From Bryobacteraceae bacterium (GTDB lineage Bacteria > Acidobacteriota > Terriglobia > Bryobacterales > Bryobacteraceae): a DNA stretch of 52,293 bases. The position numbers and the translations under genes were made by a program. Location of the stretch: contig JACZJQ010000186.1 in NCBI GenBank assembly GCA_014860455.1, forward strand, positions 1 to 52,293. Reading direction: 5' to 3'. Positions 1 to 52,293 of this stretch are shown here, in pieces. The notes beneath the pieces were generated by a model. That model saw only the letters and a program-made list of their open reading frames with translations. It did no database searches and was not told the DNA's origin. Numbering within the stretch: the first letter of the stretch is position 1; each line of letters starts with the position of its first letter.

Positions 1-2331
1 GGAGGGACGACAGGGATCCTGCGGCGGGCAAGCGGGGAGCCGTCGCTCAGAGTGTGGTCAAGGACAACGGCGGAGAGTCCGAACCGGTGGAGCGTGGAGT
101 TCCAGAACAGCTTCAACGAGTACCAGCAGGACAGCGTGTCGCTGGCCGACATGGACGATATGCTGGCGGCGGGGCAGGAACTGAGCGCGACGGTGCCGGC
201 GATTGGGCTACCGCATTTCGATCAGGCGGCGCGGGTCACGAGATTTCACCTGATGAAGTCGATCGAGGGGAACCGGTATGTGGAGTTCGAGACGGGTCCG
301 CAGGCGCTGGGGCTGAGGCCGGGGGATCTGATCGCCTTGACATATGTGAAGGAGGGATTTGACCGGACATTATTCCGAATCGTCAGGATGACACCTGGGG
401 AGAACTTCACAACGACGCGGTTGGTGGGTCAGAAACACAAGGACGAGTGGTATGACATGCTGGCCGGGGGGAGCCTGGAGGCCCAGGAGAGGCGACAGCA
501 GAACGGGCGGTGGGGATTGGCGCCGAGGCCGGTGACGGGCATCGAACTGGACGCTGAGGGCCGGGCGGTGTTTGGCGTGGAAGAGGAACTGGCGGATGAA
601 GCGGGCAGCGCGGTGCGGCTGAAGGTGCAGTATGTGAAGCCCGAAGGAGGCGCGGGGGCGGGCGTGCCGGTTCCGATGGTGGGATTGTCGCCGGAGGTGC
701 AGACTAGCGGCGGATCGCTGAAAGGCGGACGGAGTTGGTATTACGCGGTGAGCGCGATGGACGTGGACGGGCGGGAGACGGAGTTGAGCTTTGTGTTGCG
801 GGCGAGTGTGCCGGCGGGCGGGGCGAACATTGTGAAGTTGCTGGAACTGAGCTTCGCAGCAGGCACCGCGGGGTTCCGGGTGTACCGAGGGGAGAACCCA
901 TCGGCGCTGCTGAGGATCGCAGATGTGGCGGGGATCGCATCAACCTTCACGGATGGGGGCTTGGCGGGGCAGTGTGCTCTGCCGGTGGATGCGAACTTCG
1001 ACCATGCGCGCTTCTACTGGCGGACGGAGTTGATGCCGGAGACGGCGGTGGTGGCGGCGACGGCGAAGACGCTGACCGGTGCGGGGCTGTCAATGACGGC
1101 GAACGAGTTCAGGTCGGCAGTGGTGAGAATCACGGCGGGCAAGGGAGCGGGCCAGGAGCGGGTGGTGCTTGGGCATGGGGTGGACACCTTCGACGTGCAG
1201 ACGGAGTGGACGACTGTTCCTGACGGGACGAGCGAGTTTGTCATTGCCGAGGCAGGATGGAGGTTTGCGGCGGCGACGAGGACGGAGCGGGTGGAGTTTG
1301 AAGTTCCGAACCGGCCTGGGGTGCAGGTGCAGATCAGTGGGCGCGCGTCGGATGTGAGCGGCAATGAGGCTGACGCCGAGATGAGTCCGCTGCACCGGCA
1401 TGTGTTGGGGGGGCAAGCGGGTGGAGACCGGGATGTGCCGCCGAAACCGGCATTCATGCTGGCGATGGCTGGGTCGGGCGAAGTGTGGCTGACGGGGATT
1501 GGGTTCGAGACGCTGGACAACACGGCGACGATCGGGTCAGGGACGCTCGTGGTGAGGTATGCGGACGAGGTCGGTGAGCGGGAGCAATGGCCGCTGGCTG
1601 GAGCGGTGACGGCGGCGGAAGAGTGGATCGGGCTGGCGGAAGCGGCGGGTTTGATGGTGGGCGATCTGTTGCAGGTGGACCGGGAGTTGATGCGGGTCGT
1701 GGAAGGCGCGCCAGGAGGACAGATGGCGCGTGTGGAGCGCGGGGTGCTGGGGAGCACGGCGTCGATACACGCGTTGGGAACGGAGGTTGAGCGGTTGAAG
1801 CGGATGATGGTGGTGGCACCGTTCCAGGCAGGATTGTTCGGTAGCAGCGCGAGCGGCAGTTATGCGCTGCCGGTGACGCTGAAAAACGCCAGAATTGCCG
1901 CGGCGGAGTTCTACGTCACCAACAGGATCGGAGACAGCGAGACGGAAGCCGCATGTTATGCGGGGTTCGTGGACCGCGGGTTGAGGACGTATGCGGGTGG
2001 GCAGTTCACGCTGCAGGTGGAGGGTGACCTGGCGGTGGAAGCATCGGCAACGCCGCCGCTGATGGTTGAGGAGAACCGGACGGTGGCTGAGGTCAGGGCG
2101 GCGGTGGCCGAGGCGCCGGTAGGCGGGAGCCTGCTGGCGAGGGTGAGAGTGAACGGGCAGGCGTATTGCGACGTAACGATCGCGAGTGGGCAGAGGATGA
2201 GCGCGGCGGTGAGCGGCGCCGAACTGGGCCGGCTTGAAGCCGGATCGGAGATCACGCTGGATGTACTGTCGGTGCCAGTAGGCGTGGCGACGAGGCCGGG
2301 ACGGAACCTGACGGTGATGATGCGGGTTTGA
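1..2331 (+). CDS. Phage-tail-like structural protein, 5' end cut by the window
   Basis: The reading frame is open to the first base, so the GTG at 52 is probably internal and the N-terminus lies outside the window. The visible part is about 776 codons. The first ~150 residues (a 'SVEFQNSFNEYQQDSVSL' stretch, then a beta-rich segment ending in 'TRLVGQKHKDEWYDM') resemble tail-tip or tail-hub proteins of tailed phages and gene-transfer agents. Residues about 210-320 look like a fibronectin-III-type beta sandwich (WYYAVSAMDVDGRETELS, FRVYRG). The C-terminal third is beta-rich with no recognised catalytic motif. It ends 5 bp from the convergent phosphofructokinase gene. Other tail genes would have to lie to the left. 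It could belong to a prophage, a tailocin or a contractile injection system; this cannot be decided here. The tail-like call is family recognition from memory. Confidence 0.55.
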   Translation, partial: GGTTGILRRASGEPSLRVWSRTTAESPNRWSVEFQNSFNEYQQDSVSLADMDDMLAAGQELSATVPAIGLPHFDQAARVTRFHLMKSIEGNRYVEFETGPQALGLRPGDLIALTYVKEGFDRTLFRIVRMTPGENFTTTRLVGQKHKDEWYDMLAGGSLEAQERRQQNGRWGLAPRPVTGIELDAEGRAVFGVEEELADEAGSAVRLKVQYVKPEGGAGAGVPVPMVGLSPEVQTSGGSLKGGRSWYYAVSAMDVDGRETELSFVLRASVPAGGANIVKLLELSFAAGTAGFRVYRGENPSALLRIADVAGIASTFTDGGLAGQCALPVDANFDHARFYWRTELMPETAVVAATAKTLTGAGLSMTANEFRSAVVRITAGKGAGQERVVLGHGVDTFDVQTEWTTVPDGTSEFVIAEAGWRFAAATRTERVEFEVPNRPGVQVQISGRASDVSGNEADAEMSPLHRHVLGGQAGGDRDVPPKPAFMLAMAGSGEVWLTGIGFETLDNTATIGSGTLVVRYADEVGEREQWPLAGAVTAAEEWIGLAEAAGLMVGDLLQVDRELMRVVEGAPGGQMARVERGVLGSTASIHALGTEVERLKRMMVVAPFQAGLFGSSASGSYALPVTLKNARIAAAEFYVTNRIGDSETEAACYAGFVDRGLRTYAGGQFTLQVEGDLAVEASATPPLMVEENRTVAEVRAAVAEAPVGGSLLARVRVNGQAYCDVTIASGQRMSAAVSGAELGRLEAGSEITLDVLSVPVGVATRPGRNLTVMMRV

Positions 2332-2336
2332 TTGGG

Positions 2337-3650
2337 TCAGCCAGCGTTGAGAAGAGAGAGCGGCTGGCCGGTGGAGGCGAGCACGGCGTTCCAAAGCGAG
2401 CCGGAGGGTTCGACTTTCTTGCGGCCGCGGGTGGCCATCTCGATGGGCACGTGGATGAAGCGGTCGTGTAGAAAGCCGATGATGAGTCCTGACTTGCCGG
2501 CCATGGCGGCGTGGGCGGCGCTGCGGGCGAGGCGGTCGCAGAGTACGGCGTCCTCAGTGTTAGCGCGCTGGCCGCGGATGATGTAGCTGGGGTCGATATA
2601 GCGGACATTGATGGGCGTGTTGAGAGCGGCGAAGTGGGCGCGGATGCGGTCGCGGAGGAAGGTTCCGATGTCTGCATGGACGAGGTTGCCCGAGGCGTCC
2701 TTTAGTGTTCCGGCAGAACTTATTAGATTCTGACCGGCGCCTTCGGCGGCGACGATGACGGCGTGACGCTTGCGTGAGAGGCGCTCATTGAGGACGGCGA
2801 GCAAGCCGTTGGGGCCATCCAGATGGAACGCAATTTCGGGGATGAGAACGTAGTTGACCTCGCCGCTGGCGAGGGCGGCTGAGGCGGCTATGAATCCTGA
2901 GTCGCGTCCCATGAGCTTGACGAGTCCGACACCGTTGATGACGGCTCGGGCTTCGTTATGGGCGCGGTCGATGACGTCGCGGGCGTCGGCGACCGCGGTC
3001 GTGAAACCAAACGTGCGGCTGACAAACTGGATGTCGTTGTCGATGGTCTTGGGGACGCCGACGACGGCGAGAGGGTAGTCCTGGCGCCGGGCTTCATCAT
3101 GGATGGCGAGCGCACCACGCTGGGTGCCGTCACCGCCGATGGTGAACAGAATGCAGACGCCAAGCGACTTCAGGTAGTCCACCATGACGCGCGGGTCCTG
3201 CGGGCCGCGTGAGGTGCCGAGGATCGAGCCCCCGGATTCGTGAATATCAGAGACAACTGACTTCTCAAGCTCGATGGGCGGGTAGCCCGAAGCGGGATTG
3301 AGCCCGTGATAACCGTATTGGAAGCCGAGGATCGAGGGGACTTGGTAGTGGTAGTGGAGTTCGAGGAAGATCGAGCGTATGACGTTGTTCAACCCAGGGC
3401 AGAGTCCGCCACATGTGACGATGCCTGCGCGGGTCGACGAGGGATCGAAGAAGATCTCCCGCCGCGGCCCGGCGATCTGGAAAAAGACCTGATCGGCCGG
3501 GGGGCGACCGTCGTAATGAGTGAGATGCAGTGGGACGCAGTCATCATCGGACTTGAACCGAGCGAGTTTCAGCGATGCATGGAGATCATCCGCAAACGGG
3601 CAGAAGAACCGCTTCGGTCCAAGCTGGTGGATCTTCACAGGTTCGGGCAT
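2337..3650 (-). CDS. pfkA: 6-phosphofructokinase, GGDGT/PKTIDND type
   Basis: Phosphorylates fructose 6-phosphate to fructose 1,6-bisphosphate in glycolysis. The protein has 437 residues, longer than the 320-residue E. coli type, with an N-terminal extension of about 70 residues. Motifs seen: GGLCPG (81-86), GGDGT (172-176), PKTIDND (200-206, with the catalytic Asp) and GRDSGF (249-254). The Gly in GGDGT is typical of ATP-using enzymes, while the Lys in PKTIDND is shared with pyrophosphate-dependent and trypanosome/plant-like ATP-dependent enzymes. ATP is therefore the likelier donor, but the sequence alone does not settle it. A GGAGGAG ribosome-binding site lies 5 nt before the ATG. The gene is monocistronic by spacing: 268 bp separate it from the next leftward gene. 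Confidence 0.9.
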   Translation of the reverse strand: MPEPVKIHQLGPKRFFCPFADDLHASLKLARFKSDDDCVPLHLTHYDGRPPADQVFFQIAGPRREIFFDPSSTRAGIVTCGGLCPGLNNVIRSIFLELHYHYQVPSILGFQYGYHGLNPASGYPPIELEKSVVSDIHESGGSILGTSRGPQDPRVMVDYLKSLGVCILFTIGGDGTQRGALAIHDEARRQDYPLAVVGVPKTIDNDIQFVSRTFGFTTAVADARDVIDRAHNEARAVINGVGLVKLMGRDSGFIAASAALASGEVNYVLIPEIAFHLDGPNGLLAVLNERLSRKRHAVIVAAEGAGQNLISSAGTLKDASGNLVHADIGTFLRDRIRAHFAALNTPINVRYIDPSYIIRGQRANTEDAVLCDRLARSAAHAAMAGKSGLIIGFLHDRFIHVPIEMATRGRKKVEPSGSLWNAVLASTGQPLSLLNAG

Positions 3651-3918
3651 CAGACTCCTCCATTCCCTTCGATCGATACGTGACTGTTGTACAACTTACC
3701 CTGATCCGGAGCGGCCCTATTGGGCCGGCCGGGGGGGGATGCTCTGGGTGCTCCGGACCGACTGCACTTCCGGTGATTCAGCCCATCTGGGGACGGGCGC
3801 AGGAAATGAATCGAGGGTTGCCGCGGAGTCGCGGAGCCAAGCGCCGGACGGACTCGTAAGAGCCGCGAACTTGCGGGGAGCCGGACAGTCGCAATGGCGC
3901 CGACCAGCCGGATTCAGG
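3651..3918. other. Intergenic region upstream of pfkA
   Basis: This 268-bp stretch lies between the 3' end of the exported dehydrogenase gene and the phosphofructokinase start. It contains a small perfect hairpin (CGGCCC-TATT-GGGCCG, 3712-3727) followed by a run of eight G on the top strand. No T-tract follows on the leftward strand, so a factor-independent terminator is doubtful. No convincing small gene was seen; it probably holds the pfkA promoter. Confidence 0.4.
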
Positions 3919-4938
3919 TCAGTAGCCCTTTTGCTTGTCCACCACATTGAGCAACGGCTCGCCGCGATCGAAGCGCCGGAGATTCTCCCTATACAGATCG
4001 AAGTAGCGCGCGTGCTCGCCGTCGCTTCGGCCGGCGTGGTGCGGCGTGATGACGGCATTGTCGAACTTCCACAGCGGATGCCCCTTCGGCAGCGGTTCCG
4101 GGTCGGTCACATCGACGCCCGCGCCCGCCAGTTTCTTCGAATCCAGCGCCTGCACCAGCGCATTCATGTCGTAGATCCTGCCCCGCGACACGGCCACAAA
4201 ATACGATCCTCGCTTCATCAACTCAAACTGCCTGGGTCCCATCATCCTATTGCTCTGTTCGGTGTGAGGCGCGCTGATGAAGACCACGTCGGCCTGCGGC
4301 AGAACATCGTCGAGACGATCCGGCGGAACCATCCTCTCGATGAACGGCAACAGCGGCATGTCGCGCGGATCCACGCCAATCACCTTCATCCCGAACGCGT
4401 TGGCCCGCACCGCGATCTGCGTGCCGATCCCCCCGACGCCAACCACCACGGCAGTCTTGCCTCGCAACTCCACCAGCGGAACGCCTCGCCCTTCCCATGA
4501 CTCCGATGCCTGCGCTTTGATTGCTCGCGGAATCTGCCTCGTCAACGCGAGCAGCAGCGCCATAGCATGGTCGGCGATCTCCGGGCCCTGCACGATCTTC
4601 CCATTGGTCAGCACCACAGGCCCGTTCCTGAATTCGACGTTTCTCAGATATCCTTCAACACCCGCCGACGGGACTTGCAGCCACTTCAACTTCTTCGCGT
4701 CCGTCAACAGTTGCGAGCCTACAGGCCCGACGATCGCCTCCGCGTCGGCGATCTCGGCTCGCAACTGGTCCGCCGCCGGCATCACCAACCGCAGGCCTGG
4801 CGCGGCCTTCCGCAACTGCTCGATCTCGGCCGCGCTGAACTGTGATCCGGGCGGTCCCGGCATCGTCAGAACCACCTTCCTGCCCTGCCCGGAAACCGCC
4901 AGGGCGGCGAAGATAAGAATCGTCAACAGCCTTGTCAT
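3919..4938 (-). CDS. Exported D-isomer-specific 2-hydroxyacid dehydrogenase
   Basis: NAD(P)-dependent oxidoreductase of the D-2-hydroxyacid dehydrogenase family, interconverting 2-keto acids and D-2-hydroxy acids; substrate unknown. I chose the ATG at 4938 because GGAGGT sits a few bases upstream and because it begins a hydrophobic signal peptide (MTRLLTILIFAALAVSGQG). The 339-residue product has the Rossmann motif GVGGIG (about 167-172) and the family's catalytic Arg (VSRGR, ~252), Glu (DPEP, ~281) and His (TPHH, ~300). A leader is odd for a pyridine-nucleotide enzyme. The gene starts 19 bp after the HpcH/HpaI-type aldolase gene, which also has a leader, so the two are probably one operon on related 2-oxo-acid substrates. 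Family assignment is strong; export is inferred from the leader only. Confidence 0.88.
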   Translation of the reverse strand: MTRLLTILIFAALAVSGQGRKVVLTMPGPPGSQFSAAEIEQLRKAAPGLRLVMPAADQLRAEIADAEAIVGPVGSQLLTDAKKLKWLQVPSAGVEGYLRNVEFRNGPVVLTNGKIVQGPEIADHAMALLLALTRQIPRAIKAQASESWEGRGVPLVELRGKTAVVVGVGGIGTQIAVRANAFGMKVIGVDPRDMPLLPFIERMVPPDRLDDVLPQADVVFISAPHTEQSNRMMGPRQFELMKRGSYFVAVSRGRIYDMNALVQALDSKKLAGAGVDVTDPEPLPKGHPLWKFDNAVITPHHAGRSDGEHARYFDLYRENLRRFDRGEPLLNVVDKQKGY

Positions 4939-4957
4939 AGGAACCTCCATCGGAATC

Positions 4958-5809
4958 TCAATACACCGGCCGCGACTTCTGGTCCGGCCCTGACTTGCCC
5001 ACTGCGTCCAGCAGGGGACGCGCACCCGCGCCGATAAAACTCAATTCGCTCGACGCCTGGAAAAACCTGTAGCCCTGCTCAATATGCGACTTGATGCCGG
5101 CCGTATTCGTCGTCCTGCCCACCGGGATGCCTCGCTTGCGGCCCGCCTCAAGAACGCGCGCCATCGCCGCCTCCACCTGCGGAGTCATCCGGCCCCTGTC
5201 GCCATAGGAATGCGACAGATCGTTCGGCCCGATAAACGCAACATCGATTCCCGGGACGTCCAGGATCTGGTCGATCTGCTCGACCGCCTGTTTCTGCTCG
5301 ATGATGATGACCACCAGCGCGTTCCCGTCGGCAAAGTTCGCGTAGCCCTGCGGCGCGGGCCAGCGCAGCGTTGCCAGCCCCGGACCTGATCCGCGCCTGC
5401 CCGCCGGCGGATACTTGCATGCATCCACTGCCTGCCTCGCCAATTCGGGCGTCGAGGTGAAGGGGAAGATCACGCCCAGCGCTCCGGCGTCCAGTGCCCG
5501 CTTGGCCGTCCAGAGTTCGTTCACCGGCACGCGGACCAGCGGCACGATGCCCGTACCACGCGTAGCCAGGACGATGTTGCGCGCTGACTCGAGAGTGATC
5601 GGGCTATGCTCCATCTCGATCCACAGGAAGTCGAAACCCAGCGACGCTGCCTGCACCGCCACATCGGCGCTGGGCACGGTCATCGTCATTCCCACCACCG
5701 GTTTGCCCTCCTTGAGGGCCGTCTTCAACGGGTTTACCCACTGCTGCTGCGCGCTGAGCAGTTGAGCCGCCGCCAACAGGATCAGGACTCTCGGCACTGC
5801 CGCCTCCAT
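4958..5809 (-). CDS. Exported HpcH/HpaI-family aldolase
   Basis: Class II pyruvate aldolase fold (HpcH/HpaI/GarL family), which cleaves or forms 4-hydroxy-2-oxo acids using a divalent metal. Expected elements are present: IEMEHSP with the base histidine, VPLVRVP with the substrate arginine, IIIEQ with the metal Glu, and FIGPNDLS with the metal Asp. The start at 5809 gives 283 residues with a clear signal peptide (MEAAVPRVLILLAAAQLLSAQQQ region). The longer TTG start at 5854 would place charged residues before the leader and is less likely. The downstream gene is an exported 2-hydroxyacid dehydrogenase 19 bp away. Family is confident; substrate and true cell location are unknown. Confidence 0.87.
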   Translation of the reverse strand: MEAAVPRVLILLAAAQLLSAQQQWVNPLKTALKEGKPVVGMTMTVPSADVAVQAASLGFDFLWIEMEHSPITLESARNIVLATRGTGIVPLVRVPVNELWTAKRALDAGALGVIFPFTSTPELARQAVDACKYPPAGRRGSGPGLATLRWPAPQGYANFADGNALVVIIIEQKQAVEQIDQILDVPGIDVAFIGPNDLSHSYGDRGRMTPQVEAAMARVLEAGRKRGIPVGRTTNTAGIKSHIEQGYRFFQASSELSFIGAGARPLLDAVGKSGPDQKSRPVY

Positions 5810-5863
5810 GACATGGTTTCTGCCATCATGGACCGGACAGCCGCCCCGGGGCAAGTCCGCCGT

Positions 5864-6343
5864 TCAGCCGGCGCTCAACCCGGTGTGCTCGCTCTCTTCC
5901 ACTTCGATGCTGTCCAGTGCCAGCCGCACTTCGCTCACCAGCGTCACACTGGCCGCCACCAGCGCCGCCACACTGGCAACGCCCACAATCAGCCCGACTG
6001 CCGCCAGCGCTTGGAACAACACCTTCTGGTCATAGAAGGCCATCGCCGAACCGATCACGGCGATCAGCGCCGACCCTGCAAATCCGCCCAGCGCAGCGTA
6101 AAGCAGGCGCAACGACCTGAACAGTAGCCTCGACCGGTGGCGCAGGCGGTCGAGTTCGGCCAGCTTCAACGCCCGCTCCGGCGAGCCCGCCGGCAGCAGG
6201 GCCAGGCTGTCATCCACCATGCGCCGCCTGTCTACAACCCTGGCCACGCGGTTGCCCGTGCCCAGGCTCAGCACCGTGCATGCATTGGTCAGGATGGCCG
6301 GCGCCACAACGGCCGTCAGCACCGCGAATGGATTTTCAGTCAT
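5864..6343 (-). CDS. DUF2721-family membrane protein
   Basis: Small integral membrane protein of about 159 residues matching my memory of the DUF2721 family (start 'NPFAVLTAVVAPAILTNACTVL', then a conserved 'NRVARVVDRRR' segment). There are three hydrophobic stretches, one at the N-terminus and two in the C-terminal half, separated by a charged Arg/Leu-rich helix that may be a coiled coil. Function is unknown. The ATG at 6343 is preferred to the adjacent GTG. It lies 15 bp downstream of the TPR lipoprotein gene, so it may be co-transcribed with it. Confidence 0.75.
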   Translation of the reverse strand: MTENPFAVLTAVVAPAILTNACTVLSLGTGNRVARVVDRRRMVDDSLALLPAGSPERALKLAELDRLRHRSRLLFRSLRLLYAALGGFAGSALIAVIGSAMAFYDQKVLFQALAAVGLIVGVASVAALVAASVTLVSEVRLALDSIEVEESEHTGLSAG

Positions 6344-6358
6344 CACGGATTCGAACGG

Positions 6359-8212
6359 TCAGAGCCGGACAGCCTTCAGCGCCTCTTCTCTTTGCCGGCG
6401 CGGATCCGGCCTTGACCCCATGTTTCGGATGTAGGACTCATAGAACCGGGCCGCGGCAGCGGCGTCCTTATTGTGCGCCGCGATCCTGGCCCGCACGTAG
6501 AACAGGTTCGGGTAGATCATAAAGTCGGTCAGTTGACCCTCGATGCTATCGGGAATCGGCCAGCCTGCCTCGATCAGGCGCGCGGCGGCTGCGACGTCGC
6601 CGGCGCGAACCAGTGCCAAGGCGAGCAGTTCCCGCGCCGGTCCTTCGCTGCCGGGTGATGCGGCATCGAGGGCGAGTTTCAAATGCGTCACCGCCGCGGC
6701 ATCATTGCCGGCGAGCAGGCTGGCGATGCCCGCCGCCAGTGGATTCCCCGCCTGCCCTGAGCCGCTGGTCAATATCCCCTGGACGATCAACAGGATCTGT
6801 TTCGACACAGGGTGCGGGTTTGAAACCAGTTCGGCGGCATAGCTGGCAGCCTTGCCGCGGTCGCCCGCCTCGGCCGACCACAGCGCAAGAGACCCGGCGG
6901 CAAAGGCCCGCACGGGCGGCGGCGCCGATCCGCGAAGCTCAAGCATCACCGCCCTCGCATCGTCAGTCCGGCCACTGATGTAGAGCCACCGCGCGCGCCG
7001 CCAGTTCACCAGCACATCGCCGCGGTCCAGCCGCGATTTCACAAATTCATCCAGCCGGCGCCGGGCGGCTGCCTCATCGCCGCGCAGCCAGCAGGCCAGC
7101 GCCGCTTTTTCCATTGCCGCGCCGGAGTTGAAATCGGGCTGCTTTTCGAACGACGCCGCGAAGGCCTGTTCGGCTGATTCGAACCGCCCGGCCATCAACA
7201 GCACCTCGCCGAGCGAATCCTCCGGGTTGGCTGAAGCCGGCTGAGAGGCCGCATAGTCCCGGTGCCATTTCTCGGCCTCGTCGAAGCGTCCCTGCCAGGC
7301 GGCGATGTAGCCGAGTTGGTTCAGTGCGTCCGGCGATCCCGGATCGAGGTCGAGGACGCGCTTGTAGGACTTCTCCGCTTCGGACCATCGGCGCGATCGC
7401 ACGGCCACGGCGGCAAGTTCGCTGAGCACCTGGATGTTGGATGGAGTGAGCTTCGCCAGCCGCGCCAGCGCCTCACGACGCATCGTCTGGTCTTCCCTGA
7501 TCCCTGATTCCATCAGTTGGAGCCGCGCTCTGGACGTCTCGTCGAGACCGGACGCCTTCCGGCTCTTCTCGAAAATCGCCTCTGCCTCTGTCCGATTCCC
7601 GCCCTTGACTGCGCTTTCGGCCCACGCCTCCCAGCACCAGCCGCAGCCCGGTTCCGCCGCCGCGGCCGCGGCCAGCGCATTGGGTTGCGCCTCCGCGCCC
7701 GCCAGGGCCGTGCCCAGCCGCTCCATCGACGACTCGCTCGCCACGCCGAGCCCCGCCAGCGGCATGGGCTTGGCCGGCGTCATTGAGACCAGCAGCCGCG
7801 CCGATTCAATAACTCCCTTTAGCCACGCGCCCTTGCCCGCCGGCGCCGAACCCGCCGCCTCGATCCTGCTCTGTCCCACGGTCTCCAGGTCCAGCAGGAT
7901 GCGCGCTCCGGACCCGGCATCCACCAACCTGCCGTGGACGATATGCGTGGCGCCGGAGTTCACCGCCTCGGCGGCCGAGTTTGCCGTTCGCGCGGCAACG
8001 CCGGGCTGGCTTGAATGCAGCCTCGCGAGCGCCACGGGCAGCACCCGCGCGGGCCAGGCGCCGTCCTGTGCGCCGCGCTGGTCGTCAAACGGCAGGATGG
8101 CCATGCGCACGAGACCAGCCTTGGGCTCGGTTTCCGCGGCCGGCTTTTTCGTGCACGCCAGGGCCAGCAGCGCCACCCCGGCCGCCGCCAGCAGCGGTTT
8201 CCTAGAGAACAC
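6359..8212 (-). CDS. TPR-repeat lipoprotein
   Basis: A 617-residue protein with a lipoprotein-type signal (hydrophobic stretch to ALAC, Cys20) followed by an N-terminal domain of about 170 residues and many helical TPR-like repeats. Examples are 'RSRRWSEAEKSYKRVLDLDP', 'AAWQGRFDEAEKWHRDY' and 'MAGRFESAEQAF'. The N-terminal part (FDDQRGAQDGAWPARVLP, ARILLDLETVG) resembles the TolB-like/FlgO region found before TPRs in Acidobacteriota signalling proteins; that similarity is tentative. Probably a membrane-anchored scaffold with no enzymatic motif. The GTG start overlaps the end of the upstream TPR gene by 11 bp, which suggests translational coupling. Confidence 0.75.
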   Translation of the reverse strand: MFSRKPLLAAAGVALLALACTKKPAAETEPKAGLVRMAILPFDDQRGAQDGAWPARVLPVALARLHSSQPGVAARTANSAAEAVNSGATHIVHGRLVDAGSGARILLDLETVGQSRIEAAGSAPAGKGAWLKGVIESARLLVSMTPAKPMPLAGLGVASESSMERLGTALAGAEAQPNALAAAAAAEPGCGWCWEAWAESAVKGGNRTEAEAIFEKSRKASGLDETSRARLQLMESGIREDQTMRREALARLAKLTPSNIQVLSELAAVAVRSRRWSEAEKSYKRVLDLDPGSPDALNQLGYIAAWQGRFDEAEKWHRDYAASQPASANPEDSLGEVLLMAGRFESAEQAFAASFEKQPDFNSGAAMEKAALACWLRGDEAAARRRLDEFVKSRLDRGDVLVNWRRARWLYISGRTDDARAVMLELRGSAPPPVRAFAAGSLALWSAEAGDRGKAASYAAELVSNPHPVSKQILLIVQGILTSGSGQAGNPLAAGIASLLAGNDAAAVTHLKLALDAASPGSEGPARELLALALVRAGDVAAAARLIEAGWPIPDSIEGQLTDFMIYPNLFYVRARIAAHNKDAAAAARFYESYIRNMGSRPDPRRQREEALKAVRL

Positions 8213-8972
8213 GAGGCTCCAGTTTCATCAGTTCGGCGAATTCGGGCAGTTCGCGGAGCTTGGCGAAGTCGTCGTCTTCCATGAACTTGTTCCTGTCCTT
8301 GAAGCCGAACTCAAGCGCTTTCCGGATGGAGAGCAGGGCGCGCTCCGCCTGCCCGGTCTTGGCATAGGTCTTGGCGAGATAGAAGTTGAACTTAGCCCGC
8401 TCCTCGACGGTTCGCTCCTGCAGCAACACGCCTTGTGTCGAACGGTTTTCGAAGACGTCGGGATCGAGTTCCATAGCGATCCGGTATTGCTCGGCCGCCC
8501 TGTCGTACTTCTTCCGTGCGAAGTGTGCCGTGCCCAGGTTCGAGTGCATCGACGCCGAATTCGGGTGCAGCTTCAGCGCTTTCTCATAGAAACTGACCGC
8601 CCGGCGGTAATTGCGTTTTGCATACCACACCGCGCCGAGGTTGTTGAGCGCCTCGGCATAATCCTTCTTCATACGGATGGAGCGCTCGTAGTAACGCTTT
8701 GCCATATCGAGTTCGCCCATCTGGTGGTAGGCGATGCCGGTCTTGTTGAGCAGGATCCAGGTCTGCGGCTTGATGCTGAGGTAGAGTTCCGCGGCCTCGC
8801 GAAACATCTTCCTGGCCATGAAGATATCGGCCCGGCCCTCATCGGTGAGTTGTGCCGGTCGCCCGGCCTCGATCGCGGGTGCGGCCTGTTCAGCGGGTTG
8901 CTGCCCTTGGAGATCCGCCGGCCTGCCCACTGCCAGAAGGATGACACACACGAGAGTGAAATACTTACACAT
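8202..8972 (-). CDS. Exported TPR-repeat protein
   Basis: About 256 residues. I chose the ATG at 8972 because of the strong GGGAGGCGGAG ribosome-binding site and the following signal peptide (MCKYFTLVCVILLAVGRPAD). At least four tetratricopeptide repeats are visible, with typical helix pairs: 'AYHQMGELDMAKRYYERSIR', 'AVWYAKRNYRRAVSFYEKAL' and 'AHFARKKYDRAAEQYRIAME'. It is a protein-interaction module without catalytic residues. It sits between the penicillin-binding protein gene (26 bp upstream) and the TPR lipoprotein gene (overlapping), so the three may form an envelope-assembly unit. That link is inferred from position only. Confidence 0.8.
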   Translation of the reverse strand: MCKYFTLVCVILLAVGRPADLQGQQPAEQAAPAIEAGRPAQLTDEGRADIFMARKMFREAAELYLSIKPQTWILLNKTGIAYHQMGELDMAKRYYERSIRMKKDYAEALNNLGAVWYAKRNYRRAVSFYEKALKLHPNSASMHSNLGTAHFARKKYDRAAEQYRIAMELDPDVFENRSTQGVLLQERTVEERAKFNFYLAKTYAKTGQAERALLSIRKALEFGFKDRNKFMEDDDFAKLRELPEFAELMKLEPRVL

Positions 8973-8998
8973 ACTCCGCCTCCCAAGCCACATTGGCT

Positions 8999-11488
8999 CT
9001 ACCTAAATATAGCCCGAATCCGGTCCAGGAACCCGCGTTTCGGAGCTTCCGGTTCAGGTTTGGGGGACGCCGGCGGCTTCGGTTGCTCCGGTCGGCCGCG
9101 GCGCGCCACGCGGGCAGGTCCAGACGTTTGGGATCCGGCGGGCTCGGCTGTCTGCTGCTCAACAGCCGCGTCGTCCCAGGCGGCGATCTGCGTCCTCTGG
9201 CCCGATCCGCCATGAAGCCGGCAGAACTCCACCGGCTGCGTCCCGGCGACAAAGACCTCTGCCCGCGGCTTGGGGCAGGCGGCGGTGGCCAGTTGGCCGG
9301 TGAGCGGATCGATATCCACCGTGGTGATGCCGTCGGGCGGCTGGAACGCCTGCACGCCGCGGTACTCGCGGTACTGGTGGGCGCGCTTCATGAACTCGGT
9401 CCAGATGGGCAGGGCGGCCTTGGATCCTTCGAGAGGCAGTTCCTGGTTGTTGTCGAAACCGACCCAGACGATGCAAAGCAGTTTCGTTGTGAAGCCCGCG
9501 AACCAGGCGTCGTGCGAGGTGCCGGTCTTGCCGGCCGCGGGCAGGCCGAATCCGCGGCTGCGCGCCCCGGCGCCGGTGCCGCTGCGCAACACCTCCTGCA
9601 TCAGGTCCACCACCATGTAGCTGATCCGCGGATCCAGCACCTGCCTGGTTACCGGAGTGTACTCGAAGATCCTGCCGCCGGATTCGCTCCGGATCTCCCT
9701 GATGAAATTATGCTTCGTCCACGTGCCGCCGTTCGAAAAAACCGTGTAGGCCGACGCCATGTCCAGAGGCGTCACCTCGTAGGCGCCCAGCGCCAGCGCC
9801 GGAGTGCCGCGCACCCCGCTCAAGCCCGCGTCGCGCGCCAGTTCGGCCACGGCATCATAACCCGCCATCTCGGCGAACTTCACCGTTGGAATATTCATCG
9901 ACTTCGACAACGCCTGGCGCAGGTTAACCAGGCCATGGAACTCCATCTTGAAGTTGTTCGGCTCGTAGGTCTTGTCGTCGAAGTAAAATGTTGTCGGCTC
10001 GTCCTCTACGGTAGAGACCGGCGTGATCAGTTCCGTTGATCCGTCGATGGCGCTGCGCAGCACCGAGGCATAGACGAAAGGTTTGAAAATCGATCCCGGC
10101 TGGCGGCGCGCCAGCGCCCTGTTCAACTGGCTTTCGCCATAGCTTCGTCCGCCAACCAGAGCCTTCACCTCGCCCGTCTTCGGGTCCAGGGCCACCAGCG
10201 CCACCTGCGGCTGCGGATATTTGCGCTTGCGCCGTGCCAGTTGATCGTCCACCTCTTTCATCCCCGCCTGGATGGCGGCGATGGCGTCGCGCTGCAGCTT
10301 CATGTCCACCGTCGTGTAAACGCGATAGGACTCGGCCTGGAAGTCGATCTCCTGGAACTGCTCCTGCAGAGTGTCGTGGATCAGGTCGACGAAATAGGGA
10401 GCGTCGGTGGATTCGACGCCGCCCTCGGCCAGGGCGATCGGTGCCTTGGTGGACTTACGGTAGTCGACTTCATTGATGAAGCCGTTGTCCCGCATCAGGC
10501 CGAGCACGATGTTACGCCGGTTCCTGGCCCGCTCGGGGTGGCGGTATGGATTCAGGTAGTTGGGCCGCTGAATCAACCCGGCCAGCATGGCCGCTTCCTC
10601 TACGGTCAACTGCCGGACATCCTTGCCCAGATAGACCTGCGCCGCCTCTCCGAACCCACGCACGGCGAAACTGCGCCGCATGCCGAGGTCGACGGAATTG
10701 ACGTAATGCTCGAAGATCTCTTCCTTGGTCAGCTTCTGCTCGATTTGCAGCGTGATCAGCGCCTCGACGGCCTTGCGCTTCCAGGTCTTTTCCTGGTCCA
10801 GCCAGATGGTGCGCGCCAGTTGCATGCTGATGGTCGATGCGCCGAAGCGTCGATTCTGGGTGACGTCCACCCAGATGGTGCGGATCAGCCGGATGGGATC
10901 GAAACCGGCGTGGGAGAAGAAGCGCTTATCCTCGGCCGAGAGGATGGCATTCACCAGCACCTGCGGGATGTCGCCGAAACGGATGATGCGGCGCTTCTGG
11001 CGGGAGCGGTCGAAGAGGTTGGTGAACAGTTCGGGCTCAAGGCCGATCTGATAACGGTCTGTGTGGTCGCGGCTGGAGAGGATGCGGGTGATGACGCCAT
11101 CCTGGATGAAGACGACGGCGGGTTCGGTGCGGGCGTAGGAATCGACCCCTGGGAAGAACTCGACGGCGTCGGCGCGGACGTGGTACCAGCCCATGCGGTT
11201 CGCGCGCGATTCGGTGTATCCGCGGGCCTTGAGGGCGGCTGCCAGTTCGGCGGAGGAAATGCGGTCGCCGACGCTGAGCGCCTCGGGCGCGGCGTAGAGC
11301 ATGGCCGTGCGGGCGAACGGCCCTTCCTTGAGCTTCTGGTCGATGATCCGGCTGTAGTGGACCCAGGCGTAAGTGAACAGCCCACCCACCGTGAGGATGA
11401 AAAACGCCATGACACCGGCGATCACCTTTCCGGCCCGGCTGAAAAACAGCCGGCTCAGATAGGCCCTACGTGGAATTTGGACACGCAA
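8999..11488 (-). CDS. mrcB: Class A penicillin-binding protein (transglycosylase/transpeptidase)
   Basis: Bifunctional peptidoglycan synthase that polymerises lipid II and cross-links stem peptides in the periplasm. One N-terminal membrane anchor (KVIAGVMAFFILTVGGLF) is followed by a UB2H-like region, the GT51 domain (AEDKRFF with the catalytic Glu, STISMQLART, KRKAVEALITLQIEQKLTKE) and the transpeptidase domain: PGSIFK (SxxK), KSMN (SxN) and AGKTGT. The open frame runs back to 11602 and overlaps the upstream gene. I placed the start at a TTG at 11488, which has AAGGAA upstream and gives about 829 residues, but this is uncertain because no ATG precedes the anchor. The C-terminal tail is Pro/Glu/Lys-rich. 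The UB2H-like region and TPR neighbours favour a PBP1b-like enzyme (mrcB) over PBP1a. Confidence 0.9.
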   Translation of the reverse strand: MRVQIPRRAYLSRLFFSRAGKVIAGVMAFFILTVGGLFTYAWVHYSRIIDQKLKEGPFARTAMLYAAPEALSVGDRISSAELAAALKARGYTESRANRMGWYHVRADAVEFFPGVDSYARTEPAVVFIQDGVITRILSSRDHTDRYQIGLEPELFTNLFDRSRQKRRIIRFGDIPQVLVNAILSAEDKRFFSHAGFDPIRLIRTIWVDVTQNRRFGASTISMQLARTIWLDQEKTWKRKAVEALITLQIEQKLTKEEIFEHYVNSVDLGMRRSFAVRGFGEAAQVYLGKDVRQLTVEEAAMLAGLIQRPNYLNPYRHPERARNRRNIVLGLMRDNGFINEVDYRKSTKAPIALAEGGVESTDAPYFVDLIHDTLQEQFQEIDFQAESYRVYTTVDMKLQRDAIAAIQAGMKEVDDQLARRKRKYPQPQVALVALDPKTGEVKALVGGRSYGESQLNRALARRQPGSIFKPFVYASVLRSAIDGSTELITPVSTVEDEPTTFYFDDKTYEPNNFKMEFHGLVNLRQALSKSMNIPTVKFAEMAGYDAVAELARDAGLSGVRGTPALALGAYEVTPLDMASAYTVFSNGGTWTKHNFIREIRSESGGRIFEYTPVTRQVLDPRISYMVVDLMQEVLRSGTGAGARSRGFGLPAAGKTGTSHDAWFAGFTTKLLCIVWVGFDNNQELPLEGSKAALPIWTEFMKRAHQYREYRGVQAFQPPDGITTVDIDPLTGQLATAACPKPRAEVFVAGTQPVEFCRLHGGSGQRTQIAAWDDAAVEQQTAEPAGSQTSGPARVARRGRPEQPKPPASPKPEPEAPKRGFLDRIRAIFR

Positions 11489-11531
11489 AACGGGTAGCGG
11501 GTTCCTTCGTCCCTCATTGTCGCACGCAGCC

Positions 11532-11999
11532 TTATCGCTCGCGGTCCTGCGTGCGGGCCAACTCCTGCCAGATGTCGTCGTCGTGTTCGGTCCAGACGGC
11601 ATCCTGGCGGGTGGAGAGATGAATCTGGGGTTCAGCCAGCGCGCCGTGGCCGTACGGGCAAATGCTCTCCATCTCCGGCGGGCTGAGGATGACTGGCCTG
11701 CTCCAGTTGCCGCGCTCCACCGGCATCCGGAGCCGCCTGAGGCAGACCTTGCATCGCCGCCGCTGGTCGTGAACGGCCAGCCAAACCAGGCCCAGACCCG
11801 CCAGCCAGAAGATCAGGATGGCGACGGTCCATTTCAAATCCTGGGCGAAACGTGCCACGCGGTGGCGTAGGAAGTACTCGGGCTCAGGCAAGGCCGCGTT
11901 GAGGCCCTGCCAGAGCAGCCACATGAGGCCGCCCACGGCGGACAGTTTGGCGGCGAAGTAGCCCCAATAGAGTAGCGCCTGCCGCACTTTCGCCAGCAT
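11532..11999 (-). CDS. Small membrane protein with a cysteine knuckle
   Basis: About 155 residues from the ATG at 11999, where the first hydrophobic helix begins (LLYWGYFAAKLSAVGGLMWLL). A second hydrophobic helix follows (WTVAILIFWLAGLGLVWLAV). The cytoplasmic-looking tail has a zinc-binding-like cysteine group (RCKVCLRRL, then ICPYGHG about 28 residues later) and an acidic C-terminus (WTEHDDDIWQEL). I do not recognise the family. It lies between proline dehydrogenase and the penicillin-binding protein. The longer open frame up to 12137 overlaps proline dehydrogenase and is not needed. Confidence 0.6.
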   Translation of the reverse strand: MLAKVRQALLYWGYFAAKLSAVGGLMWLLWQGLNAALPEPEYFLRHRVARFAQDLKWTVAILIFWLAGLGLVWLAVHDQRRRCKVCLRRLRMPVERGNWSRPVILSPPEMESICPYGHGALAEPQIHLSTRQDAVWTEHDDDIWQELARTQDRER

Positions 12000-12055
12000 G
12001 CCTATTTGACGCCGCCAGCAGCCTGGGAGTTGCCTATTCCAGGGCGAAGTTACGC

Positions 12056-12967
12056 TTATTGGCGGAAAAGGTTTCGGAGAATGAACAGCACGTTGGCCGG
12101 GCGCTCGGCCAGGCGGCGCATGAAGTAGGGGTACCATGCCGAGCCGTACGGGACGTACAGCCGGACGCGGTAGCCCTGGTCAACCAGCATCTGCTGCAGG
12201 TCGCGACGCACGCCGTAGAGCATCTGGAATTCGAAGCGTTCAGGTCCGATGCCCCTTTCGCGGGCATGGGCCAGGACGCCTTCGATCATGGCCGGGTCGT
12301 GGGTGGCTATGGCCGGGTGGGCGCCCTCGTCGAGCAGCAGGCGGGCCAGTTTGAGGTAGTTCGAGTCGACGTCGGCCTTGTCGAGAAAGGCCACATCGCC
12401 GGCCTCGTTGTAGGCGCCCTTGCACAACCGGACCGGGATTCGGGCCGCATTCAGCTTTTTGGCGTCCTTCTCCGTGCGGAACAGGTAAGCCTGCAGCACG
12501 GAACGGACAGAGCCGGTGCGCTGGTGCAATTGATGGACGATGTCCAGCGTCGCCAAGGTGTACTCGGTGGACTCCATGTCCACCTCGACGATTGTTCCGT
12601 TCGCACGGGCGCGTTCGGCGAGTTCACCTGCGAACGAGAGGCAGAGACCGGGCGAGATGTCGAGGCCGAACTGGGTGAGCTTGATGGAGATGGTGGAGGG
12701 CAACCCGGCGGCTTTCAGGGCGTCGAGGGCGGCCAGCATGGCGTCGCGCGAAGAGGCCGCTTCGGCCTTGGTGGTGACGTTTTCGCCGAGGTAGTCGAGC
12801 GTGGCGAGGTAGCCGGTGGAGGCCAGCCGGGTGCAAACGGCGACGGCATCCTCAAGCGTCTGGCCGGCGACGAAGCGGCGGGTGAGCTTCCTCGTTAGGG
12901 ACGAGGTCTCCATCCACCGGCGCAGCGCCCGGCGGCGGGAGAGGAAGAGGAAGAGATGTCTCAGCAT
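12056..12967 (-). CDS. putA: Proline dehydrogenase
   Basis: FAD-dependent monofunctional proline dehydrogenase (303 residues), oxidising L-proline to pyrroline-5-carboxylate with electrons passed to quinone. The TIM-barrel landmarks are present: STISIKLTQFGLD, VEVDMES, RTGSVRSVLQAYLFRTEKDA, RLCKGAYNE, and the C-terminal substrate-contact segment YVPYGSAWYPYFMRRLAERPAN. The length matches the short, Thermus-like enzymes rather than bifunctional PutA. Pyrroline-5-carboxylate dehydrogenase is not in the window. The upstream region shared with the divergent methyltransferase gene holds two dyads that could be operators. Confidence 0.9.
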   Translation of the reverse strand: MLRHLFLFLSRRRALRRWMETSSLTRKLTRRFVAGQTLEDAVAVCTRLASTGYLATLDYLGENVTTKAEAASSRDAMLAALDALKAAGLPSTISIKLTQFGLDISPGLCLSFAGELAERARANGTIVEVDMESTEYTLATLDIVHQLHQRTGSVRSVLQAYLFRTEKDAKKLNAARIPVRLCKGAYNEAGDVAFLDKADVDSNYLKLARLLLDEGAHPAIATHDPAMIEGVLAHARERGIGPERFEFQMLYGVRRDLQQMLVDQGYRVRLYVPYGSAWYPYFMRRLAERPANVLFILRNLFRQ

Positions 12968-13007
12968 GGAGGCCTATCCCAAGCCCACTTTGACACATCC
13001 GACTGCC

Positions 13008-13023
13008 CCCACGTCAACGTGGG
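13008..13023. promoter_or_regulatory. Inverted repeat in the putA/methyltransferase divergent region
   Basis: Perfect inverted repeat CCCACGT-CA-ACGTGGG with an ACGT core on both sides, 41 bp upstream of the proline dehydrogenase start. It could bind a dimeric regulator. No regulator gene is adjacent, so the partner is unknown. Confidence 0.4.
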
Positions 13024-13032
13024 TGCACTGAA

Positions 13033-13056
13033 TTTGCCGTCAAATTTGATCGCAAA
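13033..13056. promoter_or_regulatory. Interrupted palindrome with TCAAATTTGA core
   Basis: A 10-bp perfect palindrome TCAAATTTGA (13040-13049) is flanked on each side by 2 unpaired bases and then TTTGC / GCAAA arms, so 20 of 24 positions are symmetric. It is AT-rich against a GC-rich background and lies between two divergent genes, as expected of an operator. Confidence 0.45.
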
Positions 13057-13128
13057 GTCCTGGTCCGCACTTGTCCCGGATGCGGTGGAGGATCCAGGCG
13101 CAGCGGCGACTGTATCCTGAAGGAACAG

Positions 13129-13737
13129 ATGGCGATCCGCACCCTGATTCACGCCTGCCTCCTGAACCGCTTCGTTCCGCGTTACAACCGGATGGCGGGC
13201 GAGGTGAAACAGCGGCTGCTTGGTGGCGTATCGGGCGATGTGCTGGAGATCGGCGCCGGAACGGGCGCCAACTTCGCCTATTTATCCGGAGGCGTGCGCT
13301 GGACCGGATGCGACCCCAATCCCGACGGATGGCGGTATTGCGAACGTGGAGCGGCGGCGGCGGGCATCAAAGCGGATTGGCGGACGGCCGGCGCCGAGCA
13401 ACTGCCGTTTGACGCCGGGCGGTTCGACGCCGTGGTGTCGACTCTGACGCTGTGTTCGGTCCGGTCTCCGGAGGCGGCGCTGGTAGAAGTCCTGCGGGTG
13501 CTGAAGCCGGGCGGGACGTTCATCTTCCTCGAACACGTTGCGGCTCACGAATCTTCGCCTCTCCTTCGCTGGCAGAGGCTCTGGGCGCCGGTTTTCGGGG
13601 CGCTGGCCGGATGCAGGCCGCACCAGGACACGGCGCGGCTGATCGGGGACGCGGGGTTCTCGTCCTTCGATGTTGAACGGTTGACACTGCCGCTGCCCGT
13701 GGTTGGCCCGCATGCCGCCGGGCGGGCGGTCAAATAA
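13129..13737 (+). CDS. METTL7-like SAM-dependent methyltransferase
   Basis: Class I SAM-dependent methyltransferase, 202 residues. Motif I is LEIGAGTGANF (39-49), followed by an acidic strand-2 end (CDPNPDGW), DAVVSTLTLCSV, and LKPGGTFIFLEHV. The C-terminal half (LLRWQRLWAPVFGALAGCR, then LPLPVVGPHAAGRAVK) closely follows the layout I remember for animal METTL7/TMT1 proteins, which methylate small alkyl thiols. Thiol methylation is thus a reasonable guess, but the substrate is not shown by the sequence. The start has AAGGAACAG just before the ATG. The 3' end overlaps the convergent PAP2 gene by 8 bp. Confidence 0.85.
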   Translation: MAIRTLIHACLLNRFVPRYNRMAGEVKQRLLGGVSGDVLEIGAGTGANFAYLSGGVRWTGCDPNPDGWRYCERGAAAAGIKADWRTAGAEQLPFDAGRFDAVVSTLTLCSVRSPEAALVEVLRVLKPGGTFIFLEHVAAHESSPLLRWQRLWAPVFGALAGCRPHQDTARLIGDAGFSSFDVERLTLPLPVVGPHAAGRAVK

Positions 13738-14263
13738 GCGCCGACGCGAGCCACCCGAGCAGCGAACCGATCACTGCTCCGGCGAGTACGTCACTGAGGA
13801 AGTGCATCCCCAGTAGAACGCGCGAGGCGGCTATCGAAAAGGCGCAGAACAAGACGCCGGGCGCGCTGCCGGGGAATTGGGCGATGACGGGGACAGCCAC
13901 GGCAAAAGCGGTGATGGTGTGGCCAGAGGGGAAAGAGAAGTGGTCCGGCGGCAGGAGTGTGGCCCAGCAGTGGGGCTCGATGGCGCAGGGCCGGCGCCGG
14001 CGCGTCGCTCTCTTCAGCAGAAGGAACAGAGCCACTCCGCAACCGGCGGCAAGGCTGGATTGAAGCACCGCCCGCTGGCCCTGCTCTCCTCCGAGAATCA
14101 GCAGGGCCAGGCCGAGAGCGTACCAGAGCCAGCCGTCGCCGCCGCGGGTGGCGGCGATCATCCACAGCCGGACCCAGCGCGGGGCGAACCAGCGGTGGAC
14201 GCGGTGCATCAGCAGGTGGTCGCGGCGTTCGATCATCCGGATGACAGCTTGTGCTGGCGCCAT
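13730..14263 (-). CDS. PAP2-family membrane phosphatase
   Basis: Integral membrane acid phosphatase of the PAP2 superfamily, 177 residues. All three catalytic motifs are intact: KX6RP (K84-P92), PSGH (112-115) and SRX5HX3D (S147-D158). Five or so hydrophobic helices are apparent. Such enzymes dephosphorylate undecaprenyl pyrophosphate, phosphatidic acid or phosphatidylglycerophosphate; which one cannot be told. A GGAGGT lies about 12 nt before the ATG. The start is divergent from the glycosyltransferase gene, a possible lipid-related neighbour. Confidence 0.88.
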   Translation of the reverse strand: MAPAQAVIRMIERRDHLLMHRVHRWFAPRWVRLWMIAATRGGDGWLWYALGLALLILGGEQGQRAVLQSSLAAGCGVALFLLLKRATRRRRPCAIEPHCWATLLPPDHFSFPSGHTITAFAVAVPVIAQFPGSAPGVLFCAFSIAASRVLLGMHFLSDVLAGAVIGSLLGWLASALI

Positions 14264-14402
14264 GCGTGCGGTGGACCTCCTTGCTGAAGTACGGCTATGG
14301 CCAGATTAGGGCGCGGACGTGAATATCGGGTGACTGTCGAGCCAAATCCTGATGAAAATGTCAGTAGCGGCGGGGCTGGGGAGTGGCGGAAGGGGCTTTC
14401 AA

Positions 14403-14411
14403 TGCTATTCT
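14403..14411 (+). promoter_or_regulatory. Extended -10 promoter next to a GTG start
   Basis: The sequence TGCTATTCT is a good extended -10 element. Its predicted transcription start (about 14418) falls almost on the GTG start at 14421 of the glycosyltransferase gene. No Shine-Dalgarno sequence fits in between, so the message may be leaderless. No convincing -35 was seen. Confidence 0.35.
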
Positions 14412-14420
14412 CCCATGTAA

Positions 14421-15557
14421 GTGCCCACCGTTGATTTCATGTTTTTCGACGCCGGCGGGGGCCACCGCGCCGCCGCAACGGCGCTGAAACTGGCCATCGA
14501 ACGCCAGAACCTGCCGTGGACCGTGCGCATGGTCCACCTGCAGGACATCCTCGACCAGATCGACGTCTTCAAAAAGATCCTGCGGATCGACCTGCAGGAG
14601 ATCTACAACCAGATGCTGAAGCGCGGCTGGACGCTCGGCTCAACCACCGGGCTGCGCTTCATGCAGCAAGTGATCCGGATGCTGCATCCCAGCCAGGTGA
14701 AACTGCTGGCCGAACACTGGCGGCGGCAGCCGGCCGACATGGTGGTGTCGCTGGTGCCGAACTTCAACCGGGCAATGTATGAGGGCTTTGCGAGGGCCTG
14801 CCCGGGGAGGCCGTATGTAACCGTTCTGACCGACATCGCCGACTACCCGCCGCGATTCTGGATGGAGCCGCAACAGCAATGGGTGGTGTGCGGCAGCGCC
14901 AAGGCTGCCGGGCAGGCCGCGGCGATGGGGTATCCAGCCGAACGGGTGAGCCGGGTTTCGGGGATGATCCTGCATCCGCGGTTCTACGACCTGCCAGAGG
15001 TGGACCGGGCGGCGAGGCGGCGGGAGCTGGGGCTGGATCCGGATACGCCGACGGCGGTCGTGCTTTTTGGCGGATTCGGATCGAAGGCGATGCTGGGCAT
15101 CCTGAAGAGGCTGGACGCGTCCGGGCTGAACATGCAAGCGATTCTGATCGCCGGACGCAACGACAGGCTGCGCGAACGTCTGGAAGCCATGCCGACGAGG
15201 ATGAAGAAACACGTTGTGGGATTCACCAACGAAGTGCCGTCCTACATGCTGACGTCGGACTTCTTCATCGGCAAGCCCGGCCCGGGGTCATTGTCCGAAG
15301 CCATCCATCTGGGGCTGCCGGCGATCACGGTGTCAAACTCCTGGACGCTTCCGCAGGAGCGATACAATGCCGAGTGGCTGACCGAGAACGGGCTGGGCAT
15401 GGTTCTGGATTCGTTCGACGGAATCGACGTTGCTGTGTCCAGGATGCTGGCCGGCACATCTCTGGCCGACATGCGGGCGCGCGCGGCGACGTTCGATAAC
15501 CGGGCAGTGTGGGAGATTCCGGGGATCCTTCAGCAGATCCTCGACTTGGCCAGGTAG
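14421..15557 (+). CDS. GT28-type glycosyltransferase (MGDG synthase / processive diacylglycerol glucosyltransferase-like)
   Basis: Inverting GT-B glycosyltransferase of 378 residues. The N-terminal 'DAGGGHRAAATALKLAIE' is the hallmark of the monogalactosyldiacylglycerol synthase/UgtP group, with a MurG-like GKPGPGSLSEAIHLGLP nucleotide-sugar segment in the C-terminal domain. The likely acceptor is diacylglycerol or a related membrane lipid and the donor a UDP-sugar. There is no transmembrane helix; such enzymes bind the membrane peripherally. The GTG start has no ribosome-binding site and may be leaderless. Product identity (glucosyl or galactosyl) cannot be judged. Confidence 0.85.
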   Translation: MPTVDFMFFDAGGGHRAAATALKLAIERQNLPWTVRMVHLQDILDQIDVFKKILRIDLQEIYNQMLKRGWTLGSTTGLRFMQQVIRMLHPSQVKLLAEHWRRQPADMVVSLVPNFNRAMYEGFARACPGRPYVTVLTDIADYPPRFWMEPQQQWVVCGSAKAAGQAAAMGYPAERVSRVSGMILHPRFYDLPEVDRAARRRELGLDPDTPTAVVLFGGFGSKAMLGILKRLDASGLNMQAILIAGRNDRLRERLEAMPTRMKKHVVGFTNEVPSYMLTSDFFIGKPGPGSLSEAIHLGLPAITVSNSWTLPQERYNAEWLTENGLGMVLDSFDGIDVAVSRMLAGTSLADMRARAATFDNRAVWEIPGILQQILDLAR

Positions 15558-15630
15558 CAAGGAATAAGGGCGTTTTTGCTGCGTTTGAGGCTTGCGCGGC
15601 GTTGTTTATCCGGATATACCTGGATTCGGA

Positions 15631-16095
15631 GTGAAACCGGCCAAACCGTCTAAACCCGTCATCCTTTGCCTCGGCAACGCCGACCGCGGCGACGATGCGC
15701 AGGGAGCATGCTGCGCCGACATGTTGTCGCGGCGGGGCATCCCGGTCCAAATCCTTGCCGGCAAGGCATTCGAACTGCTGGACTACTTCCGGGCGCATCG
15801 AAGAGTGATCATCGTGGACGCAATCGTTTCGGGTAAGGAAGCCCCGGGCCATTTGCACCGGTTTGCTGGTCCGCCGGCTGAGTTGGCGGGTTTCGCGCCG
15901 TCGTGTTCGACACATGGGCTCGGACTGGGTGAGGCGCTCAGGCTGGGTGCGGTGCTGAAAGCGCTGCCGGAGAGGCTGACGATCCTCGGGATCGAGTCGA
16001 CTACATTCGAATGGGGCGCGGCGCCGTCACCTGAGGTCGCGGCATCGATGGAGGCGCTCGCACAAGCGGTGGCCGAGGAGTGGGAATCGGCCTAG
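15631..16095 (+). CDS. Hydrogenase maturation protease (HyaD/HycI family)
   Basis: Nickel-dependent endopeptidase that trims the C-terminus of a [NiFe]-hydrogenase large subunit after cofactor insertion. The family pattern is visible: LGNADRGDDAQG near the N-terminus, VDAIVSG with the metal-binding Asp, and STHGLGLGEAL with the metal-binding His. I prefer the GTG at 15631 (154 residues, directly before the first strand); the open frame extends to a TTG at 15592. The end overlaps the open frame of hypF, and the two are surely co-transcribed. No hydrogenase structural gene is in the window. Confidence 0.85.
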   Translation: MKPAKPSKPVILCLGNADRGDDAQGACCADMLSRRGIPVQILAGKAFELLDYFRAHRRVIIVDAIVSGKEAPGHLHRFAGPPAELAGFAPSCSTHGLGLGEALRLGAVLKALPERLTILGIESTTFEWGAAPSPEVAASMEALAQAVAEEWESA

Positions 16096-16121
16096 GCGGC
16101 TGTTGTACCATCACCGTTGCC

Positions 16122-18260
16122 GTGGACTTGAAGGCCACAAGACTCCGCATCTCGCTCGCAGGCGCGCTTCAGGGCGTGGGCTTCAGGCCGTTTGTCCACA
16201 ATCTGGCCGTTCCGATGGGGCTGGCCGGCTGGGTACGGAACACCGCGTCGGGTGCGCTGATCGAAGTTGAGGGCACACAGCCGGCATTGGACGACTTCCG
16301 GCGGCGATTGAGAGCGGAACTGCCCCCGGCGGCGATGATCCTGGCCGAGGAGTTTTCATGGCTGGCGCCTTCAGGAGTGGCTGGATTCGAGATCCAGGCC
16401 AGCGAACCAAGCGAACTCAAGACTGCCGTGATCCTGCCAGATCTGGCGACATGCCCCGCTTGCCTGCGCGAAATGAGGACGCCGGGCGAGCGGCGGTTCG
16501 GATATGCGTTCACCAACTGTACGCGTTGCGGGCCGCGCTACACCATCGTCGAAGCGATCCCCTATGACCGGCCGAACACGACCATGGCCAGATTCGAACT
16601 TTGCGAGGCCTGCCGGGCAGAATATACGGACCCGCGGGACCGGCGGTTCCACGCGCAGCCGATTGCCTGCCCGATGTGCGGGCCACGTCTGAGCGTAAGC
16701 ATCGAATCAGCGGCGGCTGTGCTGCGCGGAGGCGGGATTCTGGCGCTGAAGGGCATCGGCGGGTATCAACTGTTGTGCGATGCGGGCGACGAACCGGCAG
16801 TTCTGCGGCTGCGTGAGCGGAAGTTGCGGGAGTGGAAACCGTTTGCTGTGATGGCGCCGTCGGTGGAGCAACTGCGGCGGCACGCCAGGGTGTCGGATGA
16901 GGAGGCGGCGCTGCTGGAGTCGGCGGCGGCGCCGATCGTGCTGCTGGAGGCGATGGACGGGACAGGTCTGGCCCCGGCGGTGCGGCGCGGTTCGCCGTGG
17001 CTGGGGGCGATGCTGCCGTATTCCCCGCTGCACCATCTGCTGATGGAAGCGTTTCCGCATCCGGTGGTCTGTACGTCGGGCAATCTGTCAGACGAGCCGA
17101 TCGCCATCGCGAACGGTGAGGCCCAGGAACGGCTGGGCGCAGTGGCCGACGGCTTTCTGGACCACGACCGTCCGGTGGCCAGGCCGTGCGACGATTCGGT
17201 GGCGCGGATCACCGCCGGCCGGACCACGCTGCTGAGGCGGGCGCGCGGCTATGCGCCGATGCCGGTGTGGACGGGCCGCGCGATGCCCAAGGTGCTGGCG
17301 CTGGGCGGGCACTTGAAAAGCACGGTGGCACTGGCGGTGGGGCGGCAGGTGGTTGTGTCGCAGCATATCGGCGATCTGGATTCGCCGGAATCGCGCGACG
17401 CGTTTGTGAGGACGATCGAGGATCTTTGCCGGCTCTATGAATTCTCACCCGACGTGGTGGCGTGCGACCTGCATCCGGACTACTTTTCAACAGTTCACGC
17501 CAGTTCGTTTGGTTGCCAGGTGCGCCATGTCCAACACCACCACGCTCATGCGGCGTCGTGCATCGCCGAGAACGGGTTGGAGGGCGCGGTGCTGGCGGTG
17601 ACCTGGGATGGGACCGGGTTGGGGACGGACGGGACCATCTGGGGCGGCGAGATTTTCATTGTTGAAGGCTGGCAGTTCGAGCGGGTGGCGCATTTGAGGC
17701 CGTTTCTACTTCCCGGAGGCGATGCGGCGATGAAGGACTGTTCGAGGCCGGCGTCCGGCATCCTGCATGAGATTGGCCGGCCGTCACCGCACCTGACAAT
17801 ACTCGAACGGCGGTTGAACTGCGTCGAAACGACCTCGGTTGGGCGGCTGTTCGACGCGCTGGCGTACCTGGGCGGCTTCACCGATCGGAATCATTTCGAG
17901 GGCGAGGCAGGTCTGCTGATGGAAGCCGCGGCGATGCGGGAGAGCGCCGGGCGGGCGGTCCCGATGCCGGAGGGCGACTGGCGGGAGTTGGCGGCGGAGT
18001 TCATCGACAGGCCGTCGGCGCGGATGCTGCACGATTCGCTGGCGGGGTGGATCGTCGAGACGACCTTGGAGACTCGGGTGAAGCAAGTGGCGCTGTCGGG
18101 CGGGTGTTTCCAGAACGCGCTGCTGGTTTCGTTGGTGGTGGATGCGTTGGAGCGGAGGGGGATCCGGGTGGCGACGCACCAGAGGGTGCCGGCCAACGAC
18201 GGCGGGATCTCGCTGGGGCAGGCGGTGCTGGCGGCCCTGGACAGGTATTCGGCGGTCTGA
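16122..18260 (+). CDS. hypF: Carbamoyltransferase HypF
   Basis: Makes the CN ligands of the [NiFe]-hydrogenase active site by transferring carbamoyl from carbamoyl phosphate to HypE. Domains in order: acylphosphatase (LQGVGFRPFVHNLA), a zinc-finger pair (CPACLREM, CTRCGPRYT, CEACRAEYTDPRDRRFHAQ, CPMCGPRL), a YrdC-like domain (ALKGIGGYQLLCDAGD) and a Kae1-like carbamoyltransferase domain (VQHHHAHAAS, LSGGCFQN). About 712 residues from the GTG at 16122; the open frame begins at another GTG at 16080 overlapping the protease gene. All catalytic elements look intact. hypC, hypD, hypE, hypA and hypB are absent here. Confidence 0.95.
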   Translation: MDLKATRLRISLAGALQGVGFRPFVHNLAVPMGLAGWVRNTASGALIEVEGTQPALDDFRRRLRAELPPAAMILAEEFSWLAPSGVAGFEIQASEPSELKTAVILPDLATCPACLREMRTPGERRFGYAFTNCTRCGPRYTIVEAIPYDRPNTTMARFELCEACRAEYTDPRDRRFHAQPIACPMCGPRLSVSIESAAAVLRGGGILALKGIGGYQLLCDAGDEPAVLRLRERKLREWKPFAVMAPSVEQLRRHARVSDEEAALLESAAAPIVLLEAMDGTGLAPAVRRGSPWLGAMLPYSPLHHLLMEAFPHPVVCTSGNLSDEPIAIANGEAQERLGAVADGFLDHDRPVARPCDDSVARITAGRTTLLRRARGYAPMPVWTGRAMPKVLALGGHLKSTVALAVGRQVVVSQHIGDLDSPESRDAFVRTIEDLCRLYEFSPDVVACDLHPDYFSTVHASSFGCQVRHVQHHHAHAASCIAENGLEGAVLAVTWDGTGLGTDGTIWGGEIFIVEGWQFERVAHLRPFLLPGGDAAMKDCSRPASGILHEIGRPSPHLTILERRLNCVETTSVGRLFDALAYLGGFTDRNHFEGEAGLLMEAAAMRESAGRAVPMPEGDWRELAAEFIDRPSARMLHDSLAGWIVETTLETRVKQVALSGGCFQNALLVSLVVDALERRGIRVATHQRVPANDGGISLGQAVLAALDRYSAV

Positions 18261-18317
18261 GTAAGCCACTTGTAAACTCTCGCTCACGCCCGAGGGCCCG
18301 TGTGCGTTTTAAAGAGC

Positions 18318-19367
18318 ATGAAGACGATGACGCTACTCATTGCCGCAGCTCTGTTCGCAGCCGCTCAACCGCATCAGGACACGGCCGATCTGCCTCTGGA
18401 CGCGGCCACGAAGAAGCAGGTGATCGACGTGTCGATCAAGAAACTCCAGGAGTACTACGTCTTCCCGGATGCTGCGGCGAAGATGGCCGAGGCCGTCCGG
18501 CGGCGTGCGGAGGACGGAGAGTACGAATCCGTCACCAGTTCCCGACAGTTCGCCACGATGCTGACGGAACACTTACGCGAGGTGTCGAAAGACAAGCACT
18601 TGCGGGTACGCTTCACCTCGCAGACCATTCCGAACCGTCCGGCGGCGCAACAGCCGGCGGCCGAGGAGAGGGGCCAGATGATCCGGCAGATGGGCCGCGA
18701 CAATTTCGGTTTCAGGAAGGCGGAGATCCTGGATGGCAATATCGGATACCTGAGGCTGGACGGTTTTTACCCGGCCGAGTTCGCGGGTCCGGCCGCGCAG
18801 GCCGCTTTCCAGTTCCTGCAGAACTGCGATGCGCTGATCATCGACCTCAGGTGGAACGGCGGCGGCGAGCCAGCGACGGTGGCGCTGGTGACCAGTTACA
18901 TCGTTGACGGGCGGGTCCATCTGAACGACATCTGGGAGCGGAGGTCGAACGCGACGGAGCAGTATTGGACGTCGGAGTCAGTGCCCGGAAAGAAGATGGG
19001 CAAGACGCCGGTGTGGCTGCTGACCTCTCAACGAACGTTTTCCGGCGGCGAGGAGTTCGCCTACAACCTGAAGAACCTGAAACGGGCAACGCTGGTCGGC
19101 GAAACCACCGGTGGCGGGGCGCATCCTGTTTCGGGTCACCGCATCAACGACCATTTTCTGATCGGCGTCCCCTTCGCCAGGGCAGTGAACCCGATCACCA
19201 AGACCAACTGGGAAGGGACGGGCGTCGAGCCGCATCTGCAGGCCCCGGCCGCCGAGGCGCTGCCGCGGGCGCGCCGCGAGGCGTTGGACCACTTGATAGC
19301 AGGAGCCACCGGGCCGGTGAGAGTGCAACTGGAGCGGATTCGGGACAATCCGGAAGCGGCGCGCTAA
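18318..19367 (+). CDS. Exported S41-family peptidase (IRBP/tail-specific protease type)
   Basis: Serine peptidase of the S41 family, 349 residues from the ATG at 18318, which begins a signal peptide (MKTMTLLIAAALFAAAQ) and has AAAGAG upstream. The N-terminal helical domain resembles the interphotoreceptor retinoid-binding-protein group (LPLDAATKKQVIDVSIKKLQEYYVF). The core contains LIIDLRWNGGG, the catalytic-serine segment SQRTFSGGEEFAYNLK and the trailing GETTGGGAHPVSGHRI. No PDZ domain is obvious between them. The substrate is unknown. Its stop codon overlaps the stop of the convergent acetyltransferase gene. Confidence 0.88.
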   Translation: MKTMTLLIAAALFAAAQPHQDTADLPLDAATKKQVIDVSIKKLQEYYVFPDAAAKMAEAVRRRAEDGEYESVTSSRQFATMLTEHLREVSKDKHLRVRFTSQTIPNRPAAQQPAAEERGQMIRQMGRDNFGFRKAEILDGNIGYLRLDGFYPAEFAGPAAQAAFQFLQNCDALIIDLRWNGGGEPATVALVTSYIVDGRVHLNDIWERRSNATEQYWTSESVPGKKMGKTPVWLLTSQRTFSGGEEFAYNLKNLKRATLVGETTGGGAHPVSGHRINDHFLIGVPFARAVNPITKTNWEGTGVEPHLQAPAAEALPRARREALDHLIAGATGPVRVQLERIRDNPEAAR

Positions 19368-19810
19368 TGCTCGGGAATACCGGCCATCTGAATGAGCGGG
19401 TAGGGCTTGCCCGTGCCGTCGAGTTCGCTGCGGCCGATTTCGCGGAGGCCCAGTTTGGCATAGAAGGCGCGGGCCTGGGTGTTAGCTTCGTTGACTTCAA
19501 GCGTGATTTCGACGCCCGGCGGGAAGGCGTGGCGGATGAGGGCGCGGCCGATGCCCCGGCCAAACGAGCTGGGGTGGGTGAAGAGCGCGTCCAGTTGATT
19601 GCCTGTGGCGCCGAGGAAGGCGACGGGTTGATGGTTGTCATCGATGGCGACCCAGAGGCTGGCCTTCGGGAGGTATTCGTCTCGGACGAGGCGGGAGAAG
19701 AATTCGAGGTCGGCAGGTGCGAGGAAATGGTGGGTGGCCTTGACGGAGGCGAGCCAGATGGCGTGGAGGCGTTCGGTGTCGGCGGGAGTTGAGGGCCGGA
19801 TCGCGGTCAC
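19364..19810 (-). CDS. GNAT-family N-acetyltransferase
   Basis: 148-residue acetyl-CoA-dependent acyltransferase of the GNAT fold. Motif A is recognisable as LFTHPSSFGRGIGRALIRHAF with the pyrophosphate-binding GRGIG loop, and motif B as EVNEANTQARAFYAKLGLREIGR. It resembles YjaB/ElaA-sized enzymes; the acceptor is unknown. Its 3' end shares bases with the S41 peptidase stop. Upstream lies the terminator of the decahaem cytochrome gene, so it may be read from its own promoter. Confidence 0.85.
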   Translation of the reverse strand: MTAIRPSTPADTERLHAIWLASVKATHHFLAPADLEFFSRLVRDEYLPKASLWVAIDDNHQPVAFLGATGNQLDALFTHPSSFGRGIGRALIRHAFPPGVEITLEVNEANTQARAFYAKLGLREIGRSELDGTGKPYPLIQMAGIPEH

Positions 19811-19840
19811 CCTCGGATTGTAGCCGCGTTGAGAAGAGAA

Positions 19841-19866
19841 ACGGGGAACCCTGAAGGGCTCCCCGT
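19841..19866 (-). terminator. Factor-independent terminator after the decahaem cytochrome gene
   Basis: GC-rich hairpin (ACGGGGA / TCCCCGT arms continued by CCC/GGG around a TGAA loop, one A-C mismatch). Read leftward it is followed by TTTCTCTTCTC. It lies 28 bp past the cytochrome stop codon. Confidence 0.65.
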
Positions 19867-19894
19867 CGGAGGACTGGACAATGTACGCCGGCGG

Positions 19895-21895
19895 TTACCG
19901 GGCGTGGGACCGGGTAACGCTGTACTGCGACGTGGTGCTGTGGCAGGCTGCGCAACCTTCACCAAGTTCGGCGTCAGTGTTGGTGGCGGCGTGAGCGGCG
20001 ACGGCCTTCGAGTCGTGGCAGGACGTGCAGATCGCCGTGGTACGGCCGGGGTTCGGGATGAGGTCGGCCGGGTGGTTGATCGCCAGCAGGCCTTCGCGGA
20101 GCGGCACCTGCTCGCTGCTGTTGACATGGCAGGCGTTGCAGTTGCGCAGATCGCCGGGGTAGCCGATGCCGTCATAGACGTGGGTGCCGATCGAGAAGCC
20201 GCGCTCAAGGGCAGCGCCGCGATGGATCTTATGGACCATCACGCCCAGATCGATAGACTTGCCGTCTCTGTCCGCGGCCGTGGGGTTGTGGCACAGGACG
20301 CACTGCTCGATGGTATTGCGTCCGCCGCCATGGAAGGTGAGATCGCCGTGGCAGGCGTTGCACTTGGCCATGGAGACGACCGTACGACGAGGAGCGACTT
20401 CCGAGTCATCAACTGAGAACGCCATCTGGACGTTTCTGCCGGTGTCGTTGACGCTGACCTGTTTGGTGGTGCCTTCGAGCAGGATGACCGTATTGCGGCC
20501 TTCGAGGGCGGCGGTCCAGGTGCCGGTGGCGTCGGCGGGCAGGGGCCGCGACATTGTCCACCAGTAAACGCCGTAGCCATTGCCGTCAGCATTGGCGACG
20601 TTGTCGTAGTACTGGGAGGTGTAGTCGGCGGCCGGGCCTGCGACATAGAGCCGGAGGCGGGACATCTTCGAAGCAACAACCGGATTGCCGGCCTTGTCTT
20701 CGACCGCGAAGACGATGAGCGGGTTCTGGCCGGGCTTGGCGTTGTGGACTTCAAGAATCTTGAAGGCGACGCCGGGCAGGCTGGTGGATTCGGTCGGGAT
20801 CAGATGGGCGCCATAGATGGAGACGTCGAAGTCGAGTTCGCCCTTGGGGATGTGGCACTGGGTGCAGAACTGATCGCTGAACTGCGGCAGACCGATGTGG
20901 TTCTCGCCAGTGTTGAAGTTGACGTTGTCATGGCAGGAGCCGCAGGCCCAGCGGGAAGCGTTCAAGTAGGCGGTGGCCTGCTTGGCGCCGGTGTTCTGCT
21001 CGTGGCAGGCGTTGCAACGGCGGCCGTCCGCAGGGAACACGATGTGGGAGTAGTCGTGCTCGGACTGCCGGTTGCCGATGATCAGATACTTGCCGCCGGC
21101 CTGGACGCTAGGCAGATCGGCGCCCATGTGGATCTTATGGGTCATTTCGACCATGTCCATGGAGAGGCCGGTGTCGGGATCGTCGGTCTGGCGGGTATGG
21201 CAGACGACGCAGACTTCCATCGTGCGGCGAGAGCCGCCATGGAGACCGAGTTGGTCGTGGCACTTATTGCAGGTGGCCGTCTTGATGACGTCGCGGGTGG
21301 TGGTGACGGCGGCTCCGCTGGGGACCCAGTCGTAGGTCGCGTCGTCGTAGCTGGTCGGGAAGTCGAACTCGGTCAGGTTGCGTGAACCGTATACGGCGAC
21401 GGTGTGGGTCGCATTCGGGTCGTAGCCTGCCGGCAGTTTCTTGCCGAAACGGTAGTCATAGACGCCTTCGGAGACCGCGGTCCAGGCACCGCCGGAATCA
21501 GTGCCGGCCTGAACAGCGCTCTGGCCGGTGATGGGACTGGTCTGGGTGCGGGTTGTATAGGCGATATATTGAGTCGCGCCGGCCGGGATGTGCGCGAGGA
21601 TGAAGCTGGCGCTGATGGGGCCCGGTGTAACGATGCCAAGACGATCAAGCCCAACGCCCATGGGGTCGGCCATTTTGACGCGGGCGGTGACGGTGCCATC
21701 CTGGGTGACGGTGACGCCGGTGATGGTAAAGACGAGTCCTGGACGTACGAAATTGACCTGAGCCTCAGTGGCGTAGTAGGCCTTGTCATTCTCTGTGAAG
21801 CCCGGCGGCGGCGCGCTCGACAATGCGACGGCGCCAACCAGCATGGCAGTGACGAGAAGGATCGTGAAGACGGATGTTCTGGATAGGTTTCTCAA
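19895..21895 (-). CDS. OmcA/MtrC-family decahaem c-type cytochrome
   Basis: Extracytoplasmic multihaem cytochrome, 666 residues, with a signal peptide (ending near ALSSAPPPG). I count exactly ten CXXCH motifs: CNKCH, CVVCH, CNACH, CGSCH, CTQCH, then CNACH, CVLCH, CNACH, CTSCH and CAACH, in two groups of five separated by a beta domain of about 170 residues. This matches the split-domain plan of OmcA/MtrC, which carry electrons to minerals or other extracellular acceptors. Unlike Shewanella MtrC there is no lipobox cysteine, and no mtrA/mtrB porin gene is nearby. The start is a TTG at 21895 behind AAAGGGGGGG. It is divergent from the acyl-CoA dehydrogenase/ETF operon. Confidence 0.92.
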   Translation of the reverse strand: MRNLSRTSVFTILLVTAMLVGAVALSSAPPPGFTENDKAYYATEAQVNFVRPGLVFTITGVTVTQDGTVTARVKMADPMGVGLDRLGIVTPGPISASFILAHIPAGATQYIAYTTRTQTSPITGQSAVQAGTDSGGAWTAVSEGVYDYRFGKKLPAGYDPNATHTVAVYGSRNLTEFDFPTSYDDATYDWVPSGAAVTTTRDVIKTATCNKCHDQLGLHGGSRRTMEVCVVCHTRQTDDPDTGLSMDMVEMTHKIHMGADLPSVQAGGKYLIIGNRQSEHDYSHIVFPADGRRCNACHEQNTGAKQATAYLNASRWACGSCHDNVNFNTGENHIGLPQFSDQFCTQCHIPKGELDFDVSIYGAHLIPTESTSLPGVAFKILEVHNAKPGQNPLIVFAVEDKAGNPVVASKMSRLRLYVAGPAADYTSQYYDNVANADGNGYGVYWWTMSRPLPADATGTWTAALEGRNTVILLEGTTKQVSVNDTGRNVQMAFSVDDSEVAPRRTVVSMAKCNACHGDLTFHGGGRNTIEQCVLCHNPTAADRDGKSIDLGVMVHKIHRGAALERGFSIGTHVYDGIGYPGDLRNCNACHVNSSEQVPLREGLLAINHPADLIPNPGRTTAICTSCHDSKAVAAHAATNTDAELGEGCAACHSTTSQYSVTRSHAR

Positions 21896-21978
21896 GCCCA
21901 GCCCCCCCTTTCAGGAGCCGCATCTACTATATCAAGAGAAAGGGGTACTGCAACTCCTAATATGACATTTTGTTGAAG

Positions 21979-21998
21979 ATTGAGAAACGATCCTCAAT
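21979..21998. promoter_or_regulatory. Inverted repeat ATTGAG-N8-CTCAAT
   Basis: Six-base perfect arms in an AT-rich stretch of the 257-bp divergent region between the decahaem cytochrome and the ACAD operon, about 85 bp upstream of the cytochrome start. It could be an operator or promoter part for the cytochrome gene. Support is structural only. Confidence 0.3.
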
Positions 21999-22008
21999 TA
22001 GGGCGTCA

Positions 22009-22024
22009 TGGGTGATCTCACCCA
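22009..22024. promoter_or_regulatory. Inverted repeat TGGGTGA-TC-TCACCCA
   Basis: Perfect 7-base arms with a 2-bp spacer, 47 bp upstream of the TATAAT box of the ACAD/ETF operon. Size and position fit a transcription-factor site. The factor is not known; no regulator gene is adjacent. Confidence 0.4.
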
Positions 22025-22070
22025 CCCCAACTGCGCCAATCGAACCCAAACAATACAGATTCAGCGGTCT

Positions 22071-22076
22071 TATAAT
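22071..22076 (+). promoter_or_regulatory. Consensus -10 box of the ACAD/ETF operon
   Basis: A perfect TATAAT 77 bp before the acyl-CoA dehydrogenase ATG. No good -35 hexamer exists at 16-18 bp, which suggests an activator-dependent promoter, perhaps through the inverted repeat at 22009-22024. Confidence 0.45.
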
Positions 22077-22152
22077 CGGATTTGGCTAGCCGCACCAACA
22101 TCCGCGCTTTGGCATACGAATTGCTGCCTGCCTAACGACAAGGAGTCCATCC

Positions 22153-24393
22153 ATGGCCACGACGACCAGCACATCCCTGCCCACGCTCAAGACAATCCCC
22201 GGCGACGAGATCCGGCAGTTATTGTGGCGGTTTGAAGACCGATACGATTTGGCGATGCTGGTGCAGAGCGTGAGGGCGGTGGCGAGGGGACCTGTGGCGC
22301 GCCTGGTGGCTTCGGGCGGGCGGCTGTCGCACGACTGGACTCCAGAGAAGGACGCCCTGTTGCCGGAATACGATGCCGCCGGCATCACCGCCGCTTACAT
22401 GTCGCCCGAGGAGGGCGGCTTCCTCGAAGGGCCGAAGAACTTCGCGATGGCGCTGATCGCGTTTGAGTTGGCGTGGGTGGATGCGGGCGCGGCCACGTGT
22501 TCGCTGGCACAGCACCTGGCGTTGTCGCCCATCCACGAACGCGGCACGCCGGAGCAGCAGCAACGTTATATGTCGCTGGCGGCGCCGGCGCCGGGACGCA
22601 AGACATTCCGCGGCGCCTTCTGCCTCACCGAACCGATTCCTTATGTCGGCGTCGAGACGGGCATGCTGGGCGGCAGGGTGCGGGTGGCGTATTGGCCGAC
22701 GGAAGAGGAGATGGCGGCGGGCAAGGAGCCGATCCTTGAGGTGAGCAAGCGCGGCCGGTTCATCACCAATATGGGCTTCGCGAACTTCGTCACGGCGGCT
22801 GTGGACACCGACGACGAACGGATCAAGACGTCGTGCATGGTGATTCTGGAAGAGACAGACGAAGGTACCTACGACCGTGGGACGCCGACCAAGAAGCTGG
22901 TGCACCAGCTCTCGTCGACATCGGATCCTGTCTTCAACATGAAGGTGCCGGCATCGCGCATCATCGGCGGCTACAGGATTGAAGACGGCAAAGTTGTGCC
23001 GAACCACGATCATTCGTCGGTGATCGAGGCCGTATTCCGGCGGACGCGCGTGGGCGTCGGACTGATGACGTCATCGAAGCTGCTGTCGGCGATCGAGCCG
23101 CTGATCCGCTACCATCGCGACCGGTTCCGCGGATCGGGCGCGGTGACACCGGGCACGCCGAGATTCGAGCTTGGTTTGCAGCAGAAACAGGACGTCACGC
23201 ACAGGCTGCTTGAGATCTGGGCGGCGGGCGAGGCGTCGGCGTCGCTGGGATTCACTACGGCGCGGCTGTTCGACGAACTGGATCCGCTGGAAAAGACCAA
23301 GACTGCGATTCTGGCCGCTCATGGCATCGGCGGTGGCATGGCCGAGTTCAAGGCGCTGAAGAAGAGGCAGGTGGAGGCGATCGAGTTCCTCGACATGCAG
23401 GACCACCTCGAAAGCCTGCGGCCGAAGGCGCGTTACCAGGCGCTGGCGGAAGACGTTGTGGTTCAGTACGTCATCCTGGACGCCACGGCCAACGTGTTGT
23501 GTCCGGCGACCAAGTTGTGGAACACCGGCTACGGCTCGCACATGATGAGGGAGGCTGTGTCGCTGATGGGCGGCTATGGCATTACGGAAGACTGCCCTGG
23601 ATTCCTCTCCTACAAGTGGATGGACACGCAGCTTGAGGCGACCTACGAAGGTCCGGAGGCGGTGCAGCGGCGGCAGATGTCGGTGACCATGACCAACCCG
23701 GTCTTCCTGGCGCAGTTCCGCAACTGGATCCACGAGATGCGGCGGGTGGCATCGCACGACCCAGGAACCGGGGCCTGTACGCTGGCCTCGGCGATGAAGC
23801 TCTGGACATGGACGCTCGATCACCTTCAACTGGCCAAGGATGCCAACGGGACCAAGCTCTACCAATCGAACCGCCAGGGCGTGACTTTCCCGATGGCCGA
23901 CGCTCTGTGCTGGCTGCTGGCGTCAAGGGCGCAGATTCTGGATGTCGAGCGGTTGGCCGCGGAAGGTCCGAAGAACCCGGCGCTCGAAGACGGGCTGGAC
24001 GGAACGGTTCAGTTCCTGCGCGACCTCTGCCACATGCAGGCCGCCAGGGCCGCGGGCGAAGTGGCGCGGATCTGTACGGAACTGGTGTATGGCTACCTCT
24101 CGCACCCGTCATGGACCGAGCCGGGTTGCGGCGCCTGCCTGAGCCAGAACGACCTGGTGTCGATGGAAGCCCTGGTGCCGGGCGCGTCGGGATTCAGCGA
24201 CGAGACGGTGGGCGAAGGCGGCGTGCATGAGACCAAAGCGGGTCCGTGCGCGGTGCATCCGGGGTTGAACGACTTCGCCAAGCTGCGGGCAAAGCTGGAA
24301 GCCTGCATGACCGGCTTCCAACTGGCCAAGGACCGGGCCGGCGATTCGTTGACGAAGGTGATGATTCCGGCGGCGCTCGACTATCCGCAGTAG
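22153..24393 (+). CDS. Long acyl-CoA dehydrogenase-family flavoprotein
   Basis: FAD enzyme of the acyl-CoA dehydrogenase superfamily, 746 residues, about twice the usual 380. The core holds FRGAFCLTEP (substrate/FAD contact strand), an interrupted beta domain, and the C-terminal helical part with MREAVSLMGGYGITEDCPG and TYEGPEAVQRRQ. Glu499 in TYEG is at the position of the usual catalytic base. A further ~240 residues follow, helical and ending in a Cys-containing segment (EPGCGACLSQND), which I do not recognise. AAGGAG precedes the ATG. It is first in an operon with an ETF:quinone oxidoreductase-like protein and both ETF subunits, so its electrons very probably leave through that dedicated ETF. 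The substrate is unknown. Confidence 0.88.
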   Translation: MATTTSTSLPTLKTIPGDEIRQLLWRFEDRYDLAMLVQSVRAVARGPVARLVASGGRLSHDWTPEKDALLPEYDAAGITAAYMSPEEGGFLEGPKNFAMALIAFELAWVDAGAATCSLAQHLALSPIHERGTPEQQQRYMSLAAPAPGRKTFRGAFCLTEPIPYVGVETGMLGGRVRVAYWPTEEEMAAGKEPILEVSKRGRFITNMGFANFVTAAVDTDDERIKTSCMVILEETDEGTYDRGTPTKKLVHQLSSTSDPVFNMKVPASRIIGGYRIEDGKVVPNHDHSSVIEAVFRRTRVGVGLMTSSKLLSAIEPLIRYHRDRFRGSGAVTPGTPRFELGLQQKQDVTHRLLEIWAAGEASASLGFTTARLFDELDPLEKTKTAILAAHGIGGGMAEFKALKKRQVEAIEFLDMQDHLESLRPKARYQALAEDVVVQYVILDATANVLCPATKLWNTGYGSHMMREAVSLMGGYGITEDCPGFLSYKWMDTQLEATYEGPEAVQRRQMSVTMTNPVFLAQFRNWIHEMRRVASHDPGTGACTLASAMKLWTWTLDHLQLAKDANGTKLYQSNRQGVTFPMADALCWLLASRAQILDVERLAAEGPKNPALEDGLDGTVQFLRDLCHMQAARAAGEVARICTELVYGYLSHPSWTEPGCGACLSQNDLVSMEALVPGASGFSDETVGEGGVHETKAGPCAVHPGLNDFAKLRAKLEACMTGFQLAKDRAGDSLTKVMIPAALDYPQ

Positions 24394-24409
24394 ATCCGGG
24401 ACGGACGAC

Positions 24410-26239
24410 ATGGACGAGCTCAGCCCTCAGCAGCCGCAGGAGATCGAACAACCGGAGATGCCGGTTGAGCCCAAGCCGCTTGACGCCGACATCCTGTGCG
24501 TCGGCTTCGGCCCGGCAACGGGTGGTTTTCTGACCACGCTGACTCGTTTTCTTGCATCGGAAGAGGGCATGGCGGTGCAGAGCCGTGCGTTTCCAGGGAT
24601 GCCGCCGCAGGTGATCTGCTACGAGCGGGCCGACGACACTTCGTTTGGCGTTTCGGGAGTGGTGACGCGGGCGCGGGCGTTCAAGGCGAGTTTCCCGGAG
24701 TTTTCGCCGGCCGAGGTGCCGATGGCGGCGGCGGTGGCGGGCGAGAGGCTGGTCTTCCTGCTCGATCCGACGGGCGCGGCGAGGGTGCCGTGGTGGATGC
24801 GCGTGGCCGGCAATGCCATCGAGGCGCTCGGCATCGCGAGGAATTCAGCGTTCGAGGTTCCCTATATTCCGCCGTTCCTGCACAAGGGCGACGGGTTCAT
24901 CTTCTCGCTGGGCCAGTTGAATCAGTGGGTGGGCCAGCAGGTGATGATGACCGGCATGGCCCAGATCTGGCCGGCATCGCCGGTGGCCGAACCGCTGGTG
25001 GAAGACGGCGCGGTGAAGGGTATCGAACTGGCCGGCGACGGGACCGAGGTCCGGGGCGAGTTGACCGTCATCGGCGACGGGCCGGTGGGCGCGGTGAGCC
25101 GGCGGATCGATGAGATCTTCGGTATGCCCGAAGGCCACAGGCGCGACGAATGGGCCGTGGGCATGAAGTTCGTCATCGATCTGCCTGAGTCCTGCGATCT
25201 GGCCGAAGGGACGGTCTTCCATACGATCGGATTCCCGGAGCCGGAGATTTTCGGGTTCTTCTATGTCCATCCCGGAAGGGTGGCCAGCGCGGGCATCTTC
25301 GTGCCGTCGTGGTTTGAATCGCCGGTGCGGACGGCGTACAGGTATTTGCAGCATTTCATCCAGCACCCGTATCTGTGGCGTTATCTGAAGGGCGGGCGGC
25401 TGAGGAGTTGGGGCGCGAAGTCGATTCTCGAGTCCGGGCGCCACGGCGAACCTTACCTTTGCGGCGAAGGGTATGCGCGGATCGGCGAGGGGTCGGGTTC
25501 GACGAATGTGTTGACCGGCTCGGGCGTGGACGAGGCATGGCTGACGGGCGTTCAACTGGCCGAAGCCGTGGCCGGGATCTACAAGGAGGATCTGCCGTTC
25601 ACGAAGGCGAACCTGCAGGCGAAGTATGAGGCGAGGCGGCGGTCGTCGTGGCTGGAAGAGGAAGCCAAGGTGGCCGAACGGGCCAGGAGCGGGTTCCAAT
25701 CCGGGCTGTTTGCGGGGTTCACGGGCATGGCTCTGGCCGGGTTTACAGGCGGCAAGATGGCCTGGCCGAGGCCCAAACAGGACAAACGGCCGGCAACGCT
25801 CGAACAGTTTTACCGGACGCGGCTGTCGCCATCAAAGGTAAGAGAGTTACGGGCGAAGTGCGAGGCCGAAGGAACGGCGTTGCACGACGCGCTGATGGAT
25901 GAAGCCGGCTGGCCGAAGATCGAGCATGACGGCGAATTGCTGGTGACGCAGCAGGACGCGCTGCTGATGGGCGGCAAGGTGCAGGCGCCATCGGATGCGC
26001 CCGACCATGTCGTGATCCGCGAGCCGGAGCTTTGCCTCGACTGCCAGAACCGGCTTTGCATCGAGATCTGTTCCGGAGAGGCGCTGCGGCCGGGTGAGGC
26101 CGGCGTGCCGGCGTTCGACCGGGAGAAATGCGTCCACTGCGGCGCTTGTATGTGGAACTGCACGCGGGAGATCGCGCCCGGCGTGTCGAACATCGCCTTT
26201 TGCGCCGGCCCCGGCGGCCTGCACTCAGCGGAAAACTGA
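24410..26239 (+). CDS. ETF:quinone oxidoreductase-like flavoprotein with eight-cysteine ferredoxin tail
   Basis: 609 residues. The N-terminal FAD fold (DADILCVGFGPATGGFLTTL) and central part (VIGDGPVGAVSRRIDE; EGYARIGEGSGSTNVLTGSGVDEAWLTG) follow the FixC/ETF:QO plan. The tail is a fused ferredoxin with two four-cysteine groups, CxxCxxxxCxxxC (Cys542, 545, 550, 554) and CxxCxxCxxxC (Cys574, 577, 580, 584). Classical ETF:QO and FixX have one [4Fe-4S] cluster, so two clusters look possible here. The gene is 16 bp after the acyl-CoA dehydrogenase and 11 bp before etfB. Probable role: taking electrons from the adjacent ETF to quinone or ferredoxin. Reaction direction and acceptor are inferred. 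Confidence 0.82.
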   Translation: MDELSPQQPQEIEQPEMPVEPKPLDADILCVGFGPATGGFLTTLTRFLASEEGMAVQSRAFPGMPPQVICYERADDTSFGVSGVVTRARAFKASFPEFSPAEVPMAAAVAGERLVFLLDPTGAARVPWWMRVAGNAIEALGIARNSAFEVPYIPPFLHKGDGFIFSLGQLNQWVGQQVMMTGMAQIWPASPVAEPLVEDGAVKGIELAGDGTEVRGELTVIGDGPVGAVSRRIDEIFGMPEGHRRDEWAVGMKFVIDLPESCDLAEGTVFHTIGFPEPEIFGFFYVHPGRVASAGIFVPSWFESPVRTAYRYLQHFIQHPYLWRYLKGGRLRSWGAKSILESGRHGEPYLCGEGYARIGEGSGSTNVLTGSGVDEAWLTGVQLAEAVAGIYKEDLPFTKANLQAKYEARRRSSWLEEEAKVAERARSGFQSGLFAGFTGMALAGFTGGKMAWPRPKQDKRPATLEQFYRTRLSPSKVRELRAKCEAEGTALHDALMDEAGWPKIEHDGELLVTQQDALLMGGKVQAPSDAPDHVVIREPELCLDCQNRLCIEICSGEALRPGEAGVPAFDREKCVHCGACMWNCTREIAPGVSNIAFCAGPGGLHSAEN

Positions 26240-26250
26240 AGGAGTCTACG

Positions 26251-27048
26251 TTGCCTTACCAGATCATCGTCTGCGGTGGCCTTGCGCCCGACCCGCTTCA
26301 AACTCTTGAGCCCGTCCCGGGCGCGGCATCGCCCGGCCTGAAGAACGAAATGATGCTGCCCGGCGTGCTGGATCCATGGGCATCGCATGCGCTGTATGAA
26401 GCCGCGAACTTGGCCAAGCAGCATCCGGGATCGACGGTCCGGTTGGTGAGCCTGGCGCCAAAGGCGAAGTTGCAGCAGGTGCTGATGACGGTGGCGCAGA
26501 AACTGCCGTTCGAACTGATGGCGCTCGACGGGGCGAATAACGGCTTCTCGGACGCCAACGAAACCGGCAAGGCGCTGGGCGAGGCGATAGCGAAGCTGGA
26601 TCCGCCGATGGAGAACCTGCTGGTGTTCGGCGGGTGGGAGTCGGCCACCCGTGGTTCGGGCGCGGTGATGCAGATTGTGGCCGAGCGGCTGGGCATCGCG
26701 GATGTCTTCCTGGCGGTAGACGAGATCAAGGTGGAAGAAGGCGGATCGTTCCTGGTGAAAGAGCGCGTTGAAGGCGGCAAGCACATGGTGTCGCGCTGCT
26801 CGGCGCCTCCGGCGGTGCTGGCATGGGCGACGGGTAACTTGGCGGAACCTCCGAACCACCCGCAAACGGGCATGGCGAACATGCGCGTCATCATGCCGTC
26901 GCTGCAGAAGGCCACGCCCACGGCGGTGGGCAGCGGGATGTCGTTCGCATCGGCGTCGCTGCCGAAGCAGGTGCGGGAGACGCGCATCGTGAAGGACACG
27001 TCGGCGGCCGAGATAGCGCGAGAAATCGCCGAGTGGCTGAAGCAGTAG
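26251..27048 (+). CDS. etfB: Electron-transfer flavoprotein beta subunit
   Basis: 265 residues from a TTG at 26251, which has AAGGAG 6 bp upstream. The longer in-frame start at 26128 would overlap the ferredoxin tail and is rejected. The ETF alpha/beta Rossmann-like fold is recognisable: MLPGVLDPWASHALYEAANLA, VRLVSLAP, LVFGGWESATRGSGAVMQIVAERLG (the etfB signature region) and a C-terminal arm with ASLPKQVRETRIV. No cysteine cluster is present, unlike some bifurcating systems. It pairs with the divergent etfA 18 bp downstream. Confidence 0.9.
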   Translation: MPYQIIVCGGLAPDPLQTLEPVPGAASPGLKNEMMLPGVLDPWASHALYEAANLAKQHPGSTVRLVSLAPKAKLQQVLMTVAQKLPFELMALDGANNGFSDANETGKALGEAIAKLDPPMENLLVFGGWESATRGSGAVMQIVAERLGIADVFLAVDEIKVEEGGSFLVKERVEGGKHMVSRCSAPPAVLAWATGNLAEPPNHPQTGMANMRVIMPSLQKATPTAVGSGMSFASASLPKQVRETRIVKDTSAAEIAREIAEWLKQ

Positions 27049-27066
27049 AGGGGGAGGCAATCAGAC

Positions 27067-28041
27067 ATGGATAAGATTCTGGTTCTCATTCACACGGTCG
27101 AGGGCGGCGCGCTGCCGAACGCGGCGCTGGAGACGCTGGCGGCGGCGCAGTCGCTGGGCGGCGAGGTTGTGACTGGCGTTTTCGGCGAAGGCGCGGGGCC
27201 ATCGATCGGGTCGCTTGCCGTTGAAGGCGAGGCGTTTGCCCAGGCGCGTTATGCGACCGACGCGGCGGCCTGCGAGGCGCTGATCAAAGCCTCGGGCGCG
27301 GCCATCGTACTAGCGCCGCATACCTCGCGTATGGCCAGGGCGCTGCCCGGCGCGGCGGCGAGGTTGGGCGGCGTGGTGGACACGCATGTTGTGGCGGTGA
27401 ACACGTCGGACGGCGCGGTGGAGGCGTCGCGGTGGTTCTACCGGCAGCGGATCGAAGGGACGTTTTCGCGCGCGGCGCGGCCGTGGGTAGTGCTGATCGA
27501 GCCGGGCTCGTATGAACCGGCCGAGGCGGCGCCGGCGGCGGCGGTGACGAAGTTGGAAGTAACGGTTGGGTCAAAGACGCAGATGGTCGGGTTCGAGTCG
27601 CCGGAGACAGGCGAGCAGACGATCCGGCCGGATGCCGAGACGCTGTTTGTCGCCGGCGCGGGCTGGACGAAGAAGCAGAAGGACGGCCAGACGCATACGC
27701 CCGAAGCGGCGGAACTAATTATGGGCTTCGTACGGGGCGCGAAGTCGTCGCTGGGATCGTCGAAGTCGCTGGTTGATATGGGCAGCGAAGGCCAGTCAGT
27801 GCTGCCGTTCCTGACGCACCTGCACCAGATCGGGCAGACCGGATCGACGCCGCGGCACAAGAAGGGACTGGCCACCTGCTGCCACGGTGAAGAGCCCCAC
27901 GTGGTGGGCTGGCGGTTTGTCCGCGAGCGAAGGGCGGTGAACATGGACGCCAACTGCGGCTGGGCGCGCGGAAAGGCTGATGTCCTCTATGTCGCCGACG
28001 CCTTTGAGGTGATGCGGGAGTTAAACAGGTTGCTCGGCTAA
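27067..28041 (+). CDS. etfA: Divergent electron-transfer flavoprotein alpha subunit
   Basis: 324 residues behind a strong GGGGGAGG. The N-terminal domain (MDKILVLIHTVEGG... AIVLAPHTSRMARALPGAAARLGG) and the C-terminal FAD domain (HQIGQTGSTP, ADVLYVADAFEVMRELNRLL) follow EtfA. The segment that normally reads like GISGAIQH is replaced by CCHGEEPHVVGW (Cys271, Cys272, His273), and NKDPEAPIF is replaced by NMDANCGWARG. These changes lie where FAD is held, so cofactor potential or contacts may be altered. It ends the operon, followed by a hairpin at 28072-28100. The alpha-subunit assignment is confident; a changed redox role is inference. Confidence 0.85.
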   Translation: MDKILVLIHTVEGGALPNAALETLAAAQSLGGEVVTGVFGEGAGPSIGSLAVEGEAFAQARYATDAAACEALIKASGAAIVLAPHTSRMARALPGAAARLGGVVDTHVVAVNTSDGAVEASRWFYRQRIEGTFSRAARPWVVLIEPGSYEPAEAAPAAAVTKLEVTVGSKTQMVGFESPETGEQTIRPDAETLFVAGAGWTKKQKDGQTHTPEAAELIMGFVRGAKSSLGSSKSLVDMGSEGQSVLPFLTHLHQIGQTGSTPRHKKGLATCCHGEEPHVVGWRFVRERRAVNMDANCGWARGKADVLYVADAFEVMRELNRLLG

Positions 28042-28071
28042 GCAAGAGCAGGGAAAGACAGTTCGATTGTT

Positions 28072-28100
28072 ACCGGCCCGGTGCGGTGCGCCGGGCCGGT
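28072..28100 (+). terminator. Hairpin after the ETF operon
   Basis: Perfect 10-bp stem ACCGGCCCGG / CCGGGCCGGT with a 9-base loop, 30 bp past the etfA stop, flanked by an outer AGACAG / CTGTCT pairing. There is no T-tract, so it may act as an mRNA 3' end stabiliser or a Rho-linked terminator. Confidence 0.5.
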
Positions 28101-28219
28101 GCTGTCTCATGATGGAGATGCGGAGAATCATCCCGAGACGGGCTGCCGGACTTGAGAGACGGGATTAACAAGATTTCTCGAATAACCGCCGCCATTGCGG
28201 GGTGGGGTTCGGATATGAT

Positions 28220-28328
28220 GGGCGGAGTGAGGCGCGGGTAGAGGCTGCTTCGTTCGTCAATCGTACTCCTCTCCTTCAGCATCATGTTGAGCCTCGGTTC
28301 GGCGCCTCACACCCTTCCAGATCCGCCC
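28220..28328. other. Long-range inverted repeat between convergent genes
   Basis: A contiguous 16-base left arm (GGGCGGA then GTGAGGCGC, 28220-28235) pairs with GCGCCTCAC (28302-28310) and TCCGCCC (28322-28328), with an 11-base bulge on the right and about 66 bases between the inner arms. Shorter pairings (AGAGG / CCTCT) lie inside, and the 12-bp palindrome CCCGCGCGCGGG (28326-28337) overlaps the right edge. The 301-bp gap 28042-28342 has no supported gene. This could be a structured RNA or a bidirectional terminator region. Confidence 0.35.
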
Positions 28329-28342
28329 GCGCGCGGGGCGCG

Positions 28343-29473
28343 CTACCTGAACAGGTTCTCCCACCATTCGTAGATCGTGGATTTATTCCAGTTGGCGCCG
28401 TAGATGTCCATATCGCCGTCACCGTCGATGTCGGCGATCCTCATGCTGTGTGAACCGCCAGTGGAGAGGACCACTTTACGCCATACCGCGCCAGAGCCGG
28501 GGTTGAGGTAGATTTTCACTTCGTCGGGGTCGGCGCCCTGCTGCATCTGGGCGGTGGCGATGTCGCCGAGGCCGTCGCCGTTGAAGTCGGCGATGCCGGC
28601 GAAGTGGTGGACGGCTTCGACCTTCGGTTCGATGACGCGTTCGCGCCAAGGGCCGGAGCGGGGATTCGCGGGTGGCTCGAAGACGGAGAGGCGGTAGAAG
28701 GCGCCGGCCCGTTCCGACGGGGCGAGGACGATGGCGGGTCCTGCGTTCCGTCCGATGCTGCCGGCGGCAGCGAATGTGAAGAGGTAGTCCCACGTTGGCG
28801 CGTAGAGGTGGGAGGGCCATGGACGGAGGGCGGGGTCGCCGGTGTTTTCAATCCAGACGCGCTCAATGACAAGGTCGAGGTCGCCGTCGCCGTCGATGTC
28901 ATGGGAGCAGAGGCCCTCGCCGTTGGTGACCGGGATGGCGGCGTGACTCCAGGCGCCATCGGACTGCTGTTGGAGGAAGTGAATTGAATCGCCGCGGGAG
29001 CCAAACGAACCCTGGTTGCGAGCGGCGATGAGTATACGGCGTGCAGGTCCGAAGCGGAGGATCTCGATGTCGTGGAGTTGCATGGCCGAGATCGCGTGGC
29101 GCTGCCAGCCGGGGTTTTCGTACCAGGAGAGCGAAGAGGGTTTCTCGCTGATGGCGACGACGTCGAGATCGCCGTCGCCGTCGATGTCGGCGGCTTCGGC
29201 GTCGGTGCCGAACGAACCCTCGGTGATTTGGGTCTTGGCCCAGTCGGGGTTTCTGTACCAGACCAGGCCGCCATTGGCGCGGCCTCCGGCGATGAGGTCG
29301 ATCTTGCCGTCGCCGTTCAGGTCACCGAGTGATTTCAACCAGGGGTCGAGCGGACCCGCTGAGTCGACGATGTGATGGGCGAAACGAGCCTGCCGTGGGG
29401 CGGGTGCGCTGCCGGGAAGCGCGAAGAAAATGCCGGCGGCCGTGAAGACGAGCAGGACGCAGAGGTTGTGCAT
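28343..29473 (-). CDS. Exported FG-GAP/VCBS repeat protein
   Basis: 376 residues with a signal peptide (MHNLCVLLVFTAAGIFFALPGSA). Five calcium-binding FG-GAP loops are visible (DLNGDGKID, DIDGDGDLD twice, DFNGDGLGD, DIDGDGDMD), spaced as in integrin-alpha-like beta-propellers. The C-terminus reads WNKSTIYEWWENLFR. No catalytic domain. Such propellers bind carbohydrate or protein partners outside the cell; the ligand is unknown. The start codon lies directly behind the terminator of the Oar-like receptor gene, leaving no ordinary ribosome-binding-site space. Confidence 0.85.
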   Translation of the reverse strand: MHNLCVLLVFTAAGIFFALPGSAPAPRQARFAHHIVDSAGPLDPWLKSLGDLNGDGKIDLIAGGRANGGLVWYRNPDWAKTQITEGSFGTDAEAADIDGDGDLDVVAISEKPSSLSWYENPGWQRHAISAMQLHDIEILRFGPARRILIAARNQGSFGSRGDSIHFLQQQSDGAWSHAAIPVTNGEGLCSHDIDGDGDLDLVIERVWIENTGDPALRPWPSHLYAPTWDYLFTFAAAGSIGRNAGPAIVLAPSERAGAFYRLSVFEPPANPRSGPWRERVIEPKVEAVHHFAGIADFNGDGLGDIATAQMQQGADPDEVKIYLNPGSGAVWRKVVLSTGGSHSMRIADIDGDGDMDIYGANWNKSTIYEWWENLFR

Positions 29474-29475
29474 AA

Positions 29476-29511
29476 GAAAAACGGAGCCCCCTTCCTGGAA
29501 GAGAGCTCCGT
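29476..29511 (-). terminator. Factor-independent terminator after the Oar-like receptor gene
   Basis: Read leftward: stem ACGGAGC, loop of about 17 bases containing GGAAGGGGG, stem GCTCCGT, then TTTTTCTT. The T-tract ends 2-3 bases before the ATG of the FG-GAP gene (29473), so hairpin and start codon are almost fused. Confidence 0.75.
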
Positions 29512-29542
29512 TGAATTGTACTCCAGTTGTTTCCAGACCGGA

Positions 29543-32500
29543 CTAAAAAACCAGTTTCAAGGCGAACTGGATCTGGCGGGCCGGAGACGACAGGCTGGTG
29601 ATGGTGCCGAAGGCATTGTTCAGCACGTTGCCTTGGGCGGCGCCGAGGTTGGTGGTGTTGAACATATTGAAGAACTCGGCGCGGAACTCGATGCGGGAGT
29701 CTTCCCACGGGAGGCTGAAGTCCTTGTGGGCGCCGCCGTCGAAGTTGAAGATGGCCTCGCTACGGCCCATATTGCGTCCGAGGTTACCGAAGGGCCGGGA
29801 GGGGTCGTTCGGAGTGGCGGTGCTGGGGGCGATGATCGCAGCCTTATTGAAGTAGTTCCTCACGCTCTTTTCAGAGGAGTAGAGGCTGCCGCCGAGGTAG
29901 TTGGGGCGGTAGGTTGGGGCGGAGGAGACGGAAAACGCGCTGGGGACCGAGTAGTTGAGGTTGATGGGCAACCCACTCACCATTGTGTTGATGCCGGTGA
30001 GGCGCCAGCCGCCGAGGACGGCATTGACAAAACCGTTGGCCGACGAGCCCCACTTCCGGCCGCGGCCGAAGGGGATCTCCCAAACCGCGGTGCTGGTGTT
30101 GTTGATGGGCTGGTTGTAGCTGCCGAGGCCCTTTTCGTTGGCGATGTCGCGGTAGTTGACGCGCGAGTTGTCGCCGTTGGCCGATTCCAAATGGCCTGCG
30201 GCGTTATCGATGACCTTGGACCACGTGAAGCTGTTGAGCAGGTAGAGGCCGCTGGAGTAGCGGCGTTCGAGTTTCATCTGGAGACCGTGGTAGTCGGAGA
30301 AGCCCCCGCCCCAGGAGATCTGGATGTAGTCGAAGCCCTTGATGGGCCGGCGCTGGGCGAGGGCGATGTTCTGCCCCGGAAGATTCGGCACGGCCTGGTT
30401 GTAGTCGCCGAGGCTCATGAGGCCGCGCGAGCGGTTGCCAACATAGCCGATGTCAAACAACAGGTCCTTGACGAGTTCGCGCTGGATTGTAAAGTGCCAG
30501 CTGTCGACGCGGCTGGTGCGGTAGTCGGCCGGGGTGTAATTGGTGCGAGTGGTTGCAGTGGAGAAGTTCGCTGGGCTGACCAGGCCGCTGGGGTAGCCCA
30601 TCTGGGTGGGGCGGAAGCAGCCGGTGTAGTTGTTACCTATGCACAGCGGCTGTGAAGGCACCTGATTGATGGTCAGGTTGACGATGTGGGGGCCGTTGTA
30701 TCCGAGCAGGTTTTCGCCGCCGAGCCGATTGAAATGGACGTAGCTCATGCCGTAGCCGCCGCGCAGGACGGTGCGGGGGGTGAGCGTGTAAGCCACGCCG
30801 ATGCGGGGGGCGAAGTTGTTCTTGTCGGGGCGGACGAGAGCGCGCTCATAGATGCCGCCGCTGGAGGCCTGTATGAGCGTGACGGCCGCCGGGTCGAAAT
30901 TGGAGATGCGGTTCTCGGATTCCCACTGCGGGGTGGCGAACTCATAGCGGACGCCGAGGTTGAGCGTGAGTTTGGAGTTCACCTTCCAGTCGTCCTGGAA
31001 GTAAAGGAAGTGCATGCGCTGGCGGTAGTTGAGCACGATCTCGTTGTTAAGGCTGTAGCTGGAGCGCAAGCCGAGGAGGAAGTCGGAGAGGTTGTAAAGG
31101 TTGTTGCTGGAAGAGCCGGTGGGCCGGGTGAACTGGCCGCTGTAGTTGTCCTGGCCGTATTGTGGATTGAAGTCGAAAATGTCGGTGTTGATGGCCTGAT
31201 ACTCGTAGCCGGTCTTCCAGATGTGCCGGCCGGAGATCTTCGAGTAATTCAACTTGGGGTTGAAGGAGGTGGGGTTCTGGAACTGGGGGTTGGAGGACTG
31301 GCGACCGAGGGCGGAGAAGCCGCCGATTGACTGGGCGGTGAGGCCGCCGCCGATGACGGGCGAGTCAGGAAGTCCACTGATGCCGTATTCCTGGGCCATG
31401 TTGGGGCGTTCGGAGCCGAGCGCGGACTTGCCGCCCTCGAAGATGCTGTAGCCCAGGCGGAAATCGAGGACGGAGGTGGGCGTAGCGTTGTAGTTGAAAC
31501 CGGCGGTGAACTGCTTGTTCAAGACGCGCACGTTACCGTTGGCGTTGCCGCCGGAGGGTCCGGGGATGACGTAATTTTCGGTGCGGTTCATCAGGCGGTG
31601 GCTGTAACGGCCGAAGACGTTTAACTTGCTGGTGACGTAGTAGTCGTAGCGGACGTCGCCCTTGTCGTCGACGGTGGGCGTGGGGGTGAGGTAATCCCAG
31701 TTGTTCGAGGGTGCGACGCCGACGTTGCTCGAACGAATCGGAGCGGGCAGGTCGCCGAGGACCTTTTTAGCAAAGGGGGTAATGGCGCTCTGAGGGATGA
31801 CGCCGTCGGTATAGACGTCGCCGGTGAGCGGATTACGGACGGGGATGCCGAGGTTGCCCTGGCGCTGGTTGACGGTCGGCATGCTGGCGAACTGGAGGGC
31901 GCGAACAACATTGCGGAAGCCTTCGTAGTTGGCGAAGAAGAACATCTTGTCACGCTTGATGGGTCCGCCGAGAGCGGCGCCGAACTGATTCTGCACCAGA
32001 ACGGGCTTGACGCCGGTGGACGGGCGGAAGAAACCGACTGCGTTGAGTTTGGTATTCCGGAGGAACTCCCAGGCCGAGCCGTGGAACTGGTTGGTGCCGC
32101 CGCGGACGCTGGCGTTAATGACGGCGCCGCCGGCGCGGCCGTATTCGGCGGAGAAGTTATTGGTCTGGACCTTGAATTCGGCGACGGCGTCGGGGTTCAA
32201 CTGGACGATCTGGTTCGAGAAGCCCTGGTTGGAGGTGCCGTAGGCGTTGTTGTCGACTCCGTCAAGCATGAAGTTGTTGAGCGAGCTGCGCAGGCCATTG
32301 ACGTTGAACGAAGCGTCGCGGCTATTGGAGATATTGGACTTGCGCACGCCCGGCGACAGCAGGGCGAGGTCGGCGTAGGCGCGGCCGTTGAGAGGCAGGT
32401 TGACGATCTGGGCGCGGCCGACGACCTGGCCGCGGTCGCTGGAGTCGGTTTCCAGCAGGCGGACCGAATCGCTGACGGTGACACTTTCGGAGACTTCGCC

Positions 32501-32818
32501 TACCTGGAGTGTGATGTTGACGCGCTGGCGGGCGCTGACGGTGAGGGTGAAGTCGAGCGAGGAGGTCTGTTTGAAGCCGCCGGACTCGGCGGTGACCTTG
32601 TAACTGCCGATGCGCTGGTTGAGGAACTGGTAGTTGCCGCTTTCATCGGTGGTCTGGGTGACTGCGACGCCGGTTTGGACATTCAGAAGAGTGACCTTGG
32701 CATTGGGGACCGCGGCTCCGGTGGGGTCGGAAACGGTTCCGAGGACCGTGGCAGTGTCGTACTGCGCGTGGAGAAGCGTCCCTGTGAACAAAGCGAGAGC
32801 AACGAGGTATCTCAGCAT
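29543..32818 (-). CDS. Oar-like TonB-dependent outer-membrane receptor
   Basis: 1091 residues. A signal peptide ([19 protein letters not shown]) is followed by a carboxypeptidase-regulatory-like beta sandwich ([40 protein letters not shown]), a plug domain ([41 protein letters not shown]) and a long beta-barrel ending in FALKLVF with the terminal aromatic residue typical of outer-membrane proteins. Oar-like receptors are greatly expanded in Acidobacteriota and are thought to import glycans or peptides. Upstream is an exported enolase-superfamily enzyme gene on the same strand (gap 132 bp), so the pair may serve one substrate. A terminator follows at 29476-29511. Confidence 0.92.
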
Positions 32819-32822
32819 TGCT

Positions 32823-32874
32823 ACACGTTACCAGCGAAGCGCCACGGCATCAAGCGAACATTGTGTTAACGTGT
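32823..32874. promoter_or_regulatory. Inverted repeat ACACGTTA...TAACGTGT upstream of the receptor gene
   Basis: Perfect 8-base arms (32823-32830 and 32867-32874) in the 132-bp gap before the Oar-like receptor gene. The inner copy overlaps GTTAAC. A nearby AT-rich stretch (AAAGGAAAAATTTCTTT) could hold promoter elements. Candidate operator; no regulator gene is adjacent. Confidence 0.35.
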
Positions 32875-32950
32875 GCAATCGGTTGTTTCTAAAGGAAAAA
32901 TTTCTTTCACCAAACGTCCTGGAGCCCGTTACATGTTCATTTCATTGGCG

Positions 32951-34186
32951 TTACCAGTTGGTGAGCGAGCCGTCGGGGCGGCGGAACTGCGGCACGGGTT
33001 GGGCGGCTTTGTTGGCCTCGGCGAGAAGCTTGAGGCCGGCCGGATTGAGCGTGACGCCGAGGCCGGGGCGCGCGTTGGGCCAGAGCTTGCCGTTGCGGAA
33101 GTCGAACGAATCTGAAAGGTAGTTCGCCGGCAGGGGCCCGTTGCCGCGCATCTCCATGAGAACGGGTCCGGAAAAGACGGAGCAGCAGTGGACAAGGGCG
33201 GCCTCTGAGACGGGTCCGGTGAAATGGGGGACGAGGCCGACGTAATGGGTTTCGCAGATGGCGGCGTGTTTTACGAATTCGGTGATGCCGCCGCAGTTGG
33301 GCAGCGAAACGCGGGAGTAGTCGATGAGTCGGCTCTCGATGAGTTCGTTGATATCCCAGCGGTCGCCGAATTGCTCGCCGACGGCGATGGGGACCTTGAC
33401 GAACGGGCGGAGTTGCTTGTAGACGCTGGGGTTCTCGCTGCGGACGAGGTCCTCGACGAAGTAGGGTTCGAGGGGTTCGATGAGGGAGGAGAGGCGGATG
33501 GCGTCGGGTAGGTCGAGGCGGGTGTGGTAATCGATGGCCCAATCGCCGTCGCCAACGCCGGCGCGAGTCTCGACGCTGTTCTGGTGAGTGCGGCGCACGA
33601 TCTGCTGGGAGACGAAGGGCTGGACGTTTTTCTGCGCATCGCGCGGGGGATCGGCGACCGAGATGCGGATGGCGCGGAAGCCGGCCTGGATGCAGGCGGC
33701 GGCGGTGTCGCGGGGGTTGCCCTTGGAGGGGAAGCCGGTGGAGTAGGTTTCGACGTGGTCGCGGGCGAGTCCGCCGAGCAATTCATACACGGGGACGCCG
33801 AGGGCCTTGCCCTTGATGTCCCAGAGGGCCATGTCGAGGGCGCCGAGGGCGTGAAGTTTCTCGCGGCCGGCGGGGTAGAAGGCGCCGCGGTACATGAGTT
33901 GCCAGAGGGCGTCGATGCGGGAGGGGTCCTTGCCGATGAGGTGGACGGCGCAGTCGTGAATGAGGTCGGCAGTGCCGCCCTCGCCGATGCCGGTGATGCC
34001 GGCGTCGGTTTCGACGGTGACGATATGGTGGCTCTGGTTGATGATGGGGCGGGTGATGGGGGATTCGAACAGCCGGATACGGGTGATCTTCATTTTCCGC
34101 AGTTCGGCGGCGGCGCGGCGGGCCAGGGGCCAGGCGCCGAGAGCGAAGGCGGCAAGACCGGAACGAAGCAGAGTTCGACGGAACAT
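32951..34186 (-). CDS. Tat-exported enolase-superfamily sugar-acid dehydratase
   Basis: Mandelate racemase/muconate lactonising family protein, 411 residues from the ATG at 34186, which opens a twin-arginine signal (RRTLLRSGLAAFALGAW). The enolase-superfamily barrel shows metal ligands and catalytic residues in the galactonate-dehydratase pattern: DYHTRLD (Asp ligand plus His), VEDLV (Glu), GEQFGDRW (Glu), DYSRVSLPNCGG and PHFTGPVSEAAL (His). The usual KxK of racemases is replaced by RIS, which fits dehydratases better than racemases. Longer starts up to 34375 have no leader. It is upstream of the Oar-like receptor on the same strand. The substrate, probably a sugar acid, is unproven. Confidence 0.87.
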   Translation of the reverse strand: MFRRTLLRSGLAAFALGAWPLARRAAAELRKMKITRIRLFESPITRPIINQSHHIVTVETDAGITGIGEGGTADLIHDCAVHLIGKDPSRIDALWQLMYRGAFYPAGREKLHALGALDMALWDIKGKALGVPVYELLGGLARDHVETYSTGFPSKGNPRDTAAACIQAGFRAIRISVADPPRDAQKNVQPFVSQQIVRRTHQNSVETRAGVGDGDWAIDYHTRLDLPDAIRLSSLIEPLEPYFVEDLVRSENPSVYKQLRPFVKVPIAVGEQFGDRWDINELIESRLIDYSRVSLPNCGGITEFVKHAAICETHYVGLVPHFTGPVSEAALVHCCSVFSGPVLMEMRGNGPLPANYLSDSFDFRNGKLWPNARPGLGVTLNPAGLKLLAEANKAAQPVPQFRRPDGSLTNW

Positions 34187-34242
34187 GCGCCCGATTGTAC
34201 AGGAGGCCAGGACGGGGACGTAGGGGGAAGCGAATCGGGCAG

Positions 34243-34270
34243 TTGACAGAAGGCGGCAGACACCTACAAT
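34243..34270 (+). promoter_or_regulatory. Sigma-70 promoter of the TPR-yvcK-glmU operon
   Basis: TTGACA (34243-34248), 16-bp spacer, TACAAT (34265-34270). The predicted start is near 34277, giving a leader of about 128 nt that contains the hairpin at 34331-34351. Confidence 0.65.
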
Positions 34271-34330
34271 AGAGGGAATGCGCGGAGCGCCACCCAATGT
34301 CAGGGGCGTGGCAAAGAGGCTTCGGCATGA

Positions 34331-34358
34331 GGGACAATAAGAGCTTGTCCCCTGGGAC
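34331..34358 (+). promoter_or_regulatory. Leader hairpin with two alternative stems
   Basis: GGGACAA (34331-34337) pairs perfectly with TTGTCCC (34345-34351) around a 7-base loop. The same GTCC can instead pair with GGAC at 34355-34358. Competing stems in a long leader are typical of attenuators, but no ligand-binding domain was recognised. Confidence 0.35.
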
Positions 34359-34404
34359 GGAAATGGGCCGGTCATAAGAATGGAAGTGGCCGGCTTTGAC
34401 GAGT

Positions 34405-34941
34405 ATGAAGAAAGCGACTAAACAGGCAGACACGAAAACGGCGGCGGCCAAAGCGCCCGCGCCACTCGACGCGAAAGGGCAGACCGATCTCTTCGTGAGC
34501 GCGATGAAGCACTTCACGAAGGGCGAGTATGCGGAGGCGAAGCCGATCTTCGCCAGGGCGGGCGAAGGTCCGCAACTCTCGGTCTGCGAGTCTGCCCGGA
34601 TGTACTCGAAGATCTGCGACCAGAGGCTGGACCAGTCCAAGCCGGACCTTAGGACGGCGGAAGATCATTATAACTACGGCGTGGCGATGATCAACGGCCG
34701 GCGGTTTTCCGAGGCGCTTGTGCACTTGCTGAAGGCGCTCGCGATGGGTGACGGGGCGCATGTTCGGTATGCGCTGGCGCTGGCCAGCGGGATGGAAGGC
34801 GACATGCCGGGCGCGGTGGCGCACCTGCAGCGTGCGGTGGATCTGGATCCGTCGATCCGGGCGTTTGCGCGCACGGACGCCGATTTCCAGCCGCTGCTGA
34901 GGGATCCAATTATCGGCCAAGTGCTCCACGGCGAGCGGTGA
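34405..34941 (+). CDS. TPR-like protein ahead of yvcK
   Basis: About 178 residues from the ATG at 34405 (a TTG at 34396 is also in frame). The Lys/Ala-rich start is followed by helical repeats of TPR type: 'DLFVSAMKHFTKGEYAEAKPIFARA', 'YNYGVAMINGRRFSEALVHLLKAL' and 'ALASGMEGDMPGAVAHLQRAVDLD'. No signal peptide, so it is cytoplasmic. It shares a promoter and operon with yvcK and glmU (7-bp gap), which suggests a link to cell-envelope metabolism. Family-level function is unknown. Confidence 0.75.
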   Translation: MKKATKQADTKTAAAKAPAPLDAKGQTDLFVSAMKHFTKGEYAEAKPIFARAGEGPQLSVCESARMYSKICDQRLDQSKPDLRTAEDHYNYGVAMINGRRFSEALVHLLKALAMGDGAHVRYALALASGMEGDMPGAVAHLQRAVDLDPSIRAFARTDADFQPLLRDPIIGQVLHGER

Positions 34942-34948
34942 AGCTCAA

Positions 34949-36019
34949 ATGAGCGCCGAAGGAGTCAAAGGCGCGGAACTGGACCTGAGGGCGAGGTCCC
35001 CGCTGAGGATCGTCTCAATCGGCGGCGGGACGGGGCTATCAACGCTGCTGAAAGGGCTGAAACGCTACTCGCACGTCAATGCGCAACTGCCGTCGCCGCA
35101 CCCGCTGGCGGACCTGACGGCGGTGGTGACGGTGACCGACGACGGCGGCAGTTCGGGCCGTCTGCGGCGCGAATTCGGCGTGCTGCCGCCCGGCGACATC
35201 CGCAACTGCATGGTGGCGCTGGCCGAGGATGAGGGGTTGCTGACGCGGCTGTTCAGCTTCCGCTTCGACGCGGGGCACGGGTTGCGCGGCCACAATTTCG
35301 GCAACCTGTTTCTTACGGCGATGAGCCAGGTGACGGGCGATTTCGGCCAGGCGGTGAGATTCAGTTCCGAGGTGCTGGCGATCGCCGGGAAGATCTACCC
35401 TTCGACGGCGTCGAGGGTGACGCTGCGGGCGCATCTGGAAGACGGAAAGGTGTTGGATGGCGAGACGCGGATCAGCAGGAGCGCGGCGAGGATCCGGAGG
35501 ATTGAACTGGCGCCGGGCGACTGCCGCCCGCTGAAGGAGACGCTGAAGGCGATCGGCGAGGCGGACCTGCTCACGATGGGTCCGGGATCGCTGTTCACCA
35601 GCGTTGTGCCGAACCTGCTGGTGAAAGGCATACCGCAGGCGATCCGGCGTTCGCAGGCGCTGAAAGTATGCTTCATCAACCTGATGTCGCAGCCGGGCGA
35701 GACGACGGGGCTGACGGCGTCGGATCACGTGAAGGCGATCTGCGAGCACGCCGGCATGAGGCTTGTGGACGTGGCCGTGGTCAACAACGAACCGGTGGCG
35801 GCGCCGGCGCGCCGGCGGTATGCGAGACAGTCCGCGGCTCCGGTGGAAAATGACATCGAGGCGATCCGGGAGATGGGCGTCGAGGTGGTAATCGCCCCGC
35901 TGGTGGAACCCGGCGAGAAGATCAGGCACGATCCGGAGGCGGCCGCGCTGGTGGCGCTGCAACTGGCGAAGAAGGGGCGGCGAGCGCGGTTGAGGCGGCG
36001 AAGGGGCGGCGCGTCCTGA
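34949..36019 (+). CDS. yvcK: YvcK/CofD-like gluconeogenesis factor
   Basis: 356-residue protein of the YvcK family, which binds UDP-sugars and is needed for correct cell-wall metabolism on gluconeogenic carbon sources in Bacillus. The glycine-rich nucleotide loop is IGGGTGLS (24-31). The hallmark TDDGGSSGRLRREFG starts at 63, followed by PPGDIRNCMVALA, GHNFGNLF and TMGPGSLFTSVVPNLL. It ends in a basic tail (KKGRRARLRRRRGG). It lies 13 bp before glmU, which makes UDP-GlcNAc, a known YvcK ligand, so the operon makes functional sense. Confidence 0.93.
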   Translation: MSAEGVKGAELDLRARSPLRIVSIGGGTGLSTLLKGLKRYSHVNAQLPSPHPLADLTAVVTVTDDGGSSGRLRREFGVLPPGDIRNCMVALAEDEGLLTRLFSFRFDAGHGLRGHNFGNLFLTAMSQVTGDFGQAVRFSSEVLAIAGKIYPSTASRVTLRAHLEDGKVLDGETRISRSAARIRRIELAPGDCRPLKETLKAIGEADLLTMGPGSLFTSVVPNLLVKGIPQAIRRSQALKVCFINLMSQPGETTGLTASDHVKAICEHAGMRLVDVAVVNNEPVAAPARRRYARQSAAPVENDIEAIREMGVEVVIAPLVEPGEKIRHDPEAAALVALQLAKKGRRARLRRRRGGAS

Positions 36020-36032
36020 GACAATAGGGCTC

Positions 36033-37421
36033 ATGGACGACGTATCGGTAATCATCCTGGCCGCCGGGTACGGGACCCGCATGAAGTCGAAGCTGGCGAA
36101 GGTGCTGCATCATGTGGGCGGCGCTCCGCTAATCGAGCACGTAATCCGGGCCGCGATGGAAATTGCGCCGCCGGAGAGGATCACGGCGGTGGTGGGGCAC
36201 CAGAGCGAGAAGGTGCGCGAGACGGTGGGCCACCTGGGGATTCACTTCCAGATCCAGGAAGAGCAATTGGGCACCGGGCACGCCGTGCTGGTGTGCCGGG
36301 ACCTGCCGCATCACGCCACGGGCAAAGTGGTGGTGATGTACGGCGACTGCCCGCTGCTGCGGGGCGAGACGTTGTCGGCGCTGGTGGCGCGGCACCGTGA
36401 GGTAGGCGTGGCGGCGGCGACGCTGGTGACCGTAACGCTCGAAAACCCGCGCGGCTACGGGCGCATCTTCCGCGAAGACGGCTTCGTGGCTCGTGTCGTC
36501 GAAGAGAAGGCGGCGACGGCGGAAGAGAAACTGGTGCGGGAGTTGAACTCGGGCATCTACTGTTTCGAGGCCGAGCCGTTGTGGCCGCATCTGGCGTCAA
36601 TCAAGCCGAACCCGGCGTCCGGCGAGATTTACCTGACCGACATGGTGGAGACGCTGCGGGCATCTGGATTGAAGACGGCGCCGTTCGAGGTGCCGGACCC
36701 GTCCGAGACGGTCGGCATCAACAACAGAGTGGAACTGGCCGAGGTTGACGGCATGTTGCGGAAACGCAAGGCCAACGCGCTGATGACGGCGGGCGTGACG
36801 ATTGAGCGGCCGGAGACGGTTTCGATTGACACATGGGTGGAGGTGGGACCGGACACCATCGTTGAGACGGGCGTTCAGTTGAGGGGCCGGACGGTGGTGG
36901 GCTCGGATTGCCGGGTGGGCAGCCATTCGATTCTGGAGGACGTGATCCTGGGCGGCGGGGCCGTGGTCCACCCGTTCAGCTTCGTTCGGGCCGCGACCAT
37001 CGAGAGCGAGGCATCAGTGGGTCCGTTTGCGCGGATTCGGGCGGGCGTGGTGGTGGAGAGCGGAGCGCAAGTGGGCAACTTCGTCGAACTAAAGAAGACG
37101 CGTCTGGGCAAGGGCTCGAAAGCGATGCACCTGACGTATCTTGGCGATTCGACGATCGGCGAAAACGTCAACATCGGCGCAGGCACTATCACCTGCAATT
37201 ACGACGGCAAGAAAAAGCACCCGACATTGATCGGCGCCGGCGCGTTCGTGGGCAGCCATTCGACCCTTGTGGCGCCGGTGGAGGTGGGCGAGGGGGCGTA
37301 TGTCGCCGCTGGGAGCGTCATCACAGAGAAGGTGCCCGAAGATGCTCTGGCGCTGGGAAGGTCAAGGCAGACGGTGAAGGACGGCTGGGCGAAGCGGCGG
37401 CGGGAAGGGCGGAAAGAGTAG
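36033..37421 (+). CDS. glmU: Bifunctional UDP-GlcNAc pyrophosphorylase / GlcN-1-P acetyltransferase
   Basis: Makes UDP-N-acetylglucosamine for peptidoglycan and lipopolysaccharide. The N-terminal nucleotidyltransferase domain starts with IILAAGYGTRMKS (7-19) and has YGDCPLL. The C-terminal left-handed beta-helix carries acetyltransferase residues in KKTRLGKGSKAMHLTYLGD and GAGTITCNYDGKKKHPT. The length of 462 residues is normal (E. coli 456). Third gene of the TPR-yvcK-glmU operon and convergent with truB, 3 bp apart. Confidence 0.97.
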   Translation: MDDVSVIILAAGYGTRMKSKLAKVLHHVGGAPLIEHVIRAAMEIAPPERITAVVGHQSEKVRETVGHLGIHFQIQEEQLGTGHAVLVCRDLPHHATGKVVVMYGDCPLLRGETLSALVARHREVGVAAATLVTVTLENPRGYGRIFREDGFVARVVEEKAATAEEKLVRELNSGIYCFEAEPLWPHLASIKPNPASGEIYLTDMVETLRASGLKTAPFEVPDPSETVGINNRVELAEVDGMLRKRKANALMTAGVTIERPETVSIDTWVEVGPDTIVETGVQLRGRTVVGSDCRVGSHSILEDVILGGGAVVHPFSFVRAATIESEASVGPFARIRAGVVVESGAQVGNFVELKKTRLGKGSKAMHLTYLGDSTIGENVNIGAGTITCNYDGKKKHPTLIGAGAFVGSHSTLVAPVEVGEGAYVAAGSVITEKVPEDALALGRSRQTVKDGWAKRRREGRKE

Positions 37422-37424
37422 CCG

Positions 37425-38306
37425 CTAGAGCACCAGGATGGGGTGATAGAGGTTCGGCAGGACGATCTCGCCGATGGCGACGAGACCACCATCGCGCGTG
37501 ACGGCTTTGACGTAGCGGGCATCACCGCGTGCGCGAAAGGGGCTGACACGGAAGTCGCGGCCGTTGCGAATCTGGGCCTCGGTGAGGGTGTCGACAATCT
37601 CCAAAGGGAATTCGGGCAGAAGGCGGGCGGCGGGCACCAGGGCTTCCTCGATCCGCGATTCGGCGGCCAGGGCTTGAAGTTCGTCGATGGTACGGGCGGT
37701 AGAGAGGTCGAACGCACCGGACTGAGTTCGCCGGAGTTCAGCCAGATGGGCGCCACAACCGAGCGCCTGGCCCGCGTCGTGGGCGATGGAACGCAGATAT
37801 GTGCCGGCCGAACAGTGGACGCGGATTCTGGCGTCACGGCCGTCGAGGGCGAGAAGGTCGAGCGAGTGGACTGTGACTTCGACTGCTTTCAGTTCGACCT
37901 GGATATTCTTGCGGGCGAGATCGTAGGCTTTCCGTCCGTCGATCTTTTTGGCTGAGACTTGCGGCGGCGTTTGAAGGAAGGCGCCCCTGAAACGGTCGAG
38001 GATGGGGAGCAGGGCATCGAGGGCGACGGCTGGATTCAAGTCCGGGCCGGAGGGCTCGCCGGCGGCGTCGTAGGTGTTGGTGGAGAAGCCGAAGCGGATG
38101 ACGCCTTCATAGGTCTTGTCGTTGCGGGTAAAAAACTGGGCGAGGCGGGTGGCGCGTCCCAGTAGAAGCGGAAGGACGCCGGTGGCCATGGGATCGAGAG
38201 TGCCCAGGTGGCCGATCTTCTTCATGCCGGCGAGGCGGCGCATCTTGCCGACCACGTCATGCGAGGTCCAGTCCTGGGGCTTGTCAACGACAATCAATCC
38301 GTTCAT
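37425..38306 (-). CDS. truB: tRNA pseudouridine-55 synthase
   Basis: Modifies U55 in the T-loop of tRNAs. 293 residues from the ATG at 38306; the in-frame upstream extension to 38435 has no conserved residues. The N-terminal NGLIVVDKPQDWTSHDVV and GHLGTLDPMATGVLP segments are diagnostic, and Asp38 in GTLDP is the catalytic nucleophile. KTYEG, SAKKIDGRKAYDLAR and CSAGTYLRSIAHDAG also fit. A short C-terminal domain resembles the PUA-like tail. It is divergent from the ABC exporter gene. Confidence 0.95.
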   Translation of the reverse strand: MNGLIVVDKPQDWTSHDVVGKMRRLAGMKKIGHLGTLDPMATGVLPLLLGRATRLAQFFTRNDKTYEGVIRFGFSTNTYDAAGEPSGPDLNPAVALDALLPILDRFRGAFLQTPPQVSAKKIDGRKAYDLARKNIQVELKAVEVTVHSLDLLALDGRDARIRVHCSAGTYLRSIAHDAGQALGCGAHLAELRRTQSGAFDLSTARTIDELQALAAESRIEEALVPAARLLPEFPLEIVDTLTEAQIRNGRDFRVSPFRARGDARYVKAVTRDGGLVAIGEIVLPNLYHPILVL

Positions 38307-38386
38307 TCGCGCGTCAAAGAGCCTTTCAACAGCTTCAGCCTTCTCATTGTAACCGGGGCGCTGGCTGTGCCCGGAAGCTAAACTGG

Positions 38387-40207
38387 ATGGAGGTGGAGAG
38401 CGAAAAACAGATCTTCGGGGGAGAACGCATGACAACGCAACGGCTGGCCTCCTATGCGCTGCCCTACGCCTGGTTGATCGCGCTGGCTGTGGCGTTTCTG
38501 CTGGGAACGTCGGCGCTGCAGGTGGCCGGACCCCTGCTGACCAAGATTGCGATCGACAAGTATCTGTCGCCGGCGCCGGGTTCGGTGCTGCCGTGGCTGG
38601 AAGCCAGGCTGGCGCAAGCCCCGGCTGAGGGACTGTTCCAAATCTGCATGATCTACCTGGTTTTGCTGCTGGCCGGCCTAATCTTCGACTTCTGCCAGCA
38701 GTTTGTCATGCAATGGGTGGGGCAGAAGGCGATGCTGGACGTGCGGCGGGACGCCATGTCGCGTCTACAGCAACTCGAACTCGCTTACTACGACCGCAAT
38801 CCGGTGGGACGTCTGGTGACAAGGGTGACATCGGACGTGGATGCGTTGAACGAGATGTTCGCGTCGGGCATTGTGACGATGCTGGGCGACGTGCTGGTGC
38901 TGGTGTTCATCCTGGCCACGATGCTGTCGCTGAGTCCGAAGCTGACGCTGATGCTGCTGGTGGTGGCGCCGGTGGTGGTGATGGCGACTGTGGTGTTCCG
39001 CAGGACAGTGCAGGCGGCGAACCGGCGGATCAGGACGGCGGTGGCCAAGATCAACTCGTTCCTGCAGGAGCATGTGGCGGGAATGAGCGTTTTGCAGCTC
39101 TTCAACCGCGAACCGCGGGGCCGCGAGCAGTTCGACGAAGTGAACCGCGAGCATATGGTGGCGTATAAGGACGCCATCCACGCCTACGGGTGGTTCTACC
39201 CGGTGGTGGAGTTCGCCTCGGTGCTGGCGTTCGCCGGACTGCTGGCCTGGGGCGGCTACCAGGTGCGCAACGAAAGCCTGTCGCTGGGCGTGATGGTGGC
39301 GTTTTTCCAGTACGGGATGCGCATCTTCCGTCCGATTCAGGATCTCAGCGAAAAGTACAACATCCTGCAGGCGGCCACGACGGCGGCGGAGAGAATTTTC
39401 GAACTGTTGGACACCGAGCCGAAGATCGTCGCGCCGGCCAGGCCCAAGCCGTTCCCGGAAGGATCGAAGCGGGTTGAGTTCGACCATGTCTGGTTCGCCT
39501 ATAAGGACGAGGACTGGGTGCTGCGCGATGTCAGCTTCACGATCAAACCAGGCGAGACGGTGGCGGCGGTGGGCCACACCGGCGCGGGCAAGACGACGCT
39601 GGCCAGCCTACTGCTGCGGTTCTACGACATCCAGCGGGGCGCGATCCGCGTGGGTGGTGTGGACATCCGCGAACTCGACCCGAAGGACCTGCGGCGGCAT
39701 TTCGGCGTGGTCCTGCAAGACCCGCACCTGTTCACCGGGACGATCGGCGGCAACATCCGGCTGGGGACGCCTGAGATCAGCGACGAGAACGTGGAGCGGG
39801 CGGCCGGGCAGGTGAACCTGCTGAACTTTGTGCGCAGTCTGCCAAAAGGGTTCGCCCATGAAGTGAAGGAAAGGGGCGCGGGGCTTTCAACGGGGCAGAA
39901 GCAGTTGATCAGCTTTGCCCGGGCACTGGCGCACAATCCTCAGTTCCTGATCCTGGACGAGGCGACGTCCAGCGTCGATACCGAGACCGAGATGATGGTC
40001 CGAGCGGCGATGGACCGGTTGGTGGAGGGACGCACGTCGCTGGTGATCGCCCACCGGTTATCGACGATCCAACGGGCCGACCGCATCCTGGTGCTGCACA
40101 AGGGCGGGTTGCGGGAGAGCGGTAGCCATCAGGAACTGCTGGCCATGCGGGGCATCTACTGGAAGCTCTACCAGCTCCAATACCAGGATCAGGAACTGGC
40201 GCGCTGA
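38387..40207 (+). CDS. ABC exporter half-transporter (MsbA/LmrA type)
   Basis: 606-residue fused permease-ATPase. Six transmembrane helices occupy roughly residues 25-310, and the nucleotide-binding domain follows: Walker A GHTGAGKTT (about 396-404), Q-loop VVLQDPHLFTG, signature LSTGQKQ, Walker B FLILDEATSSVD, H-loop IAHRLS. Probably works as a homodimer exporting a lipid or drug. The ATG at 38387 is kept because the preceding 'EKQIFGGERM' resembles the conserved N-terminus of related exporters, although a better ribosome-binding site (GGGGGAG) precedes the ATG at 38429. Its 3' end overlaps the convergent GNAT gene by 19 bp. Confidence 0.93.
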   Translation: MEVESEKQIFGGERMTTQRLASYALPYAWLIALAVAFLLGTSALQVAGPLLTKIAIDKYLSPAPGSVLPWLEARLAQAPAEGLFQICMIYLVLLLAGLIFDFCQQFVMQWVGQKAMLDVRRDAMSRLQQLELAYYDRNPVGRLVTRVTSDVDALNEMFASGIVTMLGDVLVLVFILATMLSLSPKLTLMLLVVAPVVVMATVVFRRTVQAANRRIRTAVAKINSFLQEHVAGMSVLQLFNREPRGREQFDEVNREHMVAYKDAIHAYGWFYPVVEFASVLAFAGLLAWGGYQVRNESLSLGVMVAFFQYGMRIFRPIQDLSEKYNILQAATTAAERIFELLDTEPKIVAPARPKPFPEGSKRVEFDHVWFAYKDEDWVLRDVSFTIKPGETVAAVGHTGAGKTTLASLLLRFYDIQRGAIRVGGVDIRELDPKDLRRHFGVVLQDPHLFTGTIGGNIRLGTPEISDENVERAAGQVNLLNFVRSLPKGFAHEVKERGAGLSTGQKQLISFARALAHNPQFLILDEATSSVDTETEMMVRAAMDRLVEGRTSLVIAHRLSTIQRADRILVLHKGGLRESGSHQELLAMRGIYWKLYQLQYQDQELAR

Positions 40208-40740
40208 GCGCGATCGAGTCCGCGGCGGGCGGCATCGGGGAGGCGGTCGATCCTCGCGGCCATCGGCACATAAGACGCCCGGCCGGACTCTACCGGTGGC
40301 CCGAGAGCGGCGAAGCCCATCCGCTCATACATGCTCACCCGTGTTGAAACGCCCGAGATGAGCATGGTGCGCACGCCGGCGGCGGAGACATCTTTCATCA
40401 GGCGGCCGATGAGTCCGGCCATCACCAGGCCGTTGCGATGCTCGGGTTCGATAGCCAGCAGCCTGATCTCGACACGCGGCTCGGGCCAGGCGTCGAGAAC
40501 GGAGAGATCCGCCAAGCGCGATTCGACGCTGAACGGACGGTCGCGCATGGCGCAGATCATCCCGACCACATCATCGCCAAGCAGAGCGAGGAAGTAACGG
40601 GCCCGGCCCTCGAAGCGGTCTTCGAGCAATCCGCCGGGCTGGACGGCGTGCTGTCCAAGTTCCTCGGCGAAGGTGCGGTGATTGAGGCGGCGGATGGCGT
40701 TGAAGTCGTCGGGCGAGGCCTCGCGGAAGGTGTATTTCAC
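40189..40740 (-). CDS. GNAT-like acetyltransferase
   Basis: 183 residues. GNAT fold features: FREASPDDFNAIRRLNHRTFAEEL, YFLALLGDDVVGMICAM, VEIRLLAIEPEHRNGLVMAGLIGRLM (motif A, with an RNG loop in place of the usual RGxG), and VSMYERMGFAALGPPV. It resembles acyl-homoserine-lactone-synthase-like or N-acyl amino acid GNATs in its first 40 residues, but the substrate is unknown. The GTG start overlaps the aminotransferase stop by 4 bp (GTGA), so it is the last gene of the Aas-MFS-aminotransferase operon. Confidence 0.8.
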   Translation of the reverse strand: MKYTFREASPDDFNAIRRLNHRTFAEELGQHAVQPGGLLEDRFEGRARYFLALLGDDVVGMICAMRDRPFSVESRLADLSVLDAWPEPRVEIRLLAIEPEHRNGLVMAGLIGRLMKDVSAAGVRTMLISGVSTRVSMYERMGFAALGPPVESGRASYVPMAARIDRLPDAARRGLDRAQRASS

Positions 40741-41804
40741 AGCATCGCCTCGGAAATGCGGGCGCTCAATGCCGCATCCTTCACAGTTACCCTGAGCCAG
40801 CGGCCTGCCAGCGGGCCGTCACCGAACTCGCGGACGTAGATGCCATCTTCGCGCAGGCGGCAAGCCAGCTCAGCAGCATTTGGCGGACGGATGAGAAAGA
40901 AATTCGCCTGCGAGGGCATCGGGTTGAGCGGCGCGAGACGGGCGCGAAAATCCTCGCGCAGGAGGCGGGTTTCCGAGTGGCGGGCGGTGTAGTAATCGGG
41001 GTCGCGCAGAGCCTCCATGGCGGCGGCCTGAGCCAACAGCCCGACTGGCCACGGGGGCAGCCAAGGCCGCAAGCCATCGGCAACTTCGGGGGAGGCAACC
41101 AGGTAAGCGACACGCGCTCCACTCAAGGCGTAGACCTTCGACATCGACTTGATGACGATGAGGTTCCGCCGCAGTGCGGCTTCGGTTTCCAGAGATTCGG
41201 CCGGGCCGGCGTAATCGATGTAGGTTTCGTCGACTACGAACCGGGTCGGCGGGGGTGTCGAGTCAATCAGGTCGAGCATCGCCTGCCGGTCCCACAGCCC
41301 GCCGGTGGGGTTGCTGGGATTGACCAGCAAGACGGCGTCCGGGCGCAGGCGGCGGATGTCGTCGGCGAGGTGGTGGAGGTTGAGTTCGAAGCCGTCGTCT
41401 TCGCGCAGTGAATGCCGGTGGATTTGGGCGCCGAGCAGCGTGCCGGCGATGTGCTCGTATTCCGAGTACATCGGATCGAGCAGCAGGACGCCCGCGCCGG
41501 GCGCGATGATGCGGGGCAGGCAGCCGAACAGCAGAGCCGACGAACCGCCGCCTGCGAGGATCGAGGATTCGGGCACTCCGCGCCAGAGCGCGACCTCGGC
41601 GACGAGACCCTCCGCGTGGTTGGGCGGCGATGTGCGAAGCAGGAACGGCAGATTCGCCTGGAGGAAATCGAGGACGCGGGGCGAGGGGTCAAACCAGGCG
41701 TCGAGGACGTCAGCGCTGATGACGCCCGCGGATCGCTCCAGTTGCCTCAGGTCAACGCCGATCGCCTCAAAGAAAGCGCCGCCGTGAAACGCCCCGGATC
41801 TCAA
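40737..41804 (-). CDS. PLP-dependent class I/II aminotransferase (histidinol-phosphate aminotransferase/CobD-like)
   Basis: 355-residue fold-type I PLP enzyme. Features: LAGGGSSALLFGCLP (cofactor phosphate region), LVNPSNPTGGLW, FVVDETYIDYAG with the PLP-ring Asp, and the Schiff-base lysine in IKSMSKVYALSGARVAY. This pattern fits histidinol-phosphate aminotransferase or threonine-phosphate decarboxylase (CobD). No histidine or cobalamin genes are near, so the substrate is open. The TTG start overlaps the MFS stop (TTGA), and the end overlaps the GNAT start, indicating translational coupling in a four-gene operon. Confidence 0.87.
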   Translation of the reverse strand: MRSGAFHGGAFFEAIGVDLRQLERSAGVISADVLDAWFDPSPRVLDFLQANLPFLLRTSPPNHAEGLVAEVALWRGVPESSILAGGGSSALLFGCLPRIIAPGAGVLLLDPMYSEYEHIAGTLLGAQIHRHSLREDDGFELNLHHLADDIRRLRPDAVLLVNPSNPTGGLWDRQAMLDLIDSTPPPTRFVVDETYIDYAGPAESLETEAALRRNLIVIKSMSKVYALSGARVAYLVASPEVADGLRPWLPPWPVGLLAQAAAMEALRDPDYYTARHSETRLLREDFRARLAPLNPMPSQANFFLIRPPNAAELACRLREDGIYVREFGDGPLAGRWLRVTVKDAALSARISEAML

Positions 41805-43111
41805 ATCGAGTTCCCCGCCTCACGCGCGGCGCGCTGGACATCGACGCGCATCAGGAGGAACAGCCCGGCCGCGAAAAAGACGACCTGGGAGAGGATGCCG
41901 AGTTGATAGCTGCCGGTGAGTTGAAGAGTGAGCGAGAACAGCAGAGGGGCAAGCCAGCTTGTGCCCTTGTCGCTGATCTCATAGAGGGAGAAGTACTCGG
42001 CCTCTCTCCCCTTCGGGATCATGAGCGAGAACAGTGACCGGCTGAGCGCCTGGCTGCCGCCCATGATGAGCGCAACCAATGCAGCGGCGATGAAGAAATG
42101 GGCCGTGGTCTTCACGAAGAACACGCCGAGCATGAGCAGGATCCAGGCGACCAGGGCGAGTTCGACAGTTCGTTTGGCGGAGATGCGCTTGGCGATCTCG
42201 TTCATACCCATGGCGCCGGCGACGGCGACAAACTGGACCATAAGGATGGCCAGGGTGAGTTGGGCCATGGGAATTTTAAGGTAGTCGCTGCCGAACTGGC
42301 CCGAGAGGGTGATGACGGCCTGGATGGCATCGTTATAGAGCAGGTAGGCGACGAGGAACAGCAACGCATGGGGGTAAGCGCGGAGGGAGCGCAGGGTTGT
42401 CCAGAGTTGGAGAAACCCCTCCGAAAGCGCGCCGTGGCCGGTGTGGGCCGGGATGGCGACGCGAGGATTTCGCAGCCCGAGCATGGGGATGGCTGAAAAC
42501 AGCGCCCACCAGATGCCGGCCGAAGCGAGGCTGATGCGGACGGCGAGTCCCTCGCCGAGGCCCCAGGCTTCAGCGTTCTTGTAGAGCACGAGGTTGAGGC
42601 CGAGCAGGATTCCGCCACCGAGATAGCCGAAGCCCCAGCCGCGGGAGCTGACCGTGTCGCGCTCCTGTTCGGTGGAGATGCTGGGCAGGAAGGCGTTGTA
42701 GATGACGATGGAGGCGCCGAAGGCGAGGTTGGCGACCAGGAATATCGCGCCGCCTAGCAGGTATCGTGCGCCGTCGAGCCAGAACATGGCCATGGTGGCG
42801 GCAGCGCCGATGTAGGCAAACAGGCCGAGAAGCTGTTTCTTGTGCCGGCTGCGGTCAGCCAGTGCGCCGGCGACGGGCAGGCAGAAGACCTGCGAGAGAA
42901 CAGAGAGCGAGATCAGGTAGCCCCAGTATGAGCGGGCATCGACGGGAATGCCGAGCGGGTAGATGAAACCGCTTGGATCGGCGCCGGCCTTTGCAAGGAC
43001 GGTGAGCCAGGGACCCAGGAAGAGGGTGACGACAGTCGAGGCAAAAGCCGAGTTGGCGAAGTCGTAGAAGTACCAGGAGCGCTGCTGGCGGATCAGGCTA
43101 TTGTCTGGCAA
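41801..43111 (-). CDS. UMF1-type MFS transporter
   Basis: 436-residue, 12-helix major facilitator of the UMF1 family (related to fungal vacuolar effluxer Atg22). The hallmark YDFANSAFAS is at 16-25, followed by AGALADRSRHKKQ between helices 2 and 3 and RGWGFGYLGGGILLGLN. A TTG start overlaps the Aas-like gene by 14 bp. In enterobacteria the lysophospholipid flippase LplT is also an MFS protein next to or fused with Aas; here a different MFS family takes that place. Lysophospholipid transport is inferred from context only. Confidence 0.87.
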   Translation of the reverse strand: MPDNSLIRQQRSWYFYDFANSAFASTVVTLFLGPWLTVLAKAGADPSGFIYPLGIPVDARSYWGYLISLSVLSQVFCLPVAGALADRSRHKKQLLGLFAYIGAAATMAMFWLDGARYLLGGAIFLVANLAFGASIVIYNAFLPSISTEQERDTVSSRGWGFGYLGGGILLGLNLVLYKNAEAWGLGEGLAVRISLASAGIWWALFSAIPMLGLRNPRVAIPAHTGHGALSEGFLQLWTTLRSLRAYPHALLFLVAYLLYNDAIQAVITLSGQFGSDYLKIPMAQLTLAILMVQFVAVAGAMGMNEIAKRISAKRTVELALVAWILLMLGVFFVKTTAHFFIAAALVALIMGGSQALSRSLFSLMIPKGREAEYFSLYEISDKGTSWLAPLLFSLTLQLTGSYQLGILSQVVFFAAGLFLLMRVDVQRAAREAGNSI

Positions 43112-45239
43112 GTATTTCCTCCGCGAGCTTCTGGATGGTGGGATAGTCCTTCTTGCCGTTGCCCAGCAGAGGGAGCTTGGGGATGGAGAGGATGCGGCGC
43201 GGGATGGCTAGCTCAGGCGCACCGAGGTCTCGGGCCGATTGCTGGAGTTGCTCACGGCGGAGTTCGGCGTCCTGGGTGAGAAGGACGATCATCTCCCCGC
43301 GGGCGGGGTCCGGGCGGCTGATGGCGGCGTGCACCGAGGCGGGCGACGCTGCTTCTGCGAGCTTCTCGACGACTTCAAGCGAGACCATTTCGCCGGCGAC
43401 TTTGGCGAAACGCTTGACGCGTCCCTTGAGAATAAGGAAACCGTCTTCGTCGATGGCGGCGAGGTCGCCGGTCGAGTACCAGCCATCGCCGAAGATGGAC
43501 GACGGCGGTTCGAGGACGCCTGGATTGGTGTCGCGAAGGTAGCCCGACATCACATTGGGTCCGCGAACATGGAGCAGGCCGGCATCGTCGATTCCCGGGA
43601 CGGCTTCGAAGCGGTAGTCGATGCCGGGCAGCAGTTCGCCGACGGACCCGGACCTGGCGCGCATGGGCGTATTGACGGCGATGACGGGGGAACACTCAGT
43701 CGCGCCGTAGCCTTCGAGGACGCGGGCGCCAAACTTCTCGTTGTAGAGGTCGCGGATCTCGGCGGTCAGTTTCTCGGCGCCGGCCATGAGGAAGCGGACC
43801 TTACGCAGGTCATAAGGATGAGCGCGACGGGCGTAGTTCTTGAGGAATGTGGGCGTGGCGAACATGACCGTGCAGTCGCGGTCGTAGAACATCTCCGGCA
43901 CGACGGCGTAGTGCAGCGGTGAGGGGTAAAGGAATGCGGGAATGCCGTTGAGAATGGGCAGCAGGAAGCCGGCGGTGAGTCCGAAGCTGTGGAAGACGGG
44001 CATCGCCGACATGAAGCGGTCAGACGGTCCGACATCGACCACCGAGAGGCATTGCCGGACGTTGGCCAGCATGGCGCGGTTGCTGAGAACGACGCCCTTG
44101 GGCTTGCCCTCCGAGCCTGAGGTAAAGAGGATGGCGGCCGGGTCTTCGGGCTTGGACTGGAGAGTGGCTCGGCGTGGCGATCGCAGCGCGAAGAGGATCA
44201 ACCAGAGTTTGTCGGCGAGCGTGAGTTGGGCTCGGAGGTCTTCGAGCAGGACGATCTTGACACCGGCGAGCTGGTCGATGAGCGGTTGGAGTTTGGCGCG
44301 CTCGATGAAGGCGCGGGAGGTGAAGATGGTGCTGATTCGAGCGGCTTTGCAGGCGCTTTGGACGCCGCCGGCGCCGGCAGTGAAGTTGATGAAGGCCGGG
44401 ATGCGGCGGATTCCGAGAAGTCCGAAGTAGAGCGCGAGGGTGCCGGCTGCATTCGGCATGAGGACTCCGACGGTCTCGTTTTCACTGGTCAGGCGCGAGG
44501 TGAGCAGGCCCAGCGCGAGCGAGGCGCGCAGGAGGAGGCCGTAGGTCATCTCGGTCCCGGAGGCGTCTTCGACCATGATGCGCTTGCGGTCGTGGAGTTC
44601 GACGGCGCGGAGGAATTCCTGGTGGATGGTTGAGGGCGGGAAGGAGTCGAGCATGAGGCGCTGCATGAGGCGGCGCATCTCTTCGCTCGCCTTGCGGCGC
44701 CGCAACTTGCCCGTAGGGGCATCAGGCATCGCTATGGTGCTGCCGGAGTGGAAGACCATGCGAATGCGAGGAAACAGCCGGAGCGGGAACGGCGGCCGCA
44801 TCCGGCTGAAACCGCGTGCGTGAACCGCGCCGTCGATCCAAACCGGCGCGATCGTGGCCCCGGACTTGGCTGCCAGGAAGGCAGGTCCGTCGTAGACTTT
44901 CATGAGGCCACCTGTGACGGTGACGCGGCCTTCTGGGAAGATAATCACGGGGCGGCCGGATTCGATGGCCTCGACAATCAACTTCATCGCCATGGGGCGG
45001 AGGGTATCAAGGACAACATGGTCGACGTGTTTGAGCAGGGCGCGGAAAGCGGGCTGGCGCAGAACTTGGGTGTGAACCACCCAAAGCGGGCTGTCGGGCA
45101 GGGTGGCCCACAGCAGGACAGCGTCGAGGAAAGACTGATGATTGGCGATGTAGAGGAGTTTTGCCGCACGCGGCGGGGCGCCCTCGACGCGGAGCCGGTA
45201 CAGTGTTCTGAGCAGGAAGCGGATAATGTGTCGGAGCAT
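43098..45239 (-). CDS. aas: Fused 1-acyl-glycerophosphate-type acyltransferase and acyl-ACP synthetase (Aas-like)
   Basis: 713 residues. The N-terminal PlsC-type acyltransferase has HX4D (H34-D39, NHQSFLD) and FPEGR (101-105). The rest is an ANL-superfamily acyl-adenylating enzyme with TSGSEGKPKG (~369-378), GYGATECSPV, STGDLAAIDEDGFLILKGR and the C-terminal lysine in LLGNGKKDYPT. This is the domain order of E. coli Aas, which re-acylates lysophosphatidylethanolamine using acyl-ACP made by its own synthetase domain. All catalytic motifs look intact. First gene of a leftward operon with an MFS transporter overlapping by 14 bp. Confidence 0.92.
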   Translation of the reverse strand: MLRHIIRFLLRTLYRLRVEGAPPRAAKLLYIANHQSFLDAVLLWATLPDSPLWVVHTQVLRQPAFRALLKHVDHVVLDTLRPMAMKLIVEAIESGRPVIIFPEGRVTVTGGLMKVYDGPAFLAAKSGATIAPVWIDGAVHARGFSRMRPPFPLRLFPRIRMVFHSGSTIAMPDAPTGKLRRRKASEEMRRLMQRLMLDSFPPSTIHQEFLRAVELHDRKRIMVEDASGTEMTYGLLLRASLALGLLTSRLTSENETVGVLMPNAAGTLALYFGLLGIRRIPAFINFTAGAGGVQSACKAARISTIFTSRAFIERAKLQPLIDQLAGVKIVLLEDLRAQLTLADKLWLILFALRSPRRATLQSKPEDPAAILFTSGSEGKPKGVVLSNRAMLANVRQCLSVVDVGPSDRFMSAMPVFHSFGLTAGFLLPILNGIPAFLYPSPLHYAVVPEMFYDRDCTVMFATPTFLKNYARRAHPYDLRKVRFLMAGAEKLTAEIRDLYNEKFGARVLEGYGATECSPVIAVNTPMRARSGSVGELLPGIDYRFEAVPGIDDAGLLHVRGPNVMSGYLRDTNPGVLEPPSSIFGDGWYSTGDLAAIDEDGFLILKGRVKRFAKVAGEMVSLEVVEKLAEAASPASVHAAISRPDPARGEMIVLLTQDAELRREQLQQSARDLGAPELAIPRRILSIPKLPLLGNGKKDYPTIQKLAEEILARQ

Positions 45240-45294
45240 CCCGTTTGAGCGGCCCGAGGCCTTAGGACACAGTGTACGACAGGGGCCCGGAGAT

Positions 45295-45324
45295 TTGACA
45301 TCAGGGCCGCTGATTCGCTACAAC
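45295..45324 (+). promoter_or_regulatory. Promoter of the tRNA-Asn gene
   Basis: TTGACA (45295-45300), 18-bp spacer, TACAAC (45319-45324), 16 bp before the mature tRNA 5' end. This is the only good promoter between the divergent Aas-like gene and the tRNA. Confidence 0.55.
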
Positions 45325-45340
45325 AAGAAAGACGCACTGC

Positions 45341-45415
45341 TCCTGAGTAGCTCAATGGTAGAGCATCCGGCTGTTAACCGGAGGGTTGTAGGTTCGAGTC
45401 CTACCTCAGGAGCCA
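45341..45415 (+). tRNA. tRNA-Asn (GTT)
   Basis: A complete cloverleaf can be drawn. Acceptor stem TCCTGAG (45341-45347) / CTCAGGA (45405-45411); D-arm with AGCTCAATGGTAGAGC; anticodon stem TCCGG / CCGGA around loop CTGTTAA with anticodon GTT at 45373-45375; T-arm GTAGG-TTCGAGT-CCTAC. Discriminator G at 45412 and a genome-encoded CCA (45413-45415). It is 28 bp from the arsC stop, at the border of the arsenic island; tRNA genes are common integration sites, but no integrase or direct repeat was found here. Confidence 0.97.
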
Positions 45416-45443
45416 ATTCTTTGTCTCCAACTAACCTGCGCCG

Positions 45444-45857
45444 CTAAAGAGCCAGATAGAATTGGTTCACCCGTTCCTTGATCTGATCCCGTATCCGGCG
45501 GAACGAATCGAGCCGGATCTCTTCGTCTCCTTCGACTGCGGCCGGATCCTCGAAACTCCAATGGATCCGCTCAGCAGGGCAGTGGATGACCGGGCAACTC
45601 TCTTTCGCGTTGTCACACACAGTGAAGATGTAGGCGAACTCGCCGCCGAGGAACTCTTCCACCGACTTCGACCAATGCCCGGAGATGTCGATTCCGAGTT
45701 CGGCCATCACGGCAATGGCTTCCGGTCTGACTACGCTCGGCCGGGTTCCGGCGCTGTGAACTTCGAACCGGTCGCCGAGAGAACGGCGGAGGAGTCCCTC
45801 CGCCATCTGGCTGCGTGCCGAATTGCCGGTGCAAAGCACCAGGATCGCGGGCTTCAC
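45444..45857 (-). CDS. arsC: Thioredoxin-coupled arsenate reductase
   Basis: Reduces arsenate to arsenite in the cytoplasm. 137 residues with the low-molecular-weight phosphatase-like fold of the Staphylococcus ArsC class. The P-loop is CTGNSARS (Cys9-Ser16), and the second and third redox cysteines are Cys81 and Cys88 in VCDNAKESCP, matching the Cys10/82/89 triad of S. aureus ArsC. The start overlaps the arsM stop by 4 bp. It is the last gene of the leftward arsR-arsM-arsC operon. Confidence 0.95.
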   Translation of the reverse strand: MKPAILVLCTGNSARSQMAEGLLRRSLGDRFEVHSAGTRPSVVRPEAIAVMAELGIDISGHWSKSVEEFLGGEFAYIFTVCDNAKESCPVIHCPAERIHWSFEDPAAVEGDEEIRLDSFRRIRDQIKERVNQFYLAL

Positions 45858-46693
45858 AGGGTGGGCTTCCTTGCACGGATGAACGCGCTCATGAACTTGC
45901 CGTCCACCACGGGCGCAACGGCGTCGACATCGATGCCCTCGGCGGTGAGAAATTCGCGGGCATCCTCGATACTGTAGATCCGCGTCGGCTCCAAGTCAAC
46001 GTCAACGAAGCCGGCACGCGCGAGTTTGCCCGAGTACTCGCGCTCTTCCAGGGCGCCGGCAATGCAACCGACCCAGAGTTCGACATTGCGCCGGACTTCA
46101 GCCGGCACTTCGCCGCGAACCACGACATCGGAAACCGCAAAGCGCCCGCCCGGCTTCAACACGCGGAATGCTTCGCTTAGCACGCGGTCCTTGTCGGCGG
46201 AAAGGTTGATCACACAGTTCGAAATGATGACGTCCACCGAGGCGTCCGGCAGGGGCATGTTCTCGATCTCGCCTTTGAGGAATTCGACGTTCTCGACGCC
46301 GGCCTTGCGCTGGTTATCTCGGGCCAGGGCGAGCATCTCGTCCGTCATGTCCAGACCATACGCTTTCCCCGTGGGTCCGACCCGCTTGGCCGACAGCAGG
46401 ACATCGATCCCGCCACCGCTGCCCAGGTCAAGCACCACCTCGCCGGGCTTCAATTCCGCCAGTGCGGTCGGGTTGCCGCACCCGAGCGATGCCAGCACGG
46501 CGGTCTCCGGCAGTTCGCTCTTCTGGACCGCATCGTACAGCCCCGAGGTGATGGGATCCACCGTTTCGCCGCCGCAGCAGGACGTTGCCGAGGGCGCTGT
46601 CCCGCAGCACGCACTTCCTTCACCCGCGACCACCCGCAATGCGGCCTGGCCGTACTTCTCCTTGACTACCTGTCTGACGTCTTGTTCGCTCAT
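45854..46693 (-). CDS. arsM: Arsenite S-adenosylmethionine methyltransferase
   Basis: Methylates As(III) to mono-, di- and trimethylated species using SAM. 279 residues; the SAM loop is LDLGSGGGID (88-97), and three cysteines at 72, 160 and 210 match the three As(III)-binding cysteines conserved in ArsM enzymes. The N-terminus carries an extra pair of Cys-Cys motifs (Cys29-30, Cys39-40), as in many bacterial ArsM. AGAGAG precedes the ATG. It lies 149 bp after arsR and overlaps arsC by 4 bp. Confidence 0.95.
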   Translation of the reverse strand: MSEQDVRQVVKEKYGQAALRVVAGEGSACCGTAPSATSCCGGETVDPITSGLYDAVQKSELPETAVLASLGCGNPTALAELKPGEVVLDLGSGGGIDVLLSAKRVGPTGKAYGLDMTDEMLALARDNQRKAGVENVEFLKGEIENMPLPDASVDVIISNCVINLSADKDRVLSEAFRVLKPGGRFAVSDVVVRGEVPAEVRRNVELWVGCIAGALEEREYSGKLARAGFVDVDLEPTRIYSIEDAREFLTAEGIDVDAVAPVVDGKFMSAFIRARKPTL

Positions 46694-46842
46694 TTGGATC
46701 TCTCTTTCTTTCGTGAGTAGTCACTTCTGCCAACTGTTTCGCTCAGCCTGCGCCCCGGTCCGGCACGCGGGCTGACGTTGATTCAATGGCCAGGCACACC
46801 CGTACCCGGGGCCTCGCGCATTGCGGGTTTTGACAACACTGC
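46694..46842. other. Intergenic gap between arsM and the leftward arsR
   Basis: 149 bp without a supported gene. It contains the arsM ribosome-binding site (AGAGAG) and GC-rich imperfect repeats, but no hairpin with a T-tract and no copy of the TTCGA or TTGGC operator-like repeats. Read-through from the arsR promoter into arsM therefore seems likely. Confidence 0.4.
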
Positions 46843-47187
46843 TTACTTGCAGACCTGAACGATATCTTCCGGCTTAAGCACTTTGTTTCGTGTGCAGCAC
46901 TCGGCGTACAGGAACGTCAGCAACTCGCGCAAGACGCCGGTGTTTGCGCTGTACCAGAGAAAAGTGCCGTCGCGGCGAACCGATACCAGTTCCTCGTTCT
47001 TCAACTTCTCAAGGTGATGGGAGAGCGTGGAAGCGGGAATCCCTAGTTCCGTCTGGATGTCGCCGACAATCAACCCGTCAGGATGCGCACTCAGCAGCAA
47101 GCGGACGATCCGCAGGCGCGGCTCAGTGCCCATTGCGGCAAGCATGTCGGCGAACCGGGCGGTCTGGCTCAGATCAACTTCACTCAT
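46843..47187 (-). CDS. arsR: ArsR-family repressor, C-terminal-cysteine type
   Basis: 114-residue winged-helix metalloregulator. Helix-turn-helix around VGDIQTELGIPASTLSHHLEKLKNEELVSVRRDGTFLWYS. It has no CxC in the DNA-binding helix; instead Cys97-Cys98 and Cys113 lie in the C-terminal dimer helix region, similar to the As(III) site of Acidithiobacillus ferrooxidans ArsR (Cys95/96/102). It should repress its own operon (arsR-arsM-arsC) and release on As(III). A strong promoter with an overlapping dyad lies directly upstream, and the transcript may be leaderless. Confidence 0.92.
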   Translation of the reverse strand: MSEVDLSQTARFADMLAAMGTEPRLRIVRLLLSAHPDGLIVGDIQTELGIPASTLSHHLEKLKNEELVSVRRDGTFLWYSANTGVLRELLTFLYAECCTRNKVLKPEDIVQVCK

Positions 47188-47189
47188 AT

Positions 47190-47205
47190 TTCGATATTAC
47201 TCGAA
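47190..47205. promoter_or_regulatory. ArsR operator candidate TTCGA-N6-TCGAA
   Basis: Perfect 5-base arms separated by TATTAC, covering the -10 box of the leftward arsR promoter. The same half-site ATATTTCGA and the same N6 spacing recur before acr3 (50988-51003, TTCGA-N6-TAGAA). Confidence 0.65.
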
Positions 47206-47221
47206 TCAAGGAAGATGTCAA
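47194..47221 (-). promoter_or_regulatory. Promoter of the leftward arsR-arsM-arsC operon
   Basis: Read leftward: consensus TTGACA (47221-47216), 16-bp spacer, TAATAT (47199-47194). The start site predicted 7 nt past the -10 coincides with the A of the arsR ATG (47187), so the message may lack a leader. Confidence 0.65.
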
Positions 47222-47312
47222 GCAAAAACTTTACGGTTCTGCCCCACCTGCGGCATTCACCCAGTGCCCGGATGGAGATCCCATCGCGTCGCGATTGTGC
47301 GCAGTGGGGCAT

Positions 47313-47328
47313 TTGGCGCTTTCGCCAA
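47313..47328. promoter_or_regulatory. Inverted repeat TTGGC-N6-GCCAA, copy 1
   Basis: Perfect arms around GCTTTC in the region between the two divergent arsR genes, 98 bp upstream of the rightward arsR ATG. Same 5-N6-5 layout as the TTCGA operator, but a different sequence. It is repeated at 47388-47403. Confidence 0.5.
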
Positions 47329-47387
47329 GCCCCGCGCCCAGCGCTGCTGCGCCCGTAAGTTTCTGATACTCGGCATATTCACATCAG

Positions 47388-47403
47388 TTGGCGAAATGGC
47401 CAA
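47388..47403. promoter_or_regulatory. Inverted repeat TTGGC-N6-GCCAA, copy 2
   Basis: Perfect arms around GAAATG, 75 bp downstream of copy 1 and 22 bp before the rightward arsR ATG at 47426. A natural operator position for autoregulation by the second ArsR. Confidence 0.55.
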
Positions 47404-47425
47404 TTAGTTGCTTGCAGTTAAGTTG

Positions 47426-47761
47426 ATGGACGCCAAAACCCAAGCGACCTATGAAGTCCGCGCCAGGATACTCAAAGCTCTCGCACATCCCTCCCGGCTA
47501 TTCATGGTGGACGTACTCTCCCGTGGCGAGCGCTGTGTGTGCGAACTCACTGAACTTGTGGGCGCCGACATGTCCACCGTCAGCAAGCACCTTTCAGTGC
47601 TCAAGGCAGCGGGAATCCTGGCCGACGAAAAGCGAGGCATGCAGGTCTACTATTCGTTGAAGGTGCCTTGCGTGATGGGCTTTTTCGATTGCGTGAGCGA
47701 AGTCCTGACTTCCCGAACCGTGGATCGGGACGGCAAGGCGCCTGTTTGTCAAAGGAGATAG
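47426..47761 (+). CDS. arsR: ArsR-family repressor, CxC type
   Basis: 111 residues from the ATG at 47426 (a TTG at 47408 is also in frame). The winged helix carries GERCVCELTELVGADMSTVSKHLSVLKAAGIL, with Cys37-x-Cys39 at the start of the DNA-binding helix as in the E. coli plasmid R773 ArsR (ELCVCDL). Additional cysteines at 82, 89 and 108. This is a different As(III) site from the divergent arsR, so the two arms probably respond separately. It heads the rightward operon and ends 4 bp before the thioredoxin-like gene. Confidence 0.92.
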   Translation: MDAKTQATYEVRARILKALAHPSRLFMVDVLSRGERCVCELTELVGADMSTVSKHLSVLKAAGILADEKRGMQVYYSLKVPCVMGFFDCVSEVLTSRTVDRDGKAPVCQRR

Positions 47762-47765
47762 CAAC

Positions 47766-48002
47766 GTGAAGATTCAGATTCTGGGCACGGGTTGTGCCAA
47801 GTGCAAGCAACTTACGGAGAACGCGGAAGCGGCGGCCCGCGAGGCGGGCATCAGCTACGAACTCGAAAAGGTCACCGACATCGCGGAGATCGTGAAGTTC
47901 GGAGTGATGTCCACGCCGGCGCTGGCCGTGGACGGCAAGGTGAAGCTGGTCGGCAAGGTGGCGACTCCGGCTGAGATCAAGCCCCTGTTGGTCCAGGCCT
48001 GA
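47766..48002 (+). CDS. Small CxxC thioredoxin-like protein (ArsE-like position)
   Basis: 78-residue glutaredoxin/thioredoxin-fold protein of the 'redox-active disulfide protein 2' type. CAKC is at Cys10-Cys13 in ILGTGCAKCKQL, and the cis-Pro loop is MSTPALAVDG. GTG start behind AGGAGATAG. Cytoplasmic, no leader. In arsEFG clusters reported from Shewanella a small redox protein precedes arsF and arsG, and this gene holds the same place, separated by one DGC-protein gene. Probable role: a thiol electron carrier for arsenical handling. The ArsE equivalence is from memory and context. Confidence 0.85.
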   Translation: MKIQILGTGCAKCKQLTENAEAAAREAGISYELEKVTDIAEIVKFGVMSTPALAVDGKVKLVGKVATPAEIKPLLVQA

Positions 48003-48017
48003 CATCCGAGGCACCCG

Positions 48018-48416
48018 ATGAGGATCAGACCAAAATGTGGCTGCGGCGGCGCACCTGACCTGATGTTCTGTTGCTCTGGCGTGGCCGATACAGCTGAGAT
48101 TGGCGACCGGGCTGTCCGATCGGTCCATCGGACCGGCGAGGCGAAGATGTACTGCCTGGCTGGCATCGCCAGCGACGTCGAGTTGATCGTCGTCAATTCC
48201 CGCGCCGCGAACCGGATCGTTGTTGTCGATGGCTGTGACAGCGACTGCGCCAGGATGACGATGCAGAAGCAGGGCTTCGGCGGATTCCTCCACTTCCGCA
48301 TCACCGACCTCGGTTGGGAGAAAGGCAAAACGCCGGTGACAGATGAACGGATCCACACAGTCGCCACAAGATTGCGAGGACTGCTCTTGAGTGAGCCGGT
48401 GAGGGCTGAAGCATGA
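48018..48416 (+). CDS. DGC-domain putative zinc-binding protein
   Basis: 132-residue cysteine-rich protein. The diagnostic DGC motif is in VVVDGCDSDCARM (Cys73, Cys77). Further cysteines are at 7, 9, 18, 19 and 46, in MFCCSGVADTAEIGDRA and MYCLAGI, the usual DGC-family layout. The family is described only as putative zinc-binding and is often found next to thiol-redox and metalloid-resistance genes. GAGG precedes the ATG, and the stop overlaps the next start (ATGA). Soluble, no leader. Metal specificity (zinc or arsenite) is not known. Confidence 0.82.
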   Translation: MRIRPKCGCGGAPDLMFCCSGVADTAEIGDRAVRSVHRTGEAKMYCLAGIASDVELIVVNSRAANRIVVVDGCDSDCARMTMQKQGFGGFLHFRITDLGWEKGKTPVTDERIHTVATRLRGLLLSEPVRAEA

Positions 48417-48988
48417 ATCCGCGCAGAGCACTCACCGCCGCGCTCCTGGGATTCGTGCTTGTGAGCCTGGGCTACCTTGCGCTCCGGAGCGTTCGAGCAG
48501 CGAATCAATGGAGTTCCTCAGCCGTCGTAACCGAGACTGCCGCACCTGTTTCCCGCCCAGTTGAACCCGCAGCTGCACCCGCGGCATCAGCCGTCTCACA
48601 AAGCGCGCCTGCCGCCAGCACCGCAGTGCGGCAGACGGCCCCGCAAACCGGCAAGATCATTGCCTACTACTTCCATGTGACCGTGCGTTGCACCACGTGC
48701 CGCGCAATCGAGAGGTATTCAAAGGAAGTCATCTACTCACGTTTCAGCAAAGAACTCGCTTCGGGGCAGATGGAGTGGCGGCTGGTCAACGTCCAGTTGC
48801 CCGAGAACCGCCACTACGTGCAGGACTACCAGCTCTTCACGAAGTCGCTTGTCCTGGTCCACATGCAGGGTGGCCAGCAGAGAGAGTTCAAGGTGTTAAA
48901 CGACACCTGGGAGCTGGTTGGGGACAAGGCGGCCATGCAGGGCTACGTGGAAACGGAAGTGAGGGACTACCTGAGGAAGATCGCATGA
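48413..48988 (+). CDS. ArsF-family membrane-anchored CxxC protein
   Basis: 191 residues. An N-terminal hydrophobic helix (LTAALLGFVLVSLGYLAL) is followed by an Ala/Pro-rich linker (~41-79) and a thioredoxin-like domain with YYFHVTVRCTTCRAIE (Cys93, Cys96). This matches the family called 'nitrophenyl compound nitroreductase subunit ArsF', linked to reduction of nitro-aromatic arsenicals. The active disulfide would face the periplasm. Starts and stops overlap its neighbours by 4 bp on both sides, so it is tightly coupled to the DGC and ArsG-like genes. Family recognition is firm; the nitroreductase role here is untested. Confidence 0.82.
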   Translation: MNPRRALTAALLGFVLVSLGYLALRSVRAANQWSSSAVVTETAAPVSRPVEPAAAPAASAVSQSAPAASTAVRQTAPQTGKIIAYYFHVTVRCTTCRAIERYSKEVIYSRFSKELASGQMEWRLVNVQLPENRHYVQDYQLFTKSLVLVHMQGGQQREFKVLNDTWELVGDKAAMQGYVETEVRDYLRKIA

Positions 48989-49692
48989 GCGGCCTGGAGG
49001 CGAGCGCGATCTGGGTCTCGGCCGGCACGGCCCTCTGGCTGGGTGTGCTGACCTCAATCAGCCCTTGCCCGTTAGCCTCCAACGTCGCAGCCATCTCCTA
49101 CATCGGCCGCGGCTTGGCCGAGCCTCGCAGGGTTCTGGCCGCGGGGTTGCTGTACACGCTGGGCCGCGTCGTCACCTACGCCCTGCTGGGGTGGCTGATC
49201 TTGCGAAGCCTGGCTTCGATTGTCGGACTGTCCAACAACTTGCAGGGGGTGATGAACCAGTTGCTGGGTCCGGCGCTCATCATCGCCGGCATGTTCATGC
49301 TCGAACTCATCGGCTTCAAGGGGGGCTCGATCAGTATCCTCGCAGGCCTCGAGCAGCGCGCCGGACGTTGGGGGATGTGGGGAGCGGTGCTGCTTGGCGG
49401 CATTTTTGCCCTGTCGTTCTGCCCGGTTTCAGCCGCGCTATTTTTCGGCAGCCTGATTCCGCTGGCGATGAGCAGCGGCAGCTCCGTGCTCATGCCCTCG
49501 ATCTACGGCGTTGGCACGGGCCTTCCGGTCGTCGCATTTGCAGTCGTGATTGGATTCGGCGCACGAGCACTGAGCAGCGTATTCCAACGGGTGAGCGCGC
49601 TGGAGCCGTACGCCCGGAAGGTGACGGGTGTGGTTTTCATCCTGGTTGGCATGTATTACACGCTCAACTACGTCTTCGAGCTTTTTGACTAG
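48985..49692 (+). CDS. ArsG-family permease (CcdA/DsbD-like)
   Basis: 235 residues, six or more transmembrane helices. The start is the ATG at 48985, overlapping the ArsF-like stop; the longer open frame to 48688 is spurious. Two cysteine-proline motifs, SISPCPLASN (Cys28) and LSFCPVSAA, fit the CcdA/DsbD transmembrane electron carrier plan. The family is annotated as aromatic aminobenzylarsenical efflux permease ArsG. It may either export reduced aromatic arsenicals or pass electrons across the membrane to the ArsF-like CxxC domain; the sequence supports both. Confidence 0.85.
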   Translation: MSGLEASAIWVSAGTALWLGVLTSISPCPLASNVAAISYIGRGLAEPRRVLAAGLLYTLGRVVTYALLGWLILRSLASIVGLSNNLQGVMNQLLGPALIIAGMFMLELIGFKGGSISILAGLEQRAGRWGMWGAVLLGGIFALSFCPVSAALFFGSLIPLAMSSGSSVLMPSIYGVGTGLPVVAFAVVIGFGARALSSVFQRVSALEPYARKVTGVVFILVGMYYTLNYVFELFD

Positions 49693-49721
49693 GGCATACA
49701 CCGCCCGGAGAGGGGGAAGCA

Positions 49722-49949
49722 ATGCAATGCATGGAATGCGCGATGCTCGGGGAGCACCACGAGGCTGTTGGGATCTGCCACTCGTGCTCAGCGGGTCTTT
49801 GTCTCGATCACGCGGTGGTTGTTGCCAAGCCCCTCGAACACTTGACACCCCTTTGCAGGTCCGAGGAACTCCCTTTAACAGCGAGGACCGTCTTCTGCCG
49901 TATCTGCAAAGCCGCTTTCGACCAACCCCATATGCCAATTAGGGACTAA
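49722..49949 (+). CDS. DUF2180-type small cysteine-rich protein
   Basis: 75 residues, nine cysteines and several histidines: CMEC (Cys3, 6), ICHSCSAGLCLDH (Cys19, 22, 27 and His30), Cys45, and FCRIC (Cys59, 62). The pattern is a compact zinc-ribbon/B-box-like fold as in DUF2180 proteins. AGGGGGAAG precedes the ATG. Lying inside the arsenic operon, it may bind zinc structurally or trap As(III) through thiols; nothing in the sequence proves either. Confidence 0.75.
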   Translation: MQCMECAMLGEHHEAVGICHSCSAGLCLDHAVVVAKPLEHLTPLCRSEELPLTARTVFCRICKAAFDQPHMPIRD

Positions 49950-49962
49950 GGAACTGCTTGGA

Positions 49963-50940
49963 ATGAGTCCATTCGCCATCTTTGACTGGTTTGCCCGCTG
50001 GCTGGTGACCTCGGTCTTCGGGCTGGACGTTGAGTCCCATCTCGGGGCCAGCATCCATTTCTTTTTCTATGACGTCCCGAAGGTGATGAGCCTGCTGCTC
50101 GTCATCAGCTTCGCCGTGGGCGTCCTCCAAACCTGGCTGCAGCCCGAACACGTGAAACGCTGGCTCGGCGGGCGCAAGACGATCTTCGGTAACATCCTGG
50201 CCGCCTGCGTCGGCATCGTTACGCCGTTTTGCAGTTGTTCGGCGGTGCCGCTGTTCATCGGTTTCCTCAAGGGTGGGGTCCCTCTCGGTGTGACGTTTTC
50301 CTACCTGATCTCGGCGCCGATGGTCAACGAAGTCGCCGTGGCCCTGCTGTGGGGCTTGTTTGGTTTCAAGGTGACCGCCATCTATGTCGGCTTCGGCGTG
50401 GCGCTGGCCGTTCTCGGCGGTTTTGTCATCAGCCTATTGCGGCTGGAGAAGTGGGTTGAGCCGTTCATCTGGCAGATCCAGGCAGGGAACCTGGAAGACG
50501 ACGGCAGCCAGCCACAGATGGCGTTGGAGGAGAGAATCCGGTTGGGCTGGGCTTCGTCGCGTGAAATCTTCGCATCCGTCTGGCCCTACATCGTCGTGGG
50601 CATCGGCGTGGGCGCTGGAATTCACGGTTATGTCCCGGCGGAACTGATCGTCCGCTGGGCCGGCCCTCAGAACCCGTTTGCCGTGCCCATCGCCGTCATC
50701 CTCGGCGTCCCGCTCTACGCCAATGTCGCCGGCGTGCTTCCGATCACCGAAGCGCTGGTGGGCAAGGGACTGCCGCTTGGGACCGTACTATCGTTCACCA
50801 TGGCGGTGACGGCGCTGTCGCTACCCGAGATGGTGATCCTGCGCAAAGTGCTCCGTCCGCAGTTGCTCGCTGTCTTCATTGCCATCATGACCGCCGGCAT
50901 CATCGGTGTCGGCTACCTTTTCAACACGCTCATGACCTGA
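49963..50940 (+). CDS. arsP: YraQ/ArsP-type permease
   Basis: 325-residue integral membrane protein of the permease family that includes ArsP and the SO_0444 Cu/Zn exporters. Two similar halves; the signature TPFCSCSAVPLFIGFLKGG carries Cys90 and Cys92 in a membrane segment, and the second half has LYANVAGVLPITEALVGKGLPLGTV. A cytoplasmic loop with an acidic stretch lies between. ArsP exports trivalent organoarsenicals such as methylarsenite, which would suit the ArsM product. The substrate is inferred from the neighbours; a metal exporter is the alternative. Confidence 0.82.
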   Translation: MSPFAIFDWFARWLVTSVFGLDVESHLGASIHFFFYDVPKVMSLLLVISFAVGVLQTWLQPEHVKRWLGGRKTIFGNILAACVGIVTPFCSCSAVPLFIGFLKGGVPLGVTFSYLISAPMVNEVAVALLWGLFGFKVTAIYVGFGVALAVLGGFVISLLRLEKWVEPFIWQIQAGNLEDDGSQPQMALEERIRLGWASSREIFASVWPYIVVGIGVGAGIHGYVPAELIVRWAGPQNPFAVPIAVILGVPLYANVAGVLPITEALVGKGLPLGTVLSFTMAVTALSLPEMVILRKVLRPQLLAVFIAIMTAGIIGVGYLFNTLMT

Positions 50941-51019
50941 TACGCCGCCAGATCAGGCCCCACGCGCTAATGCGCTTGATTAAATATTTCGAGTATTGTA
51001 GAACTATAGGAGGACGACC
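50941..51019 (+). promoter_or_regulatory. acr3 upstream region with ArsR-type operator
   Basis: 79-bp AT-rich gap. It contains a short GCGC-TAAT-GCGC hairpin (50964-50975), a TTGATT hexamer (50976-50981), the imperfect dyad TTCGA-N6-TAGAA (50988-51003) matching the arsR operator half-site ATATTTCGA (50984-50992), and the acr3 ribosome-binding site AGGAGG (51008-51013). An internal promoter under ArsR control is likely, although the -10 is unclear. Confidence 0.55.
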
Positions 51020-52108
51020 ATGGCTCAACCAGAAACCGCTCACCTCTCCTTTCTCGACCGCTTCCTTACGCTCTGGATCTTCCTTGCTATGGCCGTGGGC
51101 GTCGGCGCAGGTTATCTGATCCCGGACATCGTGCCGTTCCTCAACCGCTTCAACGTCGGGACCACGTCGATCCCAATCGCCGTCGGCCTGATCCTCATGA
51201 TGTACCCGCCACTGGCCAAGGTGAAGTATGAGGAACTCAGCCGCGTCTTCCAACACCGCCGGGTCCTGCTGCTCTCGCTCCTTCAGAACTGGGTGGTCGG
51301 CCCGGTGCTCATGTTCGTCCTGGCCGTCCTGTTTCTCCGGGACAAGCCGGAGTACATGACCGGCCTCATTCTGATCGGCTTGGCGCGTTGCATCGCCATG
51401 GTGATTGTGTGGAACGACCTGGCGCGCGGCGACCGCGAATACGCCGCCGGACTGGTTGCCCTGAATTCGATCTTCCAGGTGCTGTTCTTCTCGGTCTACT
51501 CCTACTTCTTCCTGGCCACCGTGCCGCGCTGGCTCGGACTGACCGCCGTCGAGGTGGACATCTCGATGGCCGAAATCGCCAAGAGCGTCTTCATCTACCT
51601 CGGCATCCCCTTCCTGGCCGGCATGATCACGCGCTACACGATGTTCAAGTCGAAGGGCAAGGTCTGGTACGAGACGAAGTTCATCCCGAAGATCAGCCCC
51701 TTCACGCTCATCGCCCTGCTGTTCACCATCGTGGTGATGTTCTCGTTGAAGGGCGAAACGATCGTGCAACTGCCGATGGATGTGGTCCGGGTGGCGATCC
51801 CGCTCACCGTCTACTTCGTGCTGATGTTCTTCGTGTCGTTCTGGATGAGCAAGCGTGTAGGCGCGAACTACGCCGAATCGACCACGCTGTCGTTCACCGC
51901 CGCCTCGAACAACTTCGAACTGGCCATCGCCGTGGCCATCGCCACGTTCGGAATCCATCACGGCGCCGCTTTCGCCGCAGTGATCGGACCGCTGGTGGAA
52001 GTGCCCGTCTTGATCGGTCTTGTCAACGTCGCTCTCTGGATCAACCGCAAGTACTTCGGCGGCGTCTTTGACTCGATCGACCGTTGCAGGACTCCCGCCC
52101 GTTCGTAG
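51020..52108 (+). CDS. acr3: Acr3-family arsenite efflux transporter
   Basis: Exports As(OH)3 using the proton gradient. 362 residues, ten transmembrane helices. The essential cysteine sits in [17 protein letters not shown] (Cys124), and the conserved glutamate of the late helix is in [18 protein letters not shown]. Length and motifs are those of ordinary Acr3, with no fused ArsC or NIP domain. The ATG has a strong AGGAGG. Last gene of the rightward arsenic arm, with a candidate ArsR operator of its own. Confidence 0.96.
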
Positions 52109-52220
52109 AGGACGTGCGCAGATCCGCCGTGGGGAAAGCGCCGCGGAGACAGCCGATGCCGGGAGGGGAACGAACGCTTCTCGCCTCACATCCCGCGCAG
52201 GCCAAACTCCTGATCAGCGG

Positions 52221-52293
52221 CTATTCTGCCGTCTCGAGTCTTCCGTCCCGCGTCAGCCGGTACCGCGCTCCGCGCCACACGACGGTATTGCCC
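52221..52293 (-). CDS. C-terminal end of a glycosyltransferase-like protein, cut by the window
   Basis: Reading leftward from the window edge gives an uninterrupted 23-residue tail ending NTVVWRGARYRLTRDGRLE and a TAG stop (52221-52223). The WRG-x-RYRL pattern is the usual C-terminus of family 2/21 glycosyltransferases such as ceramide glucosyltransferase-like HpnI proteins. Too short to be certain; the rest lies to the right of the window. 52109-52220 between acr3 and this gene shows no feature. Confidence 0.4.
   Translation of the reverse strand, partial: GNTVVWRGARYRLTRDGRLETAE

Follow-up and report, generated by a model that had tools for sequence, protein, structure and literature searches.

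Four closely packed genes from a Bryobacteraceae bacterium encode an acyl-CoA dehydrogenase (ACAD), a flavoprotein resembling ETF:ubiquinone oxidoreductase (ETF:QO) and fused to a ferredoxin, and both subunits of a highly derived ETF. On balance we favour the view that this operon is a self-contained, non-bifurcating electron relay, along which electrons would pass from an acyl-CoA through the ACAD, EtfAB and the oxidoreductase to menaquinone, and the module probably constitutes a respiratory branch so far uncharacterised, rather than a bifurcator of known kind. ETFs are usually treated as hubs serving many dehydrogenases; here, a single dehydrogenase appears to be tied to an ETF and a quinone oxidoreductase of its own. 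If confirmed, the module would add a class to ETF classification, reveal flavin-site loops that the nine reference ETFs used here do not show, and point the way to a substrate for which these bacteria keep a separate oxidative branch. The unit is hidden because family databases score its parts merely as generic ACAD and ETF.

Gene order and distribution of the module

The window, that is the whole stretch of 52,293 nucleotides that was analysed, contains four confirmed plus-strand open reading frames:

22153..24393, + strand: acyl-CoA dehydrogenase (ACAD), 746 aa
24410..26239, + strand: ETF:QO-like flavoprotein with a C-terminal eight-cysteine ferredoxin domain, 609 aa
26251..27048, + strand: EtfB-like subunit, 265 aa, TTG start preferred
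27067..28041, + strand: EtfA-like subunit, 324 aa

If EtfB starts at TTG 26251, which is preceded by AAGGAG, the intergenic gaps are 16, 11 and 18 bases; the longest EtfB frame opens within the preceding gene, at ATG 26128. The gene order recurs across loci, so the four genes are not a chance set of frames, and the close packing noted in a sequence-only reading of this DNA is upheld by reading frames, Pfam domains and synteny. A wide scan retained 80 loci, of which 53 are from Acidobacteriota, 20 from Verrucomicrobiota and the rest from four further phyla. Sixty of the 80 have space downstream of the ACAD, and in 57 of these the oxidoreductase lies at most 1500 bases away; beyond the oxidoreductase there is space in 52 of the 57, and in 35 of those 52 EtfB and EtfA follow within approximately 5.5 kb. 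All four genes stand in one locus in records from Acidobacteriota, Verrucomicrobiota, Methylomirabilota, Omnitrophota and Armatimonadota. This EtfA was found in all of twenty followed-up genomes whose loci lack an adjacent etfBA or oxidoreductase, once as a fragment, and the oxidoreductase is present in 7/7 tested genomes with incomplete neighbourhoods, in one of them as three pieces of a 568-aa frame.

In a set of 199 genomes of Acidobacteriota, seven have the full ACAD, and these seven are also the ones with the oxidoreductase; this EtfA is found in the seven and in one incomplete draft (G164). Genome-wide co-occurrence covers these three families, and EtfB was followed by synteny. The four genes appear to behave as an all-or-nothing module. 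Carriers are mostly draft MAGs of little-known bacteria and hence some absences may be gaps. The private unit of dehydrogenase, ETF and oxidoreductase proposed earlier is therefore sustained by synteny and by near-perfect co-occurrence.

Neighbouring genes were also clustered mechanically, as non-overlapping frames of at least 90 aa at 92 loci. The four subunits form the top clusters, in 68, 65, 31 and 30 loci; the next two, cluster 4 in 25 loci and cluster 5 in 9, look like antisense frames over the four genes, to go by their listed members' coordinates, and were left out of the neighbour count, and every remaining cluster reaches 8 loci or fewer. These per-family counts are low because overlong antisense frames displaced some true genes, and tblastn counts were therefore taken for synteny. 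In the clusters from the 92 loci, which were partly annotated, genes for an acyl-CoA ligase, hydratase or thiolase were not observed as recurring neighbours of the operon. A neighbouring OmcA/MtrC-type decahaem cytochrome (19895-21895, minus strand) was rejected as a member of the system: at E 1e-5 it matched 1 of 81 loci, one whose ACAD is 97% identical, and 0 of 11 in a second locus set, many loci being short upstream. The ACAD, EtfB and EtfA had no match in PHROG; among plasmid records EtfA had no match, and only three records match part of the ACAD. A contig from a viral collection encodes an ACAD relative, with no oxidoreductase match in the 1.3 kb that remain downstream of it.

The dehydrogenase and the oxidoreductase

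Three features of these two subunits bear on their assignment:

23647..23649, + strand: codon of Glu499, the predicted catalytic base, in the motif YEGPEAVQRRQ; Glu in 53/53 sequences
23671..24390, + strand: C-terminal helical domain of the ACAD, residues 507-746, fused here
26015..26179, + strand: ferredoxin domain, CxxCx4CxxxC ... CxxCxxCxxxC, residues 536-590; eight cysteines invariant in 52/52

ACADs have a catalytic glutamate in a C-terminal YEG motif and a TEPxAGSD loop. The subunit is assigned as an acyl-CoA dehydrogenase from its Pfam N domain (35.9 bits, cut-off 22.9), its C domain (37.3 bits, cut-off 22.4) and its glutamate, the loop being absent. In Fusobacterium Bcd and in the ACAD from genome G041, the glutamate of the FEG/YEG motif aligns with Glu499, whose role as base is one that we take over from ACAD biochemistry. 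The 52 aligned orthologues show 59-75% identity. In all 88 ACAD sequences TEP[IL]P[YF]xGV replaces the loop (AGSD in 0/88), which both reference ACADs of the alignment retain, and the substrate may therefore not be an ordinary acyl-CoA. One alternative, unlikely in our judgement, has the ACAD-like subunit acting on a substrate that is not an acyl-CoA (a carrier-protein-bound acyl group, a lipid or a small molecule), in a biosynthetic or detoxifying step and not in beta-oxidation. The replaced loop would fit such a role, as would the patchy occurrence of the module and the lack of recurring beta-oxidation genes among the partly annotated clusters, but the overall fold and C-terminal architecture match long-chain acyl-CoA dehydrogenases and the catalytic glutamate is in place.

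The C-terminal 240 or so residues of the ACAD had been described as an unrecognised domain. This stands in so far as no Pfam family matched, but the fold is known from long ACADs. The AlphaFold2 model (pLDDT 85.6, pTM 0.87) gave, among the folds listed, matches over 480-543 aligned residues to 3owa (Z 27.6, 531 residues, rmsd 3.5), 2z1q, VLCAD, ACAD9, FadE1 and FadE2, and FadE5 is among the Foldseek matches. In these alignments the C-terminus is grouped with the second C-terminal helical domain that VLCAD/ACAD9-type enzymes carry, and it is this additional domain that places the subunit among the long ACADs. The domain was read from the full-length model, in which residues 660-738 are covered by few alignment rows, those of 3owa and 2z1q extending to residue 738 and most others stopping by about 680; on this model it is similar to the added helical domain in long ACADs. 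Cys542, Cys662, Cys699 and Cys718 are conserved in 50-52 of 53 sequences, and in three genomes the domain is a stand-alone gene beside other ACADs.

The oxidoreductase matches the ETF:QO ubiquinone-binding family PF21162 (ETFQO_UQ-bd; 32.6 bits, cut-off 27.7) and the 4Fe-4S domain Fer4_6 (26 bits, cut-off 25). Porcine ETF:QO (2gmh) was its best hit in a sequence-profile search of the PDB (E 1.9e-38), and VIA-align aligned the two with Z 29.7 and rmsd 3.4 across 504 residues; structure models cover the ACAD and the oxidoreductase, each alone. Flavoprotein and ferredoxin do form a single polypeptide, as had been claimed. The best PDB sequence match of the ferredoxin part is 2vpw_B, named NrfC protein; the eight cysteines of the module's ferredoxin domain would be expected to hold two [4Fe-4S] clusters, with a quinone as the likely electron acceptor of the subunit. 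Two ordinary acidobacterial ETF:QO also have extra cysteines near the Fe-S motif, which makes those seen here less unusual. Fer4_ETF_QO (PF05187) had no match in the oxidoreductase at E 0.1. It is missing from three of the seven module holders, including the window's own genome (a 95% complete assembly of 356 contigs), and was found in two of eight non-holder genomes; since four of the seven holders possess it, replacement of an ordinary ETF:QO by the module is unsupported as a rule.

A divergent ETF and the question of bifurcation

Both ETF subunits contain the ETF domain PF01012 (EtfB 42.2 bits, EtfA 59.4 bits, cut-off 26.7). Other marks of a canonical ETF are absent, namely an FAD domain PF00766 above its cut-off (17.9 bits in EtfA against 27) and the NQTG loop of EtfB; the sole PF00766 match above cut-off in the same genome is an ordinary ETF on another contig (C269). 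The altered loops are as follows:

26638..26661, + strand: EtfB loop ESATRGSG, replacing the DGDTAQVG or NQTG-type loops of references in the same alignment
27877..27900, + strand: EtfA motif CCHGEEPH, replacing GISGAIQH at the presumed flavin site, in 41/41 sequences

In an alignment with nine reference EtfA/FixB, the invariant residues Cys271-Cys272-His273-Glu275-Glu276-His278 and Cys297 (36/36) of EtfA replace the canonical GISGAIQH and INxDxxAP; GQTG, the histidine of the QH pair and a lysine at the arginine position of the canonical SR motif are retained. Ser134, Ala135 and Arg137 of EtfB (numbered from 26242) are invariant in 30/30, and neither DGDTAQ nor NQTG occurs in any of 42 sequences, so that EtfB has neither the AMP-type loop nor that of the bifurcating-FAD type. 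NQTG belongs to the AMP-binding loop of EtfB and is present in Sphingobium and Pseudomonas EtfB; it is a weak criterion, because the genome's own ordinary EtfB and those of Fusobacterium and Natribaculum also lack it. The two subunits make up a very divergent branch in which both cofactor loops have been rewritten, and the sub-threshold FAD domain and three invariant cysteines in the presumed flavin loops imply that the flavin chemistry of EtfA may be unusual. More speculatively, and against our own expectation, the pair could be a distinct ETF class whose flavin site was rebuilt as a thiol-rich redox centre, which along with the cysteine-bearing ACAD C-domain and the eight-cysteine oxidoreductase would constitute new electron-transfer chemistry. 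Candidates for such a centre include a covalent flavin, a flavin paired with a thiolate, or an Fe-S cluster substituting for the flavin, and electrons might then be split in a way that differs from group-2 bifurcation.

In quick trees with few references, each of three subunits, EtfA, EtfB and the oxidoreductase, occupies a deep branch of its own, apart from the reference ETF, FixABCX and ETF:QO rows, and the clustering with ordinary ETF and ETF:QO that would have made the system a familiar one was not seen for these three. The trees comprised 26 rows for EtfA (9 reference), 27 for EtfB (9 reference) and 29 for the oxidoreductase (11 reference), with 16 of 41, 17 of 42 and 17 of 69 family sequences respectively plus the window's own in each; an EtfA row with a deletion was omitted, and mycofactocin ETFs and T. 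maritima EtfAB stood outside. End branches are long, a warning that extends to E. coli FixA and Fusobacterium EtfB, two long branches that join in the EtfB tree, and to FixC, which joins the family in the oxidoreductase tree; the trees were used for separateness alone and not for root position.

The suggestion that the system is conceivably electron-bifurcating found no support. The motifs of group 2 bifurcating ETFs, as given in PMC10734219, are RPxFGG (with the flavin-N5 arginine), GxxSPTxV and RxGV. RPxFGG, SPTxV, RxGV and DGDTAQ are all missing from 41 EtfA and 42 EtfB. They are found in control proteins. In S. fredii and P. sprentiae, FixB has RPxFGG, FixA has SPTxV and RQGV, and the FixAB pair also has DGDTAQ; G041 EtfAB has RPxFGG (EtfA), SPTxV (EtfB) and DGDTAQ, its EtfB being without RxGV, and in none of these controls does SPTxV belong to a literal GxxSPTxV. 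The motifs are likewise missing from FixAB of E. coli and EtfAB of Fusobacterium, and hence absence alone is not proof.

A bifurcating or confurcating complex analogous to EtfABCX, made of EtfAB and a fused EtfC-EtfX with the ACAD as donor or acceptor, is nevertheless improbable. Its part types do correspond (an ETF pair, an FAD/quinone protein and a ferredoxin part), the oxidoreductase folds like T. maritima EtfC (VIA-align to 7koe_C with Z 28.0 and rmsd 2.5 over 362 residues), and 35 of 36 EtfA retain the first arginine of RPxFGG, the remaining row having a deletion at that site. The best PDB profile matches of EtfA and EtfB are moreover subunits of Bcd-Etf (5ol2_A) and caffeyl-CoA reductase-Etf (6fah_B), which we take to be bifurcating. 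Set against this are the missing motifs and the oxidoreductase profile, in which porcine ETF:QO is far ahead of EtfC (4.2e-5). A ferredoxin economy was discarded as a marker of the module: PF01558 (pyruvate:ferredoxin-type) is present in 190/199 genomes, including all seven holders, which are therefore not marked by it.

The proposed relay beside known systems

In the relay that we favour, the long-chain-type ACAD would oxidise an acyl-CoA or related thioester, its FADH2 would reduce the cognate EtfAB, and EtfAB would hand electrons singly to the fused flavoprotein-ferredoxin, which would reduce menaquinone at the membrane. Both the direction from acyl-CoA to quinone and the specificity of the partners for one another are inferred. 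A reversed relay, with menaquinol or another donor reducing an enoyl-CoA through the ETF, is very improbable; Fusobacterium ETF can deliver electrons to Bcd for crotonyl-CoA reduction (PMC12630350), but ETF:QO-type oxidoreductases move electrons from ETF to quinone, according to PMC13083937, and the sequence offers nothing that favours reversal. The earlier surmise that the system might be undescribed holds for the open-licence literature searched, in which we found no description of such an ACAD-ETF-oxidoreductase unit.

The module shares its three layers (ACAD, ETF and ETF:QO) with the ETF and ETF:ubiquinone oxidoreductase chain of beta-oxidation, and has the fold and quinone-binding Pfam domain of porcine ETF:QO. 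It differs in that its oxidoreductase forms its own deep branch with an eight-cysteine ferredoxin and no detected PF05187, both cofactor loops of its ETF are altered, and all genes are in one operon. With EtfABCX/FixABCX (T. maritima 7koe; rhizobial FixABCX) it has in common an ETF pair, an FAD/quinone protein and an Fe-S ferredoxin part; in contrast to these, the EtfC-like and EtfX-like parts are in one chain, an ACAD is in the operon, the bifurcation motifs are absent and the trees separate the two. The ACAD itself is built like VLCAD, ACAD9, FadE5, FadE1/2, 3owa and 2z1q, with a core and a second C-terminal helical domain, but is 14-19% identical to the long ACADs listed in the fold alignments, has a changed TEPxAGSD loop, and bears a C-domain with conserved cysteines that is a separate gene in other genomes. 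Mycobacterial EtfD, as described in PMC13083937, also carries ETF electrons to menaquinone, and the paper names a homologue in Acidobacterium capsulatum that shares its cluster motif; unlike the module oxidoreductase, EtfD is a membrane heme/CCG-domain protein, which that source calls non-homologous to ETF:QO.

A compact four-gene unit

Four genes read from the sequence alone as an operon are confirmed in the window, all on one strand:

22153-28041, + strand: the four-gene unit, located in the window sequence
First gene of the unit, + strand: acyl-CoA dehydrogenase (ACAD), 746 aa
Second gene of the unit, + strand: ETF:QO-like oxidoreductase with a C-terminal ferredoxin domain, 609 aa
Third gene of the unit, start TTG 26251, + strand: EtfB, 265 aa
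Fourth gene of the unit, + strand: EtfA, 324 aa

The EtfB start was placed at TTG 26251 because AAGGAG lies directly upstream. Pfam recognizes N- and C-terminal ACAD domains in the dehydrogenase, ubiquinone-binding (ETF:QO) and 4Fe-4S domains in the oxidoreductase, and an ETF domain in EtfB and EtfA alike; the EtfA FAD domain falls under the cut-off (17.9 vs 27 bits), and among the matches listed (for the oxidoreductase the best 25 of 40) no NCBIfam model reached its cut-off for any of the four proteins. The same genome carries an additional, ordinary EtfBA pair on a separate contig, and a PF05187-type ETF:QO was not found in this 95% complete assembly. PMC13083937 names a homologue of EtfD in Acidobacterium capsulatum; such a protein may serve the ordinary ETF in genomes without ETF:QO.

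Elsewhere in the window are a HycI-type hydrogenase maturation protease and, after it, HypF (15592-18260, +), which together suggest a hydrogenase system in this genome, a CofD-family 2-phospho-L-lactate transferase-like protein (34949-36019, +; 358 bits) and an acyltransferase domain fused to an AMP-binding (acyl-activating) domain (43098-45239, -). Divergent from the operon lies an OmcA/MtrC-family decahaem c-type cytochrome (19895-21895, -; NCBIfam TIGR03507, 455 bits), which, among the loci searched (many of them short on that side), adjoins it elsewhere only in the closest relative, locus L027.

Conservation of the unit and its proposed route

Of the 470 stretches with the pattern that a profile-guided scan of genome contigs returned, 447 encode ACAD relatives; the best 80 were kept. 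By record title these comprise 53 Acidobacteriota, 20 Verrucomicrobiota, 2 Methylomirabilota, one each from Eiseniibacteriota, Omnitrophota and Armatimonadota, and 2 without assignment, although nearly all are metagenome-assembled and single phylum assignments may be wrong. The oxidoreductase lies within 1500 bases of the ACAD in 57 of the 60 loci with room for a next gene, and 35 of the 52 oxidoreductase-bearing loci with further room also encode EtfB and EtfA. We followed up the genomes of 17 loci without etfBA and three without the oxidoreductase: EtfA of the family type was present in all 20 (19 at 551-587 bits, the other a fragment at a contig end at 319 bits), well apart from other EtfA proteins (37-64 bits), and the oxidoreductase in 7/7 genomes tested, in six of them at full length and in the seventh split into three pieces within a 568-aa frame. 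When neighbouring ORFs were clustered mechanically, a procedure that lost some true genes to antisense ORFs, no other real gene family came up in comparable numbers near the unit.

The full ACAD is present in seven of 199 Acidobacteriota genomes (this genome, G054, G073, G104, G121, G156 and G171), the oxidoreductase in the same seven, and the family EtfA in those and in G164, an 82% complete draft. The chance of drawing the same seven is 4.5e-13 for independent genomes, a guide value only, since these genomes are not independent. This co-occurrence, together with the retention of the unit, gives good support to the suggestion of a private electron route. Most likely, electrons would pass from acyl-CoA to the ACAD FAD, thence to EtfAB, to the oxidoreductase with its FAD and two clusters, and finally to menaquinone, the quinone pool of Acidobacteriota.

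The dehydrogenase and the oxidoreductase

Compared with Fusobacterium Bcd and an ACAD of genome G041, the ACAD core retains GGYG and the Asp at the RD position; the predicted catalytic Glu499 is kept in 53/53 sequences, and the TEPxAGSD loop has become TEP[IL]P[YF]xGV in 88/88. The sequence-only reading called the C-terminal domain unrecognised, which holds insofar as the final ~240 residues have no Pfam match, but not for the fold. An AlphaFold2 model (pLDDT 85.6, pTM 0.87) matched long ACADs in Foldseek, with 3owa at the top (E 1.4e-16), and VIA-align extended to model residue 738 with both 3owa (Z 27.6, 531 residues, rmsd 3.5) and 2z1q (Z 27.4, 511 residues, rmsd 3.3), followed by VLCAD, ACAD9 and FadE2 (Z 25-26, ranges ending at 650-681). 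Because of these matches, the C-terminal region is read, at least to about residue 660, as the long ACADs' second helical domain.

What is novel about this domain is its additional occurrence as a separate gene. Three further genomes of the 199 have the C-domain alone. In G041 the gene (locus L023, about 8009-8653, -) is transcribed divergently from an etfB-etfA-ACAD cluster, the ETF of which bears DGDTAQ, SPTxV and RPAFGG; in G029 and G042 an ACAD follows it directly:

L024, about 601-1410, + strand: stand-alone C-domain gene, adjoining another ACAD
L025, about 8400-9132 (may begin earlier), + strand: stand-alone C-domain gene, adjoining another ACAD

Cys542, 662, 699 and 718 are retained in 50-52 of 53 fused ACADs and are readable in all three stand-alone genes, whose product is possibly an accessory subunit of acyl-CoA dehydrogenases. 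In G156 there is a second copy of the ACAD (L017, 7205-9652), about 65% identical up to residue 677 and divergent beyond; tblastn matched none of the other three subunits in the surrounding 19-kb locus.

For the oxidoreductase profile the best PDB sequence match was porcine ETF:QO (1.9e-38), with T. maritima EtfC at 4.2e-5, and its model (pLDDT 84.9, pTM 0.88) aligned in VIA-align with 2gmh (Z 29.7, 504 residues, rmsd 3.4) and 7koe_C (Z 28.0, 362 residues, rmsd 2.5). In the tree, the branch that separates the family from 8 ordinary ETF:QO and 3 FixC rows measures 4.2 changes per site. Its ferredoxin end carries CxxCx4CxxxC and CxxCxxCxxxC, all eight cysteines being invariant across 52 sequences. 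Extra Fe-S cysteines are nonetheless not unique to the family, since two ordinary acidobacterial ETF:QO (L125 of G084 and L126 of G023) have CxxxC-x7-CxxxC ahead of CVHCKTC, possibly a second Fe-S cluster in canonical ETF:QO, judging from these aligned rows.

The ETF subunits and electron bifurcation

Electron bifurcation, raised earlier as conceivable, is not supported. PMC10734219 places the bifurcation motif RPxFGG in EtfB, and GxxSPTxV and RxGV in EtfA. In our controls it is FixB that carries RPxFGG, and FixA that carries SPTxV and RQGV; the subunit names in that paper thus appear to be swapped, and we therefore searched both subunits. Both rhizobial-type controls (S. fredii and P. sprentiae FixAB) have all three motifs, with SPTxV rather than the literal GxxSPTxV, and G041 EtfAB has RPxFGG and SPTxV. 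None of RPxFGG, SPTxV and RxGV occurs in 41 EtfA and 42 EtfB of the family, where the first Arg of RPxFGG is the sole remnant; their absence alone is no proof of non-bifurcation, since E. coli FixAB and Fusobacterium EtfAB likewise lack them.

Trees built with nine reference rows per subunit set the EtfA and EtfB families apart at SH-aLRT 100, by branches of 6.4 plus 3.6 and 4.5 plus 1.0 changes per site respectively. EtfA retains GQTG, the QH-pair His and SK-S-VD, in which Lys stands where the canonical motif has Arg, while CCHGEEPH replaces GISGAIQH in 41/41 and DxNCGWA replaces DxxAPIF, with Cys297 in 36/36. EtfB has an ESA[ST]RGxG-type loop at the site of the DGDTAQVG loop of rhizobial-type FixA and G041 or the NQTG loop of Sphingobium and Pseudomonas EtfB, neither of which is present in the ordinary EtfB of this genome or in Fusobacterium, Natribaculum and E. 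coli. We take the loops compared here to have roles in AMP or FAD binding. Among the papers that literature searches returned, no description of the four-gene unit was seen; what is new about it is the ETF subunits and the conserved grouping of the genes rather than the ACAD domain.
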